This document shows positions 1 through 64,000 of a DNA stretch of 64,000 nucleotides, one piece after another; position 1 is the first letter of the stretch; every line of letters starts with the position of its first letter. Where the stretch lies: the NCBI GenBank assembly GCA_903813345.2, contig CAIIXF020000012.1, positions 22,952,184-23,016,183 on the forward strand. The letters are read 5' to 3'. Source of the stretch: Owenia fusiformis. Taxonomy: Eukaryota > Annelida > Polychaeta > Sabellida > Oweniidae. Made by a program: the position numbers and the translations under genes. Under the pieces are notes generated by a model that did not search any database, was not told where the DNA came from, and was given only the letters and a program-made list of their open reading frames with translations.

Positions 1-162
1 ATTCCTCAGTATTTTTAAAGTGAATCTTCGATTATCGAGAAACTTTTTCACGTTCAAATTTCACCTACTTATCCTACGTGGGTGGCTTCAAAGGTGATAC
101 CATCGGGAAACTGACAATGTAAGCTTCACTATGACATTATGCTTTTAGAAATCGATCGAGAA

Positions 163-203
163 ATGGCGGAGAAAAAGACCGATAAGTGTCATTTCTGTAA
201 AAC
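163..203 (+). CDS. Candidate first coding exon, unidentified
   Basis: An ATG in good context (AAATGG) opens 13 codons reading MAEKKTDKCHFCK plus two bases, then a strong donor (AC|GTGAGT). The phase (two bases left over) fits the SPPL3 exon that starts at 16,800, 16,908 or 17,016, and vertebrate SPPL3 also begins MAE. However, the conserved TYSW before AYS is missing and the distance is about 16.6 kb. It could equally be the first exon of another gene, perhaps one with a Cys-rich N-terminus, or chance. Confidence 0.2.
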
Positions 204-1151
204 GTGAGTTTGGGGAGCTAAAGTGGATTGGGACTGCAAGAAAGTCGGCCAATCAGAACGCAGCATTTCTTCAGTGAAACTTGGCATTCGAGAAATCACC
301 TTTACTCTCTATTTCCCCCATTTTCTCGTAATTTGGTCATTACAAAAGTGGAACCATCGGAAAGCTATTGTTCCGAGCAAAACCATGGTCTTATTTATTT
401 CGAAGTCTATCAATCAACAGCAGAGTTAAAGACTAATAAATTCCATTTTTATACAGCCAGTTTAGAGCAAAAAAGTGGATTCAGACTGCTACAACTTTAT
501 GCAAATTAGCTAGACGTATCTAGGTTAGTAGCCCACGTATGTGGGTTAGTAGGTTTGTTCTGTCAAGGCCGCGCATGTATCAATGCATAAGCAGATATCC
601 GTTTCAGCATACTTTGAAACCGTACCTTACGTGTTCTTTCACGGAATCCACGTAGATTGAAAAATGCTGACATATTTGGTCATTTCTATTTATTACACCT
701 TAATTCGTATGATAGAATAGCGGGGATATTCTTTTTTCCATCTGAAAATGTACAAATGTACTTCAACATTGGGTGGGGAAAGATTTGTACATCAAACAAA
801 CCTTATTCAAATACATGAAGAAATAAACTCATATTATCAAGAAATTCTTGAAACCTCTGTTGCAGTTGCACGCAAAGACAAGAAGACTTTATTTCATGTA
901 TTTGGTTCTATAACCTGCGTAATCAACTGCATGCCTGTATGTACCTCCATGCAGAAACCATTTTTTAGGACTATACGATTAAAGTTTTGTTTTTGGGGAT
1001 AATGACAAATATTCTACTATTTTCCGTATTATCTCAGAAGGAAAACTGAATCTTTCACAGATTTCATATCGCAAACATTATCTCGAAATATAGTTGACGA
1101 TGCTTTTGGCCATACTAACTGACTAATAATTAATACATCTTGTTGATAAAC
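204..1151. other. No recognisable gene
   Basis: AT-rich sequence with only short open frames that have no family resemblance. Nothing could be assigned. Confidence 0.5.
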
Positions 1152-1536
1152 GATGGAATCAGACTATGTTCGGCCTATTGTCATAATCAAAACAATCAGT
1201 CATTTCAATCATTTTATGCTATGGGCTTATTTTAAATATTGTTTATCCAAAGTAAAATTGGTTGTCTGAGTACGTTTGAGATCGGCGTTTAGCGCATTAC
1301 ACTACGTTGAAGCCTGGACGATATAAAAATGACTTTTTCATTTATACCAGGTGATGGATGGAATCAGACCATGTTCGATCTATTTTCGCAATTAACAAAT
1401 CAGTCATTTAAATCATATATCAAAAGTATAATTGGTTGACTGAGTACGTTTGAGATATCAGTCATTTAAATCATTTAATGCTATAGGCTAATTTGGAATA
1501 TAAAAATATAAAATTGGTTGTCTGAGTACGTTTAAG
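1152..1536. repeat. Degenerate direct repeat, about three copies
   Basis: Three diverged copies begin near 1152, 1353 and 1456. They share blocks such as GGAATCAGAC, CAGTCATTT and GAGTACGTTT. Spacing is irregular (about 200 and 100 bases), so this is an old local duplication and not a regular minisatellite. Confidence 0.7.
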
Positions 1537-1626
1537 ATTTCAAACAGTATACTTTCAATAGAAAATAAAAATGGATTAGAGCAGTATTGATTATTTTTAA
1601 ATTTATAAGGAAAAAACCACCCCGCT

Positions 1627-1815
1627 TGTAAGGTTAGACTTTCACCAGGCCGTCATCGCCTCCCTAGATATCCAGCATGAAAAAAGTGCATTTTAACATC
1701 ATACAGAGATGGTTGCTCAATGCTAATATAATTTATAATGAAAACAATGCAGCTCTACTTTCAAGGTTAGACTTTCACATGGCCTTCATCGCCTCCCTAG
1801 TAGATATCCATCATT
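1627..1815. repeat. Two-copy direct repeat, period about 134 bp
   Basis: The block GGTTAGACTTTCAC..GGCC, followed by TCATCGCCTCCCTAG, occurs at 1632 and again at 1765 with a few substitutions. It is a local tandem duplication without coding signal. Confidence 0.65.
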
Positions 1816-4800
1816 GGCCAGCCGATCTTGAGGGTTCGGAAAGTACCTGGAAGGCGGGAAAGGGACTGCTGCGTTTGTATTTGTAGTGATAGAGATGCAG
1901 GCAGGAGGACTAAATTCCGTAATGCATGAGCCAAGTGTGCCAAGCCCGGTGCCAAGGGTCTTCACTTGGACTGTTGCAGACACCACGTGTGCTGAAAATA
2001 CTAACAGACTAGCATATTGACATGATTCATTCATTACAATATAACGTAATGGATAAGATGTGGCTTATACATTGTACATACTATTTTGTTGGTCACTTGT
2101 TTCGCATGTTACTAGCTTCACGTTTACGATCTATACTAACAAGTACAAGTAGGCTTTCACAATTAAACCATGGTTCATTATACACATCACACATGTTCTG
2201 CCAATTAAAGTTATCCTGAATTTGTATGAATTTGAATTATCCTGATATTGTATATTTATTCATTATTTTTGTACATAGCATGTATATTGTTCGTATATGC
2301 TGAATTTCTTTAATTTGAAAGAAGGAATAATAAAAGAAAGAGGATAAATATTTGTATCATATTTTAATTTTAATTATTGTTTTAAAATATTTGATAAGCT
2401 ACGCCAAATGTGTTGCGCAAGAACGGGCGCATTACTAAAAGTAATTACGTTTAGTTTTCAAATTCTTTTTCTTTCAACCGTGCGATATTTCCAATGTTAA
2501 TTTTAGCTATAAAACCCCTCTAAGAACTGAAATATGTATTGATTAAGTGACGTTCAACATGTTACCATAGTAACTAAAAGTGAAAATAAAGCATTTTAAC
2601 ACTTGCAATATCATCAAGATAGATACCAGTGGAAGAAATATCATGGAGTGGAAAAACCATAAAAATCGATTTTTTCATCAATATTATAGTCATTTCCGTG
2701 GCATTTTGACGTCATAACAATTCCAAAACCCCACGGCACTCAAAGGGTTAAAGCGGGCGCCAAATTAACCCAATCTACAGTAGTTTAAATTCTAATAAAT
2801 ATGACGTGGAGGAAATTGATATTAGATGAAATGAAAGATCATATTATGAAGCTGTTGATGAAGGATGATAAATTGGTTTTAAACCAAGCTGAGGAAATCT
2901 ATTAATAATGTATAACTGCTAAGATTGTGTATCATATATAGTAAAATTGTAAAGTTGAACACTTCTGTCAGAGGAATACCACCATAGCACCTTCATTCTT
3001 ATCATAATAATCAAGAATTACAATCTTTTCAGCTGTTATGTGGAAAAACATGCTATATCATTAAGAAAGTGTCCATTCATATTTGGTGACATTTAGAGAA
3101 ATGAATTTTACAAGGTGATCCTGTTTAAGAAAGTGCAAGGGCTACTTAACCAAGTAATCCATATCAATTCATAAAATAAACAATCAAATAAACAATCATT
3201 TATATCAGCAAGATTAAAAAATTTACCTCAAAAATAATTTACAAGCCTGTAACAGAAATATAGTAAATTCGTGAACCTAATTTTTAGGTTTAAAATATAA
3301 TCAAAGGAGTATACAATGACCTTTTGGTTCGATTTTTTGGACAAAGACATTCATTTTTTATTCAGGTTAAATTATTGTCCTTCTGTAGCCTATTTAGATT
3401 TTTTATAAAGTATGTCATGTCAGCTGCCACTGTTGAATATCACAAACAAATGAGGTAAATGTGCAAACATATCACTTTAGAATAGCTCAAGAAGCACATT
3501 CTAGGATTCAGATATTCCTTTATGTGTCTCTCTTCATGTGCTTTTATCTGTTTTATAGGGATCCATTCGGGGCTAATTCACACCATTTGTCTCGGCACCA
3601 ATTTTTGCCCCTATTTGAAGAATTTTTATTTTTTTTCAAAACATCATATTTTCACATTATACAGACTTCCCTTGGCATTTTTAAAGATGCTTTCCTTGTT
3701 CACATCATCTCTACCCTTTGAGGTAAAGAAGCAAATGTGGCTTACCATTAACTCAAATGTCTTCATTCTAATTAAGACAGCTGTCTCACCCATATTTAGA
3801 AATTATAAGTGCAACTTGAAGATAATCTGCTATATGGTAATATGTTCATTGAAACCTGCTTTAAATGAGTATGAAAATCTATGGTGAATTTTCTTCAATA
3901 TATTTTTCATTATTCCTTTGGATATTAGCATGTTCTAGTGATTATTGTTTTAAAAATCATGTCACTTTTTGTTGAGATATTTTAGATTTTGTCATATTTC
4001 TCACAGAAAGTTACATACACGTATTTGGGTTTGTTTATGATCTACAAAGGGACTTAAAATTGTATCTAGTGACCATCTCTTTAATGTCTACTTATGAAAA
4101 TATATAATTATCACTATAAATCATGTCAGTCTTTTTGTTTAGGTCACTGTGCAGGTTAGCATTTGTGTTTCATGCTGAAGGTACATTAAAGTTGCATAAC
4201 CATTAAATTATAAATGAAAAATATAAAAAGTTACAACCCCAGCATATGTTTGACTGGCTTCTTACATATCATTATGTAGGATTTCAGTATTTTTGTCTGA
4301 GTGTTGTCAAATTACGTTTTTTAATGAACAAAAGGTGTTTCAACATTGGATAATGTTTAAACAGGTTAATTATATACACATGTATTCCTAATAATGTACC
4401 TACTTATGATAATGCATTATTGTTGTTTTCTGGTTATTTACCCTTTATGAAATTTTTGGTTTTGCTTCTCTAAAGAAGAGCATCTTATCGTAGAATTTTT
4501 CTGTGAGCTAACGAGCCTCTGGTTCTCAGAGTACTAAGACTTCCCCATTCTGTCATTAGGCTTAAGTAATTTACTCGATACAATGATCCAGATTTCAACT
4601 ATTGACAGGGGTACAATGTCCACATTAGTGATGCAGCATGGCTGCCACTACTAGGTAAAGTAAGTAAAATTTCCTCAAGGTAAGACTATTCCTGTAGTAT
4701 GAAGGAATTTGGAAGATGTTCTCACTTTGGGATCTGCTGACTTGAGGATGTGGTCTGAGTGAGCATACTGTGGTTCAATGATTACAAAAATGAGTAGGAA

Positions 4801-7800
4801 TGTAACATTTAAAAATGTCTTGAGGTTTTATACCAGAGGCTGTGAGCTGTTCAAATGTCAGACTTTACTCATCTAAATTAGTTTTGTTAACTGCTTCACC
4901 AGATGATTCATATTAATTATTTTGCAATTTTTCTAAGATTTGTTGTGAGATAGCTATAAGTGTGATTATGCTGAAGTCTATCAGACACAGGAGATCAAAA
5001 TAACCCCCACCCCAGGCTGATCTGATCCTATATATGAGAACGATCTTTCTTGGATGTAGCTCCTCACCAACCAACTTGTTTGATATGGAGAAAAGGAGGG
5101 GAGGGGTATAAGGACCTTATGCAAAATTGTTTACATTGCATCATTTCAGTCTCAGCCCTCTCTCGAGTCCCCAACTACTTCTCCCCTCCGTTAATACTCT
5201 ATTCTCTTGCTCCCCTCTCATCATCTTTACTCTTTGTGTCCTCAAGATCTGTTTCTAAAAATTACAAGTATTTCATTCAAATTGTATATCTAAGACCACA
5301 CATCTTGACTATATAAAATGATCTATTTCACTACTGTACATGTAGTTAATGTAATCCATGTATTGTGAGGTCAGCATGATTTGACTCATTTAATCATTAT
5401 TTAATACACATTATTGATGGATTGCCAGTTTTTTGTATTGATATTGGTTACCTTAATATTTACAAGTACGAGGTTAACTCTGAGGTCATACTCACTAAAT
5501 AAGTTTCATTTTCAATTGATAGAGAGGTTAGTTACATTAGTTGGGAGAACTCAGTGCTGAACATAACATTATGACCTCCAGGGATAATTGTCCCCCTCTC
5601 TATTTAAACTATTTCCTTAGGATATAGTCTTGCGTAAAGACTATCAAGTCTGAAAAACCAAACATGAGGCCCTAATTTTGAAAATAAAGGCCTATTTTCT
5701 CGATAATTTGGCCTAAGATTAAAAGATATAGCCTTCTAATGCCTAAAAAGGTCCTCTAATTGGGACCCTGAAAAATTGCTGGGCCCACCCTAGAGTGTAT
5801 CTCTTTTGGGGTTAAGTAGAAGACTTGGGAGACTTGCTGCACAACTATGTGGTCAGATATTGTGCTTGTAAAGGAGGTCGTATGGTAAGAAATTAGCTTA
5901 CTGTATAAGCTACAGATGTTCAACACATTTATGTGTCAATATGAAGTTCTAATCCAAATAAATATGAACATATTCTTATCAATGTGTTTTACAGATATTT
6001 TTTTATGCTGGTACCCTTCATAAGAAGCATACTCTGTCTACACTCTTAAAGATATCTTTGATTCGCCTTTATCCAATCCGAATGTATCTCTCTTGCTTCT
6101 ATGTAGCTAATATTTATTTCACACTTAAACTTGCATAATAGTCAGTAAAAACTACATGAGATCATTAAGATTTTTGGTATAAAACAGTAATTTGTTATAT
6201 TAGAGGAATATTTGACTAGCTAATGTTAGGATTCAGGGTATGTAACTGGAAGCCATAGAATTTTCCATTTTTTATTCATTAAAAAGATATTTAACAGCGG
6301 TTAGAGCAGCTTTTCACAATGTATATTGTGTATTGAAGGATGTTTGAACAGGTTATAATGTATAGTACAGTAACAACTGTCAAGGAACTGAGAATTGTCT
6401 CAGAATCTGAACACCTTCTCTGTATACTGTACCATCTTGGTCTATAGAGCTGGACACAGAGCCTCGCTTCAAGACTGTAGACCCCTCCCACCTTGTATTT
6501 TATTTGCACATGTATTTTATAGGACTGAAAGCATACACTGGTTTGATAGAAAGGAAGAAATGCTGTACAACCACATAACAACGAAAAAATATTCACTTGA
6601 GTTTTTCTTCTCCTATATGCAGTTCTTGGATTCAGATCAATTTTCTTCGATTAGCTTGATAAATAATTAATATAATGGTGTTACTAAAAACAAATACCCC
6701 CACAAAAACAATTGTTTAAGATCTTTTCAAGTATATTAGATTGCACGATATTCACTAATACAAGTATAACATTTCAACAACTTTGTACCCTTTTCAATGG
6801 TTTGACATCACTTCTTTAGAGAGTGTCATCTACATCGTTAGTACCAAAGTCTGTACCTCAGGATAGAAATGTAACATTGTTAACCCAAAGATATTGTAAT
6901 TGTCATATTTAAAACGAAAAATAAGGTGTGAAAGAGAATAATTAGCAAGAAAGACATAATGACATACCTTCTATTACCACCAGGTCCATGTGGTTGAAGT
7001 GAGTGCATTACTTGCCTCTAATGAGAATCTTTCAAAAGGGTCATTATTACCATCCTTGGACGTCCAAGGGTATTTGACTTGTTTCCATAATTGAATTGAA
7101 TCTGAATTGAGTAATAAATGAAGTCCTTTGAATGAAGGATGCATTATTACTGTACATGTACCTTTAGTTTTCGTTAAGAGTTCTAGAGAGAGCAGATCTT
7201 TCACAAGTGTAAGATAAAGAGATGATCAAAATGCAAGTAGAACAACATGTTGGGTGATATAACATTTTCTTGTTAATGTAAAATTGATTTGAAAAAAATA
7301 TATTGACAATTGTAAGAACTCCGCATGCAGAATTATATAAAACTGATCCTCAATGATAAACCAAGTCATCCCCATCTTTTCTGTTTTGAGATGCTAGTTG
7401 CAAATTGGATATTTGGTTTAGTATTGGGATGAAAAAAGACCATTTATGATTATTTGTGAGGGGTGTTAAAAACATCTTGCATATCGAGGCTATTGATCTC
7501 CATCCGTATATCCCCTTAACTTCACCCACAGTTGGATGTATAGGAGAGGTATCACCATGGAGATTGAAGCAAGTAAGAAAAACATTCTGGTTATAACCAG
7601 TTGTTTTTAATAGAACAGTATTTAGTACATCTCACAGGAGAGGAAATGTATACTACTCTTAAAATGTTTAGGTTGTCATGACCTTGACCTTGTTTTGGCC
7701 TTGGTTGATATGTTGCTATAGGGAAGGGGGGGGGGTGAAATGTAAGATGAAGAAGAAAATAAATCCTTGTTAAAGAGTAAAGATAGGATGTGTCAGTAAC

Positions 7801-8149
7801 TTTGGTTTTAACAGCTCAAGTTTCACAGCTGCATCTTAGTTACCATGGTAACCACTTCAATGTTAATTCTATTCCATGTAGCAATTTCAGCAGCCAGTAT
7901 TAGATAGATACAAGGGAATTCACTATTAATATTTGAAGAACTGCTAAGGTCATACCAGAGCATATATGATATAATGTCACTAAAATTTTACTCTGAAATA
8001 TTGTATTTTGTTTTAATACAGCCATTCCTGTTTTTATGTGTTGGCCATTTCTGTTTCGATACCACCAATTGCACAGTTCTTGAAAGTGAATTCTTCCTGT
8101 GGCTGAACATCACCCTGAGACACAGAGTTTAGTACTCACTATAGTACTA
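1816..8149. other. Gene-poor AT-rich stretch
   Basis: No exon of a recognisable family was found on either strand. Open frames are short and low in complexity. If SPPL3 exon 1 lies upstream, this would be part of SPPL3 intron 1; otherwise it is intergenic. Confidence 0.4.
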
Positions 8150-8890
8150 TATTATTGATTATTGTATGATCTGTAAAATGAAACCTTCTGATTGGTCAAT
8201 TCTTGTGCTGTATCAATCTGTATTACTGCTGAGATTGTCCCCATTGACCATCTCCATGCAATAGAGAAAATATAGGTATGGAGGGGACAATCTCAGTAGC
8301 AATACAGAAAATGTAGAATATTTCCTAGATTATCTCCTAAGTAAAATGTATTGGCCTAAAATCATACAATAAAAACAATAGAATGATTTGAAGTGCCATA
8401 CAAGATATAATTGTGCTCTAAATATTTTGTATTGACACTCAACTTCATCTCAAGCAAATACAGAATTTCTCGAGCAAAATATATCCTGTATTGCACTTCA
8501 AATCATTCAATAACTTGTATTATAACATACCTATGATGATGTATAGTGCAAAGTGTACACAAGACAGCGGGCCAATATAAGTTTTGAAAAGCCCACGCCC
8601 GCTAACCTTCTGATTGGTCAAGGCGCTGATGTCATAACCAATCAATCGAAGATAAAACTGCACGAGCAATTTTTCTAAACTCATTTCAATCATTTTCAAA
8701 CCATTTGTTTGTCAATTCTATAAGAAAACTGTACTCTCTGACCAGTCTACATCATTATAGGTATGTTATAAATCGTTTATGTCACTATCGTGGCACATAT
8801 GCCCTCGGTTCTCAGAGATCAATGCCCCTCCCAAGGTCGGGCCATATATCACTGAGACCTCGGGCATATATGCCACGATAGTGACATAAC
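8150..8890. repeat. Cluster of nested palindromic (foldback) elements
   Basis: Four inverted-repeat pairs are visible. 8217-8242 pairs with 8284-8309 (ending GAGATTGTCCCC / GGGGACAATCTC). 8381-8418 pairs with 8473-8509 (GAATGATTTGAAGTGC / GCACTTCAAATCATTC). 8519-8543 pairs with 8748-8771 (TTATAACATACCTAT). About 8778-8806 pairs with 8866-8888 (TATGTCACTATCGTGGCA). They look like nested or adjacent non-autonomous foldback elements. No transposase is present. Confidence 0.75.
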
Positions 8891-9458
8891 CTCTAAGTAC
8901 CAAGAAACGAAATTAAGCTTTTCAAAAGAGTAACAAGATATTCCATCTAATAAGAAATTATTGACATGTTTTGGCTGCATTGTACTTACAATGTCCTCTC
9001 TATTCATTTTTGGTTTATTGTTTTAATGCCAAGGACTATAACATTATTGATTACCTAAGTTCTTTTTGCATCTGTAAATTGAAAATTATTGGAAATTGAA
9101 AGTCTAACATGGAAAGGTATTGCAAATATTCCTCAAAACAGGTGATATGGGTAAAAATAACAGTTTCGTGTATTTTTCTGTTGCCTGCTTGTTTTGAAAC
9201 ACCTGGATGTGAAGAGAGAGCTTCATGAGTTGAGCAGATTTTTGGTGTTATGTGTGATTACTATATACGTTAACATTTTTATTATATTAAATGTTCATCT
9301 CAACTGTTGGTTTTTCTTGCGAATCCCCCTTCCTCTGTATCACTTTGAGACTATCAGTTATCATATGTTTCAGCATGAAAGCAACGCTTGAGTGGTCATA
9401 CATTTTTACTTGAGTGGAGGATTTCCCGTATCACACAAGCTGAAACATGTGATGACGA

Positions 9459-9791
9459 TTTTATCACATACTATGCAAAATTCCAGTAATTTGATTGGGC
9501 AATATGTACGTGGCTACTTCTCATTACATGAAAAACAGCCAATTATTAGTCCGTAACAATAACAATCAATAACAAACAATCAAAAATATTACACCATTAC
9601 ATCATGAACCCATTTATTCCTCCTATACTATTCAATTTAGTAATGATGTCATCAATAGTATCCAAGGCAAAAGTATGAAAACATCATCACTGGTTGTCTC
9701 TAGTAATGTGTGAGACAGCCACGTGAGACGGGAAAACTCACAGTGTACCCAATCAGATTACTGGAAATTTACATAGTATCATGTGATAAAT
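9459..9791. mobile_element. MITE-like element with inverted termini of about 45 bp or more
   Basis: The left end (TTTATCACATACTATG, then CCAGTAATTTGATTGGG) is mirrored at the right end (CCCAATCAGATTACTGG, then CATAGTATCATGTGATAAA). An inner pair, ACGTGGCT/AGCCACGT, extends the arms. The ~330-bp length and absence of an ORF fit a non-autonomous DNA element. The superfamily is not determined. Confidence 0.75.
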
Positions 9792-9977
9792 CACAGTCTT
9801 CTACCAGATTTGAGTTTTCCTTCTAGAAACATATTCCTAGTTTCAAAACATAATAAAAATGAGGTAATGAGTATTAGAATGAAATTACAGTCATGATATG
9901 TTGCAAAGAGACTGTCATGCTGTTATTGCAAGATTTCTGTCTTAAAAGATATCTAGCCACTCAAATAACAATGGCTG

Positions 9978-10004
9978 AAATAAATAAATAAATAAATAAA
10001 TAAA
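9978..10004. repeat. (AATA)n microsatellite
   Basis: About six to seven uninterrupted AATA units. Confidence 0.9.
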
Positions 10005-11242
10005 GACATGGCTTAAAATGTCTATAAATAGAGGTTATACCTAGTGAGGGATTGTATATTGGGTTTATCCAGGGGTAAGATATTATATCATAATGATCAT
10101 GGTATTAATATCCTTATGTTATTGTACCCTTATCAATACAGTACAGCTTGATTTCGCTTCCTCAAAAGAGAGCTTCAACTACATCCTAATGTACTACTCA
10201 GAGAACACTATCATGGGAATAAGTTGAATAGGTCATTAGTAGACTGAGTTATTATCCTGATATCACTGATAATGACAGGTTTGTTATGAATAAAAAACAT
10301 CACAATTGAGTAATCACCTCCGGAGATATATTTTGCATAAACTGAAAAATGGAGATAGACAAAAATTATAAATCAAGTGAACTAGTGGTTTTGAATACTT
10401 TACATATTCAATATATTCTGAATAGTATACAGGTTAATGGAATTATTTAGAATGGTTTCATTGAATTGGATACATATTGAATTTTTTCGAAGTTTGAAGT
10501 TTAGTTTTTATAAGCAAGTATGAGATGAATGCAAATAAGCTCAGCGTTTATATTTTATATTCATACACTATTTATATAAATTAAAGTAATGCTTATCCTC
10601 GAATATATATAGCACTTAATAAGATGTAATTCTTTTAAGTCTTTTTAAAATTAATCAGGCCATATTCAAGGTTCACATTGCAAGCTAATGGAATAGACTG
10701 TTTGTTTGTCCATTTGTCCATCTGTCTGTACACAATTGGCTCTTACTTGCCTCATTTTGGCGTCATTGTTAGGTACTTGAGCCCTCCAAATGATGCTATT
10801 TTATTGATACCGTATTATCTCTATTAAACGCACACTCTCTAATAAACGCACACCCGACTTTTTGTCCCAGGTTAGAAAGTCCTGTCCAGATAATATAGAG
10901 ATCTGACGAAGCTCTAATAAAAAAAACATTGTGGGCGATAATAGAGTATTTTCACCTACCGGTTTATTGTGTCGATTCCAGAAGCGATTCCAATTTATTT
11001 ATATCATCAGCAGCACGTCCCTTCAATACATTTCATTAACTATTTATTGTAATTTTATGTATTTAATATGTCTGATTTAAAATAAATACCATAGTAATAA
11101 CATGTTGTGTTGTGATAGAGTTACCGCCACAAGACCGCTCGTTAAAATAATGCATCATGATTCATGACGTCACGATTTCCCATCATGCAACGTAAGAAAT
11201 TTCTTCAGGTGTTCGTGTAAATAATACACAATAGTGTATATA

Positions 11243-11431
11243 CAGGGTGATCCAGAAGTAACGTCAAAGACATTGTAATTTCAAAAGTATTCATCAGATC
11301 TTCATGAAATTTGGTATACATGTACCCACAACATTTTTGAGTTACCATCTCAAAGATTGGAATTCAATCATTTCATTGGTTGAAATTATGGTTGCTATAG
11401 TAACCCGATATCGCGTAACCCGGGGCAAATT
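11243..11431. repeat. Mariner left terminal inverted repeat (189 bp)
   Basis: Runs from CAGGGTGATCCAGAAG to CCGGGGCAAATT and matches the reverse complement of 13,016-13,204 almost perfectly. Confidence 0.93.
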
Positions 11432-11546
11432 ACTTAACGTGTAATGCGTAATCTCAAAATATCAACAAGATCTGAAATTGTTATATCCTCAACATTTTAT
11501 TTCACAACAATATAAATCATACTATTGCACAGTTACTAATAATAGT

Positions 11547-12782
11547 TCATTCTACATAATTGCCACCATTTGCAACACATTTCTCATGTCTGGATACCCA
11601 TTCCTTGAACACAGAATTAAATCCATTAGAACTCATTCCTTGTAGGGCTAGTACTACGGCATTTTTCAATTCCTCACAGGATTGAAAATTATTTCCACTA
11701 AGGTTTCTTTTTAGTTCCCCATACAAATAAAAGTCACTGGGGGCAAGATCAGGTGAATAAGGGGCATGTTCAAGTTGTTGAAATCCAAGTGTTTGGACTG
11801 TGTTGCTGGTCAGGATTGCAGTGTGCGTAGGGGCATTGTCCCAATGCAAGATAAACTGCTGCAGATGTCCGGGACGCTTTTTCCTCAGGGAACGTTGAAG
11901 ATCACGCTTCAGAACCTGAAAAACAAATGTTTAATGGTTGTTAAACCAGTTGTTTCATTGATTGGATTTGGATTTGAATCATGGCCATGGAGTTATAATT
12001 ATATTGACAGTGAACAACATTTAAATACTTTAATTTAAAAATAAAATTCACAGTATGATGTATTATTAGAACAAATGATATCTTACCTTTGCAATGTAAA
12101 CGGCATTAATTCTCTGGCCAATGGGAACAAAATGGGTTAACACCATTCCTCTAATGTCAAAGAATGTCACAACCATTTGTTTCTTTTGTGGAATTCCTGG
12201 TACTATTTTAGGCTTGGTTGGTGTTGGGGAGTTGTCATGTTTCCACGATGAACTTTGTTGCGTGGTCTCTGGGATGTAGAATGATAGCAATGATTCGTCA
12301 CTCGTAATGATCTTGTTAAGAAAGTCATCTCCATCTCTCCGATATTTTGCAAGAAAGTCCCTTGAAGCCTTAACACGCCGGTCTTTCTGCTCCTGTGTCA
12401 AGTCATGCGGCACCCATTTAGCAGACACCTTCTTTAACAGACAGTTCTTTGTCAGTATCCGTTGCACAGTCCCATAGCTCAGATCGTGTTTTTCAGCCAA
12501 TTCTCTGATAGAAATTTGCCTATTGTCCATAACATCAGCTTCAATTGCTTTGATGGTTTGATCATCGAATGACGACACTGGCCTGCCTCCTCGCTGCTTG
12601 TCTACCACTTCATCATATCCACTGGAATACTTGTTAAACCACCTGTAAATGTTTCTCTCAGCAATGGCAGCTTTACCATATGCCTTCTTTATCTGTCTTA
12701 TAGTCTCTTTTACACCTTTCCCCAACTTTACACAGAACTTAATGTTTGTTCTTTGCTCTATTTTACTCTGACTTGGCGCCAT
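11547..12782 (-). CDS. Mariner transposase, two exons
   Basis: Cut-and-paste transposase of the mariner family. Exon 1 is 12,782-12,087 (232 codons) and exon 2 is 11,915-11,547 (122 codons plus TGA), giving 354 residues, the usual mariner size. The N-terminus carries a SETMAR-type helix-turn-helix (about residues 8-50), then a second HTH (IRELAEKHDLSYGTVQRIL). The catalytic triad is visible: Asp in ITSDES (about 162), Asp in HWDNAPTH (about 258) and Asp in LAPSDFYL, 35 residues later, i.e. DD34D. The first motif reads SDES where TGDET is usual; the Asp is kept but activity could be altered. YSPDLAPSDFY is the mariner signature. No stop or frameshift was seen apart from the intron. Confidence 0.93.
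11916..12086 (-). other. Intron inside the mariner transposase (171 bp)
   Basis: On the - strand exon 1 ends GCAAAG|GTAAGA and exon 2 begins after TTTGTTTTTCAG|GTTCTG. Both are near-consensus splice sites. Joining in phase 0 gives ..YIAK-VLKRDLQRSL.., restoring a continuous transposase. Reading through the intron meets a stop shortly after the donor. Confidence 0.88.
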
Positions 12783-13015
12783 CTTGAATTGGGTGGGTTA
12801 GTGTCCTTGGTCATGTTAGTATTTGTCATGGATGATGGAAGCAATTCAAAGAAATTGAAAGCTTTTTATGAATGCCTATTGTGACATCACAACTATTACA
12901 TATTTGTTACCATGGCAACAAATATAAAAATCATAGAAAACAAACAATGAACATTTTCAAATGTTACTGACTTTTTAAATTAGAGAAATTCACAAAAACG
13001 TTATGGTTTCTCTTC

Positions 13016-13204
13016 AATTTGCCCCGGGTTACGCGATATCGGGTTACTATAGCAACCATAATTTCAACCAATGAAATGATTGAATTCCAATCTTTGAGAT
13101 GGTAACTCAGAAATGTTGTGGGTACATGTATACCAAATTTCATGAAGATCTGATGAATACTTTTGAAATTACAACATCTTTGACGTTACTTCTGGATCAC
13201 CCTG
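13016..13204. repeat. Mariner right terminal inverted repeat (189 bp)
   Basis: Inverted copy of 11,243-11,431. Visible differences are a two-base CA/TG change near the outer end and a T/C change in the ACAACATTT block. Confidence 0.93.
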
Positions 13205-14075
13205 TATATACTAAATTTGTCGTCTAGGAGCTCACAATTCAAGGTAAAAACATAACATATAGCATATTCTCTCTAATAAACGCACATATCTACTATATTT
13301 GATCGATTTAAGGTATAGAAGTAAATTTTCACCTATTATCGCCCACCATCATAATTTTTTAGAATTCCCGGGGATTTAGCTGCTTGAAACCTCTCCCCCA
13401 CGGGAATTTGCTAAGCGCACTGTGCGTTTATTAGAGATAATATGGTAATTAATAAGGGGAATCATCCGCCATCTTCAGATCATGGCTTGATAGGCTTTTA
13501 TGCAAACCAATCTAATCATTTGATAAAATCTCCTTTTATGGATAATGAAAAACAGCCGTTTTTATATAATTCGAGTACTCTCAAGCAATTATATCCATTT
13601 ATATGGTGGTACTTATTCCCCTTCTCAACTGTCATAATGTTTTTATATTCCCAGGGAATACAAAGTTCCATCAGACTGATGCAATGCATGATATAAACAG
13701 TAAGACATACTTGAAAAACTGTCAGTATGCTTAAATTGTATTATTCTAGAAAAAACAATAAGTAATATTTTAGATACGACACTATCCTTCAATTCAGGTA
13801 CATCATTCAGGAAATCATACATTTTGGACAGAAATTTTAAAGACTAGCACATCCAGAGATACATTAGATGCATATAGTCAGTGATACATAAAAGAATCAA
13901 TGTTAAACTCATGTTGATTGATTACTCATGATTAGTCATGCTTCATCGAGCACATTATGGGGAAATTATTTCAGCATCATACTATTCTGATGTTAATTAA
14001 CAATTTCTACTATATTGAGTATATCTAACCAGAAAGTCTGTGATTTAGCCAATATTATCAGTGGGATCATAGTTT

Positions 14076-14187
14076 TTTTATGTCACCACCAGAAGTGGTG
14101 ACATATTGTTATAGTCTCCACCTTTTATGTGGATAGTGTTTGGCATCCGGCAGTCCATGTATGGCATTTGTAACAAATGGCAGGTGT
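14076..14187. repeat. Hairpin-headed dispersed repeat, copy 1
   Basis: Starts with the hairpin TGTCACCAC-cagaa-GTGGTGACA, continues TATTGTTATAGTC, and ends near AACAAATGGCAGGTG. The same head and tail recur at 26,636-26,757. It has no coding capacity, and its class (SINE, MITE or other) is undetermined. Confidence 0.7.
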
Positions 14188-16740
14188 CTATTATTTCTAT
14201 CCAGGAATCTTATGAAATTCATAAGATTAGTCTAAAAGAATTGAAAGTTTTCTGACTAAAAATATTCTATATTATATTTCATAGTATTCTCTTTATATTG
14301 AATTTTCAAAAAATAAACTTTCAAAATTGATGAAAGATTTGCAAACTTTGTAAAAGATGGTTGTAGACATTTACATATTTACCATGTAAGAATAAAACAA
14401 AATTTGCATATATTTGTATTTCTTTTTGTGAACGAACTTCTTTAAGAATACCTTTTTAGTTCTGCTCGATTATACAATGAGACAAATACATCCCTATTAC
14501 GATTCATCGAGTATTATAAATAGCTTAGAATCATTGATCAGTAAGAATTGAGATATACTGAGCTGAATATATCACTGTCTTGATTCAAATCAATATATTG
14601 AATTCACACAATATGCGAAATAAGCAGATGATCTTGTAATGTTATCATGCTCAGAAGATCATAGGAAACCTATTAGTCAGCATGAAGAAAATTAGTTTAA
14701 ACAAAGTTGCATCCTGTGTCAAGGACCGGTTAGTAGTTACTATATTCCAGTGGATTTGAACTCTACTCAGGACCCTTTGATTACCATTGATTACTATTTT
14801 GGAGCTATAAGAGCTGATTGGCTGATTCAGACACATCGACATTGTATAATAAAACCTGTATAAATGACTCTTTTGGTACCTCAGAGTAGTGTCCTAATTT
14901 TGAGATGTCACAGTAGCATTGCAGCCATGTCTTTTATGGCTAGTATTGGCTAGTAGCCTTGTGTTAGGAATACAGGAATATCATATTGTCAAATTTTGAC
15001 CTTAGACTATAATATCAAAAGAAAAAAAATGGCCCAAATATTTAATATTCAAGACCAGAAATATAAATTCCCATGTTCAATTCTAGTAGCTACAAGATGT
15101 CAAAACTGATAAGTTAGTCTTAGCTGGTTAGTCTTATTACTGCTTTGAAAATTGAAACATCTATTGATACATGGATATATTAAATCTATAAGATCGCTCA
15201 TTTCCCAAATGAGCTCCTCAAATCCCATAATAATCTTATTCTCTTGTTTCAAAGGAAGAAATTTCCCATGAGTCCCAGGAAGATGTCTCATACTTTGATG
15301 TTGGGTTCAGAAATTGGCTTTTGTTATAAGTATACTCATTAGAAGAAGTGTCAAGAAAGACAGTTAGAACAGTCTGTTGTTATAAATGTTTATGTTTTTT
15401 TTAATATCACAAACATGGATCCTACAGTAATAAATCAGTAGACCTAATTCTTAAAATTTTAGAATCCTACATTTTGTATCATATTTACAAATTGAAGTGG
15501 TTTCATTCTAGCATATGATCCAGGACTTTATGCAAGACAATACTGTAGTGTCAATTATAAGTAGATGTACTTGTTAATAACAATCATGTAAGTGACAATA
15601 AAAGAAATATATGACATATGTCACATAATTGCACTATCTTGGAGAACATTATCTCCTTACCAGATGTTTTGTAGGTGTCATATCTGTTTCGTTTGTTTCC
15701 ATCTTGTAGGGTTATCTATTGAGATAAGAAATAAGGTATATATGGGTACATTGATCAAATGCATGGAAGGTAACAATTTTTGCATGTATATTGAGGCTAT
15801 CAGAGCTAAAAATATTTTTTCTCTGAATCCAGAATTTCCAATAAATGAAGCCATTTTTTTAAACATCCTAAATGTGTAACAAATTCAAACTTCTTACTAT
15901 TAGGTCAATTCTGGCCATTAACTTTTTGGGGTATTTAAAAGTCAGAAAGCCCTTCAGAACTGCCTTCGCATTGTATAGATAAAGCTTTTGGAACATGTTC
16001 AGCCTCATCTCATGTCTGATTTAATGGCCGAATTCCCTGAAAATACCTCCGGCATCCTCAATCTAATTGACCAAATGTACAAAAGGCTAAAGGTTTTCTT
16101 GTGCCATTTTTACCAGAATCTTGTTTATTTTGAGGAATTTGTAACTGCTTCCATGGTGAAATTATAACCGCCAATAATCTTGCCTATTGTTTTCATTAAT
16201 TCTGTCTGTTGTCAGAATTTCTAATAAAATTCCTGACAGGCCATAAGTGATTCCACTCATCATATTTCTAAATTAATTGGTTTGGGAAATGCATGGAACC
16301 AGAGACCAACATCATGGCAGACATTTAATGACAGTTGACACTGTAATCTCCAGTGCACAAACTCCACATGTTGCCAAAGTTATAAAACTGTTACTTGGAA
16401 ATGACAAGATCAAGTCAGTTAGATATACAATGTATTTTCTACGGGCCTGATCAGTGATGCACAAAGTCATTCAGAATTCTTCATGTTCATGAAGAAAATG
16501 TAACATATCAAGTAGTTTATATTTTCTATGCTCAAAAATTTGTGGAGGTGGTTGTTTGTTTTGTTTTTGTATCATGATATGTTTTTTCTATATCATGTAT
16601 CATATTTGTATGTTTATGTCATTTTGTTTTGTTTGTATAACATGATTATTAGTAATTCAATGTTTTACTGTAAAATCCATTAAGGTAGACATCTAGATTT
16701 TCGTATATGTCTATTGTACTATATATAGACAAACACACTA
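14188..16740. other. No recognisable gene
   Basis: AT-rich sequence upstream of the first readable SPPL3 exon. Nothing with family resemblance was found; probably SPPL3 intron 1. Confidence 0.4.
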
Positions 16741-17077
16741 TATTGTACTGTTTATTATAGTATAACTTATATTTTCTTTTACTTATCTTTTACTTGCAGG
16801 GCATATTCCATGGTAGATTCTTCAAGAGTCTCCACATTTGTGATCTCAATACTCCTTATATTGTACTGTTTATTGTACTATAACTTGTATCTTTCTTCTA
16901 CTTGCAGGGCATATTCCATGGTAGATTCTTCAAGAGTCTCCACATTTGTGATTTCAATACTCCTTATATTGTACTGTTTATTGTACTATAACTTGTATCT
17001 TTCTTCTACTTGCAGGGCATATTCCATGGTAGATTCTTCAAGAGTCTCCACATTTGTGATCTCAATACTCCTTATAG
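16741..17077 (+). repeat. Tandem triplication of the SPPL3 exon 2 acceptor (108-bp unit)
   Basis: A unit holding the polypyrimidine tract, TTGCAG acceptor and 5' half of exon 2 occurs three times. Acceptor AGs end at 16,799, 16,907 and 17,015, exactly 108 bp apart; the first upstream tract is about 10 bp longer and more diverged. Only the third copy continues into the complete exon (IVYGSFR and donor). The unit is a multiple of three and has no stop, so each acceptor gives an open product, longer by 36 or 72 residues than the last one. Confidence 0.92.
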
Positions 17078-20000
17078 TTTATGGAAGCTTCAGGTGAGTC
17101 GTTCATCATATAATTATATTAATATTGTATTATTTTAATCAATTTAGAAAAATGAAACACTCTTTATATTAGCTTATCTTTCAATAGAATTAAGAAACAC
17201 AAGTAAATCTAAATATAAAGAATAGATGTATGTATTAAAAAATAAGAAGTATTGAATGTAAAATTGGATATGGTTTGGCTCATTACAGAGCTGCTTCAAC
17301 CTAGAAATAGACTTAAGGGTATGCTTAAAGTCAACCTCTGAACACTGGGCTCCTCCAAACATCACAGAGGGGATGATCTCTAGAGCCCTGTGTTCATTGT
17401 ATGACTTACAGTATTTTTGACAGAAAATCATTTTCTATTTCAAGATCTCCTACTTTGATCTCACAAAATATTTATATTTAACAAAACACATTTTAATACA
17501 TATAACATGTATTATTGATTTTTTTATTTTAAATTATTTTTAAACGTTAATTCTCATGATTATATTTTTTCTGAAAACATATTCAGTTATTTCCATTTCT
17601 GTGTTTTCATCTGTAGATGATCTGGGTATTATATGTTATCAGTGAGGCATGTTACTCTAAAGTGTCACAGATTAGCGTCACAGGCTACAATATACAAAAA
17701 ATATAATATAATATTGTTATGTATTCCAATGGAGAAATCAATATCAAGACTATTGGAATTCAAGAAAATTGTTTCTGATATTTTTAAGAAAGCGAAGAAG
17801 CGTAGCATTCATTCTAATATGTTTTTTTGGCCAAAAAGATTAAGAAAATTGGTTCATAAGTGAGGATTGAACTCATCCATGCATGAAAGTAGAACTGTTT
17901 TGAGGGACCAAAGGTGTTCTAAATACACTTCTTTACTTCTAGAAATTGATCTCCATGGAAACAATCCTCTTTTGTTTGTAGATCTCTTAATCTGGAGCAG
18001 GAAAACAAAGAGAAGAGCAAAGAGAAAGAAAAGGAAGCTTATACCAATGGCACAGCACAACCTGGCAGTCCTAGTGCACCAGAACAGGAACAAAGTAAGA
18101 TATTGATATTCTTTGCTCTTGTGTTCCCAAGGGGTAGGGGACCAGTGGAGGAGGGGGTCATGAACTTGCTGCCATTAGTTGTAATTCTTATCCTAGATGA
18201 CCCTAAAATACTTTATATTCAAAATATTATGTAACTGACACAACCAACAAATTTGACATAAACCTTCTTTTCTGAATAAATCAAAACTTCAAAAAAGATT
18301 CTCACCTTGGAAAGTTAGTATAACAATGATTTTTTAATAAGCATCTTAATTACGTAATGTTTCATTTCTTCTTGCAGATGTACAGACAATTGACTCATGT
18401 CAGGCAATGTTTCTGCCAATCGGGGCATCAATCTCTCTCCTCATTATGTTTTTATTCTTCGACTCACTTCAGATGGTTTTTGCCGTCTGTACAGCCAGTA
18501 AGTAAAAAACTATTTTTAGGGTTTTATGAAAAACATATAATTATGTGTTTTTAACATTTTAATCTGTCTATAGTAAATCATATTTTTGCCATCCAAAGAA
18601 ACAACCTTGTTTGTAACATATTGATTAGTATTTCATTACTTTAATCTAGATAGAGGTGAAGTATACATGTATATAGGGGTGGGGGTCACAATGTTTTGAA
18701 GCAAGACTAAAAAATAATCAATCCCATCATGGTTGAAGATCTGTCATACATAGACAACCATTGTATGATTTTCTCCTGGCACAAATACTAATGAAATATT
18801 GCATGTAAAATATGTTCGCCTTTTCAAAGTTCTAGGTTGTTCACCTTTAAATGATGAATAATTCAATGACTCCTCCACTTACTTCCATTGAGTTAAAGTT
18901 CTAGAATGAATATGTTCTTCTTCAATTAATCAATCATTGGAAGATTTCCTATACTTTGCATTTGGTTGTTTTTATAATTCTCAATCGGATGTAATATAAT
19001 TCCCACTTGTTTGCTTTTTGGGTGTGATATAATTCTCAACTGGATATAATATAATTCTCAAATGGGTGCAAAATAATTCTCAATTAAATGCAGTATAATA
19101 CTCAACTGGCAAAGTAATTCTCAACTTGGTGTGAAGTAAATTTCAACTGGGTGCAAAATTACTTCCAACTGGTTGAGGCTAAACACCCAGTCACTTCAAT
19201 GCAAATTATCCAAAAATGCCAAAATAATTTGTGCTAACATAAAACATCAGTCCAATGAAAACCTCTTTCATGATTCTTTGTTTTGTTCTTGTTATATCAA
19301 TATTCAGAGTAAAAGCATGTTGACCTTAAAAATCAATGTCATATAATTAGTTATGACTAGGTTAACTGAAAGATTAACTTATTATGTATCACAACATATC
19401 GATTTTTAACTATGCGGAACTGTGCTTTTTAATTAGAACAAATAAGCCTGCTGCGATAAAAATATTGTGTTGGTTAACCGATGAAGGATTGAATTATGAC
19501 ATCAATAAAGTTGAACTGATATTTTATATAGAGAATCATAAAAAAATGATTGTGTTGCGTCTCAGAATATTGATCACATCTTGATGATGTTATGAACATA
19601 TAAGGCATCATGGCATTTATACAATAAATTATTTCAAATGTGTATTTTTCTGATTTGGCTCATAACGAGAAAAACATCATGTCCAGCTTCAGGAAATATG
19701 GCTATGTTTATGATTGAACGGAGGGTAAAATCAATATAAGCCATTTCTTGATGATTTGATGTGCATATACTGTATAAGGATGTCATTTTAATATATACAG
19801 TATTAAGTAACTTCATGAATGTTGTAATGCAAGAAGCCCCTGTGTCCCCCAACCAACATAAATACCAAATCTAGGGAGGGAGATAAATAATAAGGGAGCG
19901 GGACTAGAGACATTATGATATAACACATTTTATATTTATTTATTTATTTTTTTGTTTCAGTTCTAGCCACAGTAGCTTTTGCGTTCCTACTCCTTCCAAT

Positions 20001-23000
20001 GTGCCAGTATTTATGTAGACCATTCGTTCACAACCAAAAGTAAGTATTAAGATTCTTTATTGTGAAACAATGTCAAACATATACAAGCATAATTCCTTGA
20101 AATTTCAACAATACATGCCAAGTACCATGACAAGTACCATGCCAAGTACCATAATAAAAGATAATAGTAATGGAGTTATCCTTGGTTTTTGATTGGGTCT
20201 CTCGTAAGAGAGGCTGTTTACATTGGATCTTATACAAGACAAAATAAGATCACAACATGCACTTTTAAAACCACCAAGTTAATAAAATGTAGTGAACCTC
20301 CTCAATTTATGTTAAAGTGTTGTAAAAACTAGTTTTATACTCCAAAGCTAGTTATATATTGGCATCAATGTACCTAGTTCCTAGGTATAGAATAGAATCT
20401 TTTCTATAATCATTTTTTCTGTATAAAAAGTTGTACAAATACAATATTGTTGAAAGAAATCATACAGTAGTTGCATATGCTATAATATCGTATTTATATA
20501 TAATATTAGCCTTATTTAGCATAGTAGTTTTGATAAAAAGAGTAAGGGAAAGGGGGGGGGGCAGGGGAAAAGGCAAGAGGGTGACTTTTTGTGATTTTCT
20601 GCTCGATGGTTTGAGCTTGGTGAGGGGGTTTTTATGTTCCCAGTGTGTATTTTACTACGTTATGAAATGTTTGAGTTTCAACCATTGCTGTTCCATAAGT
20701 TCAGGTTTTTTTCTTCTTTGGCTGATGCTTTCTTCTATTTTTTTCTCTGTTTTTAGGAAGTTTTGCCAGCCTATCATATTAGGTCTCCTTATTTTCCTTT
20801 TACATGTGTTTAGGAATATCTTTTGTTTCAGGTATAGATGTTCGTTTTCTGTTTTTCCATCTCCGAAAAGGAATTTCTCAATCGTGGGTACATCTTCGTC
20901 AAGTTGGTTGAAAGATGTTATTAGGAAGTCTTGTACGGCCTCACAATGGTATATTCCATGTTCTAAAGTATCTATGTCACTACGGCATAGACTGCATATA
21001 TCAGTGTTATAGCCGTCTATGTTCATTTGTTTTAGTTGTTTGTTATAGTATAGTATCCGGAAGAATATTTTTATTTGGAAATATTTCTCTTTTGTCCTGA
21101 GAATATTTTTTCTATTTTTGTGGATTTTGGCCCACATCAATGGATTTTGTAGTTGCAGTTTGTTTTGCCACTTATCTTCCATCTTCTTTGGCAGTTTCAC
21201 AGCATTGTTCTTTTTTAGTAAAATCTTGTAAACTTCTTTATTGTTTGTCTTTTTTAACCATTCTGTGTTAATTGTGACATTCGGATTCTCGGTTTCTTCT
21301 TCATTTTCTCTTGGGTGTCTTAATTTTCTTTTCCAATTTTGGGGGATGGCTGTAATTATACTGTTATATTTCAAAGTATTCCTTTGGTTCATAACAATAT
21401 CATATTTATGGCCTAATTCTGCTGCTGTGAGGAATCGATTTTCGTCCTGGATGTCTTTTATAAATTCAATACCTTTTTGTATCCATACTTCGTTTTTCAT
21501 GATTTCTCCATTGATTTTTATCTGTTCATTGTGCCATAATGATTGTTGCTCTGGGTTTCTCGTATCCGGAATTGTTTGATATTTTAGACTGCACCAATTT
21601 TTGTAGACTGTCTTCAGGTACCTTAAGTCTAAAACATTTATTTTGTCACTATTTTTTGAAAGGTTCAAAGCCCATACTTCTCCCTGCGTCAGGTTCTTCA
21701 GGTAGTAGTTCCATATCTTCTTCCATTTGCCACTATATGTAGGGTCTATATATTTCTTTATCCATTTGATGCTTAGGTTTTTTACGTATGATTGTAAGTG
21801 GAGCATGTTTAGGCCACCTCTCTCTTGTTCGTTCATCATTATCTTTCTTCCAATTTTGTCTGGCTTCTCATCCCATATAAAGTTGAAAAACATGTTTTCT
21901 ATTTCTTTGATAAAGTCATCTGTTGGTGTGAGCACTGTACATAGATATGTCAGCTGAGATACGAGGAGTGATTTTATCATTATTATTTTTCCTAGAGGTG
22001 TGATGTTTCTACTTTTCCATGCTCTAATAAGTCCTTGAATTTTGTTTCTTTTCTCTGGGAAATTTAAACTGTTTATGTCTCTTCCATCTAAAGGAATGGT
22101 TATACCAAGGACTTTTATATCTTTATCTTGGTATTTTAGCCCTGATGCCATGCTTTCATCTCTTACTTGTTGCTGTAATAGTGCATTTTCTCTGCCTATC
22201 ACGGCTTCTTCTGTTTTGTGGAGATTGATGTTCAGTCCTGAGATTTCTCCAAAATTTCTGAACTTTTTAATTACTTTTTTCGCGGATGCAATATTTCTTA
22301 CAAAGACTGATGTATCATCGGCGTATTGTGAGATCTTTACTTCTCCATCTGGTATTTGTATGCCTTCAATTTCTTCATCTCTTCTGATTGATTCACTCAA
22401 TATTTCGGCACATAGAATAAATAAATACGGACTTAGGGGGCATCCCTGTCGTACTCCTCTGTTCAGGTTAAAGTAGCGTGATGTATACCCGTTATTTATT
22501 ACTGAGCTTTTTGCATCATTGTATATGGTTTTGATCCATTTTCTAAAGTCTGGTCCAAAATTGAAGTAATCTAGCGTCCGATCAATAAATTTCCATTCCA
22601 CTGTGTCAAAAGCTTTTTCAAAGTCGATGAAAAGCATTATGCCAGATTCATTGTTTGATTTAAGGTGTTCCATACAGTCTATTATGAGTCTAATATTTTC
22701 TGATATATTTCTCCCTTTAATAAAACCTGTTTGGTCTTCGTTAATTATTTTTTTTAAATGGGCTTTCATTCTTTCTGCTAGACATCCTGTAATTATTTTG
22801 TAGTCTGTGTTTAGCAGTGATATTGGTCGCCAATTTAATAGGCATAGAATGTCACGGTCTTTTTTAGGTAGTTGGGTTATAATGCTTCTTTTTTGTTCGG
22901 TTGATAATTCTTCTTTATCCAATGCTTCCTTGTAGCTTTTTACCAGTATTGGCACAACTGGTTCTTGGAAACATCTATAAAATTCGCTTGTTAAGCCGTC

Positions 23001-26000
23001 GCTACCTGGTGACTTCCCGGTCTTCAGGGACTTGATCTGTGTTGTTATTTCTTCTAAGGTAATATAGCCCTCGCAGCTCTGTTTTTCCTCTTCTGTGAGA
23101 CTGGTGATTGATTTTATAGCAGGGAAGAATGTTTCTGAGTGCTGCCTAATGTTTGGGAGCCTGCTTCTGTACAGTTCTTCATAGAACCTTGCACTTTCTT
23201 TCCTTATTTGTTCAGGATCATTTAGTTCCCTGCCATCGTCTGTATTCAGTTGTGTGATGTTCTTTTTTGCAAAATTTCTTTTTTCTAACTTCAGGAAGTA
23301 ACTAGATTGTTTTTTACCTTCTTCCGCCCATCTTATTTTTGCTCGAAGTATTGCGCCCTTTGCTTTTTCATCATTCATCTCTTCTATCTCTCTTTGGAGT
23401 TGTTGTTCTTCTTCTCGTAGCTGTGTTTCATGGATGTAGTTATCTCTTAGGTTTGCCTCTATTTCTTGTAGCCGTCTTATTTTGTTGGTGATATCTAGGT
23501 GTTTTCCAGCGTTTTTTTGCTTAGAGTACCTAATGGACTCTGTTTTGATTTTGAATTTTATGAGTTCCCATAAATTTTGAGCAGTCATGTCCTTGTGCTC
23601 TTCAACCAAACCTCTGATTAGGTTTTTTATCAAAGCTACATATTCTCTATCTTCTGTTAACCTTGCATTGAATTTCCACAAACCCGGGCCACGCTCTTGA
23701 GTGCCCATCCTTAGTTGCAATTGAACAAATTGGTGGTCAGCTATTTTGTAGGATTTTGGAGTGTGAATGTCTACGTCACTGGTATTGTTGATTAGTGGAG
23801 AGGCTATAAGGAAATAATCTAGTCTGGATTTCGTAGTGGTAGCGGCATTTGACCAGGTGAAATTTCTTTTGGTAGGGTTATTTACTCTCCATATGTCCAC
23901 AAGATCATGTTCCTCCATTAGCTGCTTTATCTGCTGTCTTGTGTTTCTATGTGCATCCTGGTTGGTATTGCCTGTTTGGCTTTCTTTATCTTTGTTTGGC
24001 TCTAGGGGCACGTTGAAATCTCCTCCTATTATAATAGAATAATGATTACGCCCTTCTCTCAGTTTTTTTGCGATATTGTTGAAAAGAGTATTGTTGTCAT
24101 TGTTATGTCCATATATGTTCACTAAGGTTATTTCCTTTCCTTCTATTTTAGTATTTATTATTATGTATCTTCCATCTTCTCCGATGTCGCTGTCTTCAAT
24201 TTGGATGTCTGCCTTATGAGAGAATAGTATACCAACTCCGACTGAATTTGTGGCCCTTTCTGTAAAATATGATGTCATGCCCCATTCATTTTCCCATTGT
24301 TTTGCTTGTTTCATGCCGCAGTGGGTCTCTTGTATGAGTAGAACGTCATAATTTTCGTTCCGAGCGTGTAAGAAGAGTTTTCTTCTTTTTACCTGGTCTT
24401 GCAAGCCCCTCACATTAATGGTACCTATTTTAACCACCATCGTCCTTGTATTTGTATATAGGCCCTCTTGAAATTAGCCCTGCCCCCTTTTTTATATACA
24501 TAATAATGTCTTTTATTTGACACTTTTCTATGTTTTTAAGGCACTTAGGAAAATGCCTCATTTTTTTTTTGTAAAAAAGATAGAAATACGAAAGTTGCAA
24601 AGAATGAGAAGATTGAGGAGAAATTGACAAATCAACCTGAAAAGTTAATCGGTCAATTTTCCATCATGTGGGATTGAGACTTCCAGGGTACTCCTTGAAA
24701 ATTATTTTCTTGTGCGATTGAAACGGAGTTGAGGTTTGCTATTTAGACATTGATTGTGCTATAGGCTGTGGTTGACATTAACTCCGATACTATTTGCCTA
24801 AAAATAAATAAAAAATTGATCTAGCCTACAGTCACAGTGACCTAAAAAGGGAAACTGTTTTTTGAAAAAGCGAAGATAATTTTACCTTGAAATTGTCAGT
24901 GTTTATCCCTCTTTGTATTGTCTAGGACTGGGGGTTGAATACATGAAGCGCTAGGTAAAGCCGGCCTCTCGCGTGTTATTATCGGAAACTTCTTATGATT
25001 AGGTTGTAAAGTTGAGAAATTGCTGAAATTATTATGATTTTTGAATTTTTCTTTTCCGCTGACGTCATTGAGGAAGGTAATTCATTTTGATTGGTTGAGC
25101 CAGCGTTATGCGCGCGCAGCGTATCGATTACCTAGTAACGGCTTTATTGATAAACAAATATGTGTGTTTTTACCTTGGAAAGCTTTACTTCCTTGTTTTT
25201 GTTTCATGTTTTCAACCCCTTCGTCCTCTATTTTTGTGAAGAGAAAATATCTTAATTTACTTTCTCGATAAAACTGATAATATTAGCGTAATATAAGTTT
25301 CGGTTGGCTTATGAGGGGAGTTATTTAGTGTGGAAATTAACGGGTTTTGATACTGTATTTTTGTCTGACGGTAAAACATTTTCTCAGGGTTGTTGTCTCT
25401 TAATCGTCTTTGAGTGTGGCCCTGGGCTGCTTTTCATCCCTGTTTCTGGTCTTGCTTAGCGCTTCTGTGTAGATGGCATCCAGGTTTACTTTCTTTCCGT
25501 CGATCCATAAATGCAAGCCTGCCCATCTGTACTTTTTCTGGCCCTCTTTTGCAGGTTTAATATACGTTTTGAAGGCTTGACTTTTTATATTGCGTGCTTC
25601 TTCCGGCAGGTCTTCACCGATTTTACTGTTTATAGGTGGTTTTTTAACCCACGCCTTTGATCTGATTTGTTCAGCCGTTGGTGCATCTGCAAGTTGTACT
25701 ATCAATGGTCTAGCTTTAGTTTTAATTTGTTGTTGTTCTAAGCGTCCGATTCTGTACGCATTCAGCACCCGGACGGGACAGAGTTTTGTTAACTCAGTTT
25801 CTGCCGCTTTGATGGGAATTTCCGTCCTTTCCTCTGGAAGATCATAAATAATGACATTGTTTCTTCTGAGAGACATGTTCACTTCAATGTTTTTTATCTG
25901 TAGTTCGCGCATTCCGCCTATCAATTCCGGTCTTTTCTCCATTTTTTCTTTCAAATCCGAAAAATCGTTGTTGATTTTTTCGATCTTTTCTTCCATTTTC

Positions 26001-29000
26001 GTCGATAGCTCTCCGAAACTACCTTCCAAATTGGCTTGTAGTGTTTTTATTTCATTAAGTTCAGGCCTGAGAGCTTCTAAAAGTTCTTTAACAAGCGTAT
26101 TTCTTGAAGATTCTGCTATGTTAGTTTTTTCAGCGACTGGATTTGCCGACGCCATATTTGATTGTCCTTTGTTTACATTGTCAACCGATTCCAAATTATT
26201 TTCTTCTTTGTTTTTTGTCTCTGAAACGGCCGAAGCGTGTTGTTTTAGGAAGAATCTTGTGATTCTCCGATTGCTGTCTTTTTTTGGCAGTTTAATACCT
26301 GGTTTATTGTCCCTTTTTGGCATTTATTTAGCTTATATACGGGAGCCCCAAAAAGTCTGACTTCCCTTTATCTCCTCTCCATGGCAACCTTTTCTATAAT
26401 CATGTTTTAAACAACAATATTATTTTGTTTATTTGTTTGTTTTCAGAATGTCATTTGGTTGCTGTGGACGTTTTACACCACCTGAAATTATGGCATTCTG
26501 TTTGTCCTTCCTCCTAGTTTGTATATGGGTCCTCACCGGACATTGGCTTCTTATGGATGGTAAGAACTGTTACACTACAATCTCAACAAAATTGTTCTTC
26601 CCAAATGTTATTTGTATGCAGACGTATTTGTTTATTTTTATGTCACCCCCACAAGTGGTGACATATTGTTACAGTCTTCAACTTTTTTTGTGGACATTGC
26701 CAGTCATCAGCATTCAGTGGTTGTCATCTGTAACATCTGTAACAAATGGCAGGTGGTGACCTTTTGCATGTTAATGTCTTGTTTGTTAAACATTTACTTA
26801 ACAGAGGCAATCGATAGTTTATGAGGGCAAGGTTTAAAAGGAAATTATTAATTTCCCATGATTATACTGCGAACATATTAAACCTCCAGTTATTACCCTT
26901 TCTCTTATAAATGATAGTTTTAACAGCTGTTGATGTCATATTTTAACAAGTTAATAATATGACATTATGTTATTGATAGAAATATTGTCTAGACTATAAT
27001 ACGGAAAGTTCTATATTTAATCATGAGCTGATTGAAACGTCATAACAAGAATTGATTCATGTGAAGCCCACCTGTGCGCCAAAATTCCCAGCCACATGTC
27101 CATCAGCGCAAGTTGATGACAATATAGCGCTTTTTCAAAGGGTGATAAAAACCAGTAATGAATGTTTTTTATTATTTTGCAGCCCTTGGAATGGGATTAT
27201 GTGTCGCGTTTATAGCTCTAGTAAGACTCCCTAGTCTCAAGGTCTCAACTCTACTTCTTGTGGGACTCCTTGTATATGATGTATTCTGGGTAAGTACTCC
27301 TTTTTGATCTTCTATTTGCTGGGTAAGGACTCCCTGTGGAGCTCTCTCCATATTCTATATGGTATATCTGGGTAAGGACCTCCTTTAATCATTGCATTGC
27401 ATTATGGGTGATTAAATCCCAATCCAAATGTGTTTATTCAGCTGAGGTAATATTATAAGCAAGAATACGTGATAAATAAGATAAACAATTATGAAATAAT
27501 TTATAAATAGTTTAATTCAATATAGATGATTAGGCATATTAAAATGAAACATTTAGATATGGCAGTGACATTTAACAGATTTTATCCTGCAATTTCATTG
27601 AACTTAAATTGATCCAGGGTAACACAAAGAGACAGTATACACAAAACTATAAAATATGAATCTAAATGTAATCTCTTTAAATCTAATGATAAAATAAGCT
27701 TAGACTTGTACATTTTACAGGTGTTTTTTTCATCAATGATATTTAGCGCAAATGTAATGGTACAGGTTGCTACACGACCAGCCGATAACCCCGTGAGTGA
27801 TGCCTTATATGGTCATGCACTAGCATCAGTAGTTACTTGCGACCCTGTATTAGCTAGCCACTTACGAAAAATTGCTTATGTTTTAATTTTATTTCCCAGA
27901 AGAAACGAAATAAAGAAATGATAACATCAAAATGTGTATCAATGTTGTGAAGTCTCCCTCAGTAAAGAGTGGAGGAGTTGTCCTCCTTCCCTCTTTATAA
28001 TCTATGTCCAAAGTTTTCATACATTGAACCTAAAGACTGGGAAATGTGAAACATGAGCAGTTTTAAGCTGGTTGCTTTCCTTCATGGTTAAATCATGGTG
28101 GTGTTTTCCTTGAATCATGGTGTACATGAGGTGTTCATTTTTTATTTTTCAGGTGTTCTTTTCTTCATATATATTTAATACCAATGTAATGGTGAAAGTA
28201 GCTACAAGGCCTGCAGAAAATCCAGTAAGTTTGACCCAGGGTTAAAAATCCTACAAAGTTCACGATAGAGTTTATCAGTGAACAAAGGCTAAACGACTTT
28301 GGATGTACATGTTCACATATATAGCCTTGTCTACAGATCAGCTCTATCTGCTCCTGATCCTAAAATCCCAACTTGGGTGATACCCTCTTATCAATTCAAA
28401 TAAGATTGATCCATATATATGCATGGCTCTTATGTGGTATACTTGAAAGATATGTTCTCTTGGTGGATGGATGGGATTGATCATCTTGAGTTTCATTCAT
28501 GCATCTTTCCCTGCATCTTAGAATGTGCTTTTAAAGAGGCTTTTATAAGATCTACCTGCTATATAGTAGTTGTAATTGTATACTGCATAAAATTGGAGTA
28601 CCATTTTGTATCCTGATTGTTCAAAGAATACTTTCAATAAATACTAGCGAAGCCAATCAAAAGTAAGAAACTTCAACTATTTGTTTACACTTATTTATCT
28701 GTATGGATTTTCAGTTGCATACGTGAAGGAATTTTACAGAGAAGTATGTATATAAACATTGTCATGTATGTCTATTCTAGGTTGGTGTTTTGGCCAAGAA
28801 GCTCCACTTAACTGGGTTAGTCAGGGATGCACCCAAACTCTCCCTTCCGGGTAAACTAGTCTTTCCAAGGTACGTAAACTCAACTTAACTGAATAAACTA
28901 AAACTAATATTTTTACTGTGCCACCTCTCCTCTTCCTCAAAAAGTCAGAATATCTGAGAAACACCCTGTTGTTTTACCATTTTTTAATTTTGGGGAATTT

Positions 29001-30299
29001 ACTTATATGCTTACTTACAGTATGTAGAATAACAAAACAAAATTTTACATCCTCCCCTATTGTGTAATTATCATATTTGAATATCATTATATTGACATGT
29101 TCCCCATAGTCAGAATATCTCTTATTTGGCAATAGTAAATACTAATAAGTTCAACTTTTGTGCTTTTAGTATGCAGAACAGTGGACACTTTTCCATGTTG
29201 GGCTTAGGAGATATCGTCATGCCGGGACTACTTTTATGTTTTGTCTTACGTTATGACGCGTACAGGAAGACACAGTTTGTCATTGATAGTGGCCTACCAC
29301 CACCTGCAACGTATTATAACCGAATCACATACTTCCATTGCTCATTGCTAGGATATTTCCTTGGTAAGTTTGTGGAGAAATAACCTCAAATCTATTGTAA
29401 ATTAGAACAGGAATTAGCAACGAATGGTCATGGTTTATGCTGAACAAAACTCAAAGTTTTGAATTTCTTAGAAAATTATTCTGCTCCTCATCACCTCTGG
29501 AAGAACTTGGAGAAAGAAGATGAAATGTTTTATTATAATGCAGGAAACTCATATTTCAGTCTTTTAGAGAGAGAAATATCTCCTTTTTGAATATTCACTA
29601 AAGTACAGGGAGGCAACGTCGTCCTTTTAGGTAATTGTCGGACACTCAATGCAGGACTACCTTTTGTCCGACAATTGCCTACATGGACGACATTGCCTCC
29701 CTGTCCTGTATTACAGTATTACAGTATAATGAAAAGAGAGGAATCAGCAAAATATACTTTTAGTTCAAAAGCATCCTTTTAGTTAGAGAAATGGTTTCTG
29801 TATTTGTAGGGTTGTTAACAGCTACCGTATCATCAGAAGTGTTCAAAGCAGCCCAGCCTGCTTTGTTGTATCTTGTGCCATTCACACTATTGCCCCTCTT
29901 TACAATGGCATATCTTAAGGTAAGACCCTCATATCTTGTGCCATTCACACTATTGCCCCTCTTTACAATGGCATATCTTAAGGTAAGACCCTCATATCTT
30001 GTGCAATTCACAAGTTTCATTAATATATAATAATATGAAGTAAGAGAATCATTTTTCAAACTGTTTTTCATTCAAAATATTTGCACTGTCAAAAAGTCTC
30101 AATAACAAGGATAGGTTGTCCAGCATTAAAATTTTTTTTTAGTATTTTACTATTTCTCCAAAATTCAGGTGATTAATACAAAAGTTTTGATGAAACAATG
30201 AATTTTAATAAACTGATTGTTTTTTTTCAGGGAGATTTGAGGCGAATGTGGTTTGAACCATTTGAAGCCACTAAACCTCCCAAATATGTGGATGTCTGA
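17016..30299 (+). CDS. SPPL3: Signal peptide peptidase-like 3 (GxGD intramembrane aspartyl protease)
   Basis: Polytopic Golgi/ER protease. Vertebrate SPPL3 sheds type II membrane proteins, notably glycosyltransferases. Coding exons: 17016-17093, 17982-18094, 18378-18497, 19961-20039, 26447-26559, 27183-27289, one of 27721-27792 / 28153-28224, 28781-28869, 29170-29363, 29810-29919, 30231-30299 (TGA). All joins are GT-AG and in frame, giving 380 residues from AYS onward; human SPPL3 is 384 in total. Diagnostic segments are [25 protein letters not shown], the catalytic VYDVFW, the catalytic [15 protein letters not shown], the PALLYLVP (PAL) motif and GDLRRMW. The acidic/Lys-rich loop after SFR is the variable region of the family. 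The first coding exon (MAEQTYSW in vertebrates) was not located. Intron 5 carries a LINE in antisense. Identity is near certain from length, motifs and colinearity. Confidence 0.96.
18975..19180. repeat. Degenerate ~30-bp minisatellite in SPPL3 intron 4
   Basis: Repeated ATAATTCTCAACTGG-GTGYAATAT-like units with many substitutions and indels; roughly seven units. Non-coding. Confidence 0.75.
20399..20413. repeat. Target-site duplication, 3' side of LINE
   Basis: CTTTTCTATAATCAT, identical to 26,389-26,403. It flanks the T-run that marks the LINE 3' tail. Confidence 0.92.
20655..24440 (-). CDS. LINE ORF2: APE endonuclease and reverse transcriptase
   Basis: 1261 residues with no stop. It nicks target DNA and reverse-transcribes the element RNA (target-primed reverse transcription). 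The N-terminal APE-type endonuclease (about 1-245) shows [19 protein letters not shown] and IADHQFV motifs. The reverse transcriptase (about 480-780) shows [26 protein letters not shown] (near 607), [14 protein letters not shown] and [10 protein letters not shown] (near 707; catalytic YADD). The C-terminus carries CSLC-x-HGIYHC (near 1145-1166), the cysteine motif common in L1-group ORF2 proteins. The start at 24,440 ([14 protein letters not shown]) matches the usual endonuclease opening. Confidence 0.95.
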   Translation of the reverse strand: MVVKIGTINVRGLQDQVKRRKLFLHARNENYDVLLIQETHCGMKQAKQWENEWGMTSYFTERATNSVGVGILFSHKADIQIEDSDIGEDGRYIIINTKIEGKEITLVNIYGHNNDNNTLFNNIAKKLREGRNHYSIIIGGDFNVPLEPNKDKESQTGNTNQDAHRNTRQQIKQLMEEHDLVDIWRVNNPTKRNFTWSNAATTTKSRLDYFLIASPLINNTSDVDIHTPKSYKIADHQFVQLQLRMGTQERGPGLWKFNARLTEDREYVALIKNLIRGLVEEHKDMTAQNLWELIKFKIKTESIRYSKQKNAGKHLDITNKIRRLQEIEANLRDNYIHETQLREEEQQLQREIEEMNDEKAKGAILRAKIRWAEEGKKQSSYFLKLEKRNFAKKNITQLNTDDGRELNDPEQIRKESARFYEELYRSRLPNIRQHSETFFPAIKSITSLTEEEKQSCEGYITLEEITTQIKSLKTGKSPGSDGLTSEFYRCFQEPVVPILVKSYKEALDKEELSTEQKRSIITQLPKKDRDILCLLNWRPISLLNTDYKIITGCLAERMKAHLKKIINEDQTGFIKGRNISENIRLIIDCMEHLKSNNESGIMLFIDFEKAFDTVEWKFIDRTLDYFNFGPDFRKWIKTIYNDAKSSVINNGYTSRYFNLNRGVRQGCPLSPYLFILCAEILSESIRRDEEIEGIQIPDGEVKISQYADDTSVFVRNIASAKKVIKKFRNFGEISGLNINLHKTEEAVIGRENALLQQQVRDESMASGLKYQDKDIKVLGITIPLDGRDINSLNFPEKRNKIQGLIRAWKSRNITPLGKIIMIKSLLVSQLTYLCTVLTPTDDFIKEIENMFFNFIWDEKPDKIGRKIMMNEQERGGLNMLHLQSYVKNLSIKWIKKYIDPTYSGKWKKIWNYYLKNLTQGEVWALNLSKNSDKINVLDLRYLKTVYKNWCSLKYQTIPDTRNPEQQSLWHNEQIKINGEIMKNEVWIQKGIEFIKDIQDENRFLTAAELGHKYDIVMNQRNTLKYNSIITAIPQNWKRKLRHPRENEEETENPNVTINTEWLKKTNNKEVYKILLKKNNAVKLPKKMEDKWQNKLQLQNPLMWAKIHKNRKNILRTKEKYFQIKIFFRILYYNKQLKQMNIDGYNTDICSLCRSDIDTLEHGIYHCEAVQDFLITSFNQLDEDVPTIEKFLFGDGKTENEHLYLKQKIFLNTCKRKIRRPNMIGWQNFLKTEKKIEESISQRRKKPELMEQQWLKLKHFIT
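24441..25399 (-). other. Unusually long inter-ORF spacer of the LINE
   Basis: 959 nt between the ORF1 stop and the ORF2 start, without a credible ORF. It holds a perfect CRE palindrome TGACGTCA at 25,060-25,067, an ATTGG (inverted CCAAT) near 25,089 and a GCGCGC run near 25,111, which together look promoter-like. L1-group spacers are usually tens of bases or less. Confidence 0.7.
25400..26323 (-). CDS. LINE ORF1: coiled-coil / RRM RNA-binding protein
   Basis: 307 residues. L1-type ORF1 proteins trimerise through a coiled coil and coat the element RNA. Here a basic Ser/Asn-rich N-terminus (to about 90) leads into a heptad-rich stretch (about 95-145, [18 protein letters not shown] onward). An RRM-like part follows, with [14 protein letters not shown] (about 155-168) as its first strand, then [10 protein letters not shown] and [11 protein letters not shown] basic C-terminal domain follows ([13 protein letters not shown]). 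No zinc knuckle was seen. It starts about 65 nt from the 5' end of the element. Confidence 0.88.
   Translation of the reverse strand: MPKRDNKPGIKLPKKDSNRRITRFFLKQHASAVSETKNKEENNLESVDNVNKGQSNMASANPVAEKTNIAESSRNTLVKELLEALRPELNEIKTLQANLEGSFGELSTKMEEKIEKINNDFSDLKEKMEKRPELIGGMRELQIKNIEVNMSLRRNNVIIYDLPEERTEIPIKAAETELTKLCPVRVLNAYRIGRLEQQQIKTKARPLIVQLADAPTAEQIRSKAWVKKPPINSKIGEDLPEEARNIKSQAFKTYIKPAKEGQKKYRWAGLHLWIDGKKVNLDAIYTEALSKTRNRDEKQPRATLKDD
26389..26403. repeat. Target-site duplication, 5' side of LINE
   Basis: CTTTTCTATAATCAT, identical to 20,399-20,413; it lies about 40 bp before SPPL3 exon 6. Confidence 0.92.
26636..26757. repeat. Hairpin-headed dispersed repeat, copy 2
   Basis: Head TGTCACCCCCACAAGTGGTGACA then TATTGTTACAGTC, ending AACAAATGGCAGGTG; homologous to 14,076-14,187. 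It lies in SPPL3 intron 6. Confidence 0.7.
27721..27792 (+). CDS. SPPL3: SPPL3 duplicated exon 8, copy a
   Basis: 72 nt, phase 0, after acceptor TTTTACAG and before donor GTGAGT. It encodes [20 protein letters not shown] plus ADNP, the segment directly after the catalytic VYDVFW of exon 7. It differs from copy b at 5 of 24 residues (Met/Tyr, Ser/Asn, Ala/Thr, Gln/Lys, Asp/Glu). Copy b is closer to human SPPL3, so a is the derived form. Skipping, swapping or including both all keep frame. Mutually exclusive use is inferred, not shown. Confidence 0.85.
28153..28224 (+). CDS. SPPL3: SPPL3 duplicated exon 8, copy b
   Basis: 72 nt, phase 0, acceptor TTTTTCAG, donor GTAAGT, 360 bp downstream of copy a. 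It encodes [20 protein letters not shown] plus AENP. The Tyr, Asn and Lys positions match the vertebrate SPPL3 pattern, so this is probably the ancestral exon. Confidence 0.92.
29604..29710. repeat. Foldback element in SPPL3 intron 10
   Basis: A near-perfect hairpin. The left arm GGGAGGCAACGTCGTCC, then TTAGGTAATTGTCGGACA, pairs with the right arm TGTCCGACAATTGCCTA, then GGACGACATTGCCTCCC. Arms are about 40 bp and the loop about 15-20 bp. Probably a small palindromic MITE. Confidence 0.85.
29869..30007 (+). repeat. Tandem duplication of the SPPL3 exon 11 donor (63-bp unit)
   Basis: A 63-bp unit covering the end of exon 11 ([17 protein letters not shown]) and its donor is duplicated at 29,869 and 29,932, with a third stub at 29,995. 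Donors follow 29,919 and 29,982 with identical AAG|GTAAGACCC context. Using the second donor adds 21 residues in frame, a second copy of the last hydrophobic segment. Confidence 0.93.
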
Positions 30300-31320
30300 C
30301 CTCACCCCCTTTACAGGAGTTAAAGACCATAATACAATGACCTTGACCTTCTAGCCCATACAGCTGTGTCTGATCATTAGGTCATCACATGTTATCACCA
30401 TATACGGTGTGTGGACAATGGATTAATACCAAATATGGGAGTGACATATCAGAGCCATATATGGTTGGGTAGTCATAGCAAACATTGGGTGGTTTCCAAA
30501 TAAGGACAAGGGATACTCTAGATCTGAATATAGGATAATACATCTAGATAATGTTACTTTTTAATGAACAATGAAATTTTGGATAATTTTGCCAGAATTC
30601 CTGGATCTTGACAGTAAAAATGAAAAACTGAATCTGGGCAGTGAATTGTGTTGAAAATTAAAAATGGAAGGAAATATCGATAGCAGCAAATCTTGAAAAT
30701 ATGGAAATTTGAAACATCATATCTCTAAGAAATGTATTTTGGAAAGACTTGGAAAAGGATTTGACATCCTGAATACCTCTGAAGCTAAATAGCCTATACA
30801 GTAAATGAAAAACCAAATTATGAATAATCCAGGATTCTGGGATACAGTGTACCTTGGTGTGTGGTCATATTTAAAAATGCAAAATATGATAAAAAAATTA
30901 ACAAGATTTTTACAGTTTAGCCTGAATAATTGTAAGAAAACTGTGTTCATAAATTGAGACCAAAAAGCAGGACCACTAATCACATGGGATGGCCACTAAA
31001 AACAAGAAATGGCCACTTAAAACAACAAAGAATTTCCAAATTGATACACAGCCTCAAGAACTGCATCAATATGAGGTAAAACACTTCATTTACACAGGAG
31101 GAGATTACCCAGAATGCTTACCTTATTTTTGGAGACAAGAAAGTTTTGAACCAATCACAGTTTTGGATTATCTCGAATTGTTTTTTCAAAATCTACCCAT
31201 TAAGTCCCCAAAGAGTGAGGCAAGGCTTCTATTTTATTAGATTGAGGCAAAATAGTGGGGAGCAAATTAGAATTCAGTAGTTTGCCTCAATATAACAGCC
31301 AATTAAGCACTATTGGTACG

Positions 31321-31938
31321 TTTTCTCATGCCAGTGAATGTGACATGTTTTCTCATGCCAGTGAATGTGACATGTTTTCTTGTGGCAGGGAATGTGACAT
31401 GTTTTCTCATGCCAGTGAATGTGACATGTTTTCTCATGCCAGTGAATGTGACATGTTTTCTCATGCCAGTGAATGTGACATGTTTTCTTGTGGCAGGGAA
31501 TGTGACATGTTTTCTCATGGCAGGGAATGTGACATGTTTTCTCATGGCAGGGAATGTGACATGTTTTCTCATGCCAGGGAATGTGACATGTTTTCTCATG
31601 GCAGGGAATGTGACATGTTTTCTCGTGGCAGGGAATGTGACATGTTTTCTCGTGGCAGGGAATGTGACATGTTTTCTCGTGGCAGGGAATGTGACATGTT
31701 TTCTCGTGGCAGTGAATGTGACATGTTTTCTCATGCCAGTGAATGTGACATGTTTTCTCATGCCAGTGAATGTGACATGTTTTCTCATGGCAGTGAATGT
31801 GACATGTTTTCTCATGCCAGTGAATGTGACATGTTTTCTCATGGCAGTGAATGTGACATGTTTTCTCATGCCAGTGAATGTGACATGTTTTCTCGTGGCA
31901 GGGAATGTGACATGTTTTCTCGTGGCAGGGAATGTGAC
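31321..31938. repeat. 27-bp minisatellite, about 23 copies
   Basis: Unit TTTTCTCATGCCAGTGAATG plus TGACATG. Variants concentrate at the centre (ATGCCAGT, ATGGCAGG, GTGGCAGG). The period is divisible by three and stop-free, so several frames are open by arithmetic alone; this is not evidence of coding. It lies 1 kb after the SPPL3 stop and may be within its 3' UTR. Confidence 0.97.
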
Positions 31939-32312
31939 CATGGTCTGTCATGTAATGTGGTTGTTGTTCTATAATGATAGGTGCAGTATAGTGAATGGTT
32001 GGGCAATGATATATCAAAGCCCTGAAATGCAGTCTTTACCACTCATTCATTTATAACATACAAAAATAGATATAAAATAGATAGCATGTGCTCATCATAT
32101 ACAATTATGATTTGGAATTACAGCTCTTCTGAATTATTTTTCATTGATTTATAATTAACTTTGTTTTTCTTCATTTTTAATGTCAACTTTTCTACTGTTG
32201 AGATTCAGATTTGAATTTTTAATGCATTCAAGCCTTGCCACATTTTTAAACATGGCACGTATTTTCAATTTCGAGGTGTCTCTTTTTTCATTTTCTTAGC
32301 AGCTTATATTCT

Positions 32313-32318
32313 AATAAA
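32313..32318 (+). other. Candidate poly(A) signal for SPPL3
   Basis: AATAAA in CTAATAAAAGAG, followed within ~100 bases by G/T-rich sequence. If used, the 3' UTR is about 2 kb and includes the minisatellite. Other AATAAA hexamers occur downstream. Confidence 0.3.
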
Positions 32319-33938
32319 AGAGAAAAAATGATTTTTGTTGTTTACAAATCAGAAATTGTTATTTGGATGGTAGTTGTACTTGAATGTTGCATGTTGTGTA
32401 CGGTTATGGAATTTTCATTTCATTCAAGTTTTGATAGTATGTATAGTTAGTGATTTGGGCCGCTAGGCTTGGTGCAATATACATGTGTAGTTCATACATT
32501 TCCATCACAGGAGAAAATGCTTTCGCGTGGTAGATTATTTCCATATCTTTGCCTTTTATCAGCTGAAAGTATTTTTGGAAATATGCATGAAGAAAGCTAT
32601 TTTGGGATGGTTATGTTTAGAACATACTTACAGGAGAGAAGGGTAAGAAATAATTGCATTTTGTTCAGAATTATTTAACAAATGTCTAGATCAAGCGTGA
32701 ATTGATGAGACCATTAGTTTTTTTATGTTGCAGAAATCAAGCCATTCTTGAGTCCTGCATATGGAGAAGTGCTCATTCTCCAAGTTCAGGGCCTCGGCCA
32801 TTATCTACTTAGTTCCCTTCTTCTTTCCCCTTGCAGAAAGGAAAGAGGAAAGACAAATCTGGAGCTTGATATCTTAATTCATGAAAAGGGGAGAAAATTA
32901 TTCTGTTCATAATCTGTAGATGCTCATATTTTAATTTCTACTGCAGGTAACAATTTTATTGAAAAACGTGATACTTGCTTATTGAATGAATGCCAAGAAT
33001 TTTATTTATTTTAATTTCAATTATTTTGTGATAATTTCAGCAATTTCGATTAAGAAGGGAATTAATAAAAAGAATGATTAACGTATATTCAAATTATGAA
33101 TTAATGGTCATACATCTAGGATATTTTCACCAGTTTCTATAGAAATACATCCTTTACCAGCTGAAACGTGTACATTATATGTTTGTCAAGGAGTAGATAG
33201 TAAGACAAATTTTAACAAAAATTATTGCTAAACATAAAATTTCATTTTTTCTAACCTAGGGGACTAAATCAATATTTCGATGTTTACCTATCACCTAATT
33301 TATTACTTATGAAAGTCAATTGTAAGGAAAGGTTTTTTACCCCTTCCCCAAATATAATTAAAAATTATGTTTGTAGGTGTACATCGATATATTTCTTTTT
33401 GTCCCCTGCTTTTTATGTTATCTCTTACACTTATTTATTGAATTTTAATTTGTTTCACAATGCACCAAGTTGTTGTTCGAGCACATTTTATAGTTAATGG
33501 TTGTTTTTCAAGAGAAATAAGTTTTGAATTATATGAAGGATTGATCCCATATAAAAAATCATTACCTAAATATGAATTCTTAAAGGCCCTTTGCAAAATT
33601 TGAAAAGTAGTGTAAATTTTTCATAGGGCCTTTAATGACAAATGTTTTAAAGCATGTTTTGGAATATTACATTATTTTAAGTGTAAAATATTTGTAGCAT
33701 TTACAATGCACACAGCCATATGTAAGTTGGTCTAATTTGGTGATAGTCTATTCAATAAGAGATTTTGCCTTAATTTGGTAGAGTTGCTGATTGAACTGGC
33801 ATTTGAACTGAATTGACTATCCCATGGTTTAACTCTAAATTAATCCAAGTTTCTCATACATTGTCATATGAGTCGATATTCTGTTTAGCCAGGAAATGTA
33901 ACATTCCATTTTAAATGCGTGTAATGTAAAATTGGATA
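32319..33938. other. Intergenic, no gene seen
   Basis: AT-rich sequence between SPPL3 and the next inverted-repeat element; only short chance ORFs. Confidence 0.5.
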
Positions 33939-34716
33939 CCGTATTCTCTGTAATTACCGCCCACTCTCTAATAAGCGCCCACCCCGCTTCACAAAGTTCA
34001 AGAAACATCGAGGAATCAACAAGAATTGAAGAATATATCAGGAAAAAAATATTTCTCAAAATCCAGGAGCGGGCGATAATAGAGTACTTACCCTAAAACT
34101 GCTGTAAACACGACGCGTTTTGTAATTCTATGCATCCTCTCGATACATATCTATCGATGGGTGCTTCCCACACCATACCATGCTAATTGTCTCCAAATAG
34201 TCCATAATGAATGAAGGAATTGTTCTTTATCGGCATTCAGAAATTTCAAAAGCTACTGCGCAGATGTTCTGCGCATGTCAAGGTCGTGAACTTTCTGCTT
34301 TCTTTTTAATGTTTCTCGACTTTTACACGACTTTTGCACGAATAATGATGATCTCTCATCAAATTAGAAATAATGTATAACTTTAGATCGATATCCAGCA
34401 GTATCTAGTGGAAATATTGAAGGTAATCGGCGATAATGACAAAGTGGGCGTGCCGGAAATAAATTAGACATAGACGGGTCTTCAACCACTGTCAATATTG
34501 TCTAAGCGATCTTTACCGTATTCTCTCCAATAACAGCACTTGTCATATTATTATAAAAATATGTTGAAGAAAATGCATTCTTGTCAAGAAAAATTGCCAT
34601 ACATGAAATTCCTCGGGATTTCTGATTTCTTTCATACATGGGCGCTTATTAGAATGGTCTAAATAATGTATTTTCAATTTTCTAAACGCCCTGGGCGCTA
34701 ATTACAGAGAATACGG
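33939..34716. mobile_element. TA-flanked non-autonomous inverted-repeat element (778 bp)
   Basis: Left end CCGTATTCTCTGTAATTA then CCGCCCA; right end is its mirror, TAATTACAGAGAATACGG after GGGCGC. TA flanks both sides. A third, internal TACCGTATTCTCTCCAATAA lies near 34,515, so the element is composite or contains a decayed second copy. Related to 10,810-13,445 by its CCGTATT-TCTCT..TAA termini. Confidence 0.8.
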
Positions 34717-35502
34717 TACTTTCTCTTTTAAAACTGTGCATGTGAAATTAGATTCAGATTCAAGATTTTCAGTGGGAAAATGAATATCTGTCTTGAAAAT
34801 AGGAGACAAATATTGCTCTTTTTGATCCTTTAAGTGACCAACAATATATATATCTGTTGGCTCAACAATCTTTGAAATCTCCGTAACTTATGCGTGATCA
34901 CACCAAGCAACAATAGTTGGACATCTACACTAAATTGAATGGTCTTATTCAATGGAGGTTTAAGAGTGAAATGGAATAAATAGTCTCTAGAAGAGATAAA
35001 TATTTGACATTCCCACTGAAATGAAATGTATTTAAAAACTTGAGAAGTGCCTACATTTCAGAATTTTATGTTTATGTAAAAAGGTTTGGTTGATGATCTG
35101 GTGCTTTTAAAAAGACAGCCAATGTTTTAATTTTGTATTTTCATAAAACAATCTGGGATACACCTTCATACATTACATCATTTTGTACCTCAAATACATG
35201 ACAGATGATATAAACTCCATCATTTTGAAAATACATGTATATTTATCTCCTCTTAAGTGAATCAAGCATATTCGTCTCCTCTTGAAAAACTATTAAGACA
35301 TGATGCTTTTTGACTCATACAAAAATTTGTGGTTCATCATTTTAGGGGTCAGAAAAAGTATTTTAATTATTTTTTACATTGTTCCATTCTTTGAAAGTTA
35401 GAAAAGGTGCAATTATCAGATTATGTATGTATGTATGGGCCACAAGATTTATTGAATATAATATGGACACATTCTGCTATTGTTTGCCAAAGCACAAATT
35501 GT

Positions 35503-35650
35503 ATTATGTGCTGAGGAACTATGGTATTGTGTCCTAAAGCACGATTGAATTATGTGCTGAGGAACTATGGTATTGTGTGCTGAAGCACAATTGAATTATG
35601 TGCTGAGGAACTATGGTATTGTGTGCTGAAGCACAATTGAATTATGTGCT
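35503..35650. repeat. 46-bp tandem repeat, 3.2 copies
   Basis: Unit beginning ATTATGTGCTGAGGAACTAT. Copies 2 and 3 are identical; copy 1 has a few changes (TCCTAAAGCACGATTGA). Confidence 0.92.
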
Positions 35651-36300
35651 ATAAACAATGTACATGTATATGTGGATGTAAACAATGAATAAATTATACA
35701 AAAAATACAAAACATCATATTACTTTTTCTTAAAATATAATTTTATTATTGTAGATATATAGATTTTTTATTTACAAGCAGAATTCCAGTGTTCTATCAG
35801 ATTTATATTCTTTGTATACCCATTTTATATTTTTGGGATAAGATTATGATTTTTTCTTATAAAATACAAAATATTCCCTGCTATACTCCAGTCTTACTCG
35901 AAATACAAAAAAAAACGTTCTAAGAAACTTGATCACTCCTTATGAAATTATGTACCCCTCCATAAGATTAAGTTCAGCAATAAAAATTCCCATATTGAAC
36001 TACATGATCATGTAATAAGCTCTGTTGTTTAGGTTATCTATAAAGCCTAAAGGGATGGATGTTTTTCAAGGACTGGATTTAAAATGACTTTATTTCCATT
36101 ACCTCTAGTTTTTGCTAAGTTTTTCCATCATTCAAACTTGGTCAGCATTTGATAATCTTTATACACTTGTATTACATACCTAGTGAAGCATTTGTATGGA
36201 AGTCAATGGAGCTGAAGGTCGCCAAACTTTTTTACCATGACAATCTTATGACGTCATTGATATAATGTAGCCATGGAAATAAAGGTATGTAATACCATAA

Positions 36301-37043
36301 TTATGTCCGTATCATTGAATATATGCCTTTATTATATACCCAATATGTAACACTAATCCTGTTTGGTCAATACCTAGTCACGTGTTCCGAAATAGATTTA
36401 CTATTTCCCTCGGAAAGTTAATTCCCTCAAATGTGACGTCAGCGGGAATATACATTTGAACTATTGCCCGCTGATGTCACGATTGCAACTTCTATTACCC
36501 TTGGAAACGTCTGCGCATCATCACTGCGCAGGCGAAAAATGGAGGATGAGCACAAACACAAATCAACTCCGTTCACCATGACAGACGTGCATGAACGATA
36601 CAGTATAAGCAACGTGTATAAAGTTCCCTAAGCTCAATACGTCTGTGTAATTTCAAGTGTTATGATAATCTATTCCACGTGTTAAACGCGATTGAATTTG
36701 TCAAGTGAGAGTCTCAGAGGCTAAAATTTCTGTTGAGCATCTGATGACGTCACAGCTTATAATGCTAACAATGGACCCGGGAGGGGGCTTTCTAAGCCTT
36801 TTTGGCCTTTGCAGAGGAAACGGGACAAGAGTCAGTATAGGGTATATAATAAAACAAATAGTGACTGCCTAATTTCGAGCAATAGTGTAAATAATTTCCC
36901 CTTGGGAATATCCTCTACAATGTACTATTCCCGAAGCCGCAGGCTATATTTGTATATTTGCTCTGTCGTAATATAGCCCTCGTAAGCTCGGGCTATATTG
37001 ATGACAAACCTCAGGCATATATTTATTAATGATATGGACATAA
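36301..37043. mobile_element. MITE-like element with imperfect inverted ends
   Basis: The left end TTATGTCCGTATCATTGA then ATATATGCC mirrors the right end GGCATATAT then AATGATATGGACATAA. The interior is CpG-richer than its surroundings, has paired CGGGAATA/TATTCCCG-type blocks and holds no ORF. The ends resemble the hairpin at 8,778-8,888 (GTCACTATCGTGGCATATGCC pattern). Confidence 0.6.
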
Positions 37044-37914
37044 CTGCTAAGTATGAATTGTAGGCTTTAACATGTAGTTCAATGGAGGAAAGCTAGAATT
37101 CGAGAGGTGAATGAACATCCATGCTACTTATATGGAAATCCCAAAATGATTAATCCAATAAAAATAATGAGCATTTCATTTTATCACACACTAATAATTG
37201 TATCACATGTCCTAGAGTTTCTAAGAAGTCAATTGTGACCATGCATACTGTATCTCTTGTCACACAACTTCATCTATTGTGATAAGACAGACTGTATTAC
37301 CAGGGGTTAACAGTACAGGTGTGTGAGGTTAACAGCAATTAAAGGCAGATGTTTGATGTCACATTATGTAACACATGATGTCACATTATGAAATACATTT
37401 AGAAAGTTGCTGCCTCATATCTGCTACATTAATTCAGATGCAGAAACCTTTCTTTGTATCACATCTTAGTTAATAATTGAATTGTTTGAAAGCTACCATT
37501 TTCTTTTATTCGTGTTCTTCACATTTCTACTTCCCTTTGAGCATACTGGGAATTGCTTTAATTTAATGGCTGTTTTAATATGGCTGATTTGGCGGATTGA
37601 TAAAAAACGCAAAATTAAGTTTCTGCCAATTTTTTGAAAAAATCCCAGGGACCTGAGGTCTCATTGAGAATCCTTTCAATATTTTGATTGTAACCCCATT
37701 TTTACATTTTAGCTCATATACATAATGTATATGATGCCTAGCTATCTATATTTTACTGATGAGTCAATCCTCCATATTTAATAGCAGCCAAAATTCCCAA
37801 ATTTCCCCAATCAATAAATAGCACCAAATTAAAGCAGTTTATTGTTATGATTTTATACAGGGGACCATTTCTCAAAAAAGTGTAGGTCACGATTCCTTAT
37901 TTTCATTTTTCTCA

Positions 37915-38235
37915 TTGTTTTTTCACTATGTTACGACATTAATGGCAGTAATATCATATTGTTTTTCAAATATAGCTTAGGTAATATCATGATGTTTTTC
38001 AAAATGTTACTACATGAATATCATAATGTTTTTTTTACAATGTAACTTTCTTTATATCATTATGTTTCTCAAAATATAACTGTGGTAATATCATTGTTTT
38101 TTACAATGTAATATCATAATGTTTCTTACAATATAAGTGTGATAATATCATAATGTTTCTTACAATATAAGTGTGATAATATCATAATGTTCCTTACAAT
38201 ATAAGTGTGATAATATCATAATGTTTTTCACAATG
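37915..38235. repeat. 34-bp degenerate tandem repeat
   Basis: Units of GTTTCTTACAATATAAGTGT plus GATAATATCATAAT. Units are regular at 38,115-38,220 and decay upstream to 37,915. Confidence 0.85.
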
Positions 38236-41200
38236 TAAACTTTGGCAATATTGTAAAGCACAAATGAACTGGAGGAATCGTAATCCACAATGTTTTTGAA
38301 AAACAGTCCAAGAGTAATTTGCTAAGTTGAACATCTCTTCCCTTTTATTGAATAATATTTTCCATTATGTCATCATTTCCAGATTTTCCCATCTACATAT
38401 TGGCTCAATAAGCAATCTTGTGGTTTAATTGCAATAACCACAACCACATTGTATGTAAACCACATTGTATTTTATAAAAATGAATGTGCATGTACATGTT
38501 AAGCCACAGAGTAACTTTTAAATACTCGTACACATTTAATTTGTGAAGCATGTTTTAGGCTGGTGGGTATTGGTACTTTAATTCTCAAGCACTAGAATTC
38601 TTTATTTATTCTTGTATCCCATACCCAATGAGCTTATACATATACATAACATACAGAATATATATTGTATACACTGAGAGAAGGGTAGACATTTTTGTAT
38701 CCGTTCGACTATTTCCTGGATCAGAGACATCCAGAAATATCTATCCCCCTCCCCCAGTCCTTTGTATACAGTTTACCAAAATCAATAAATAGTTACCCTG
38801 TTACCCTTAATATGCATGCAATATCAAATGTTACCCTTTATCATGGGCGTAGTGCCTGGTACGCCTGGGACGAACAGGCGTACCTGATGGTTGCAAATAC
38901 ACTCCAAATACAACCATTTCTGAATGCTCCTTTTTTGCTTTGTTCAACTTGTGTTCCTATAGTGGCATTGTACTCATAAAAATAATGCAACATCCGTATT
39001 TATGTACATGTCACTTCTTTAAAACCGTATTCTCATCAATTGACCATGTGATAGTAACTCAAGACTATTCATTTTTTTTAAAAACTGCATATTTTATATT
39101 GCATATTTGTGTTTCTAGCCAGCTCAAGTTGGCCTATAAAAGCTTTGATTTCCATGCAAAGTGGCCACAAATATTAAATGTGCGGCATGGGTGACTATCT
39201 GATTATGCTTTTAATTAACTGAGCCAGAAAATCTGATTTTCTAATGTAGCATGGTGCAGATCAGTGCTGTATAATATGTAAAGTATAGATGAAATAAAAG
39301 TAAATAAATATATGTTTCACATAATTAGGTAATGAGATGTTTCCTACTATGTTTTGTTTCTACTATTATTAGAAACATTATATGCATGCATTTAGAAACA
39401 TGTGTGACAATAATGTTTTTATCATACCCTTGGACTACCTTAAGGCACTTGTTTAAATTGACAACACATGTTTTTAAAGTATCCTTGGATTTATAATACA
39501 TGTTTTATCATAAACTTAAACTACCTTTGAACTACCTTAAGGCACTTATGTGACAATAGATGTCTTAAAAATCATACCCTTGGACTTCCTCAAGGCATAT
39601 TTGTGCAACAGTGCAGTTGACTGATTATATGAAGAATTTACATTAAAAATATTTAAAAATATATACTGTAGATGACTGCAATTTTGCATAACACATATAA
39701 TATATATACATTTGTCGTTTAAAACAGAATGGAAGTAAAAAATAATCATAACCTCAAAGCATATATCTTTCGTTTTACCATAAATAACATCATAATATAA
39801 AATTCACTTCTCTATTTCTCACACTTGAGAGAAATTGGGACACAGGCACCTGGTGGATGACTATATTGAACATATTTCCAACATTAAGCACCAAATTGGG
39901 AGCATTTCAAAAGATCAGTGTCAGAAAATTAACTGTATTTGAACAGTTAGGGGAAGGGGTCTTTAACCTTAAAAGTTAGTATTCCTACATTGAAGAATTA
40001 CAAAAATTGACTGCATTACATTAAAGGGACCCAACACCATGGTCACATGATCAGTCGTGTGGAGGTAAGCTCCCAGTTGAAATAAAACCACTGTCCTCCT
40101 TTGGTTTCTGTGAAAAGTAGCTAATACCCTCATGTATTGGTCAGTATGTGTGTCACACGACTAATCCCCACCATATGCTTCATTCAACATATTTTATGCT
40201 ATTGAGCTGCATATATAAACAGTACTTTGCAACTAAGGTCATACAGTATACTTACCCCTTGCAAATTGTAATTTATTGAATTCACAGTAAACCCATCAAT
40301 TTTTAAGAAAACAAAGAATATTGTTCTCATGGATCTATTATTTATGTTAGACTAACTATGAAAATATAAATATGAAATAATATGTTAGCTTGAAGTCATA
40401 TATAAGATGAAAATATATGTTCATGCATTTGCATTTTTCCAAAGGGAATATTCCCATGTAAGTAAATACAGGTGCAATATATAATTTATATGTATATCTA
40501 TGTCATCTGTCTATACATGCGCGTATAGCCTAGTGTTACATGTGAACAAGATGGTTCTGGAAAGAAATGAGCGTGACAGATTTGCTAAAATGCCACATAC
40601 ACCACAAAAGCAAGACCAATTTGAAAGTAAGTTCATTATTCTCAAGGGTACACTTCAAGTGAAAGCTACATTGCTACAGGGTGGCCTATCATTCTGAGAC
40701 AAATGTATTATCCAACGATTGTGATTTTCGAAGCTAAAATATAATATCTTGAGCAGATGGAAATACATTCCCATGAGATATGTATATATAGTCAAAAGTG
40801 ATAACTATTTATTGAGTGTAATGAAATGTATCCTTCGCTAACTGCTTTTGTTTGAGATAATTATCATGAAATGTTTTTAAATCAATTTTTATGTGTGTCA
40901 TTGATCCTAATCCACCCTGTAGTCTGGTGTTTGTAGAGCATTGCGACTCGTACAACTTATTCTCACAAATATCAAACCTCATTTACTAATTAATTTTTTG
41001 TGTGAATATGAAGAGTCCAAGCATTGCTTTTTTATGTTTATTGTATAGCTATATTTAGCCTTGATATCCATGATTTTTTAAAACAAAATCTCACCGTTAG
41101 ATTTCGGGCTATTCATGTTTACTCATTTGTCTAATTGGAAAACAATGCAAATCTCATTTTTTCAAAGGAAAAAAATTGAAATTCTAAGACGGTGAAAAAT

Positions 41201-41887
41201 CATTAAAAAATACACAGATTCAGAATCCGGCAAGCATTTTCCCTTATTCCTCTCCGTTAAGAAGTTTTGCAAGGTGTTGGATTCCTTTAAATGTTTAAAA
41301 ATATAGGGTTATCAATGAAATAACGCATATCAGCATTTCTCAAATACAGTTATGAGGGAGAGGGAGGAGGTCACAGATTAACTGTTCAAATACAATAGTA
41401 GGCCTAATCCAATATTGAAATATTGAGATGCTCCCTTAATCCTGATGAAAATGTTACTGGACTTATGAGCACTAAAATATGAAAATACATGTAAACATGA
41501 CAGCCTGCATTGTATGTACATCTGATTAAATAACATTAGCAGTCAAATTATGCAGTTATGAACAATTAAAATGTTCAACCATATTGTCCTATCTAGGGGA
41601 AGGTCTGACCCCCAAACCCCTGTTATTTGAGCTGACAGGTAAGTGCAGAATCAGCAGTGAAAATAGACTGCATATCGAGGTGTACCCCCACTACTCCTAC
41701 CCCATTATGCCCCCCTCACCCTTTATCTACCCCTCCCCACTACAATGTGTTTGACTAGAAACCATAAATGAATTGACTTTTTTGATTTTTAATCAAATGC
41801 ATCTTTGAAGTGAAAGTAACACATCTACATGGTCATTACACCTATCAGTGCCAGCTTAATGATATAAAAGTAGAATATTCATGAACG
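38236..41887. other. Intergenic, no gene seen
   Basis: AT-rich sequence. A weak imperfect repeat (ATACCCTTGGACT, TACCTTAAGGCACTT) recurs at about 39,423, 39,530 and 39,573. The 3' UTR of the SCARB gene must lie at the right end, but no convincing poly(A) signal was fixed. Confidence 0.45.
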
Positions 41888-44143
41888 CTATTTGAAATGA
41901 TAGTTTTGTTCTTTAAAAGGATCATTGATGGGTGTTTGTTCTCCAATTGGTGTTGGTTCACCAATGGGTATTTGTTCACTAATGGTCGTTTGTTCTTCAA
42001 TGGGTGACTGTTCTCCAATGGGCATTTGCTCACTAATTGGTGTTTGTTCTCCAATAGGCACTTGTTCATTAATGGGCATTTTTTCATCAATGGGTATTTG
42101 CTTACTGATGGGCATTTGTTCAATGATTGGCTTTTGTTCTCCAATAGGTGTTTGTTCTTCAATGGGCATTTGTTCACCAATGGGCATTTGTTCACCAATG
42201 GGCTTTTGTTCATCAACTGGGGTTTGTTCTCCCATGGGTTTTTGTTCACCAATAGGAGCTTGTTCATCAATGAGTATTTTAGGGGAGGCAAGGGTTGGGC
42301 TTGTTATCTTCACAACAGGGACAGGGGGTAGAGTATCCTCTGTATGTTCAACGTAATGTAAAGAAGGTGTAGGGGAGGGGCTCTGGAGGGCAGGGTTTTC
42401 TTTAGGAGGTGATAGCACACTGTCAGGACTAGGTTCATTAACAGGGACTTCTTTATCAGGAATTAAATCTTTGGGGTCCTCAGAAGGGACAGAAGATAGG
42501 GTCAGAGGGGGTTTATCTTTTGAAGGGTTGGGAGAGGGAGGGGGTACACCAATGGAAGAGTGGGGATACTGAGAGGAAGTGGGTCCGTCCTCAGTTGGAA
42601 CACCATTGGGAGTTGGGCCATTACCATATTGAGGATTATTTTCTGACAAAAGGGGCGTTCTTTCATTCGGAGGGATATCATCAATTTCTCTCGTGCTGCC
42701 CCTGGAAAATGCATCATCAGGAATATTCCTTCGTAAGAACAAGAGAATTGCTGATACAATCACCATCAAGCTCCCTATAATGATCATCGCAATTTGAGCA
42801 ACAAAACTTAGCAATTTTGGATTCAGGAGCTGCATTTGGACTTTTGCAGCACTTGCATCGTCAATGACAGTAGATTCATTGATCCAAGCCACTGGGAAGA
42901 CCATTGTTTGAATGTTGCCTGTTTGAAGGACTGAATCAACTTTTTGCAGATATATATTAATCTGAAGTCGTTTGAATGCCTTCATAATGAACCCTGTGTT
43001 AGGTTCAGCACAAACATCAGTTCGATGCTGTATGCCTGGGTGCATGTTATAGATGGCGTCCTTGTACTTTGAATCAGCCATATAAAAGTGTGGGTACGAT
43101 ACAACAAGTGGGATATGGAATCTATCGATGATTTGACAGGTACTGATATTGAGTACACCTGTACCCATACAATGATCAGGAGGTGTGCAGAACCCTTTAT
43201 TCAATGGTTCAATGGTTGCGTTAGCTAGTTCACGATAGGGGCCTGTATAGCGATATAAAGGAATACCCTGTGGTGTGACATCATCCGCTTCATAGAGGCC
43301 AATCACACTGCGACAAATATCTGATGAAAACATACCAACGATTCTGTCACGATTTAAAAATGGCGGCCCTATAGATCCATCTGTGCCATTAATTTGATCA
43401 GCAAGTGATGTGGTCCAATAAGGCACTGAGCTCATTCCATTGTACTTATCTATAACACCAAGGAACTGAATATCATTTTCGCCAGTTTGGACTGTATATA
43501 GTCCATCATCTGTGTTATTTTTCCCAGCTCGAATCCCGACCATATCTTGAGTGAACCAACTAGGATCAACAACCTTTGCAGCTGCTAGGCCTTTATCCTT
43601 ATATCCCCAGACCATGTCTTTAACAGATTTCCTCACAAATAGCTCCTCTGTAAATAATCCAAGTGCAACTGTTGCAGCATCTCGTACAATTGCTGGGGAA
43701 TTTACCACTGCAGTTGCAAGTGTTGCTAGGGGGATATTCACTGTCAGAAACGTCTCGTTATCCAGTCCAACAGACATCTCCGGGACAAAATTATAACTAA
43801 ATATCTGTCTATAGGAAACTGTTCCATTTTGATTAAATGTAATATTTACTTTATGACGGTGTTCTCTGTATGTGTAGGGGCCACGTTCTACAACATAGGG
43901 TTTCTCCCCTTGCATCACCTCAGCTGGGTTTTTCAAATCAAATGTCCAAAATTGGAGATAAATAGGTGGCGCTGGATTCCTCCATTGTTCGTAACCTTGG
44001 GTACCATTTTTGAGTATCACATTATTGATGATCTGTTGACGGATTATGAGATGAAGGACGGGAATTGATATCAAACCAATTGCCAGGATGATGGAGCCCA
44101 CGATTAAACAGATCCATGTTGTACGCCTGCTGCAATTTAACAT
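41888..44143 (-). CDS. CD36/SCARB-family scavenger receptor, LIMP-2-like, with extended repetitive tail
   Basis: 751 residues in a single coding exon. CD36-family proteins are two-pass receptors with a large luminal/extracellular lipid- or enzyme-binding domain. TM1 is at about 9-33. The ectodomain (about 34-445) has family hallmarks: NGTQGYEQW, RGPYTYRE, VWGYKD, ICRSVIGLYE, GFCTPPDHCMGTGVLNIS, SYPHFYMAD, MHPGIQH, RLQINIYLQ and TMVFPVAWINES, plus several NxS/T sites. TM2 is at about 447-472. The cytosolic tail starts RRNIPDD and contains ERTPLL (about 491-497), a [DE]xxxL[LI] lysosomal sorting signal like that of LIMP-2. A Pro/Ser-rich part and ~20 hexapeptide repeats follow. Usual family length is 470-510, so the tail adds about 250 residues. 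Vertebrate relatives have about a dozen exons; one coding exon suggests retroposition or intron loss. Confidence 0.93.
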   Translation of the reverse strand: MLNCSRRTTWICLIVGSIILAIGLISIPVLHLIIRQQIINNVILKNGTQGYEQWRNPAPPIYLQFWTFDLKNPAEVMQGEKPYVVERGPYTYREHRHKVNITFNQNGTVSYRQIFSYNFVPEMSVGLDNETFLTVNIPLATLATAVVNSPAIVRDAATVALGLFTEELFVRKSVKDMVWGYKDKGLAAAKVVDPSWFTQDMVGIRAGKNNTDDGLYTVQTGENDIQFLGVIDKYNGMSSVPYWTTSLADQINGTDGSIGPPFLNRDRIVGMFSSDICRSVIGLYEADDVTPQGIPLYRYTGPYRELANATIEPLNKGFCTPPDHCMGTGVLNISTCQIIDRFHIPLVVSYPHFYMADSKYKDAIYNMHPGIQHRTDVCAEPNTGFIMKAFKRLQINIYLQKVDSVLQTGNIQTMVFPVAWINESTVIDDASAAKVQMQLLNPKLLSFVAQIAMIIIGSLMVIVSAILLFLRRNIPDDAFSRGSTREIDDIPPNERTPLLSENNPQYGNGPTPNGVPTEDGPTSSQYPHSSIGVPPPSPNPSKDKPPLTLSSVPSEDPKDLIPDKEVPVNEPSPDSVLSPPKENPALQSPSPTPSLHYVEHTEDTLPPVPVVKITSPTLASPKILIDEQAPIGEQKPMGEQTPVDEQKPIGEQMPIGEQMPIEEQTPIGEQKPIIEQMPISKQIPIDEKMPINEQVPIGEQTPISEQMPIGEQSPIEEQTTISEQIPIGEPTPIGEQTPINDPFKEQNYHFK
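41905..42270 (-). repeat. 18-bp coding repeat encoding IGEQxP hexapeptides
   Basis: About 20 degenerate 18-bp units in frame. On the - strand they encode IGEQTP, IGEQMP, IEEQTP, ISEQMP and similar, covering about residues 625-746 of the SCARB-family tail. The repeat is acidic and proline-spaced; one unit carries Lys for Glu (ISKQIP). Confidence 0.93.
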
Positions 44144-44162
44144 TGTCCCAAGATGTAGTCTG
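44144..44162 (-). other. Candidate 5' UTR splice acceptor of the SCARB-family gene
   Basis: On the - strand TTCTAATTTCAG|ACTACATC precedes the ATG by 16 nt. This implies a non-coding upstream exon, so the 30-bp minisatellite beyond it would lie in a 5' intron or the promoter region. Confidence 0.45.
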
Positions 44163-44291
44163 AAATTAGAACATACTTATTACTTATTTAGGAAATGTGA
44201 CATATGTTTAGCTCCAAAACAGCAAATAATAATATTCCAAATTCCAAGATAAGACAAGGCATTACATGCAAAATGTCACAACAGCTGTCAA

Positions 44292-46373
44292 TTGTTACAG
44301 ACACTGAACAACGAATGGCATTTGTTACAGACACTGAACAACGAATGGCATTTGTTACAGACACTGAACAACGAATGGCATTTGTTACAGACACTGAACA
44401 ACGAATGGCATTTGTTACAGACACTGAGCAACGAATGGCATTTGTTACAGACACTGAACAACGAATGGCATTTGTTACAGACACTGAACAACGAATGGCA
44501 TTTGTTACAGACACTGAACAACGAATGGCATTTGTTACAGACACTGAACAACGAATGGCATTTGTTACAGACACTGAACAACGAATGGCATTTGTTACAG
44601 ACACTGAACAACGAATGGCATTTGTTACAGACACTGAACAACGAATGGCATTTGTTACAGACACTGAGCAACGAATGGCATTTGTTACAGACACTGAACA
44701 ACGAATGGCATTTGTTACAGACACTGAACAACGAATGGCATTTGTTACAGACACTGAACAACGAATGGCATTTGTTACAGACACTGAACAACGAATGGCA
44801 TTTGTTACAGACACTGAACAACGAATGGCATTTGTTACAGACACTGAACAACGAATGGCATTTGTTACAGACACTGAACAACGAATGGCATTTGTTACAG
44901 ACACTGAACAACGAATGGCATTTGTTACAGACACTGAACAACGAATGGCATTTGTTACAGACACTGAACAACGAATGGCATTTGTTACAGACACTGAACA
45001 ACGATTGGCATTTGTTACAGACACTGAACAACGATTGGCATTTGTTACAGACACTGAACAACGAATGGCATTTGTTACAGACACTGAACAACGAATGGCA
45101 TTTGTTACAGACACTGAACAACGAATGGCATTTGTTACAGACACTGAACAACGAATGGTATTTGTAACAGACACTGAACAACGAATGATATTTGTTACAG
45201 ACACTGAACAACGAATGGCATTTGTTACAGACACTGAGCAATGAATGGCATTTGTTACAGACACTGAACAACGAATGGCATTTGTTACAGACACTGAACA
45301 ACGAATGGCATTTGTTACAGACACTGAACAACGAATGGCATTTGTTACAGACACTGAACAACGAATGGCATTTGTTACAGACGCCGACCAATGAATGGCA
45401 TTTGTTACAGACACTGAGCAATGAATGGCATTTGTTACAGACACTGAACAACGAATGGCATTTGTTACAGACACTGAACAACGAATGGCATTTGTTACAG
45501 ACACTGAACAACGAATGGCATTTGTTACAGACGCCGACCAATGAATGGCATTTGTTACAGACACTGAACAACGAATGGCATTTGTTACAGACGCCGACCA
45601 ATGAATGGCATTTGTTACAGACACTGAGCAATGAATGGCATTTGTTACAGACACTGAGCAACGAATGGCATTTCTTACAGACACTGAACAAGGAATGGCA
45701 TTTGTTACAGACACTGAACAACGAATGGCATTTGTTACAGACGCCGACCAATGAATGGCATTTGTTACAGACACTGAGCAATGAATGGCATTTGTTACAG
45801 ACACTGAGCAACGAATGGCATTTGTTACAGACGCCGACCAATGAATGGCATTTGTTACAGACACTGAGCAATGAATGGCATTTGTTACAGACACTGAACA
45901 ACGAATGGCATTTGTTACAGACACTGAGCAACGAATGGCATTTGTTACAGACGCCGACCAATGAATGGCATTTGTTACAGACACTGAGCAATGAATGGCA
46001 TTTGTTACAGACACTGAGCAACGAATGGCATTTGTTACAGACGCCGACCAATGAATGGCATTTGTTACAGACACTGAGCAACGAATGGCATTTGTTACAG
46101 ACACTGAACAATGAATGGCATTTGTTACAGACACTGAGCAACGAATGGCATTTGTTACAGACGCCGACCAATGAATGGCATTTGTTACAGACACTGAGCA
46201 ACGAATGGCATTTGTTACAGACACTGAGCAACGAATGGCATTTGTTACAGACGCCGACCAATGAATGGCATTTGTTACAGACACTGAGCAACGAATGGCA
46301 TTTGTTACAGACACCGACCAATGAATGGCATTTGTTACAGACACCGACCAATGAATGGCATTTGTTACAGACA
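44292..46373. repeat. 30-bp minisatellite, about 69 copies, two-domain organisation
   Basis: Unit ACGAATGGCATTTGTTACAG plus ACACTGAACA. From 44,292 to about 45,360 the copies are almost identical. From about 45,361 the array mixes four unit types (ACACTGAACAACGA, ACACTGAGCAATGA, ACACTGAGCAACGA, ACGCCGACCAATGA) in recurring groups of two to four, i.e. higher-order repeats. The period is divisible by three and has no stop in several frames, producing long spurious ORFs on both strands. Confidence 0.98.
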
Positions 46374-47577
46374 CCACACACCAAACACTGACCACCAATC
46401 ACCGAATACCAGCCATAAAAAAAGTTGGAGACTATATGTCAACACTTCTGACATTATGGTGACAGAAAAACATGTCATTATTCTCTTTACACACCTGTTT
46501 TTCATCATACATTAGAAATATAATTCTAGGCATTGAAATTGTAAGTCTCTCAAACCTAAAACATTCTCTTCTCTGAAATTTTATTTTCATGTCACATAAC
46601 TCATTCAAGTCCGAGCCCCAGGCGGTCATAACTTCAGTGTTAGACAATCTGTCTAATATACATTGTTTTATGTTGTAAATAATCCTGAAAATGGTTACTG
46701 CTCTTAACTGATAAATGTGACTTGCAAAAGTTGTCAAATCAACACATTCTTACCCCCTGGTCAATTTTTAGGGGGTAACTAAATAACAATAACTTTTTAC
46801 CATAACTTTGAATGGAGCAAGAGAAGTTTTCACCCAAAGCCTGGAGGAGCTGTATAGCTTTAACTATAACTTTGTCACCTTAACAAAGGCTGGTAAAGTC
46901 AAGATTATACGATTTGGAGATTATTAACTTCCAGATGAATGTAACAAAGAAATTCTCAATTTATCAGCAAACTTTATTGACAAAGTTATGCACCATTCAA
47001 AAGTTTGCGTTAGACCCCCCCCACGCAGGGACCGGAGGGTAAGGGATTTGATACACAATATTGTCCCAAGTGGTAAGAATTTGACAAAGATTGTCTTCAC
47101 GGGGGTGAGGAATTTGATTTACATGTGCCTGGGTATGGGGATTTTTGACTGAATCTGTTTCGTCCAGTATACACTTTAGGAATAATACTGAGCAGTTTTT
47201 CTAGAATAATACTGAGCAGTGTCGTAGCAGATTTATTGCTCCAAGGGTAGGGAAATTGACACATTTATTTGGCCATATTGTAGAACTGACAAATCGTTTA
47301 AAATTCCTAATTTTAAACAAGGAGTCCCAATTATAAAGATTTTCAAATTTAGACATGGAAACACTTTACACTTAGCGGGTTGATTTGAAACTAATTTTCT
47401 GGCTACTCGAGTCCATAAAAACTCTGATAGTGCGAGTCTTTTTATGAACATAATGTTTCTAATAGAAATCATTTGACGATTATGAGAAAGCATTAAGTCA
47501 AATCCAAAGTGGAATCTGAAATAAAAGTGAAAAAATATTGCACGGATGTGAAAGAACAAACTTCTGGTTTAATAAAA
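46374..47577. other. No recognisable gene
   Basis: Region between the minisatellite and the candidate exon at 47,578. Short runs only, such as a C-run near 47,013. It may hold the 5' non-coding exon and promoter of the - strand SCARB gene. Confidence 0.4.
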
Positions 47578-47651
47578 ATGGCGGAGACGAAGGTGATGAA
47601 GGAAGACGAAGAATTAGAGGATTTTCTTTTGCCATTATCAATCAATATAAG
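47578..47651 (+). CDS. Candidate first coding exon, unidentified
   Basis: ATG in good context (AAAATGG) followed by MAETKVMKEDEELEDFLLPL and SINI, ending AG|GTACAT with two bases of a codon left over. Codon use looks coding and the acidic amphipathic sequence is plausible. Phase excludes splicing to the HIP1R exon at 55,251 in frame, so it is not a simple alternative HIP1R start. No partner exon was found and the family is not recognised. Confidence 0.35.
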
Positions 47652-48018
47652 GTACATACACAAATTCTAGTTGCATATATGGAAAATAGATACATTTCCA
47701 AAGGCTATAACAAAAATAGAAACATTTATATTTATCCCAACTTTGTATATTATAGTTTGTTTTGTAGATTAGCTATCATATCTGTGTCCTCTTATATTTT
47801 GATACTTCTCTGCCATGTTATTTTCAGAAAAATTAACATGGCTGAAACTCCCTAAATTACGAAAGGCCACAGCTTTGCTGCACATTATACATTACTATCT
47901 GAAATAAACAAAAGTTAGGATAAGTATAAATGTTTCTATTTCTACATAAACTGTTTCAATTTGGTCGTTTGATTGCTTATTAAATTCAAAGTACTCACAC
48001 ATTAAAAATTTTACTATA

Positions 48019-48330
48019 GCCACTGGCGGATTAGGGGGGGGGGGCCCAGAAAAAAAAAATTGGGCCCAAAAATTTTTTTTGGCCAAACAAGGCCTTCAGG
48101 CCCCAAAAAGTGGGCCTTTTTGGTCATTACCGGGCCTTTGAATCTTTGAAGGCCTTATTTTTTAATTTCAGGCCAAATTTTGAAGAAAATGGGCCTCAAA
48201 ATTTCAAAGTTTGGGCCCAATTTTGGATTTTAGGGGCCTAAAATTTTTTTCCGCGCAAGCGCAGACGTTTTTTTCTCTGACCTGAAATTTGGGCCCCCCC
48301 TTGTTGATTCCTGGATCCGCCCCTGATAGC
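48019..48330. mobile_element. GGGCCC-rich foldback repeat, complete copy
   Basis: Starts CACTGGCGGATTAGGGGGG and ends CCCCCCTTGTTGATTCCTGG then ATCCGCCCCTGATAG, so the ends are inverted (GGCGGATY..GGGG). The interior alternates GGGCCC/GGCC with A/T runs and can fold on itself. A second, interrupted copy in the opposite orientation is at 59,461-60,232. No ORF. Confidence 0.75.
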
Positions 48331-48994
48331 ACAGGCACATTTATGGGTTGCATTCATTTTGGGTAGATGGTTCAGGTTCTAAAATATTTGGATTCTATCT
48401 GATAAAATGCCGAAGAAAATACCATTGCATACCAATTCAAAAGTAATTTGAATGAATTTACTTTATTTTTTGGTTTCTGCCAAGAGTTATTGTAGATTGC
48501 ATGGACAAATACACAGTGCTCACTTACCTAAACTATATGACAACAATAGGAATACTATCTTGAAACATCCTGCATGACATACATTATGTGTCACATGATG
48601 TAAATTAGGTTATCATCGCGAATCAAGGTCAGATAAACAAGGAAGTTCAAAGTTTCAAAAACTATTTTTTATTATCGCCCATAAATGCTCTAAATGTCGA
48701 CTTTTGAAAGCTGAAACGAAGGCATTAATTTTCTTACATTTTTTTTATCAGAGCAGTCTTCGCTGAAGTTTAAAGTAAACTAGAGATACAAAATCTCTAC
48801 AAAAATAGTTTATAGAATTTGATGATGAATCTCATGATGTCACTCATTTTAAAAAAGTAAACAAAAACACGCCGAAAGAGGGCGTGTCAATTCAGCCACA
48901 GTCCATATTTCAGAAATTTTTGTTTTCAAAATATTTCAATGTTTTATAAGGGATAGCAACATAAATAGACAACTGGATTAACAAAGGGGCAGTT

Positions 48995-49917
48995 ATGTCG
49001 TCCATGCACGTGCCAAGGGTCATTTCCCAGAGGGGAAAGAGCAGTTTGGAAGTAGAGAGAGAGAACTTTGAAAGAACACAGGTCAGTTGAGTTTTTTACT
49101 GAATTTATTTAGCCTATCGTGTTCAGTCCAACTGCACAGTGCAGTGACCAGTGTAGGGCAAAATGAAAGTGATGTTCTCTACATGTTTCTAGTAACTTCT
49201 TGACAATGATATTTTCATGTGTGCCATTGAGTCCCGTTGCAATCAAATATATACAACTGTCAAATAAAATATTCGACATTTGGTTGGTGATTAAGCTTAG
49301 GGCTGTGGTATCAGTTTAGACCTGAGGCCCGGGTTTAGACTATATCCTCTAGTCTGAAATTTGGAATGAAGATATTCAGACTAAAGCCCATGTATGTTAA
49401 AGTTTGGGATCGATAATTATTTGTTTACATATGAAGTGTCATTCAATATGGCCGATTGAGTAAATTAATTTGCATATTTGTTACTTCCCCTAGCTTTGCT
49501 TCCATTCGACAATAAGCTTTGTTACTTTTTATAGCATTTAATTCTACCTTACTACTTAATTGAATTGTTATAATGTCTATTTTTGGGAAGTGAAGCTTCC
49601 TAGAATTGATAATTTTTGTGCAGGAAATTTCCTGTTTTTTCCCACAGGAGGGACGTAATGATCAATAGACTGAATGCTCAGGATATTCACTCTATTGGAT
49701 ATTATAGACTAGGTATCAGTTGTAAGATATGAAGTTTCCTCAAATAGTAATAATGCTTTTATAGTTGGCAGATTATCAAGCAACACCTTTCCAGATTGTT
49801 TGTCTGATATCAAGTCCATGGAGCCATCATGCATCATTCCCTTCCATTTATTGAAGTACACTGTAGAATGGTATCAAGATCTGCATGGCAAGATCATTTA
49901 TATGTTGCAGTAAAATA

Positions 49918-49963
<46 letters not shown>

Positions 49964-52900
49964 TCACACATTTATTTCATATATACATACTACAGCATTC
50001 TATAAATATTTTTTGTGTTTACAATTGATGGGCTAAAGGTTGTCGCCAACATAAGTTATATATCAAGAAGTAATACAAAAAGCTTATTCTTATGATGCTT
50101 TATCTACAAAACAAGTTCTTATGATCTTTTTATCTACCAAATTTACTGTTGTTTTTTTTATTGATCCAGTATTATTTATGGATACTGTGCTTGTTACGTG
50201 TATTTCATATGTAGTTGTATGCATCTATGGAATAACCTCATTCATACATCCCTCATTCATACATTCATTCACTCATTCAATCATCTTTTCATTCGTTACA
50301 CATTTTACAATATGTTAAATATGATCTTTGGTTACATATCTATTTATTTTTATTACTGTTACACATAATTTTTTTATTATGTCAATGGAAAATATAAAGT
50401 TAATACAAAAATAAAAACAATACATATTCTTATAACTTTTCATAAATGACTGCTAATTCATCATTCTTATTAAAAAAAGTGGACCTCTCTATATAATCTT
50501 TGATATATGATTTGAACTCATAAAAGGTTACATTTGTTTTTTCTAGAAAACTTTTGTATATACAATATTTCATAATAATGATTGCTAAATTCATTACATT
50601 ATGCTCATCGTCTTTAGGTTTATGACCATATAAAATATCTTTGTCATGTAGTTTTACTTTATCATTAATTACAAATTTAGAAAATTCACTCCACATTTCT
50701 TTTGCTTTTTTACAATCAACAAACATATGTTTCAGGGTATGGATTTCATTGCAATACAAACATTTTTGTGTATCAGCTAATTTCATTTTAAACAATTTAT
50801 CTTGACATATAAGTATATTATGGAGTATTTTAAATTGAAATATTTGTAATTTTGGATCTTTAGTAATTTTCTTTGCTTACATAAAATGTGATTGAATATC
50901 TTCTTCTTCAATAAATTGTTTTACTCTTTCGAGTGAAACAGGTATTTCAAAATTACTTTGTATCAAAGCATTATGTGCTTTTTTGCATGTGACATTTTCT
51001 ACAGTGACATTACTCTTTCTTTCAACTCTAGCAATATTTGTAATTTGACCTCTTAAAATTTTTTTCCAAACCGCAGGTATTGCTGATTTTAAGCCATTAA
51101 AATCCATATCTTTGATTCTTAAATTATATTTTTCTTGTATAACATTCTTCTGTAAAAATTGACCATTTTCATCCACAATATGCTTTATTTTACAAATACC
51201 ATGTTTGTACCAATCCTTATGAAAAACTGATTTATTTGCAATTAATATATTTTGATTGTTCCATATTATCTCTTCCTGGATTTCCTCTACTTCTTCTGGT
51301 TGACTGTTATCCTTTATTTTGTTCCAATCTTTTACAACATTCTTGTAAAATGGATAAATTTTAGTTAAATCTAAATGTTTAAAATCATAATTAGACTTAA
51401 AAAGGAGATCTTGTCCAAATTGTGATAGTAACATTCTTGGTATTGCTTTCCATGCACCATCTTCATCGTTGGATAATCTTTTAACCCAAACTGCTTTAAG
51501 CGCCTGGTCTAACAATTGGAATTCTGTCATTTTCAGGCCTCCGTCTTGAAGTTCACCAATTAACGTTTTTTTCTTAATCTTTGGAGTCTTATTTCCCCAT
51601 ACAAAATTCCATATAACATCATCAATTTCTTTAATATATTTCTCTGGGATTATTGATATTGCTGATATATTTGTTATTTGGGAAATTCCAATAGATTTTA
51701 TCAAAAGTATTCTTCCTTGTAAACTTAAGTTTCTGTATGTCCACATATTTAGCTTATTCTTTATCTTTCTTATTTTATCTATAACATTGAATTCTAACTC
51801 AACATTTTGATCATATGAAAAACAATATCCCAGTGCTTTAGCTTGCCTAACATTTTGTATATCATTAAATGTTTCTGTGTTATTTTTTGACTGTCCAATC
51901 CACATTAATTCTGTTTTACTTTTATTAAGTTTTAATCCTGAACATATTTCAAATCTATCTAAAATATTTATAGTTTCTTGCACTGACTCTTTATCACTTA
52001 GGGTTGCTGTGATGTCATCAGCATATTGAACTGACTTTATTTCTAAGTCTTGCACTTTTATACCATGTATGTTTTTATTTCTTTGAATTTCTAGACTTAG
52101 TATTTCTATTATCATTATAAATAACATGCCAGAAAGTGGATCTCCTTGTCTTACTCCTCTACTGACTTTAAAAAATCCTGATGATTCTCCATTGTTAATA
52201 ATACTGCTCTCAGAGTTTTTGTAAATACTTTTAAAATAATTAATAAAAATGTCTCCAAAACCAAAAGCTTCTAAAGTGTGTTCAATAAATTCCCATTCCA
52301 CGGAATCGAACGCCTTATGAAAATCTAAAAACAGTAACAGCCCATTTTGTTTTGTATCATCCATATATTGCATTACATCTTTTATTAATCTAACATTTGT
52401 TCCCATGAATCTTTTCATTACATATCCCGTCTGGTTTGCACTAATTATATTTGGAAGTACCGATCTTAATCTTTGAGACAATATTTTGGTCAACAATTTA
52501 TAATCATAATTAAGTAATGTTATTGGTCTCCAATTAGCTAAATTATATCTGTCTTTAGATTTTTTAGGGATTAAACTAATTATTCCTCTCCTTTGGCTAC
52601 AACTTAATTCACCTTGTTGTAAAGAAAAATTAAAACATTCAACTAAATCCTTCTTTAATAGATCCCAAAATTCTAAATAAAATTCTGGTGGTAAACCATC
52701 ACTTCCTGGTGACTTTCCTTTTTTAAAAGATCTTATACAAGTATGGCATTCTTCTATTGTTATTTCTTTATCACATATATCCTTATTATTTTCATTAATT
52801 TTTGGGATGTCATTGTGATCAAGAAAGTAATTACTTGCTTGTTTGATATCTTTTTCATCTTTCTTTCTGTAAGAAGATGTATATAAACTTTCATAAAAAC

Positions 52901-55314
52901 TTTTTTCTGCTTCTAATATTTCTTCAGGTGCAGTGATCTCTCTTCCATTCTGTAATCTCAGCTTTGTTATAACTTTATTTGTACTGTTTGATTTTTCTAA
53001 ATTAAAAAAGTATTTTGTAGATCTTTCTCCTTCCTCATACCATTTTGCACGGCTCCTTATCATGTGACCTTTTGTCTTTCTGTCTTGTATAACACCCAAT
53101 CTTAACTTTAACCTGTTTAACTCATTTATATTATCTTGAGATGCATTTTTATCTACATTAACTTGAGCTTTATTTGTTTCTACTAATAATTTCTTCTCCT
53201 CGTCCCTTTGTTCTTTTGCTAACTTTTTTGAAAATTTTATACATTCTTGTCTAATTTTCATCTTTAGAAAGTCCCATTGTACTCTTTTATCTTCGTTTTT
53301 ATTTTCATCATTTTGTATGTCTTCAATTTGTTTACGAAGATGTTCTTTAAATTCTAGATTATTCAATAAGGCTGTGTTTAGTTTCCATATCCCTGGGCCC
53401 CTTTTTCTATAGTCCTTTGATTGTATTTCAAGTTTAATTGCAAGATGGTCTGGAGAGGGTGCTGACTGTATATCTGTACTGCATAAATCTTCTAAATGAT
53501 TTGAAGTGAAAAAATAATCAAGACGACATTGTATCTTAAATGATGGGTTGTGCCATGTATATCGTTGCTGGGTAGGGTGCTGTCTCCTCCATATATCTGT
53601 CAAACTGTTTCCTTGTAGAATATATTCTATTTCCTCGATTACTGTGCGTTTTTCCTGAACATCTTTTCCACCATTTTTGTCAATGGTTTGCATGCAACAA
53701 TTAAAATCTCCTCCTAATATCAAATGATCATATTCTTGCTGCTGTATAATACCATTTATGTCTTTATAAAATGTTACCTGTTGTTTTGGATCATTAGGTG
53801 CATATAGATTAAGTAAACAATAAATTTCATTTTGAATCTTTATATTTATTAATAGGTATCTTCCAGTTTTATCATATATAACATCACATATGTCATAAAC
53901 AAAATTTTGGGAAAACAGTACCATTACCCCTTTACTATGATTCGTTCCATGATTAAAATAACACTGACCATTCCATTCTGATTTCCATTTATCTTCTACA
54001 TCTTTTACACTAAATGTTTCTTGCAGAAAACAAATATCTACACATTGATTTTTTAACCATCTGAAAATATTCATTCTTTTTCTAGCTTTATGTAACCCTC
54101 TTGCATTCAATGACATCATTTTAAACTTGTAACCCATGTTTTTTAGAAGTATGACTGATATTTACCTGCATTATGTTAATCTCTGTACAGACATTTTTCA
54201 CATCATTCACACACATTCTTGAATTATCACACACAAACACAAACACACAAACAGAGTAGAAGAAAATAACAAACAATGAACTAATGAATTTATTTATTGT
54301 AATATATATACAGTTACTTTACTAAGGTCTCAGGATACTATTTATCCTGTGTATTGCAGTGTAAAATACAATTGAAAATTAAGAAGTCGGAAGATATATA
54401 TCAAACCACGCAATTATAAGTTGATTTAAAACTGTATTGCATTGAAAATGTTCTACGATCTGGTATTTTGATGTCATTCATGTTTGATGCTTGCTTATAA
54501 TCTTGAGGTCCTTGATTTACAAGTTAAGTGAGTTTACTCGCATTATAGCTTTCTCGCAAGAAAGCTATAATGCTTGCTTATTTTATCTTGCTTATTTTAC
54601 GCGTTTCTAGAAGAACAATAGTTTGCTTCACTCTCTTTTGCAGATATCAATATCACCTTGTAGATAAAAATGATATTCCTCAAAATTATAGGATATCCTA
54701 TAAATACATTAAGTTTGTGATGGAGGATATTATCTGTGATCTGGTAATTGGTTTAATTGAAACCCTTATAGCCAGATTTTACATTTTGTATTTTTGCAAA
54801 TTCTTACAACTTCCAATAACTTAATAAATACTGTTTAGACTGACTTCAGTTTTTTTCTAAATCATTTACAAGTTCTCAGAAGCTCAAATCTGACTTTAGA
54901 TTTGACATTCAATGACCTTCCCAAGGTAAAAAAAAGTCAAAAGATTTTTTTCAACTTGCTTCACATTGACCAATATTTTTTAGAAATCATCTACACATGT
55001 ACAAGTTTTCAGAACTCAAAGCATTAAGCTCAAATCTGACTTTAGATTTGAGATTTGACCTTCAATGATCTGCTCAAGGTAAAAAAAGGTCGAAAAGGTC
55101 TTTGTTCAACTTCCTTCAAATTGACCTATTTTTCAAAATCTTCTACACATTTTCAGAAGTTCAAATCTGACTTGAGCAACTAGGTGGTGAAATTTTGTCA
55201 ATGTTAATTCCTTGTATTCTTCATTGTAACGCTTATATTTTATATTGTAGACTACTAGTATCCACAAGGCCATCAACCAGCAGGAAACCCCAGTGAAGGA
55301 GAAACATGTCAGAA
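48995..55314 (+). CDS. HIP1R: Huntingtin-interacting protein 1 / HIP1R, 5' coding exons (partial)
   Basis: Endocytic adaptor linking clathrin coats, phosphoinositides (ANTH domain) and actin (talin-like domain). Exon 1 (48,995-49,081) encodes MSSMHVPRVISQRGKSSLEV then ERENFERTQ, donor CAG|GTCAGT. Exon 2 (55,251-55,314) follows TATATTGTAG and encodes TTSIHKAINQQETPVKEKHV then R plus one base, donor A|GTATCC. Together they align along their length with the start of vertebrate HIP1/HIP1R (..SLEAEREQFDKTQ-AISISKAINTQEAPVKEKHAR..). The join is phase 0. The rest of the ANTH domain, the coiled coil and I/LWEQ domain must lie beyond the window; no third exon was found. Intron 1 (6.2 kb) holds an antisense LINE. 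HIP1 versus HIP1R cannot be separated in invertebrates, which usually have one gene. Confidence 0.88.
49921..49961. repeat. Poly(T) run, the 3' poly(A) tail of the antisense LINE
   Basis: 41 uninterrupted T at the + strand left edge of the LINE, directly after the target duplication. Confidence 0.95.
50430..54137 (-). pseudogene. LINE ORF2 (endonuclease-RT) with one in-frame stop
   Basis: The frame is continuous from MGYKFKMMSLNARGLH at 54,137 down to 50,430 except for one TAA at 50,877-50,879. Before it are 1086 residues: APE endonuclease (FLQETF, ILGGDFNCCMQ, SPDHLAIKL) and RT ([50 protein letters not shown]). After it the same frame runs through LQIFQFKILHNILI into the C-terminal cysteine motif CLYC-x-HMFVDC. 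The stop removes only this last part. The single lesion and long A-tail indicate a fairly recent insertion. Confidence 0.93.
54850..55165. repeat. Tandem repeat of about 120-150 bp, three diverged copies
   Basis: Blocks CTCAAATCTGACTTTAGATT, CAATGACCTTCCCAAGGTAA and TTGACC..TCTACACAT recur near 54,885, 55,030 and 55,165 with indels. It sits immediately before HIP1R exon 2. Confidence 0.75.
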
Positions 55315-55949
55315 GTATCCTTTACAATAATCACATTATCCCTGTCATGTCATCGATAAGTACATCAACCTTGCCAGTGTTCATTCTATAGAAGTCTCAA
55401 TATCTTGTGATTCCCTTATAGCCATGGGGAAGGTCGGTATAGAGGTTTGATGGAAGATTATCAATTATATAGAGGTTATTTAATGGGAGGTTTTTGATAA
55501 AGGTATTTCTGAGGGAAATACTATATATCTACCTGAGGGACTGTAGGGACCAAGGGTTGATATATTGTATTTGCTGAGGGATATACCCTGTATCAAAAAT
55601 CGAGCATTCAATAACTGATTTATCCTATACTTAAAAGATTGTGAGAATTAACCTCTTGGCTACCCAGAGTGACGAGATTTCTCGTCACCTCAGAAATGAC
55701 CTTGAAACCCAGAGTGACGAGATAATCGGTCACAAAATTGTTCACTAAAATTGCTCTTATTTGAACAATTTTTATCCAATTTACACAAAAATTGTTTTAA
55801 AATGTCTAGAAATGATCTCCCCCGTCTAATTTTTTTTTACTAAATTGAACATCATCTGTTGTATATGTATGTAGTAAAATGTCAAAAGCTGTCAAAAATG
55901 AAAACTTATCTGGTTTCAACCTATTTTAGAACCTGGGATTCAAGAGGTT

Positions 55950-56125
55950 AATAGGCTAGGCAAATGGAAGTTTAACATCCCAAAAATTGCAACAGTTTTT
56001 AAATTAGGCTTATATTGTATATTGATACCAGTTGAAAAACATATCAAAAATATAGAAAAATATATGCAGTGGACAAATATGAAATGTCACATTCCAGGTA
56101 CCCCCCTCCAAATTTGAGTATGGGA
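55950..56125. repeat. Dispersed repeat, inverted partner of 62,270-62,475
   Basis: Shared blocks include CATCCCAAAAATTGCAACAG, CATATCAAAAATATAGAAAA and TGCAGTGGACAAATATGAAA, which appear reverse-complemented at 62,270-62,475. The unit is non-coding and probably part of a larger old transposon. Confidence 0.8.
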
Positions 56126-56834
56126 TTGTAAATATTTTTTTATTTCAAAATGGAATACTCTTGTCAATTAAACGAGTAATATTATGATAGTTTACTGACA
56201 TAAGAGCAACTAAAAATTGTTTACCAACTATTTGAGTGCAATAATTGGCATTTCTAGCGCCAAATATCTGAAAATAGGCCATCAAATAGCCCGAATTTAA
56301 TATAACAATGTATTTATTTCTGTATCAATCCATCAGAATTGCATGAAAAATATCAAGGAGGGTATTGTACACCTGAACATTGTCTTTGATAAGTATCAGG
56401 GTCATTAAGTGAATATTGAGCGTGAAAATAATATTTGAAATTTCAATATTTTACCACACCCACTTTTGGGGTGACCTTACTTTTGTTTAATTACTTCCAA
56501 GATATGTCATATTTGAACTCAAAAACACAACTAAATTATTTGTAAAGGCTTATTTTGTCCTGAAAACAGTTTTTTGAGGTTTTCAGGAAAGGATTATGTA
56601 AAAAAAAGGTAGAAAAACAGCAAATGCCAGGTGAAATATAGGGGAAGCCCTACTTTTAGTTGATAACTGTTAGATTATCAAATGTTTTTTCCTTTTAAAT
56701 TCAATTTGATATATAATATACCTTTCCTGGTAAAACAGAGAACGGTTTGTTACAATCAGTGGTCAAAAGATGTCCTTGAAAAGGCAACAAAATGTTAAAT
56801 ATCCCTGTCCCTGACATCAGTTTATTAATATGAG

Positions 56835-57380
56835 CCAAAAAAGGTAACCCAACCAAATGTTTGTTAATAACCCAGTCATTCAGCATGGGTGTGACATCAT
56901 ATTTGGCACAATTACCTTGTTCAATGTTCTTTCATTCTACTAAGTGTCATTGATCTATCCTTAATAGTCACGATTTTATGGCCATTTACAAAATGTGCTC
57001 AAAATATCGAAATGTGCCTAACTAACTGGACATCAATACCACCAGTTTTTTTTATCTGTGGACCTTTTGTCGATACTAACAACACTTGAAACATTAAAAC
57101 AAGAGATAAGAATGAAGATGAGTCATAACACATGATTTTTATGCTCCTGATTTGAACAACAACGCACGATACATTCAGGTTGGCCTCCAGGCATGACACC
57201 CATATTTCATGGCATGGTATAAAATGGCCATAAAATCATGACCACTAGAGACCACTGAGACTGGGTAGATTGATAATACATTGACCAAGACTCAATTCTG
57301 CCAAATATGACACTAAATCCATGCAGGATGATTGGACTGGATTATTAAGATTTGTTTGGGTTACCTTTTTGGCTCGCCCT
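56835..57380. repeat. Large imperfect palindrome, arms about 150 bp
   Basis: GAGCCAAAAAAGGTAACCCAA (56,836) pairs with TTGGGTTACCTTTTTGGCTC (57,356). Inward, GTCACGATTTTATGGCCATTT (56,966) pairs with AATGGCCATAAAATCATGAC (57,223), with TGATCTATC / GATTGATA blocks in between. Probably a foldback DNA element in HIP1R intron 2. Confidence 0.75.
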
Positions 57381-57723
57381 GTATTAAGGAAAAATTGTTA
57401 CTTTTGACTAAGGTGTTCTTAACCACACAGTGATATTGAGAAATGAAATGAAGAAGTTCAACTGAAGAATGTTCGATTTCAAGATGAAATTCAATAAAAA
57501 ATGAGGAAAAGGTTTCTACATTAATAAATCCTCCTGAGTTAACTAGTGTAACGCAAAGTAAATCCCTGGTCTTTATACAGGGCCTGGTTCGATTCCCGGG
57601 TTCGATTATGTTATGTTCATTATCAAAAATGCTGCCTTAATTTTGTAATCTTAACCTTCATATATGTGTCTTACTTATAGAGAGCAAAAAAGAATGCTGA
57701 TTAAATAAGCTTAATACTATTAT

Positions 57724-59412
57724 CACGGTGTTATAGCATGACAGATACGACAAGGCAATTGGCCAAATTTTGCGGTAACGATAACAAAAAATGGCGGACG
57801 GGAAAGACAGCATGTCCTCTTTTTCGCCTGTAGGCAAGATTCACAGATAAGCTTTCCTTTTCAACTAGTTCCATTCGGTGATGCATATGTGAATGGTTAT
57901 AAAGATTGAGTTAAATCTGTCGTGTGGTCTACAAGAAGCAGAATATAAGCTGTAAACCTACCCAGCTGAGATTTCGAAGTTCATAATTTTTAGTCATTTT
58001 TCGTGTTTTCTCAGTATATGTGCCTCAGAGCCACTCAAAATACTAACTGTACGTAAACTGTGTATAAACAAGCCATAAAATGACAAATGCAGAACAGAAA
58101 TGTGGTAAATATTGTAGATAATAAGGTTTCAATCGCAAGGTCGTTAGACAGATACGTATGTATTGCATGCTTTTTTATGGACAGCAACGCATTGCATTAG
58201 TTTTACATTAGATGTTAGCGGACGGTTACATGCAAGTTCCTGTCAAGTCAAGGTCCCTATACTAGATGGATAGCTCTCTATGTGTGAACTGCCTATATTT
58301 GTTTTCAGGACTCGCAAGAGACGCTCTTGCTTGAGCCTCTATAGGGCAAGGAAAAAATAGCGAAAGCCAATGAAAGTGAAAATGATTGTAATGAAGAGGC
58401 AAAGGAAGAAATTAGTAACAACGAACAGGCGACGGAAGAAAACAACTCCAAATTAATTGATGATGTCATGAGTGACATTAGACATATATTACCATTATTA
58501 CAAATCATATTCAGCTGTTTATGTCACCATCTTCATAATAGTACAATAACGTCACTATTTCACTATTTTGCCCGCAGAAATGACGTTATTACCATTATTA
58601 CCACCGTTAATGCCCAGGGCTGAAATAGCAAATTTGAAATAGAAAATCTTACGCACTGAACGATATCACTTTTCCCGGGAAACATAGCCGGGTGGATAAT
58701 ATCATTATTGCCCGACTAAAGTCATTAACGCCCGACACAATATTGCTCACGTCAATATAGCAATTTAAATGCCTTCTCAACTAGTACTAAAACCCCTAGA
58801 ACAGGCCCTGCAAGGTGGTAATAATACGATTTCATCTATTATAGCTTACAAAACTCAAATCCGGTTGAAAAACATTTCAATTTTGGATCACAAGCGATAT
58901 GAAATGATTCGGTTTTACATATATGAACGAGGTTCGCGTAACTGTCTATCAATTTTTGGCGTATCCGCAAATTCAAAATACATTATTATGGCTTGGGTAG
59001 AACATATTAAGTGGTTTACAATGCTTAATTGGCTTTGTATGATCGTATGTAGGTTACATTTATATACACCAAGGTTGTTGCGCAATGTAGAGCATGCCCT
59101 AACGAGGAAAAGAAACAAATTACTAAATTTTATGAAGTTTTGAATTTCAAACTCGACAGTTTTTCGCTTATTTCATGTTATCCATGGGCGTCGATTTGCA
59201 AAGACTACGTTCAAAATAAACATTACTGAATGCATCACCGAATGCGACGCTTACATAAATCTTTCATGCTTTTATTGATACGCAGTAGTAGAACATAATG
59301 CACCTACCTTAGCTTTCTGTTTCATCGTGGCCATTTTATTGGATAAATCAGTGATCGTATTCGACTAACCTCGCTTTCAGAGGTGGCGTATCTGTCATGC
59401 TATAACACCGTG
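57724..59412. mobile_element. 1.69-kb TIR element with CACGGTG termini and 5-bp target duplication
   Basis: The left end CACGGTGTTATAGCATGACA, then GATACG, is repeated inverted at the right end, 26 bp perfect. Both ends are flanked by ATTAT (57,719-57,723 and 59,413-59,417). A CAC-R-GTG terminal heptamer plus 5-bp duplication is the pattern of Transib/RAG-like transposons; CACTA/Chapaev-type elements make 2-4 bp duplications. The interior has no recognisable transposase: an ATGGCGGACGG start at 57,791 opens only ~19 codons, an acidic open stretch lies at 58,380-58,500, and a 124-codon ORF of unknown family lies at 58,769-59,143. So it is a non-autonomous element; family assignment is an inference from the ends. 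Confidence 0.75.
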
Positions 59413-59460
59413 ATTATGTTGTAACAACAATCAGTTACAACTTGTCTATCACCAGCCTTC

Positions 59461-60232
59461 ATCAGGGGCTGATATGGGAACCAACAAGGGGGGGGGGGGC
59501 AAATGTCAGGTCTGAGAAAAAAACTTCCGCGGAAAAAATTTTGGGCCCCTAAAACTTGTGGGCCCAAATTTTGAAATATTGAAACCCATTTTCTTCAATT
59601 AAAAATAAGGCTTTAAAAGGCCCATTTATGACCAAAAAGGCCCACTTTTCGGGGCCTTAAAGTGTGCGCCAAAGTTTAAAACTGCGCAGGCGCACCGCTC
59701 TCGCTAAACTATATAAAGAGATTGCCCGGTACACGATTCAGAGGTAAGCCAGGAAGGCGAACGATCTTCGTCTCGTGATGATTTCCCATATAATCTTAAC
59801 CAGGGAAGTTTCAACATTGAAATTGAAAATTACTATTAGATATACTTTGTAGATGTTATTTATGAAGCTATTTAGTGTTTGCATCAATCAAATGGCTCAT
59901 TTTGAACATATAAAACGTATTTGTGTTTTGTTTCCCAGGGAATTGTATTGTATGTAGTACACACATAAATAGTGTACATTATACTTGAATAGCCTGGTTT
60001 ACATAATATTGAAGGGCATGCTGATTACATGCACACGAGTACATGAATGAAGGCCTAATATTGATATACGTAGCTTGCATACCTAAATAAAAAATAAACT
60101 CTTCTAATCCCCTAATGTAAACACGGCGGTATACGTAGCCCGATTTATCGGGGACTTTAAGGCCTTTTTGGGTCCAATTTTTTTGTCTGGGCCCGCCCAA
60201 GGGGTTGGGAGGGGCCCAGATCTGCCAGTGTT
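59461..60232. mobile_element. GGGCCC-rich foldback repeat, copy split by an insertion
   Basis: The left part (59,461-59,660) and right part (60,157-60,232) together match the reverse complement of 48,019-48,330. The outer ends are ATCAGGGGCTGATATGGG and GATCTGCCAGTG. The copy is interrupted in the GGGGCCTTAAGGCC centre. Confidence 0.75.
59661..60156. mobile_element. 496-bp TTAA-flanked insertion with promoter-like content
   Basis: The insertion is flanked by TTAA at 59,657-59,660 and 60,157-60,160; the intact copy at 48 kb is uninterrupted at this place. TTAA duplication is typical of piggyBac and Kolobok elements. The termini share only AGT, so TIRs are very short or decayed. The interior has a GC-rich block, a TATA box (CTATATAAAGAG near 59,710) and, about 30-40 bp later, CAGAG|GTAAGC, a donor-like sequence. 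It resembles a gene promoter with a first exon. Confidence 0.55.
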
Positions 60233-60657
60233 CATTATTTAGTCATCATTATTCTCATGATCAGTAATGGAGGTATTTGTACAAATGCCTTTGCATACCT
60301 TACATGTCAAAGAACAGTTATTTCATTTTTCTACAAGAACATCTCATAGAAATACAATCTGCCTTACACACACAATGGATGATCTCTGAGAAAGGGGAGC
60401 TGCATTTAGGCAATTGGTACATAGTTTCGTTGCTTATTTCCCAGCCCAATTTTAATGGAGGCAGTTTATTTCCCTCCCACTCCTGGATCTGATGGTACAC
60501 TCTGTAACTGTGGTATTCCGCAGCATCAGCAAATGGAGGAAGAACATGGGCCTAAGATAATTTAGGGTTTCACCATTTTTCCACCATAAATTGACAAAAG
60601 AGCAAAAATGTCAGAACATCGAAGGTTTGATTTTTCTTTTTTCTTTATTTCACATAT

Positions 60658-60906
60658 TGTAGGCAGAATTCCCACAACATTGTTATCACAAACATGTATC
60701 AGTATTATATGTTTAAAAAAAGTACATATTTGCGAACAAATAGTTCAGAAGATAAGAATCTTCGATTTAATTCCTCACGACTTAAGTTACATAAACGGTA
60801 TTTATATAAACAATTAAGATCTGCACCCAAACCGTTTATTTAACTTAAGTAAGGAATTAAATCAACAATTCTGTGAGAAAAAAACATCGCGGGGATTCTG
60901 CCTACA
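60658..60906. repeat. Palindromic MITE-like element (249 bp)
   Basis: Ends TGTAGGCAGAATTCCC and GGGGATTCTGCCTACA are inverted. Inner arms are GATTTAATTCCTCACGACTT, then AAGTTACATAAACGGT, at 60,764, and their mirror ACCGTTTATTTAACTT, then AAGTAAGGAATTAAATC, at 60,830. No clear target duplication. Confidence 0.8.
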
Positions 60907-62269
60907 ACGCGTGAAAAAAAAGGAAAAAAGAAATATCGTACTTTCGACGTTTAGACATTTTGTTACCGAAACGACAAGCGTAATCGAGCGGATCACCAGT
61001 GCTTTTGGTAATTTAAAAACAACCGCTTGTTTTCTCAAGAACTCACTTTTTTATCTGCCTCAATGATAGCCTCTTGTCTATGCCATATATAACCTGAATG
61101 CGATGTCACACCCCAGAAAAGAAACAAAATATTGTCACAGACCACTTTTCCCAAAGACAATCTTATTTCATTTATATTCCAACATTTTGTTTCTTGGGTT
61201 GCTGCTTTTGGTTCAGGTTTGAAGAAAATGTTGAAGTTTGTGTTTTGTGCATGATAAATGAGAAGCTCAAGGAGATCTGTATGAGTACTGTATTTGAGGT
61301 TTGGACACTTTGGATTGCAGTTTTCACAATCACAATATCTGCATCCGATTCTGAATGCAGCACATATACACTCAATGTTTTCCAACCTGACAGACAGAAT
61401 TACCATCATTCCTATGCACTGAAATTATATTAATGAAAGACTCCCCAGATATCTGAGATTTTAATGTTCTCTGTCAGTTTAAATTCCGTTTAATAACCAT
61501 AAATTCGTTTCTACAGCATTATACATCCAATTGATAGTTCCATAGTAATGTACTCTTATGTAATGATTTATTTATCTGATGAATTTAAATATATGCAAAT
61601 TTTGTAATTGCGGATTGTAATTAATAATTTAAACAATATTAAATTCCACAAATACTACAACTTACATTATTTAGATAAGCCTAGTATAGAGCAGTTATCA
61701 AATACCCTAATATCAGAGTGGTGATATGTAATTATTCATCAAATAAAAGTGAGGTCACCTTAACATTTCACCTGGTACAACTAATAATTCCTATTTTTCA
61801 TACTAATAAGGTATAAACCTTCACAAAACTTGTATTTTAGATGATGACAAGCCTATATAAATGATTTAGATGTCAACTCTAATACAAATGTGATGCATTG
61901 TGGGAGTAAATCATCAAAACTATAGTCTCCCCTATAGTGGGCGGGGCAAAACTATGAAAATGAAATAATTTTTTTCTTCCTAAGTATACACCTTAGAATT
62001 CTGACACTCACCAAATATGAAGTTCATATATATATGTAACACCATGATTTTTTTCATGCTTTTCTGACAAACTGATCCTAAAATATCTAAATAGATATGT
62101 GATAACATGCCTGTTTTGTGGCCTATTTTGTTATACTTTGGGGTCAAATGACCAATAACTGGTCTCAAAATTGATTAAAATAATATTTTAATTATTTGTG
62201 AATATGTGATCTATCATAATAAAGCTTGAATACTTGACTAAAGTATTCCATTTCGGAAGAAAAAATTGT
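60907..62269. other. HIP1R intron 2, no exon seen
   Basis: No sequence matching the next ANTH-domain segment (ILGTHHEKG type) was found. Two overlapping 110-124-codon ORFs on opposite strands near 61,035-61,433 show no family resemblance. Confidence 0.45.
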
Positions 62270-62475
62270 TTCCTACCAATACTCAATTTTGGGGTAGGGT
62301 TGTAGGGGGTACCTAGGAAGTGAAATTTCATATTTGTCCACTGCATACATTTTTCTATATTTTTGATATGTTTTTCAACTGATATTAATACATAATATAA
62401 GACTAATTTAAAAACTGTTGCAATTTTTGGGATGTTTGGGCCTTTTATGAGCCCATTTGCTTGGCCTATAAATAT
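62270..62475. repeat. Dispersed repeat, inverted partner of 55,950-56,125
   Basis: Reads TTTCATATTTGTCCACTGCA, then TTTTCTATATTTTTGATATG, then CTGTTGCAATTTTTGGGATG, the reverse complement of the block at 55,950-56,125 with some substitutions. Confidence 0.8.
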
Positions 62476-63465
62476 GCATTGAATGTTAGGGAACCCTAAT
62501 GTTGTAATTACAAACGATAATTACAATCAAAACATAAATATTTTATCTCAATTTAAAGTCAAATTTTTTTTTGTTTTTAAAACTCAACAGCTTTTAACAT
62601 TTAACAGTGTATGAAATTAATAGAATAACAGAATATTTCTTATTGCATCATAGTTGAAAAAATAGTCTCTGATTCATTGTTTCCATGACGATGAATCACA
62701 ATCCTTGCACTTAAAGAAAAAACATAAATCGTTGCAATTACTTTCCTCATTTTTTATTGCAAATCAAATATTTTCCATCAGTTGTGTTGATTTTAATATA
62801 ATTTATTTTATTTATTTATTTGAGATATCACCCTGCCTGTCCCCTTACCCCCATCCTTCTACCATTACTCTATCAGTGGGGGATATAAAACACTACTACA
62901 GACACAACTGGAAGGTTGTCATCATTTATCATTATTAAACTATTTATTAAAATGCATGGTGATGAAACATAGTAACTTGAATATTATATGCAGACTATAG
63001 AGGGTTTATAAGAGTATTTTGTATTTGCAAGGTTACTTAATGATAATAGTCTGCTAATATTTCTTTCTTCTCACCCTTATTTCACTTACTTCTCTCTTCA
63101 ATTTGAATAAAGTGTCTGATTTTCTTGCATTTCTGTACAATTAAGAATGTTAACTACATGTGTATTTATTTAATTTCATTCTAATTCCACTCTTTTTTAA
63201 TTTATTTTGCATTTTAAAACACAACCCATGTGAAATTTTATCCACAGGAAGTCTGCTTATCAGAGCTGTGCTAAATAAACACTTATGATTCATTTCACTT
63301 TTTATAATGAATTCTTATCATGAATATCATGTACATAGCCCTGTGCAACACATGAATCAATAGATTTTTTTCATAGAAAATTAACCTGTGTACTCCAACA
63401 AGAGAACTTATTGATATTTTTGTATATAATTTAAACATTACATATTTTCATGTTATTGGCTCACA
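62476..63465. other. AT-rich, no gene seen
   Basis: Simple A/T-rich sequence and short chance ORFs only. Confidence 0.45.
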
Positions 63466-63540
63466 CAGTGAGCCTATGGGATCGACCAGGCGTCCGTCCG
63501 TTGGTCCGTCCGTCCGTCCGTCCGTCCGTCCGTCAACATT
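63466..63540. repeat. Hairpin plus (CCGT)n microsatellite
   Basis: GGCTCAC-aca-GTGAGCC is followed by TATGGGATCGACCAGGCG and a CCGT tract (63,491-63,534) with one TTGG interruption. The architecture (short perfect hairpin heading a repeat) recalls copies at 14,081 and 26,641, although the sequence differs. Confidence 0.8.
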
Positions 63541-64000
63541 GGCCGCACAAATTAAAACTGCTTTTCGGATTGAGTCATATCCACATTCATTTTATGCATA
63601 TCCATAATGCCTCTTTGACCTATCATCGCCATTTCCCAAGTTCGCCCGGTTTCCGAGAAATTGCGGATTTTGACGTCAAAAAGTCAAATTTTCTGTAAAT
63701 ACTAGACACTTTGTTGAAGTAGAACTTTCAAATAACTTTTAGTAGTTGGTGTATATGCAACTTATATCCTCTGAAGATTTCAAAGCCCTTGAAAGTACGG
63801 TTTTTGGTGTTTACTCTATAAAATTTGAGAAAAGGTAGGACTGAGTCATTTTCAGGAAACTTTCTCATGTATAAAGTCAATGGCAGGTTTTGTGATTGAC
63901 AAGATTCTTAAAGTTTGCCTTATACTTGATCATTTCCTGCAATAAATGACATCATTAATAGATTTAAGCATTCCCTACATATTTCTCAATATATGTCAGC

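Follow-up and report, generated by a model that had tools for sequence, protein, structure and literature searches.

An old tandem duplication of the exon following the catalytic aspartate in an invertebrate SPPL3-like gene

Within a 64-kb window of DNA (the whole stretch analysed here, 33.9% GC), an SPPL3-like protease gene encodes the segment directly after the catalytic aspartate of its YD motif twice, by two adjacent homologous exons of equal length and phase that share the same flanking exons 7 and 9. We denote these exons 8a and 8b. This arrangement raises the questions of whether both copies are functional, whether only one of them enters each mRNA, and what the exchange of one copy for the other would do to the protease. 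The original prediction, made from the same DNA, regarded the two copies as probable mutually exclusive exons.

The gene was delineated with a human SPPL3 sequence as a probe, which placed all 11 exons (2–12) in order on a single strand (Table 1). Probe hits of ≤22 bits were dropped; exon 3 (E 0.48) and exon 12 (E 0.011) were matched only weakly, and a hit on a repeat of exon 2 (E 0.64) was rejected as spurious. Exon 1 was not located in the 64-kb window. Intron structure and gene content suggest that the DNA is from an animal. With 8b included, the joined exons 2–12 are translated into 380 residues with no internal stop, and the translation carries VYDVFW in exon 7, GLGDIVMPG in exon 10 and PAL in exon 11. 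The part encoded by exons 7–10 matches Peptidase_A22B (PF04258) with either copy, at E 3.1e-44 (152.2 bits) for 8b and at a nearly equal E 6.7e-43 (147.8 bits) for 8a. SPPL2A is a distant match only to the gene product. Based on the SPPL3 probe and the SPPL2A alignment, the gene was assigned to the SPPL3 type rather than to SPP or SPPL2, and we call it SPPL3-like. Nothing reached the gathering score in an Rfam scan. Sequence patterns for exon 8 and for the GxGD region of exon 10 had no match in collections of bacterial, archaeal and viral contigs, and tblastn with the exon 7–10 protein had no hit among plasmids and phages; these collections have no bearing on animals.

Table 1. Positions of the SPPL3-like gene and of the exons around the duplicated pair
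Feature	Description	Position	Strand	Basis or remark
SPPL3-like gene	exons 2–12	17016-30299	+	human SPPL3 probe; boundaries corrected to AG/GT
Exon 7	ends with VYDVFW (YD motif catalytic Asp, TM6); donor TGG/GTAAGT	27183-27289	+	human SPPL3 match
Exon 8a	72 nt, phase 0-0; acceptor TTTTACAG, donor CCC/GTGAGT	27721-27792	+	
Intron between 8a and 8b	360 nt; closest AG 5′ of the 8b acceptor at −24	27793-28152	+	
Exon 8b	72 nt, phase 0-0; acceptor TTTTTCAG, donor CCA/GTAAGT; probable default copy	28153-28224	+	
Exon 9	one copy found	28781-28869	+	
Exon 10	GLGD (second catalytic Asp); one copy found	29170-29363	+	
Exon 11	PAL motif	29810-29919	+	PAL is a family mark in the available text of PMC13252537 and PMC3306293

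Exons 8a and 8b are identical at 52 of 72 nt and at 19 of 24 residues. As the runner-up ungapped match to either exon on both strands of the 64 kb reaches only 38/72, the similarity of the pair is far beyond chance, and chance resemblance was rejected. A third copy of exon 8 was not found by six-frame tblastn of the window, where the next hit had 18.1 bits compared with 42.4 for the pair. With the human probe, exons 7, 9 and 10 are present as single copies; we take exon 8 of human SPPL3 itself to be single. When the pair was extended by a repeat finder, the match ended at the splice sites (27712-27798 with 28144-28230). The coordinates, the 72-nt length, phase 0-0, the AG/GT borders and the five residue differences that had been proposed for the two exons match ours exactly, and the proposed flanks, with exon 7 ending at 27289 and exon 9 starting at 28781, are also correct. 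Differing residues (8b/8a) are Y/M at position 6, N/S at position 9, T/A at position 10 and K/Q at position 15, and position 22 differs by D and E, with D in 8a. Compared with human SPPL3, 8b has the same residue at 20 of 24 positions and 8a at 18. Among the differing positions, the human residue is found in 8b at Y6, N9 and K15 and in 8a at D22, and in neither copy at position 10. Thus, the statement that copy b matches the vertebrate pattern is right for three of the five differing positions, but fails at position 22, where 8a has the human residue, and at position 10.

The substitution pattern of the pair is that of protein-coding exons under constraint: 14 of the 20 base differences between 8a and 8b are at third codon positions, and 9 of the 14 changed codons are changed silently. 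In a codon model with F3x4 frequencies taken from the gene (8b included), omega = 1 was rejected at kappa 1, 2 and 3 (2dlnL 29.8, 30.1 and 31.2, respectively), with an upper 95% profile limit for omega of ∼0.06 on a coarse grid; this is a pairwise test on 24 codons, in which dS and omega are imprecise and not branch-specific. The maximum likelihood estimate of the synonymous distance went to infinity, i.e. synonymous sites are saturated. In the profile likelihood, the 1.92-unit interval excludes t = 2 but includes t = 3, so that the two branches together amount to at least ∼2 neutral substitutions per nt. Moreover, the introns beside 8a and 8b are no more alike than shuffled sequences (85/200 shuffles reach the score upstream and 179/200 downstream); since the flanking introns no longer align, the duplication should be old.

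Neutral decay of an unconstrained copy was simulated with 4000 runs per setting, using copy b as a stand-in for the ancestor and leaving out gene conversion. With 0.10 substitutions per nt, a proportion of 0.43 of the simulated copies kept the frame and AG/GT and had no more than five altered residues; the proportion fell to 0.05 with 0.20 and to 0.003 with 0.30. If equal rates on the two branches are assumed, these simulations suggest, very roughly, that 8a lost its constraint, if at all, no earlier than in about the last fifth of its history. The dN/dS comparison by which the original prediction proposed to judge the two copies finds purifying selection on the pair in the pairwise omega test, together with a limit on neutral decay for 8a. 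Judging by the substitution pattern, the open frame and the intact splice sites, selection for protein function has acted on both copies, and by these signs the pair is an old retained tandem duplicate, not a long-decaying relic.

What the swapped segment does can be considered with human SPP as a reference. According to the available text of a 2026 preprint (PMC13252537), substrate binding brings order to residues 228–235 of human SPP, which then form an amphipathic helix, AMPH1. The substrate helix is surrounded by AMPH1 and helices 2, 3, 5 and 7, and the cleavage region of the substrate, which is unwound, packs between TM6, TM7 and AMPH1. Splice forms of this segment are not mentioned in that text. 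The same text describes a YDxxxV motif with V223, at which V223A causes a strong defect, and a conserved A233 in AMPH1, at which A233L and A233M have no detectable effect and A233V has a mild one (PMC13252537). With structural placement taken from this preprint and from the SPPL2A sequence alignment, exon 8 spans the counterparts of V223 and of residues 228–235, with the alanine of A233 kept. Because exon 8 covers the AMPH1 counterpart, an effect of a swap on the active-site surroundings is better founded than it was when first proposed. From the SPP sequence, we take V223 to correspond to position 1 of exon 8, AMPH1 to positions 12–19 and A233 to position 17.

V1, the N-V-M-V run and A17 are kept in both 8a and 8b. 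Positions 6, 9 and 10 differ ahead of AMPH1, and position 15 (K/Q) is the sole differing position within it. The stretch from V223 to AMPH1 is about six residues longer in SPPL3 than in SPP, and position 6 (Y/M) falls within it. The one match among PDB sequences, the SPPL2A chain of 9k92, aligns over the segment with E at position 15 and A at position 17; it has a single stretch here, about two residues longer than one exon copy, up to the conserved alanine. As substitutions of A233 are tolerated in human SPP, the swaps between 8a and 8b may matter little. SPPL3 sheds Golgi glycosyltransferases and thereby affects glycan patterns (available text of PMC9722940), so that isoform-specific shedding would be a natural prediction.

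Splice sites of the two copies were compared by using approximate weight matrices. The acceptor score is 12.1 for 8b and 8.6 for 8a (9th of 12 scored), the donor score is 7.6 for 8b and 7.4 for 8a (10th of 11 scored), and the donor fits the U1 consensus at 8/11 positions in 8b and at 6/11 in 8a. All site scores of 8a and 8b are inside the range of the other sites of the gene. Hence the 'good splice sites' ascribed to the pair hold for both copies, with the qualification that the acceptor and donor of 8a are on the weak side. Due to its stronger acceptor and more SPPL3-like sequence, 8b is probably the default copy, and 8a would be the regulated choice. On the + strand of the window, the donor-like octamer TGGGTAAG has exactly three occurrences, 27287 (the real exon 7 donor), 27320 and 27369, which form a cluster at 27287-27376. 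The extra sites are 33 and 82 nt downstream of the exon 7 donor, and each, if used, would add five residues and then a stop. They are possible decoy donors, and the cluster may bear on the choice between 8a and 8b.

Mechanisms that enforce mutual exclusion are known from human exon clusters. In the available text of PMC5740500, splice-site incompatibility accounts for 0.79% of clusters, branch point proximity for 9% and non-3n length for 60%, and only a handful of human clusters lie beyond splicing restrictions, NMD or folding constraints. The intron between 8a and 8b, at 360 nt, gives no sign of a steric limit, for which it would have to be too short or to have a branch point within ∼50 nt of the upstream donor. 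OGDH exons 4a/4b (available text of PMC7969005), likewise a homologous exon pair in an enzyme gene that alters a regulatory segment, are made exclusive via distant branch points in a short intron, which in human lie 25–41 nt past the 4a donor. In the present gene, the AG closest to 8b on its 5′ side is at −24, and this speaks against a branch point as remote as the 8a donor. Both exons are a multiple of three in length, so joint inclusion or skipping keeps the frame and carries no NMD penalty. No U2/U12 clash was found either, as every site is GT-AG with U2-like donor motifs.

Base pairing between introns gave no sign of a competition of the docking/selector type. For the best gapless helices between the three introns (23.0, 22.5 and 24.5), 159, 192 and 143 of 200 shuffles were as good in this one sequence, and gapless intron-intron complementarity was below the shuffle mean. 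In duplex folding of whole introns, 92, 23 and 66 of 100 shuffles were as low, a comparison that chained entire introns and so says little; local folds around the four splice sites gave z from −1.0 to +1.1. As no enforcer was seen, exclusion, if real, would come from trans-acting factors, from structure that a single sequence does not reveal, or from removal of double forms that misfold. Following the statement on unexplained clusters in the available text of PMC5740500, exclusion here would rest on folding constraints or regulators. Strict mutual exclusion of 8a and 8b is thus unproven: the original prediction of probable mutually exclusive exons is partly supported, as the pair is a true old tandem duplicate with signs of selection on both copies, but none of the four exclusion mechanisms could be demonstrated.

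These results also suit a different use of the pair, in which some or all mRNAs contain both 8a and 8b, so that the lumenal TM6–TM7 loop gains 24 residues and a second AMPH1-like segment, or in which 8a is a plain cassette. Two exons of 72 nt with phase 0-0 can be joined in frame, and neither a pairing nor a steric barrier was found around a 360-nt intron with ordinary sites. Such joint or cassette use is nevertheless rather improbable in our estimation: both copies are homologous to one conserved position by the catalytic Asp that is occupied in SPPL2A by a single stretch, and doubling would lengthen the connection from TM6 to the TM7 side of the active site by 24 residues. It would also leave unexplained why each copy keeps the full SPPL3 pattern. 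Another possibility is that 8a worked for long as an alternative exon and became a relic only recently, being now silent or rarely spliced while 8b alone is used. When human SPPL3 serves as an outgroup, four of the residue changes can be assigned to one copy or the other, and three of these fall to 8a; the weaker acceptor of 8a and the fewer U1 matches at its donor point in the same direction. We consider this unlikely, since 8a still has its open frame, its AG and GT, the YDxxxV valine and the alanine of AMPH1, and the simulations permit at most ∼0.2 neutral substitutions per nt.

AT-rich invertebrate genomes are often heterozygous, and two haplotypes or the exon of a paralogue might be falsely placed side by side in the assembly. 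Other tandem repeats of the gene (108 nt in three copies at 16776-17099 and 63 nt in two copies at 29869-29994) reflect either local duplication or assembly trouble. However, 8a and 8b differ at 20 of 72 bases, their synonymous sites are saturated and their flanking introns do not align, and haplotypes would not be so divergent while exons 7 and 9 are single-copy. Haplotype or assembly duplication was rejected as too divergent, and an artefact of this kind is hardly credible.

We regard it as probable that exon 8 was duplicated long ago and that both copies were kept as functional alternative exons, with 8b as the default and 8a as a regulated copy that retunes substrate gating. Following an ancient tandem duplication of exon 8 in an invertebrate SPPL3 gene, we infer that normally one of 8a and 8b would be spliced between exons 7 and 9 of the mRNA, and that either choice would give a complete catalytic protease. 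The 24 swapped residues would comprise the YDxxxV valine after the catalytic Asp, the lumenal end of TM6 and the AMPH1 equivalent. In our model, three changes ahead of the helix (Y-to-M, N-to-S, T-to-A) and one inside it (K-to-Q) would alter the admission or holding of type II membrane substrates, and the SPPL3 substrates concerned would be Golgi glycosyltransferases. More tentatively, and with odds that we put somewhat below even, a tissue- or stage-dependent switch between 8a and 8b would swap the AMPH1 segment and yield isoforms that shed different sets of glycosyltransferases, shifting the glycans of the cell, with the donor cluster maybe a part of this switch. Substrate choice by GxGD proteases is still poorly understood, and a long-selected exon pair would offer a ready-made natural experiment. 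The kept changes (Y/M, N/S, T/A, K/Q and D/E) point to positions that may tune gating while catalysis is spared; if the splicing is regulated, it would be a new means of controlling SPPL3.

Tandem duplicated exons are a known class (available text of PMC9741552 and PMC9013439), and in human tandem exon pairs functional residues are retained and other changes are mostly conservative (available text of PMC9741552). The pair described here has in common with tandem duplicated and mutually exclusive exons, as characterized in the parts available of PMC9741552 and PMC5740500, the adjacent homologous exons of equal length and same phase, the kept functional residues and the mild changes; membrane proteins are common in that class. 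Unlike the mutually exclusive class, 8a and 8b are without a steric intron limit, a non-3n length or a U2/U12 clash. By word searches, SPPL, presenilin and HM13 are absent from the main text of PMC5740500, and SPPL and presenilin are absent from the main text of PMC9741552. Drosophila sppL (CG17370; available text of PMC3306293) shares Peptidase_A22B, the YD, GLGD and PAL region and the SPPL3-type segment after YD with the present gene. It is described there with six coding exons, C1–C6, from which two proteins are predicted, one 417 and the other 422 residues long, and these unequal lengths do not fit an equal-length exon swap. Among the matches listed from the open-access literature, judged mostly by titles and abstract openings, we found no description of an exon pair like 8a/8b in SPPL3 or another GxGD protease, in agreement with the original prediction, which knew of no such pair for SPPL3. 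Hence 8a and 8b appear to be tandem duplicated exons, a known kind, in a protein family for which we know of none.

Several further features were observed in the window. In the three-copy repeat at 16776-17099 (+ strand), exon 2 (TM1) is preceded by two tandem 108-nt copies, each with an acceptor TTGCAG and lacking the 3′ end of the exon and its donor. The copies share one open frame with exon 2, and splicing to one of the upstream acceptors would give in-frame repeats of TM1, adding 36 or 72 residues. At the other end of the gene, a perfect 63-nt tandem repeat (29869-29994, + strand) duplicates the last part of exon 11 together with the donor GTAAGA, and use of the second donor would add 21 residues in frame; this repeat is either very recent or an assembly matter. 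A LINE lies antisense in intron 5 of the SPPL3-like gene (20655-26323, − strand), with two ORFs that measure 307 aa and 1272 aa from stop to stop; endonuclease and reverse transcriptase domains are in the 1272-aa ORF. A second LINE (50430-54161, − strand) has a 1094-aa endonuclease/reverse transcriptase ORF, as found by domain scanning, followed by a stop and a 148-aa ORF. A Mariner-type transposase extends over two ORFs (11547-12797, − strand), with HTH_48 and Transposase_1 in the 12069-12797 piece. Just past the SPPL3-like gene, a 27-nt unit is arrayed in about 23 copies (31320-31938). Further on, a CD36-family gene (41888-44176, − strand; PF01130, E 3.2e-132) is one open frame of 762 aa from stop to stop whose C-terminal tail is made of ∼6-residue repeats, and adjoining the gene, about 69 copies of a 30-nt unit (44292-46374) carry long open stretches on both strands.
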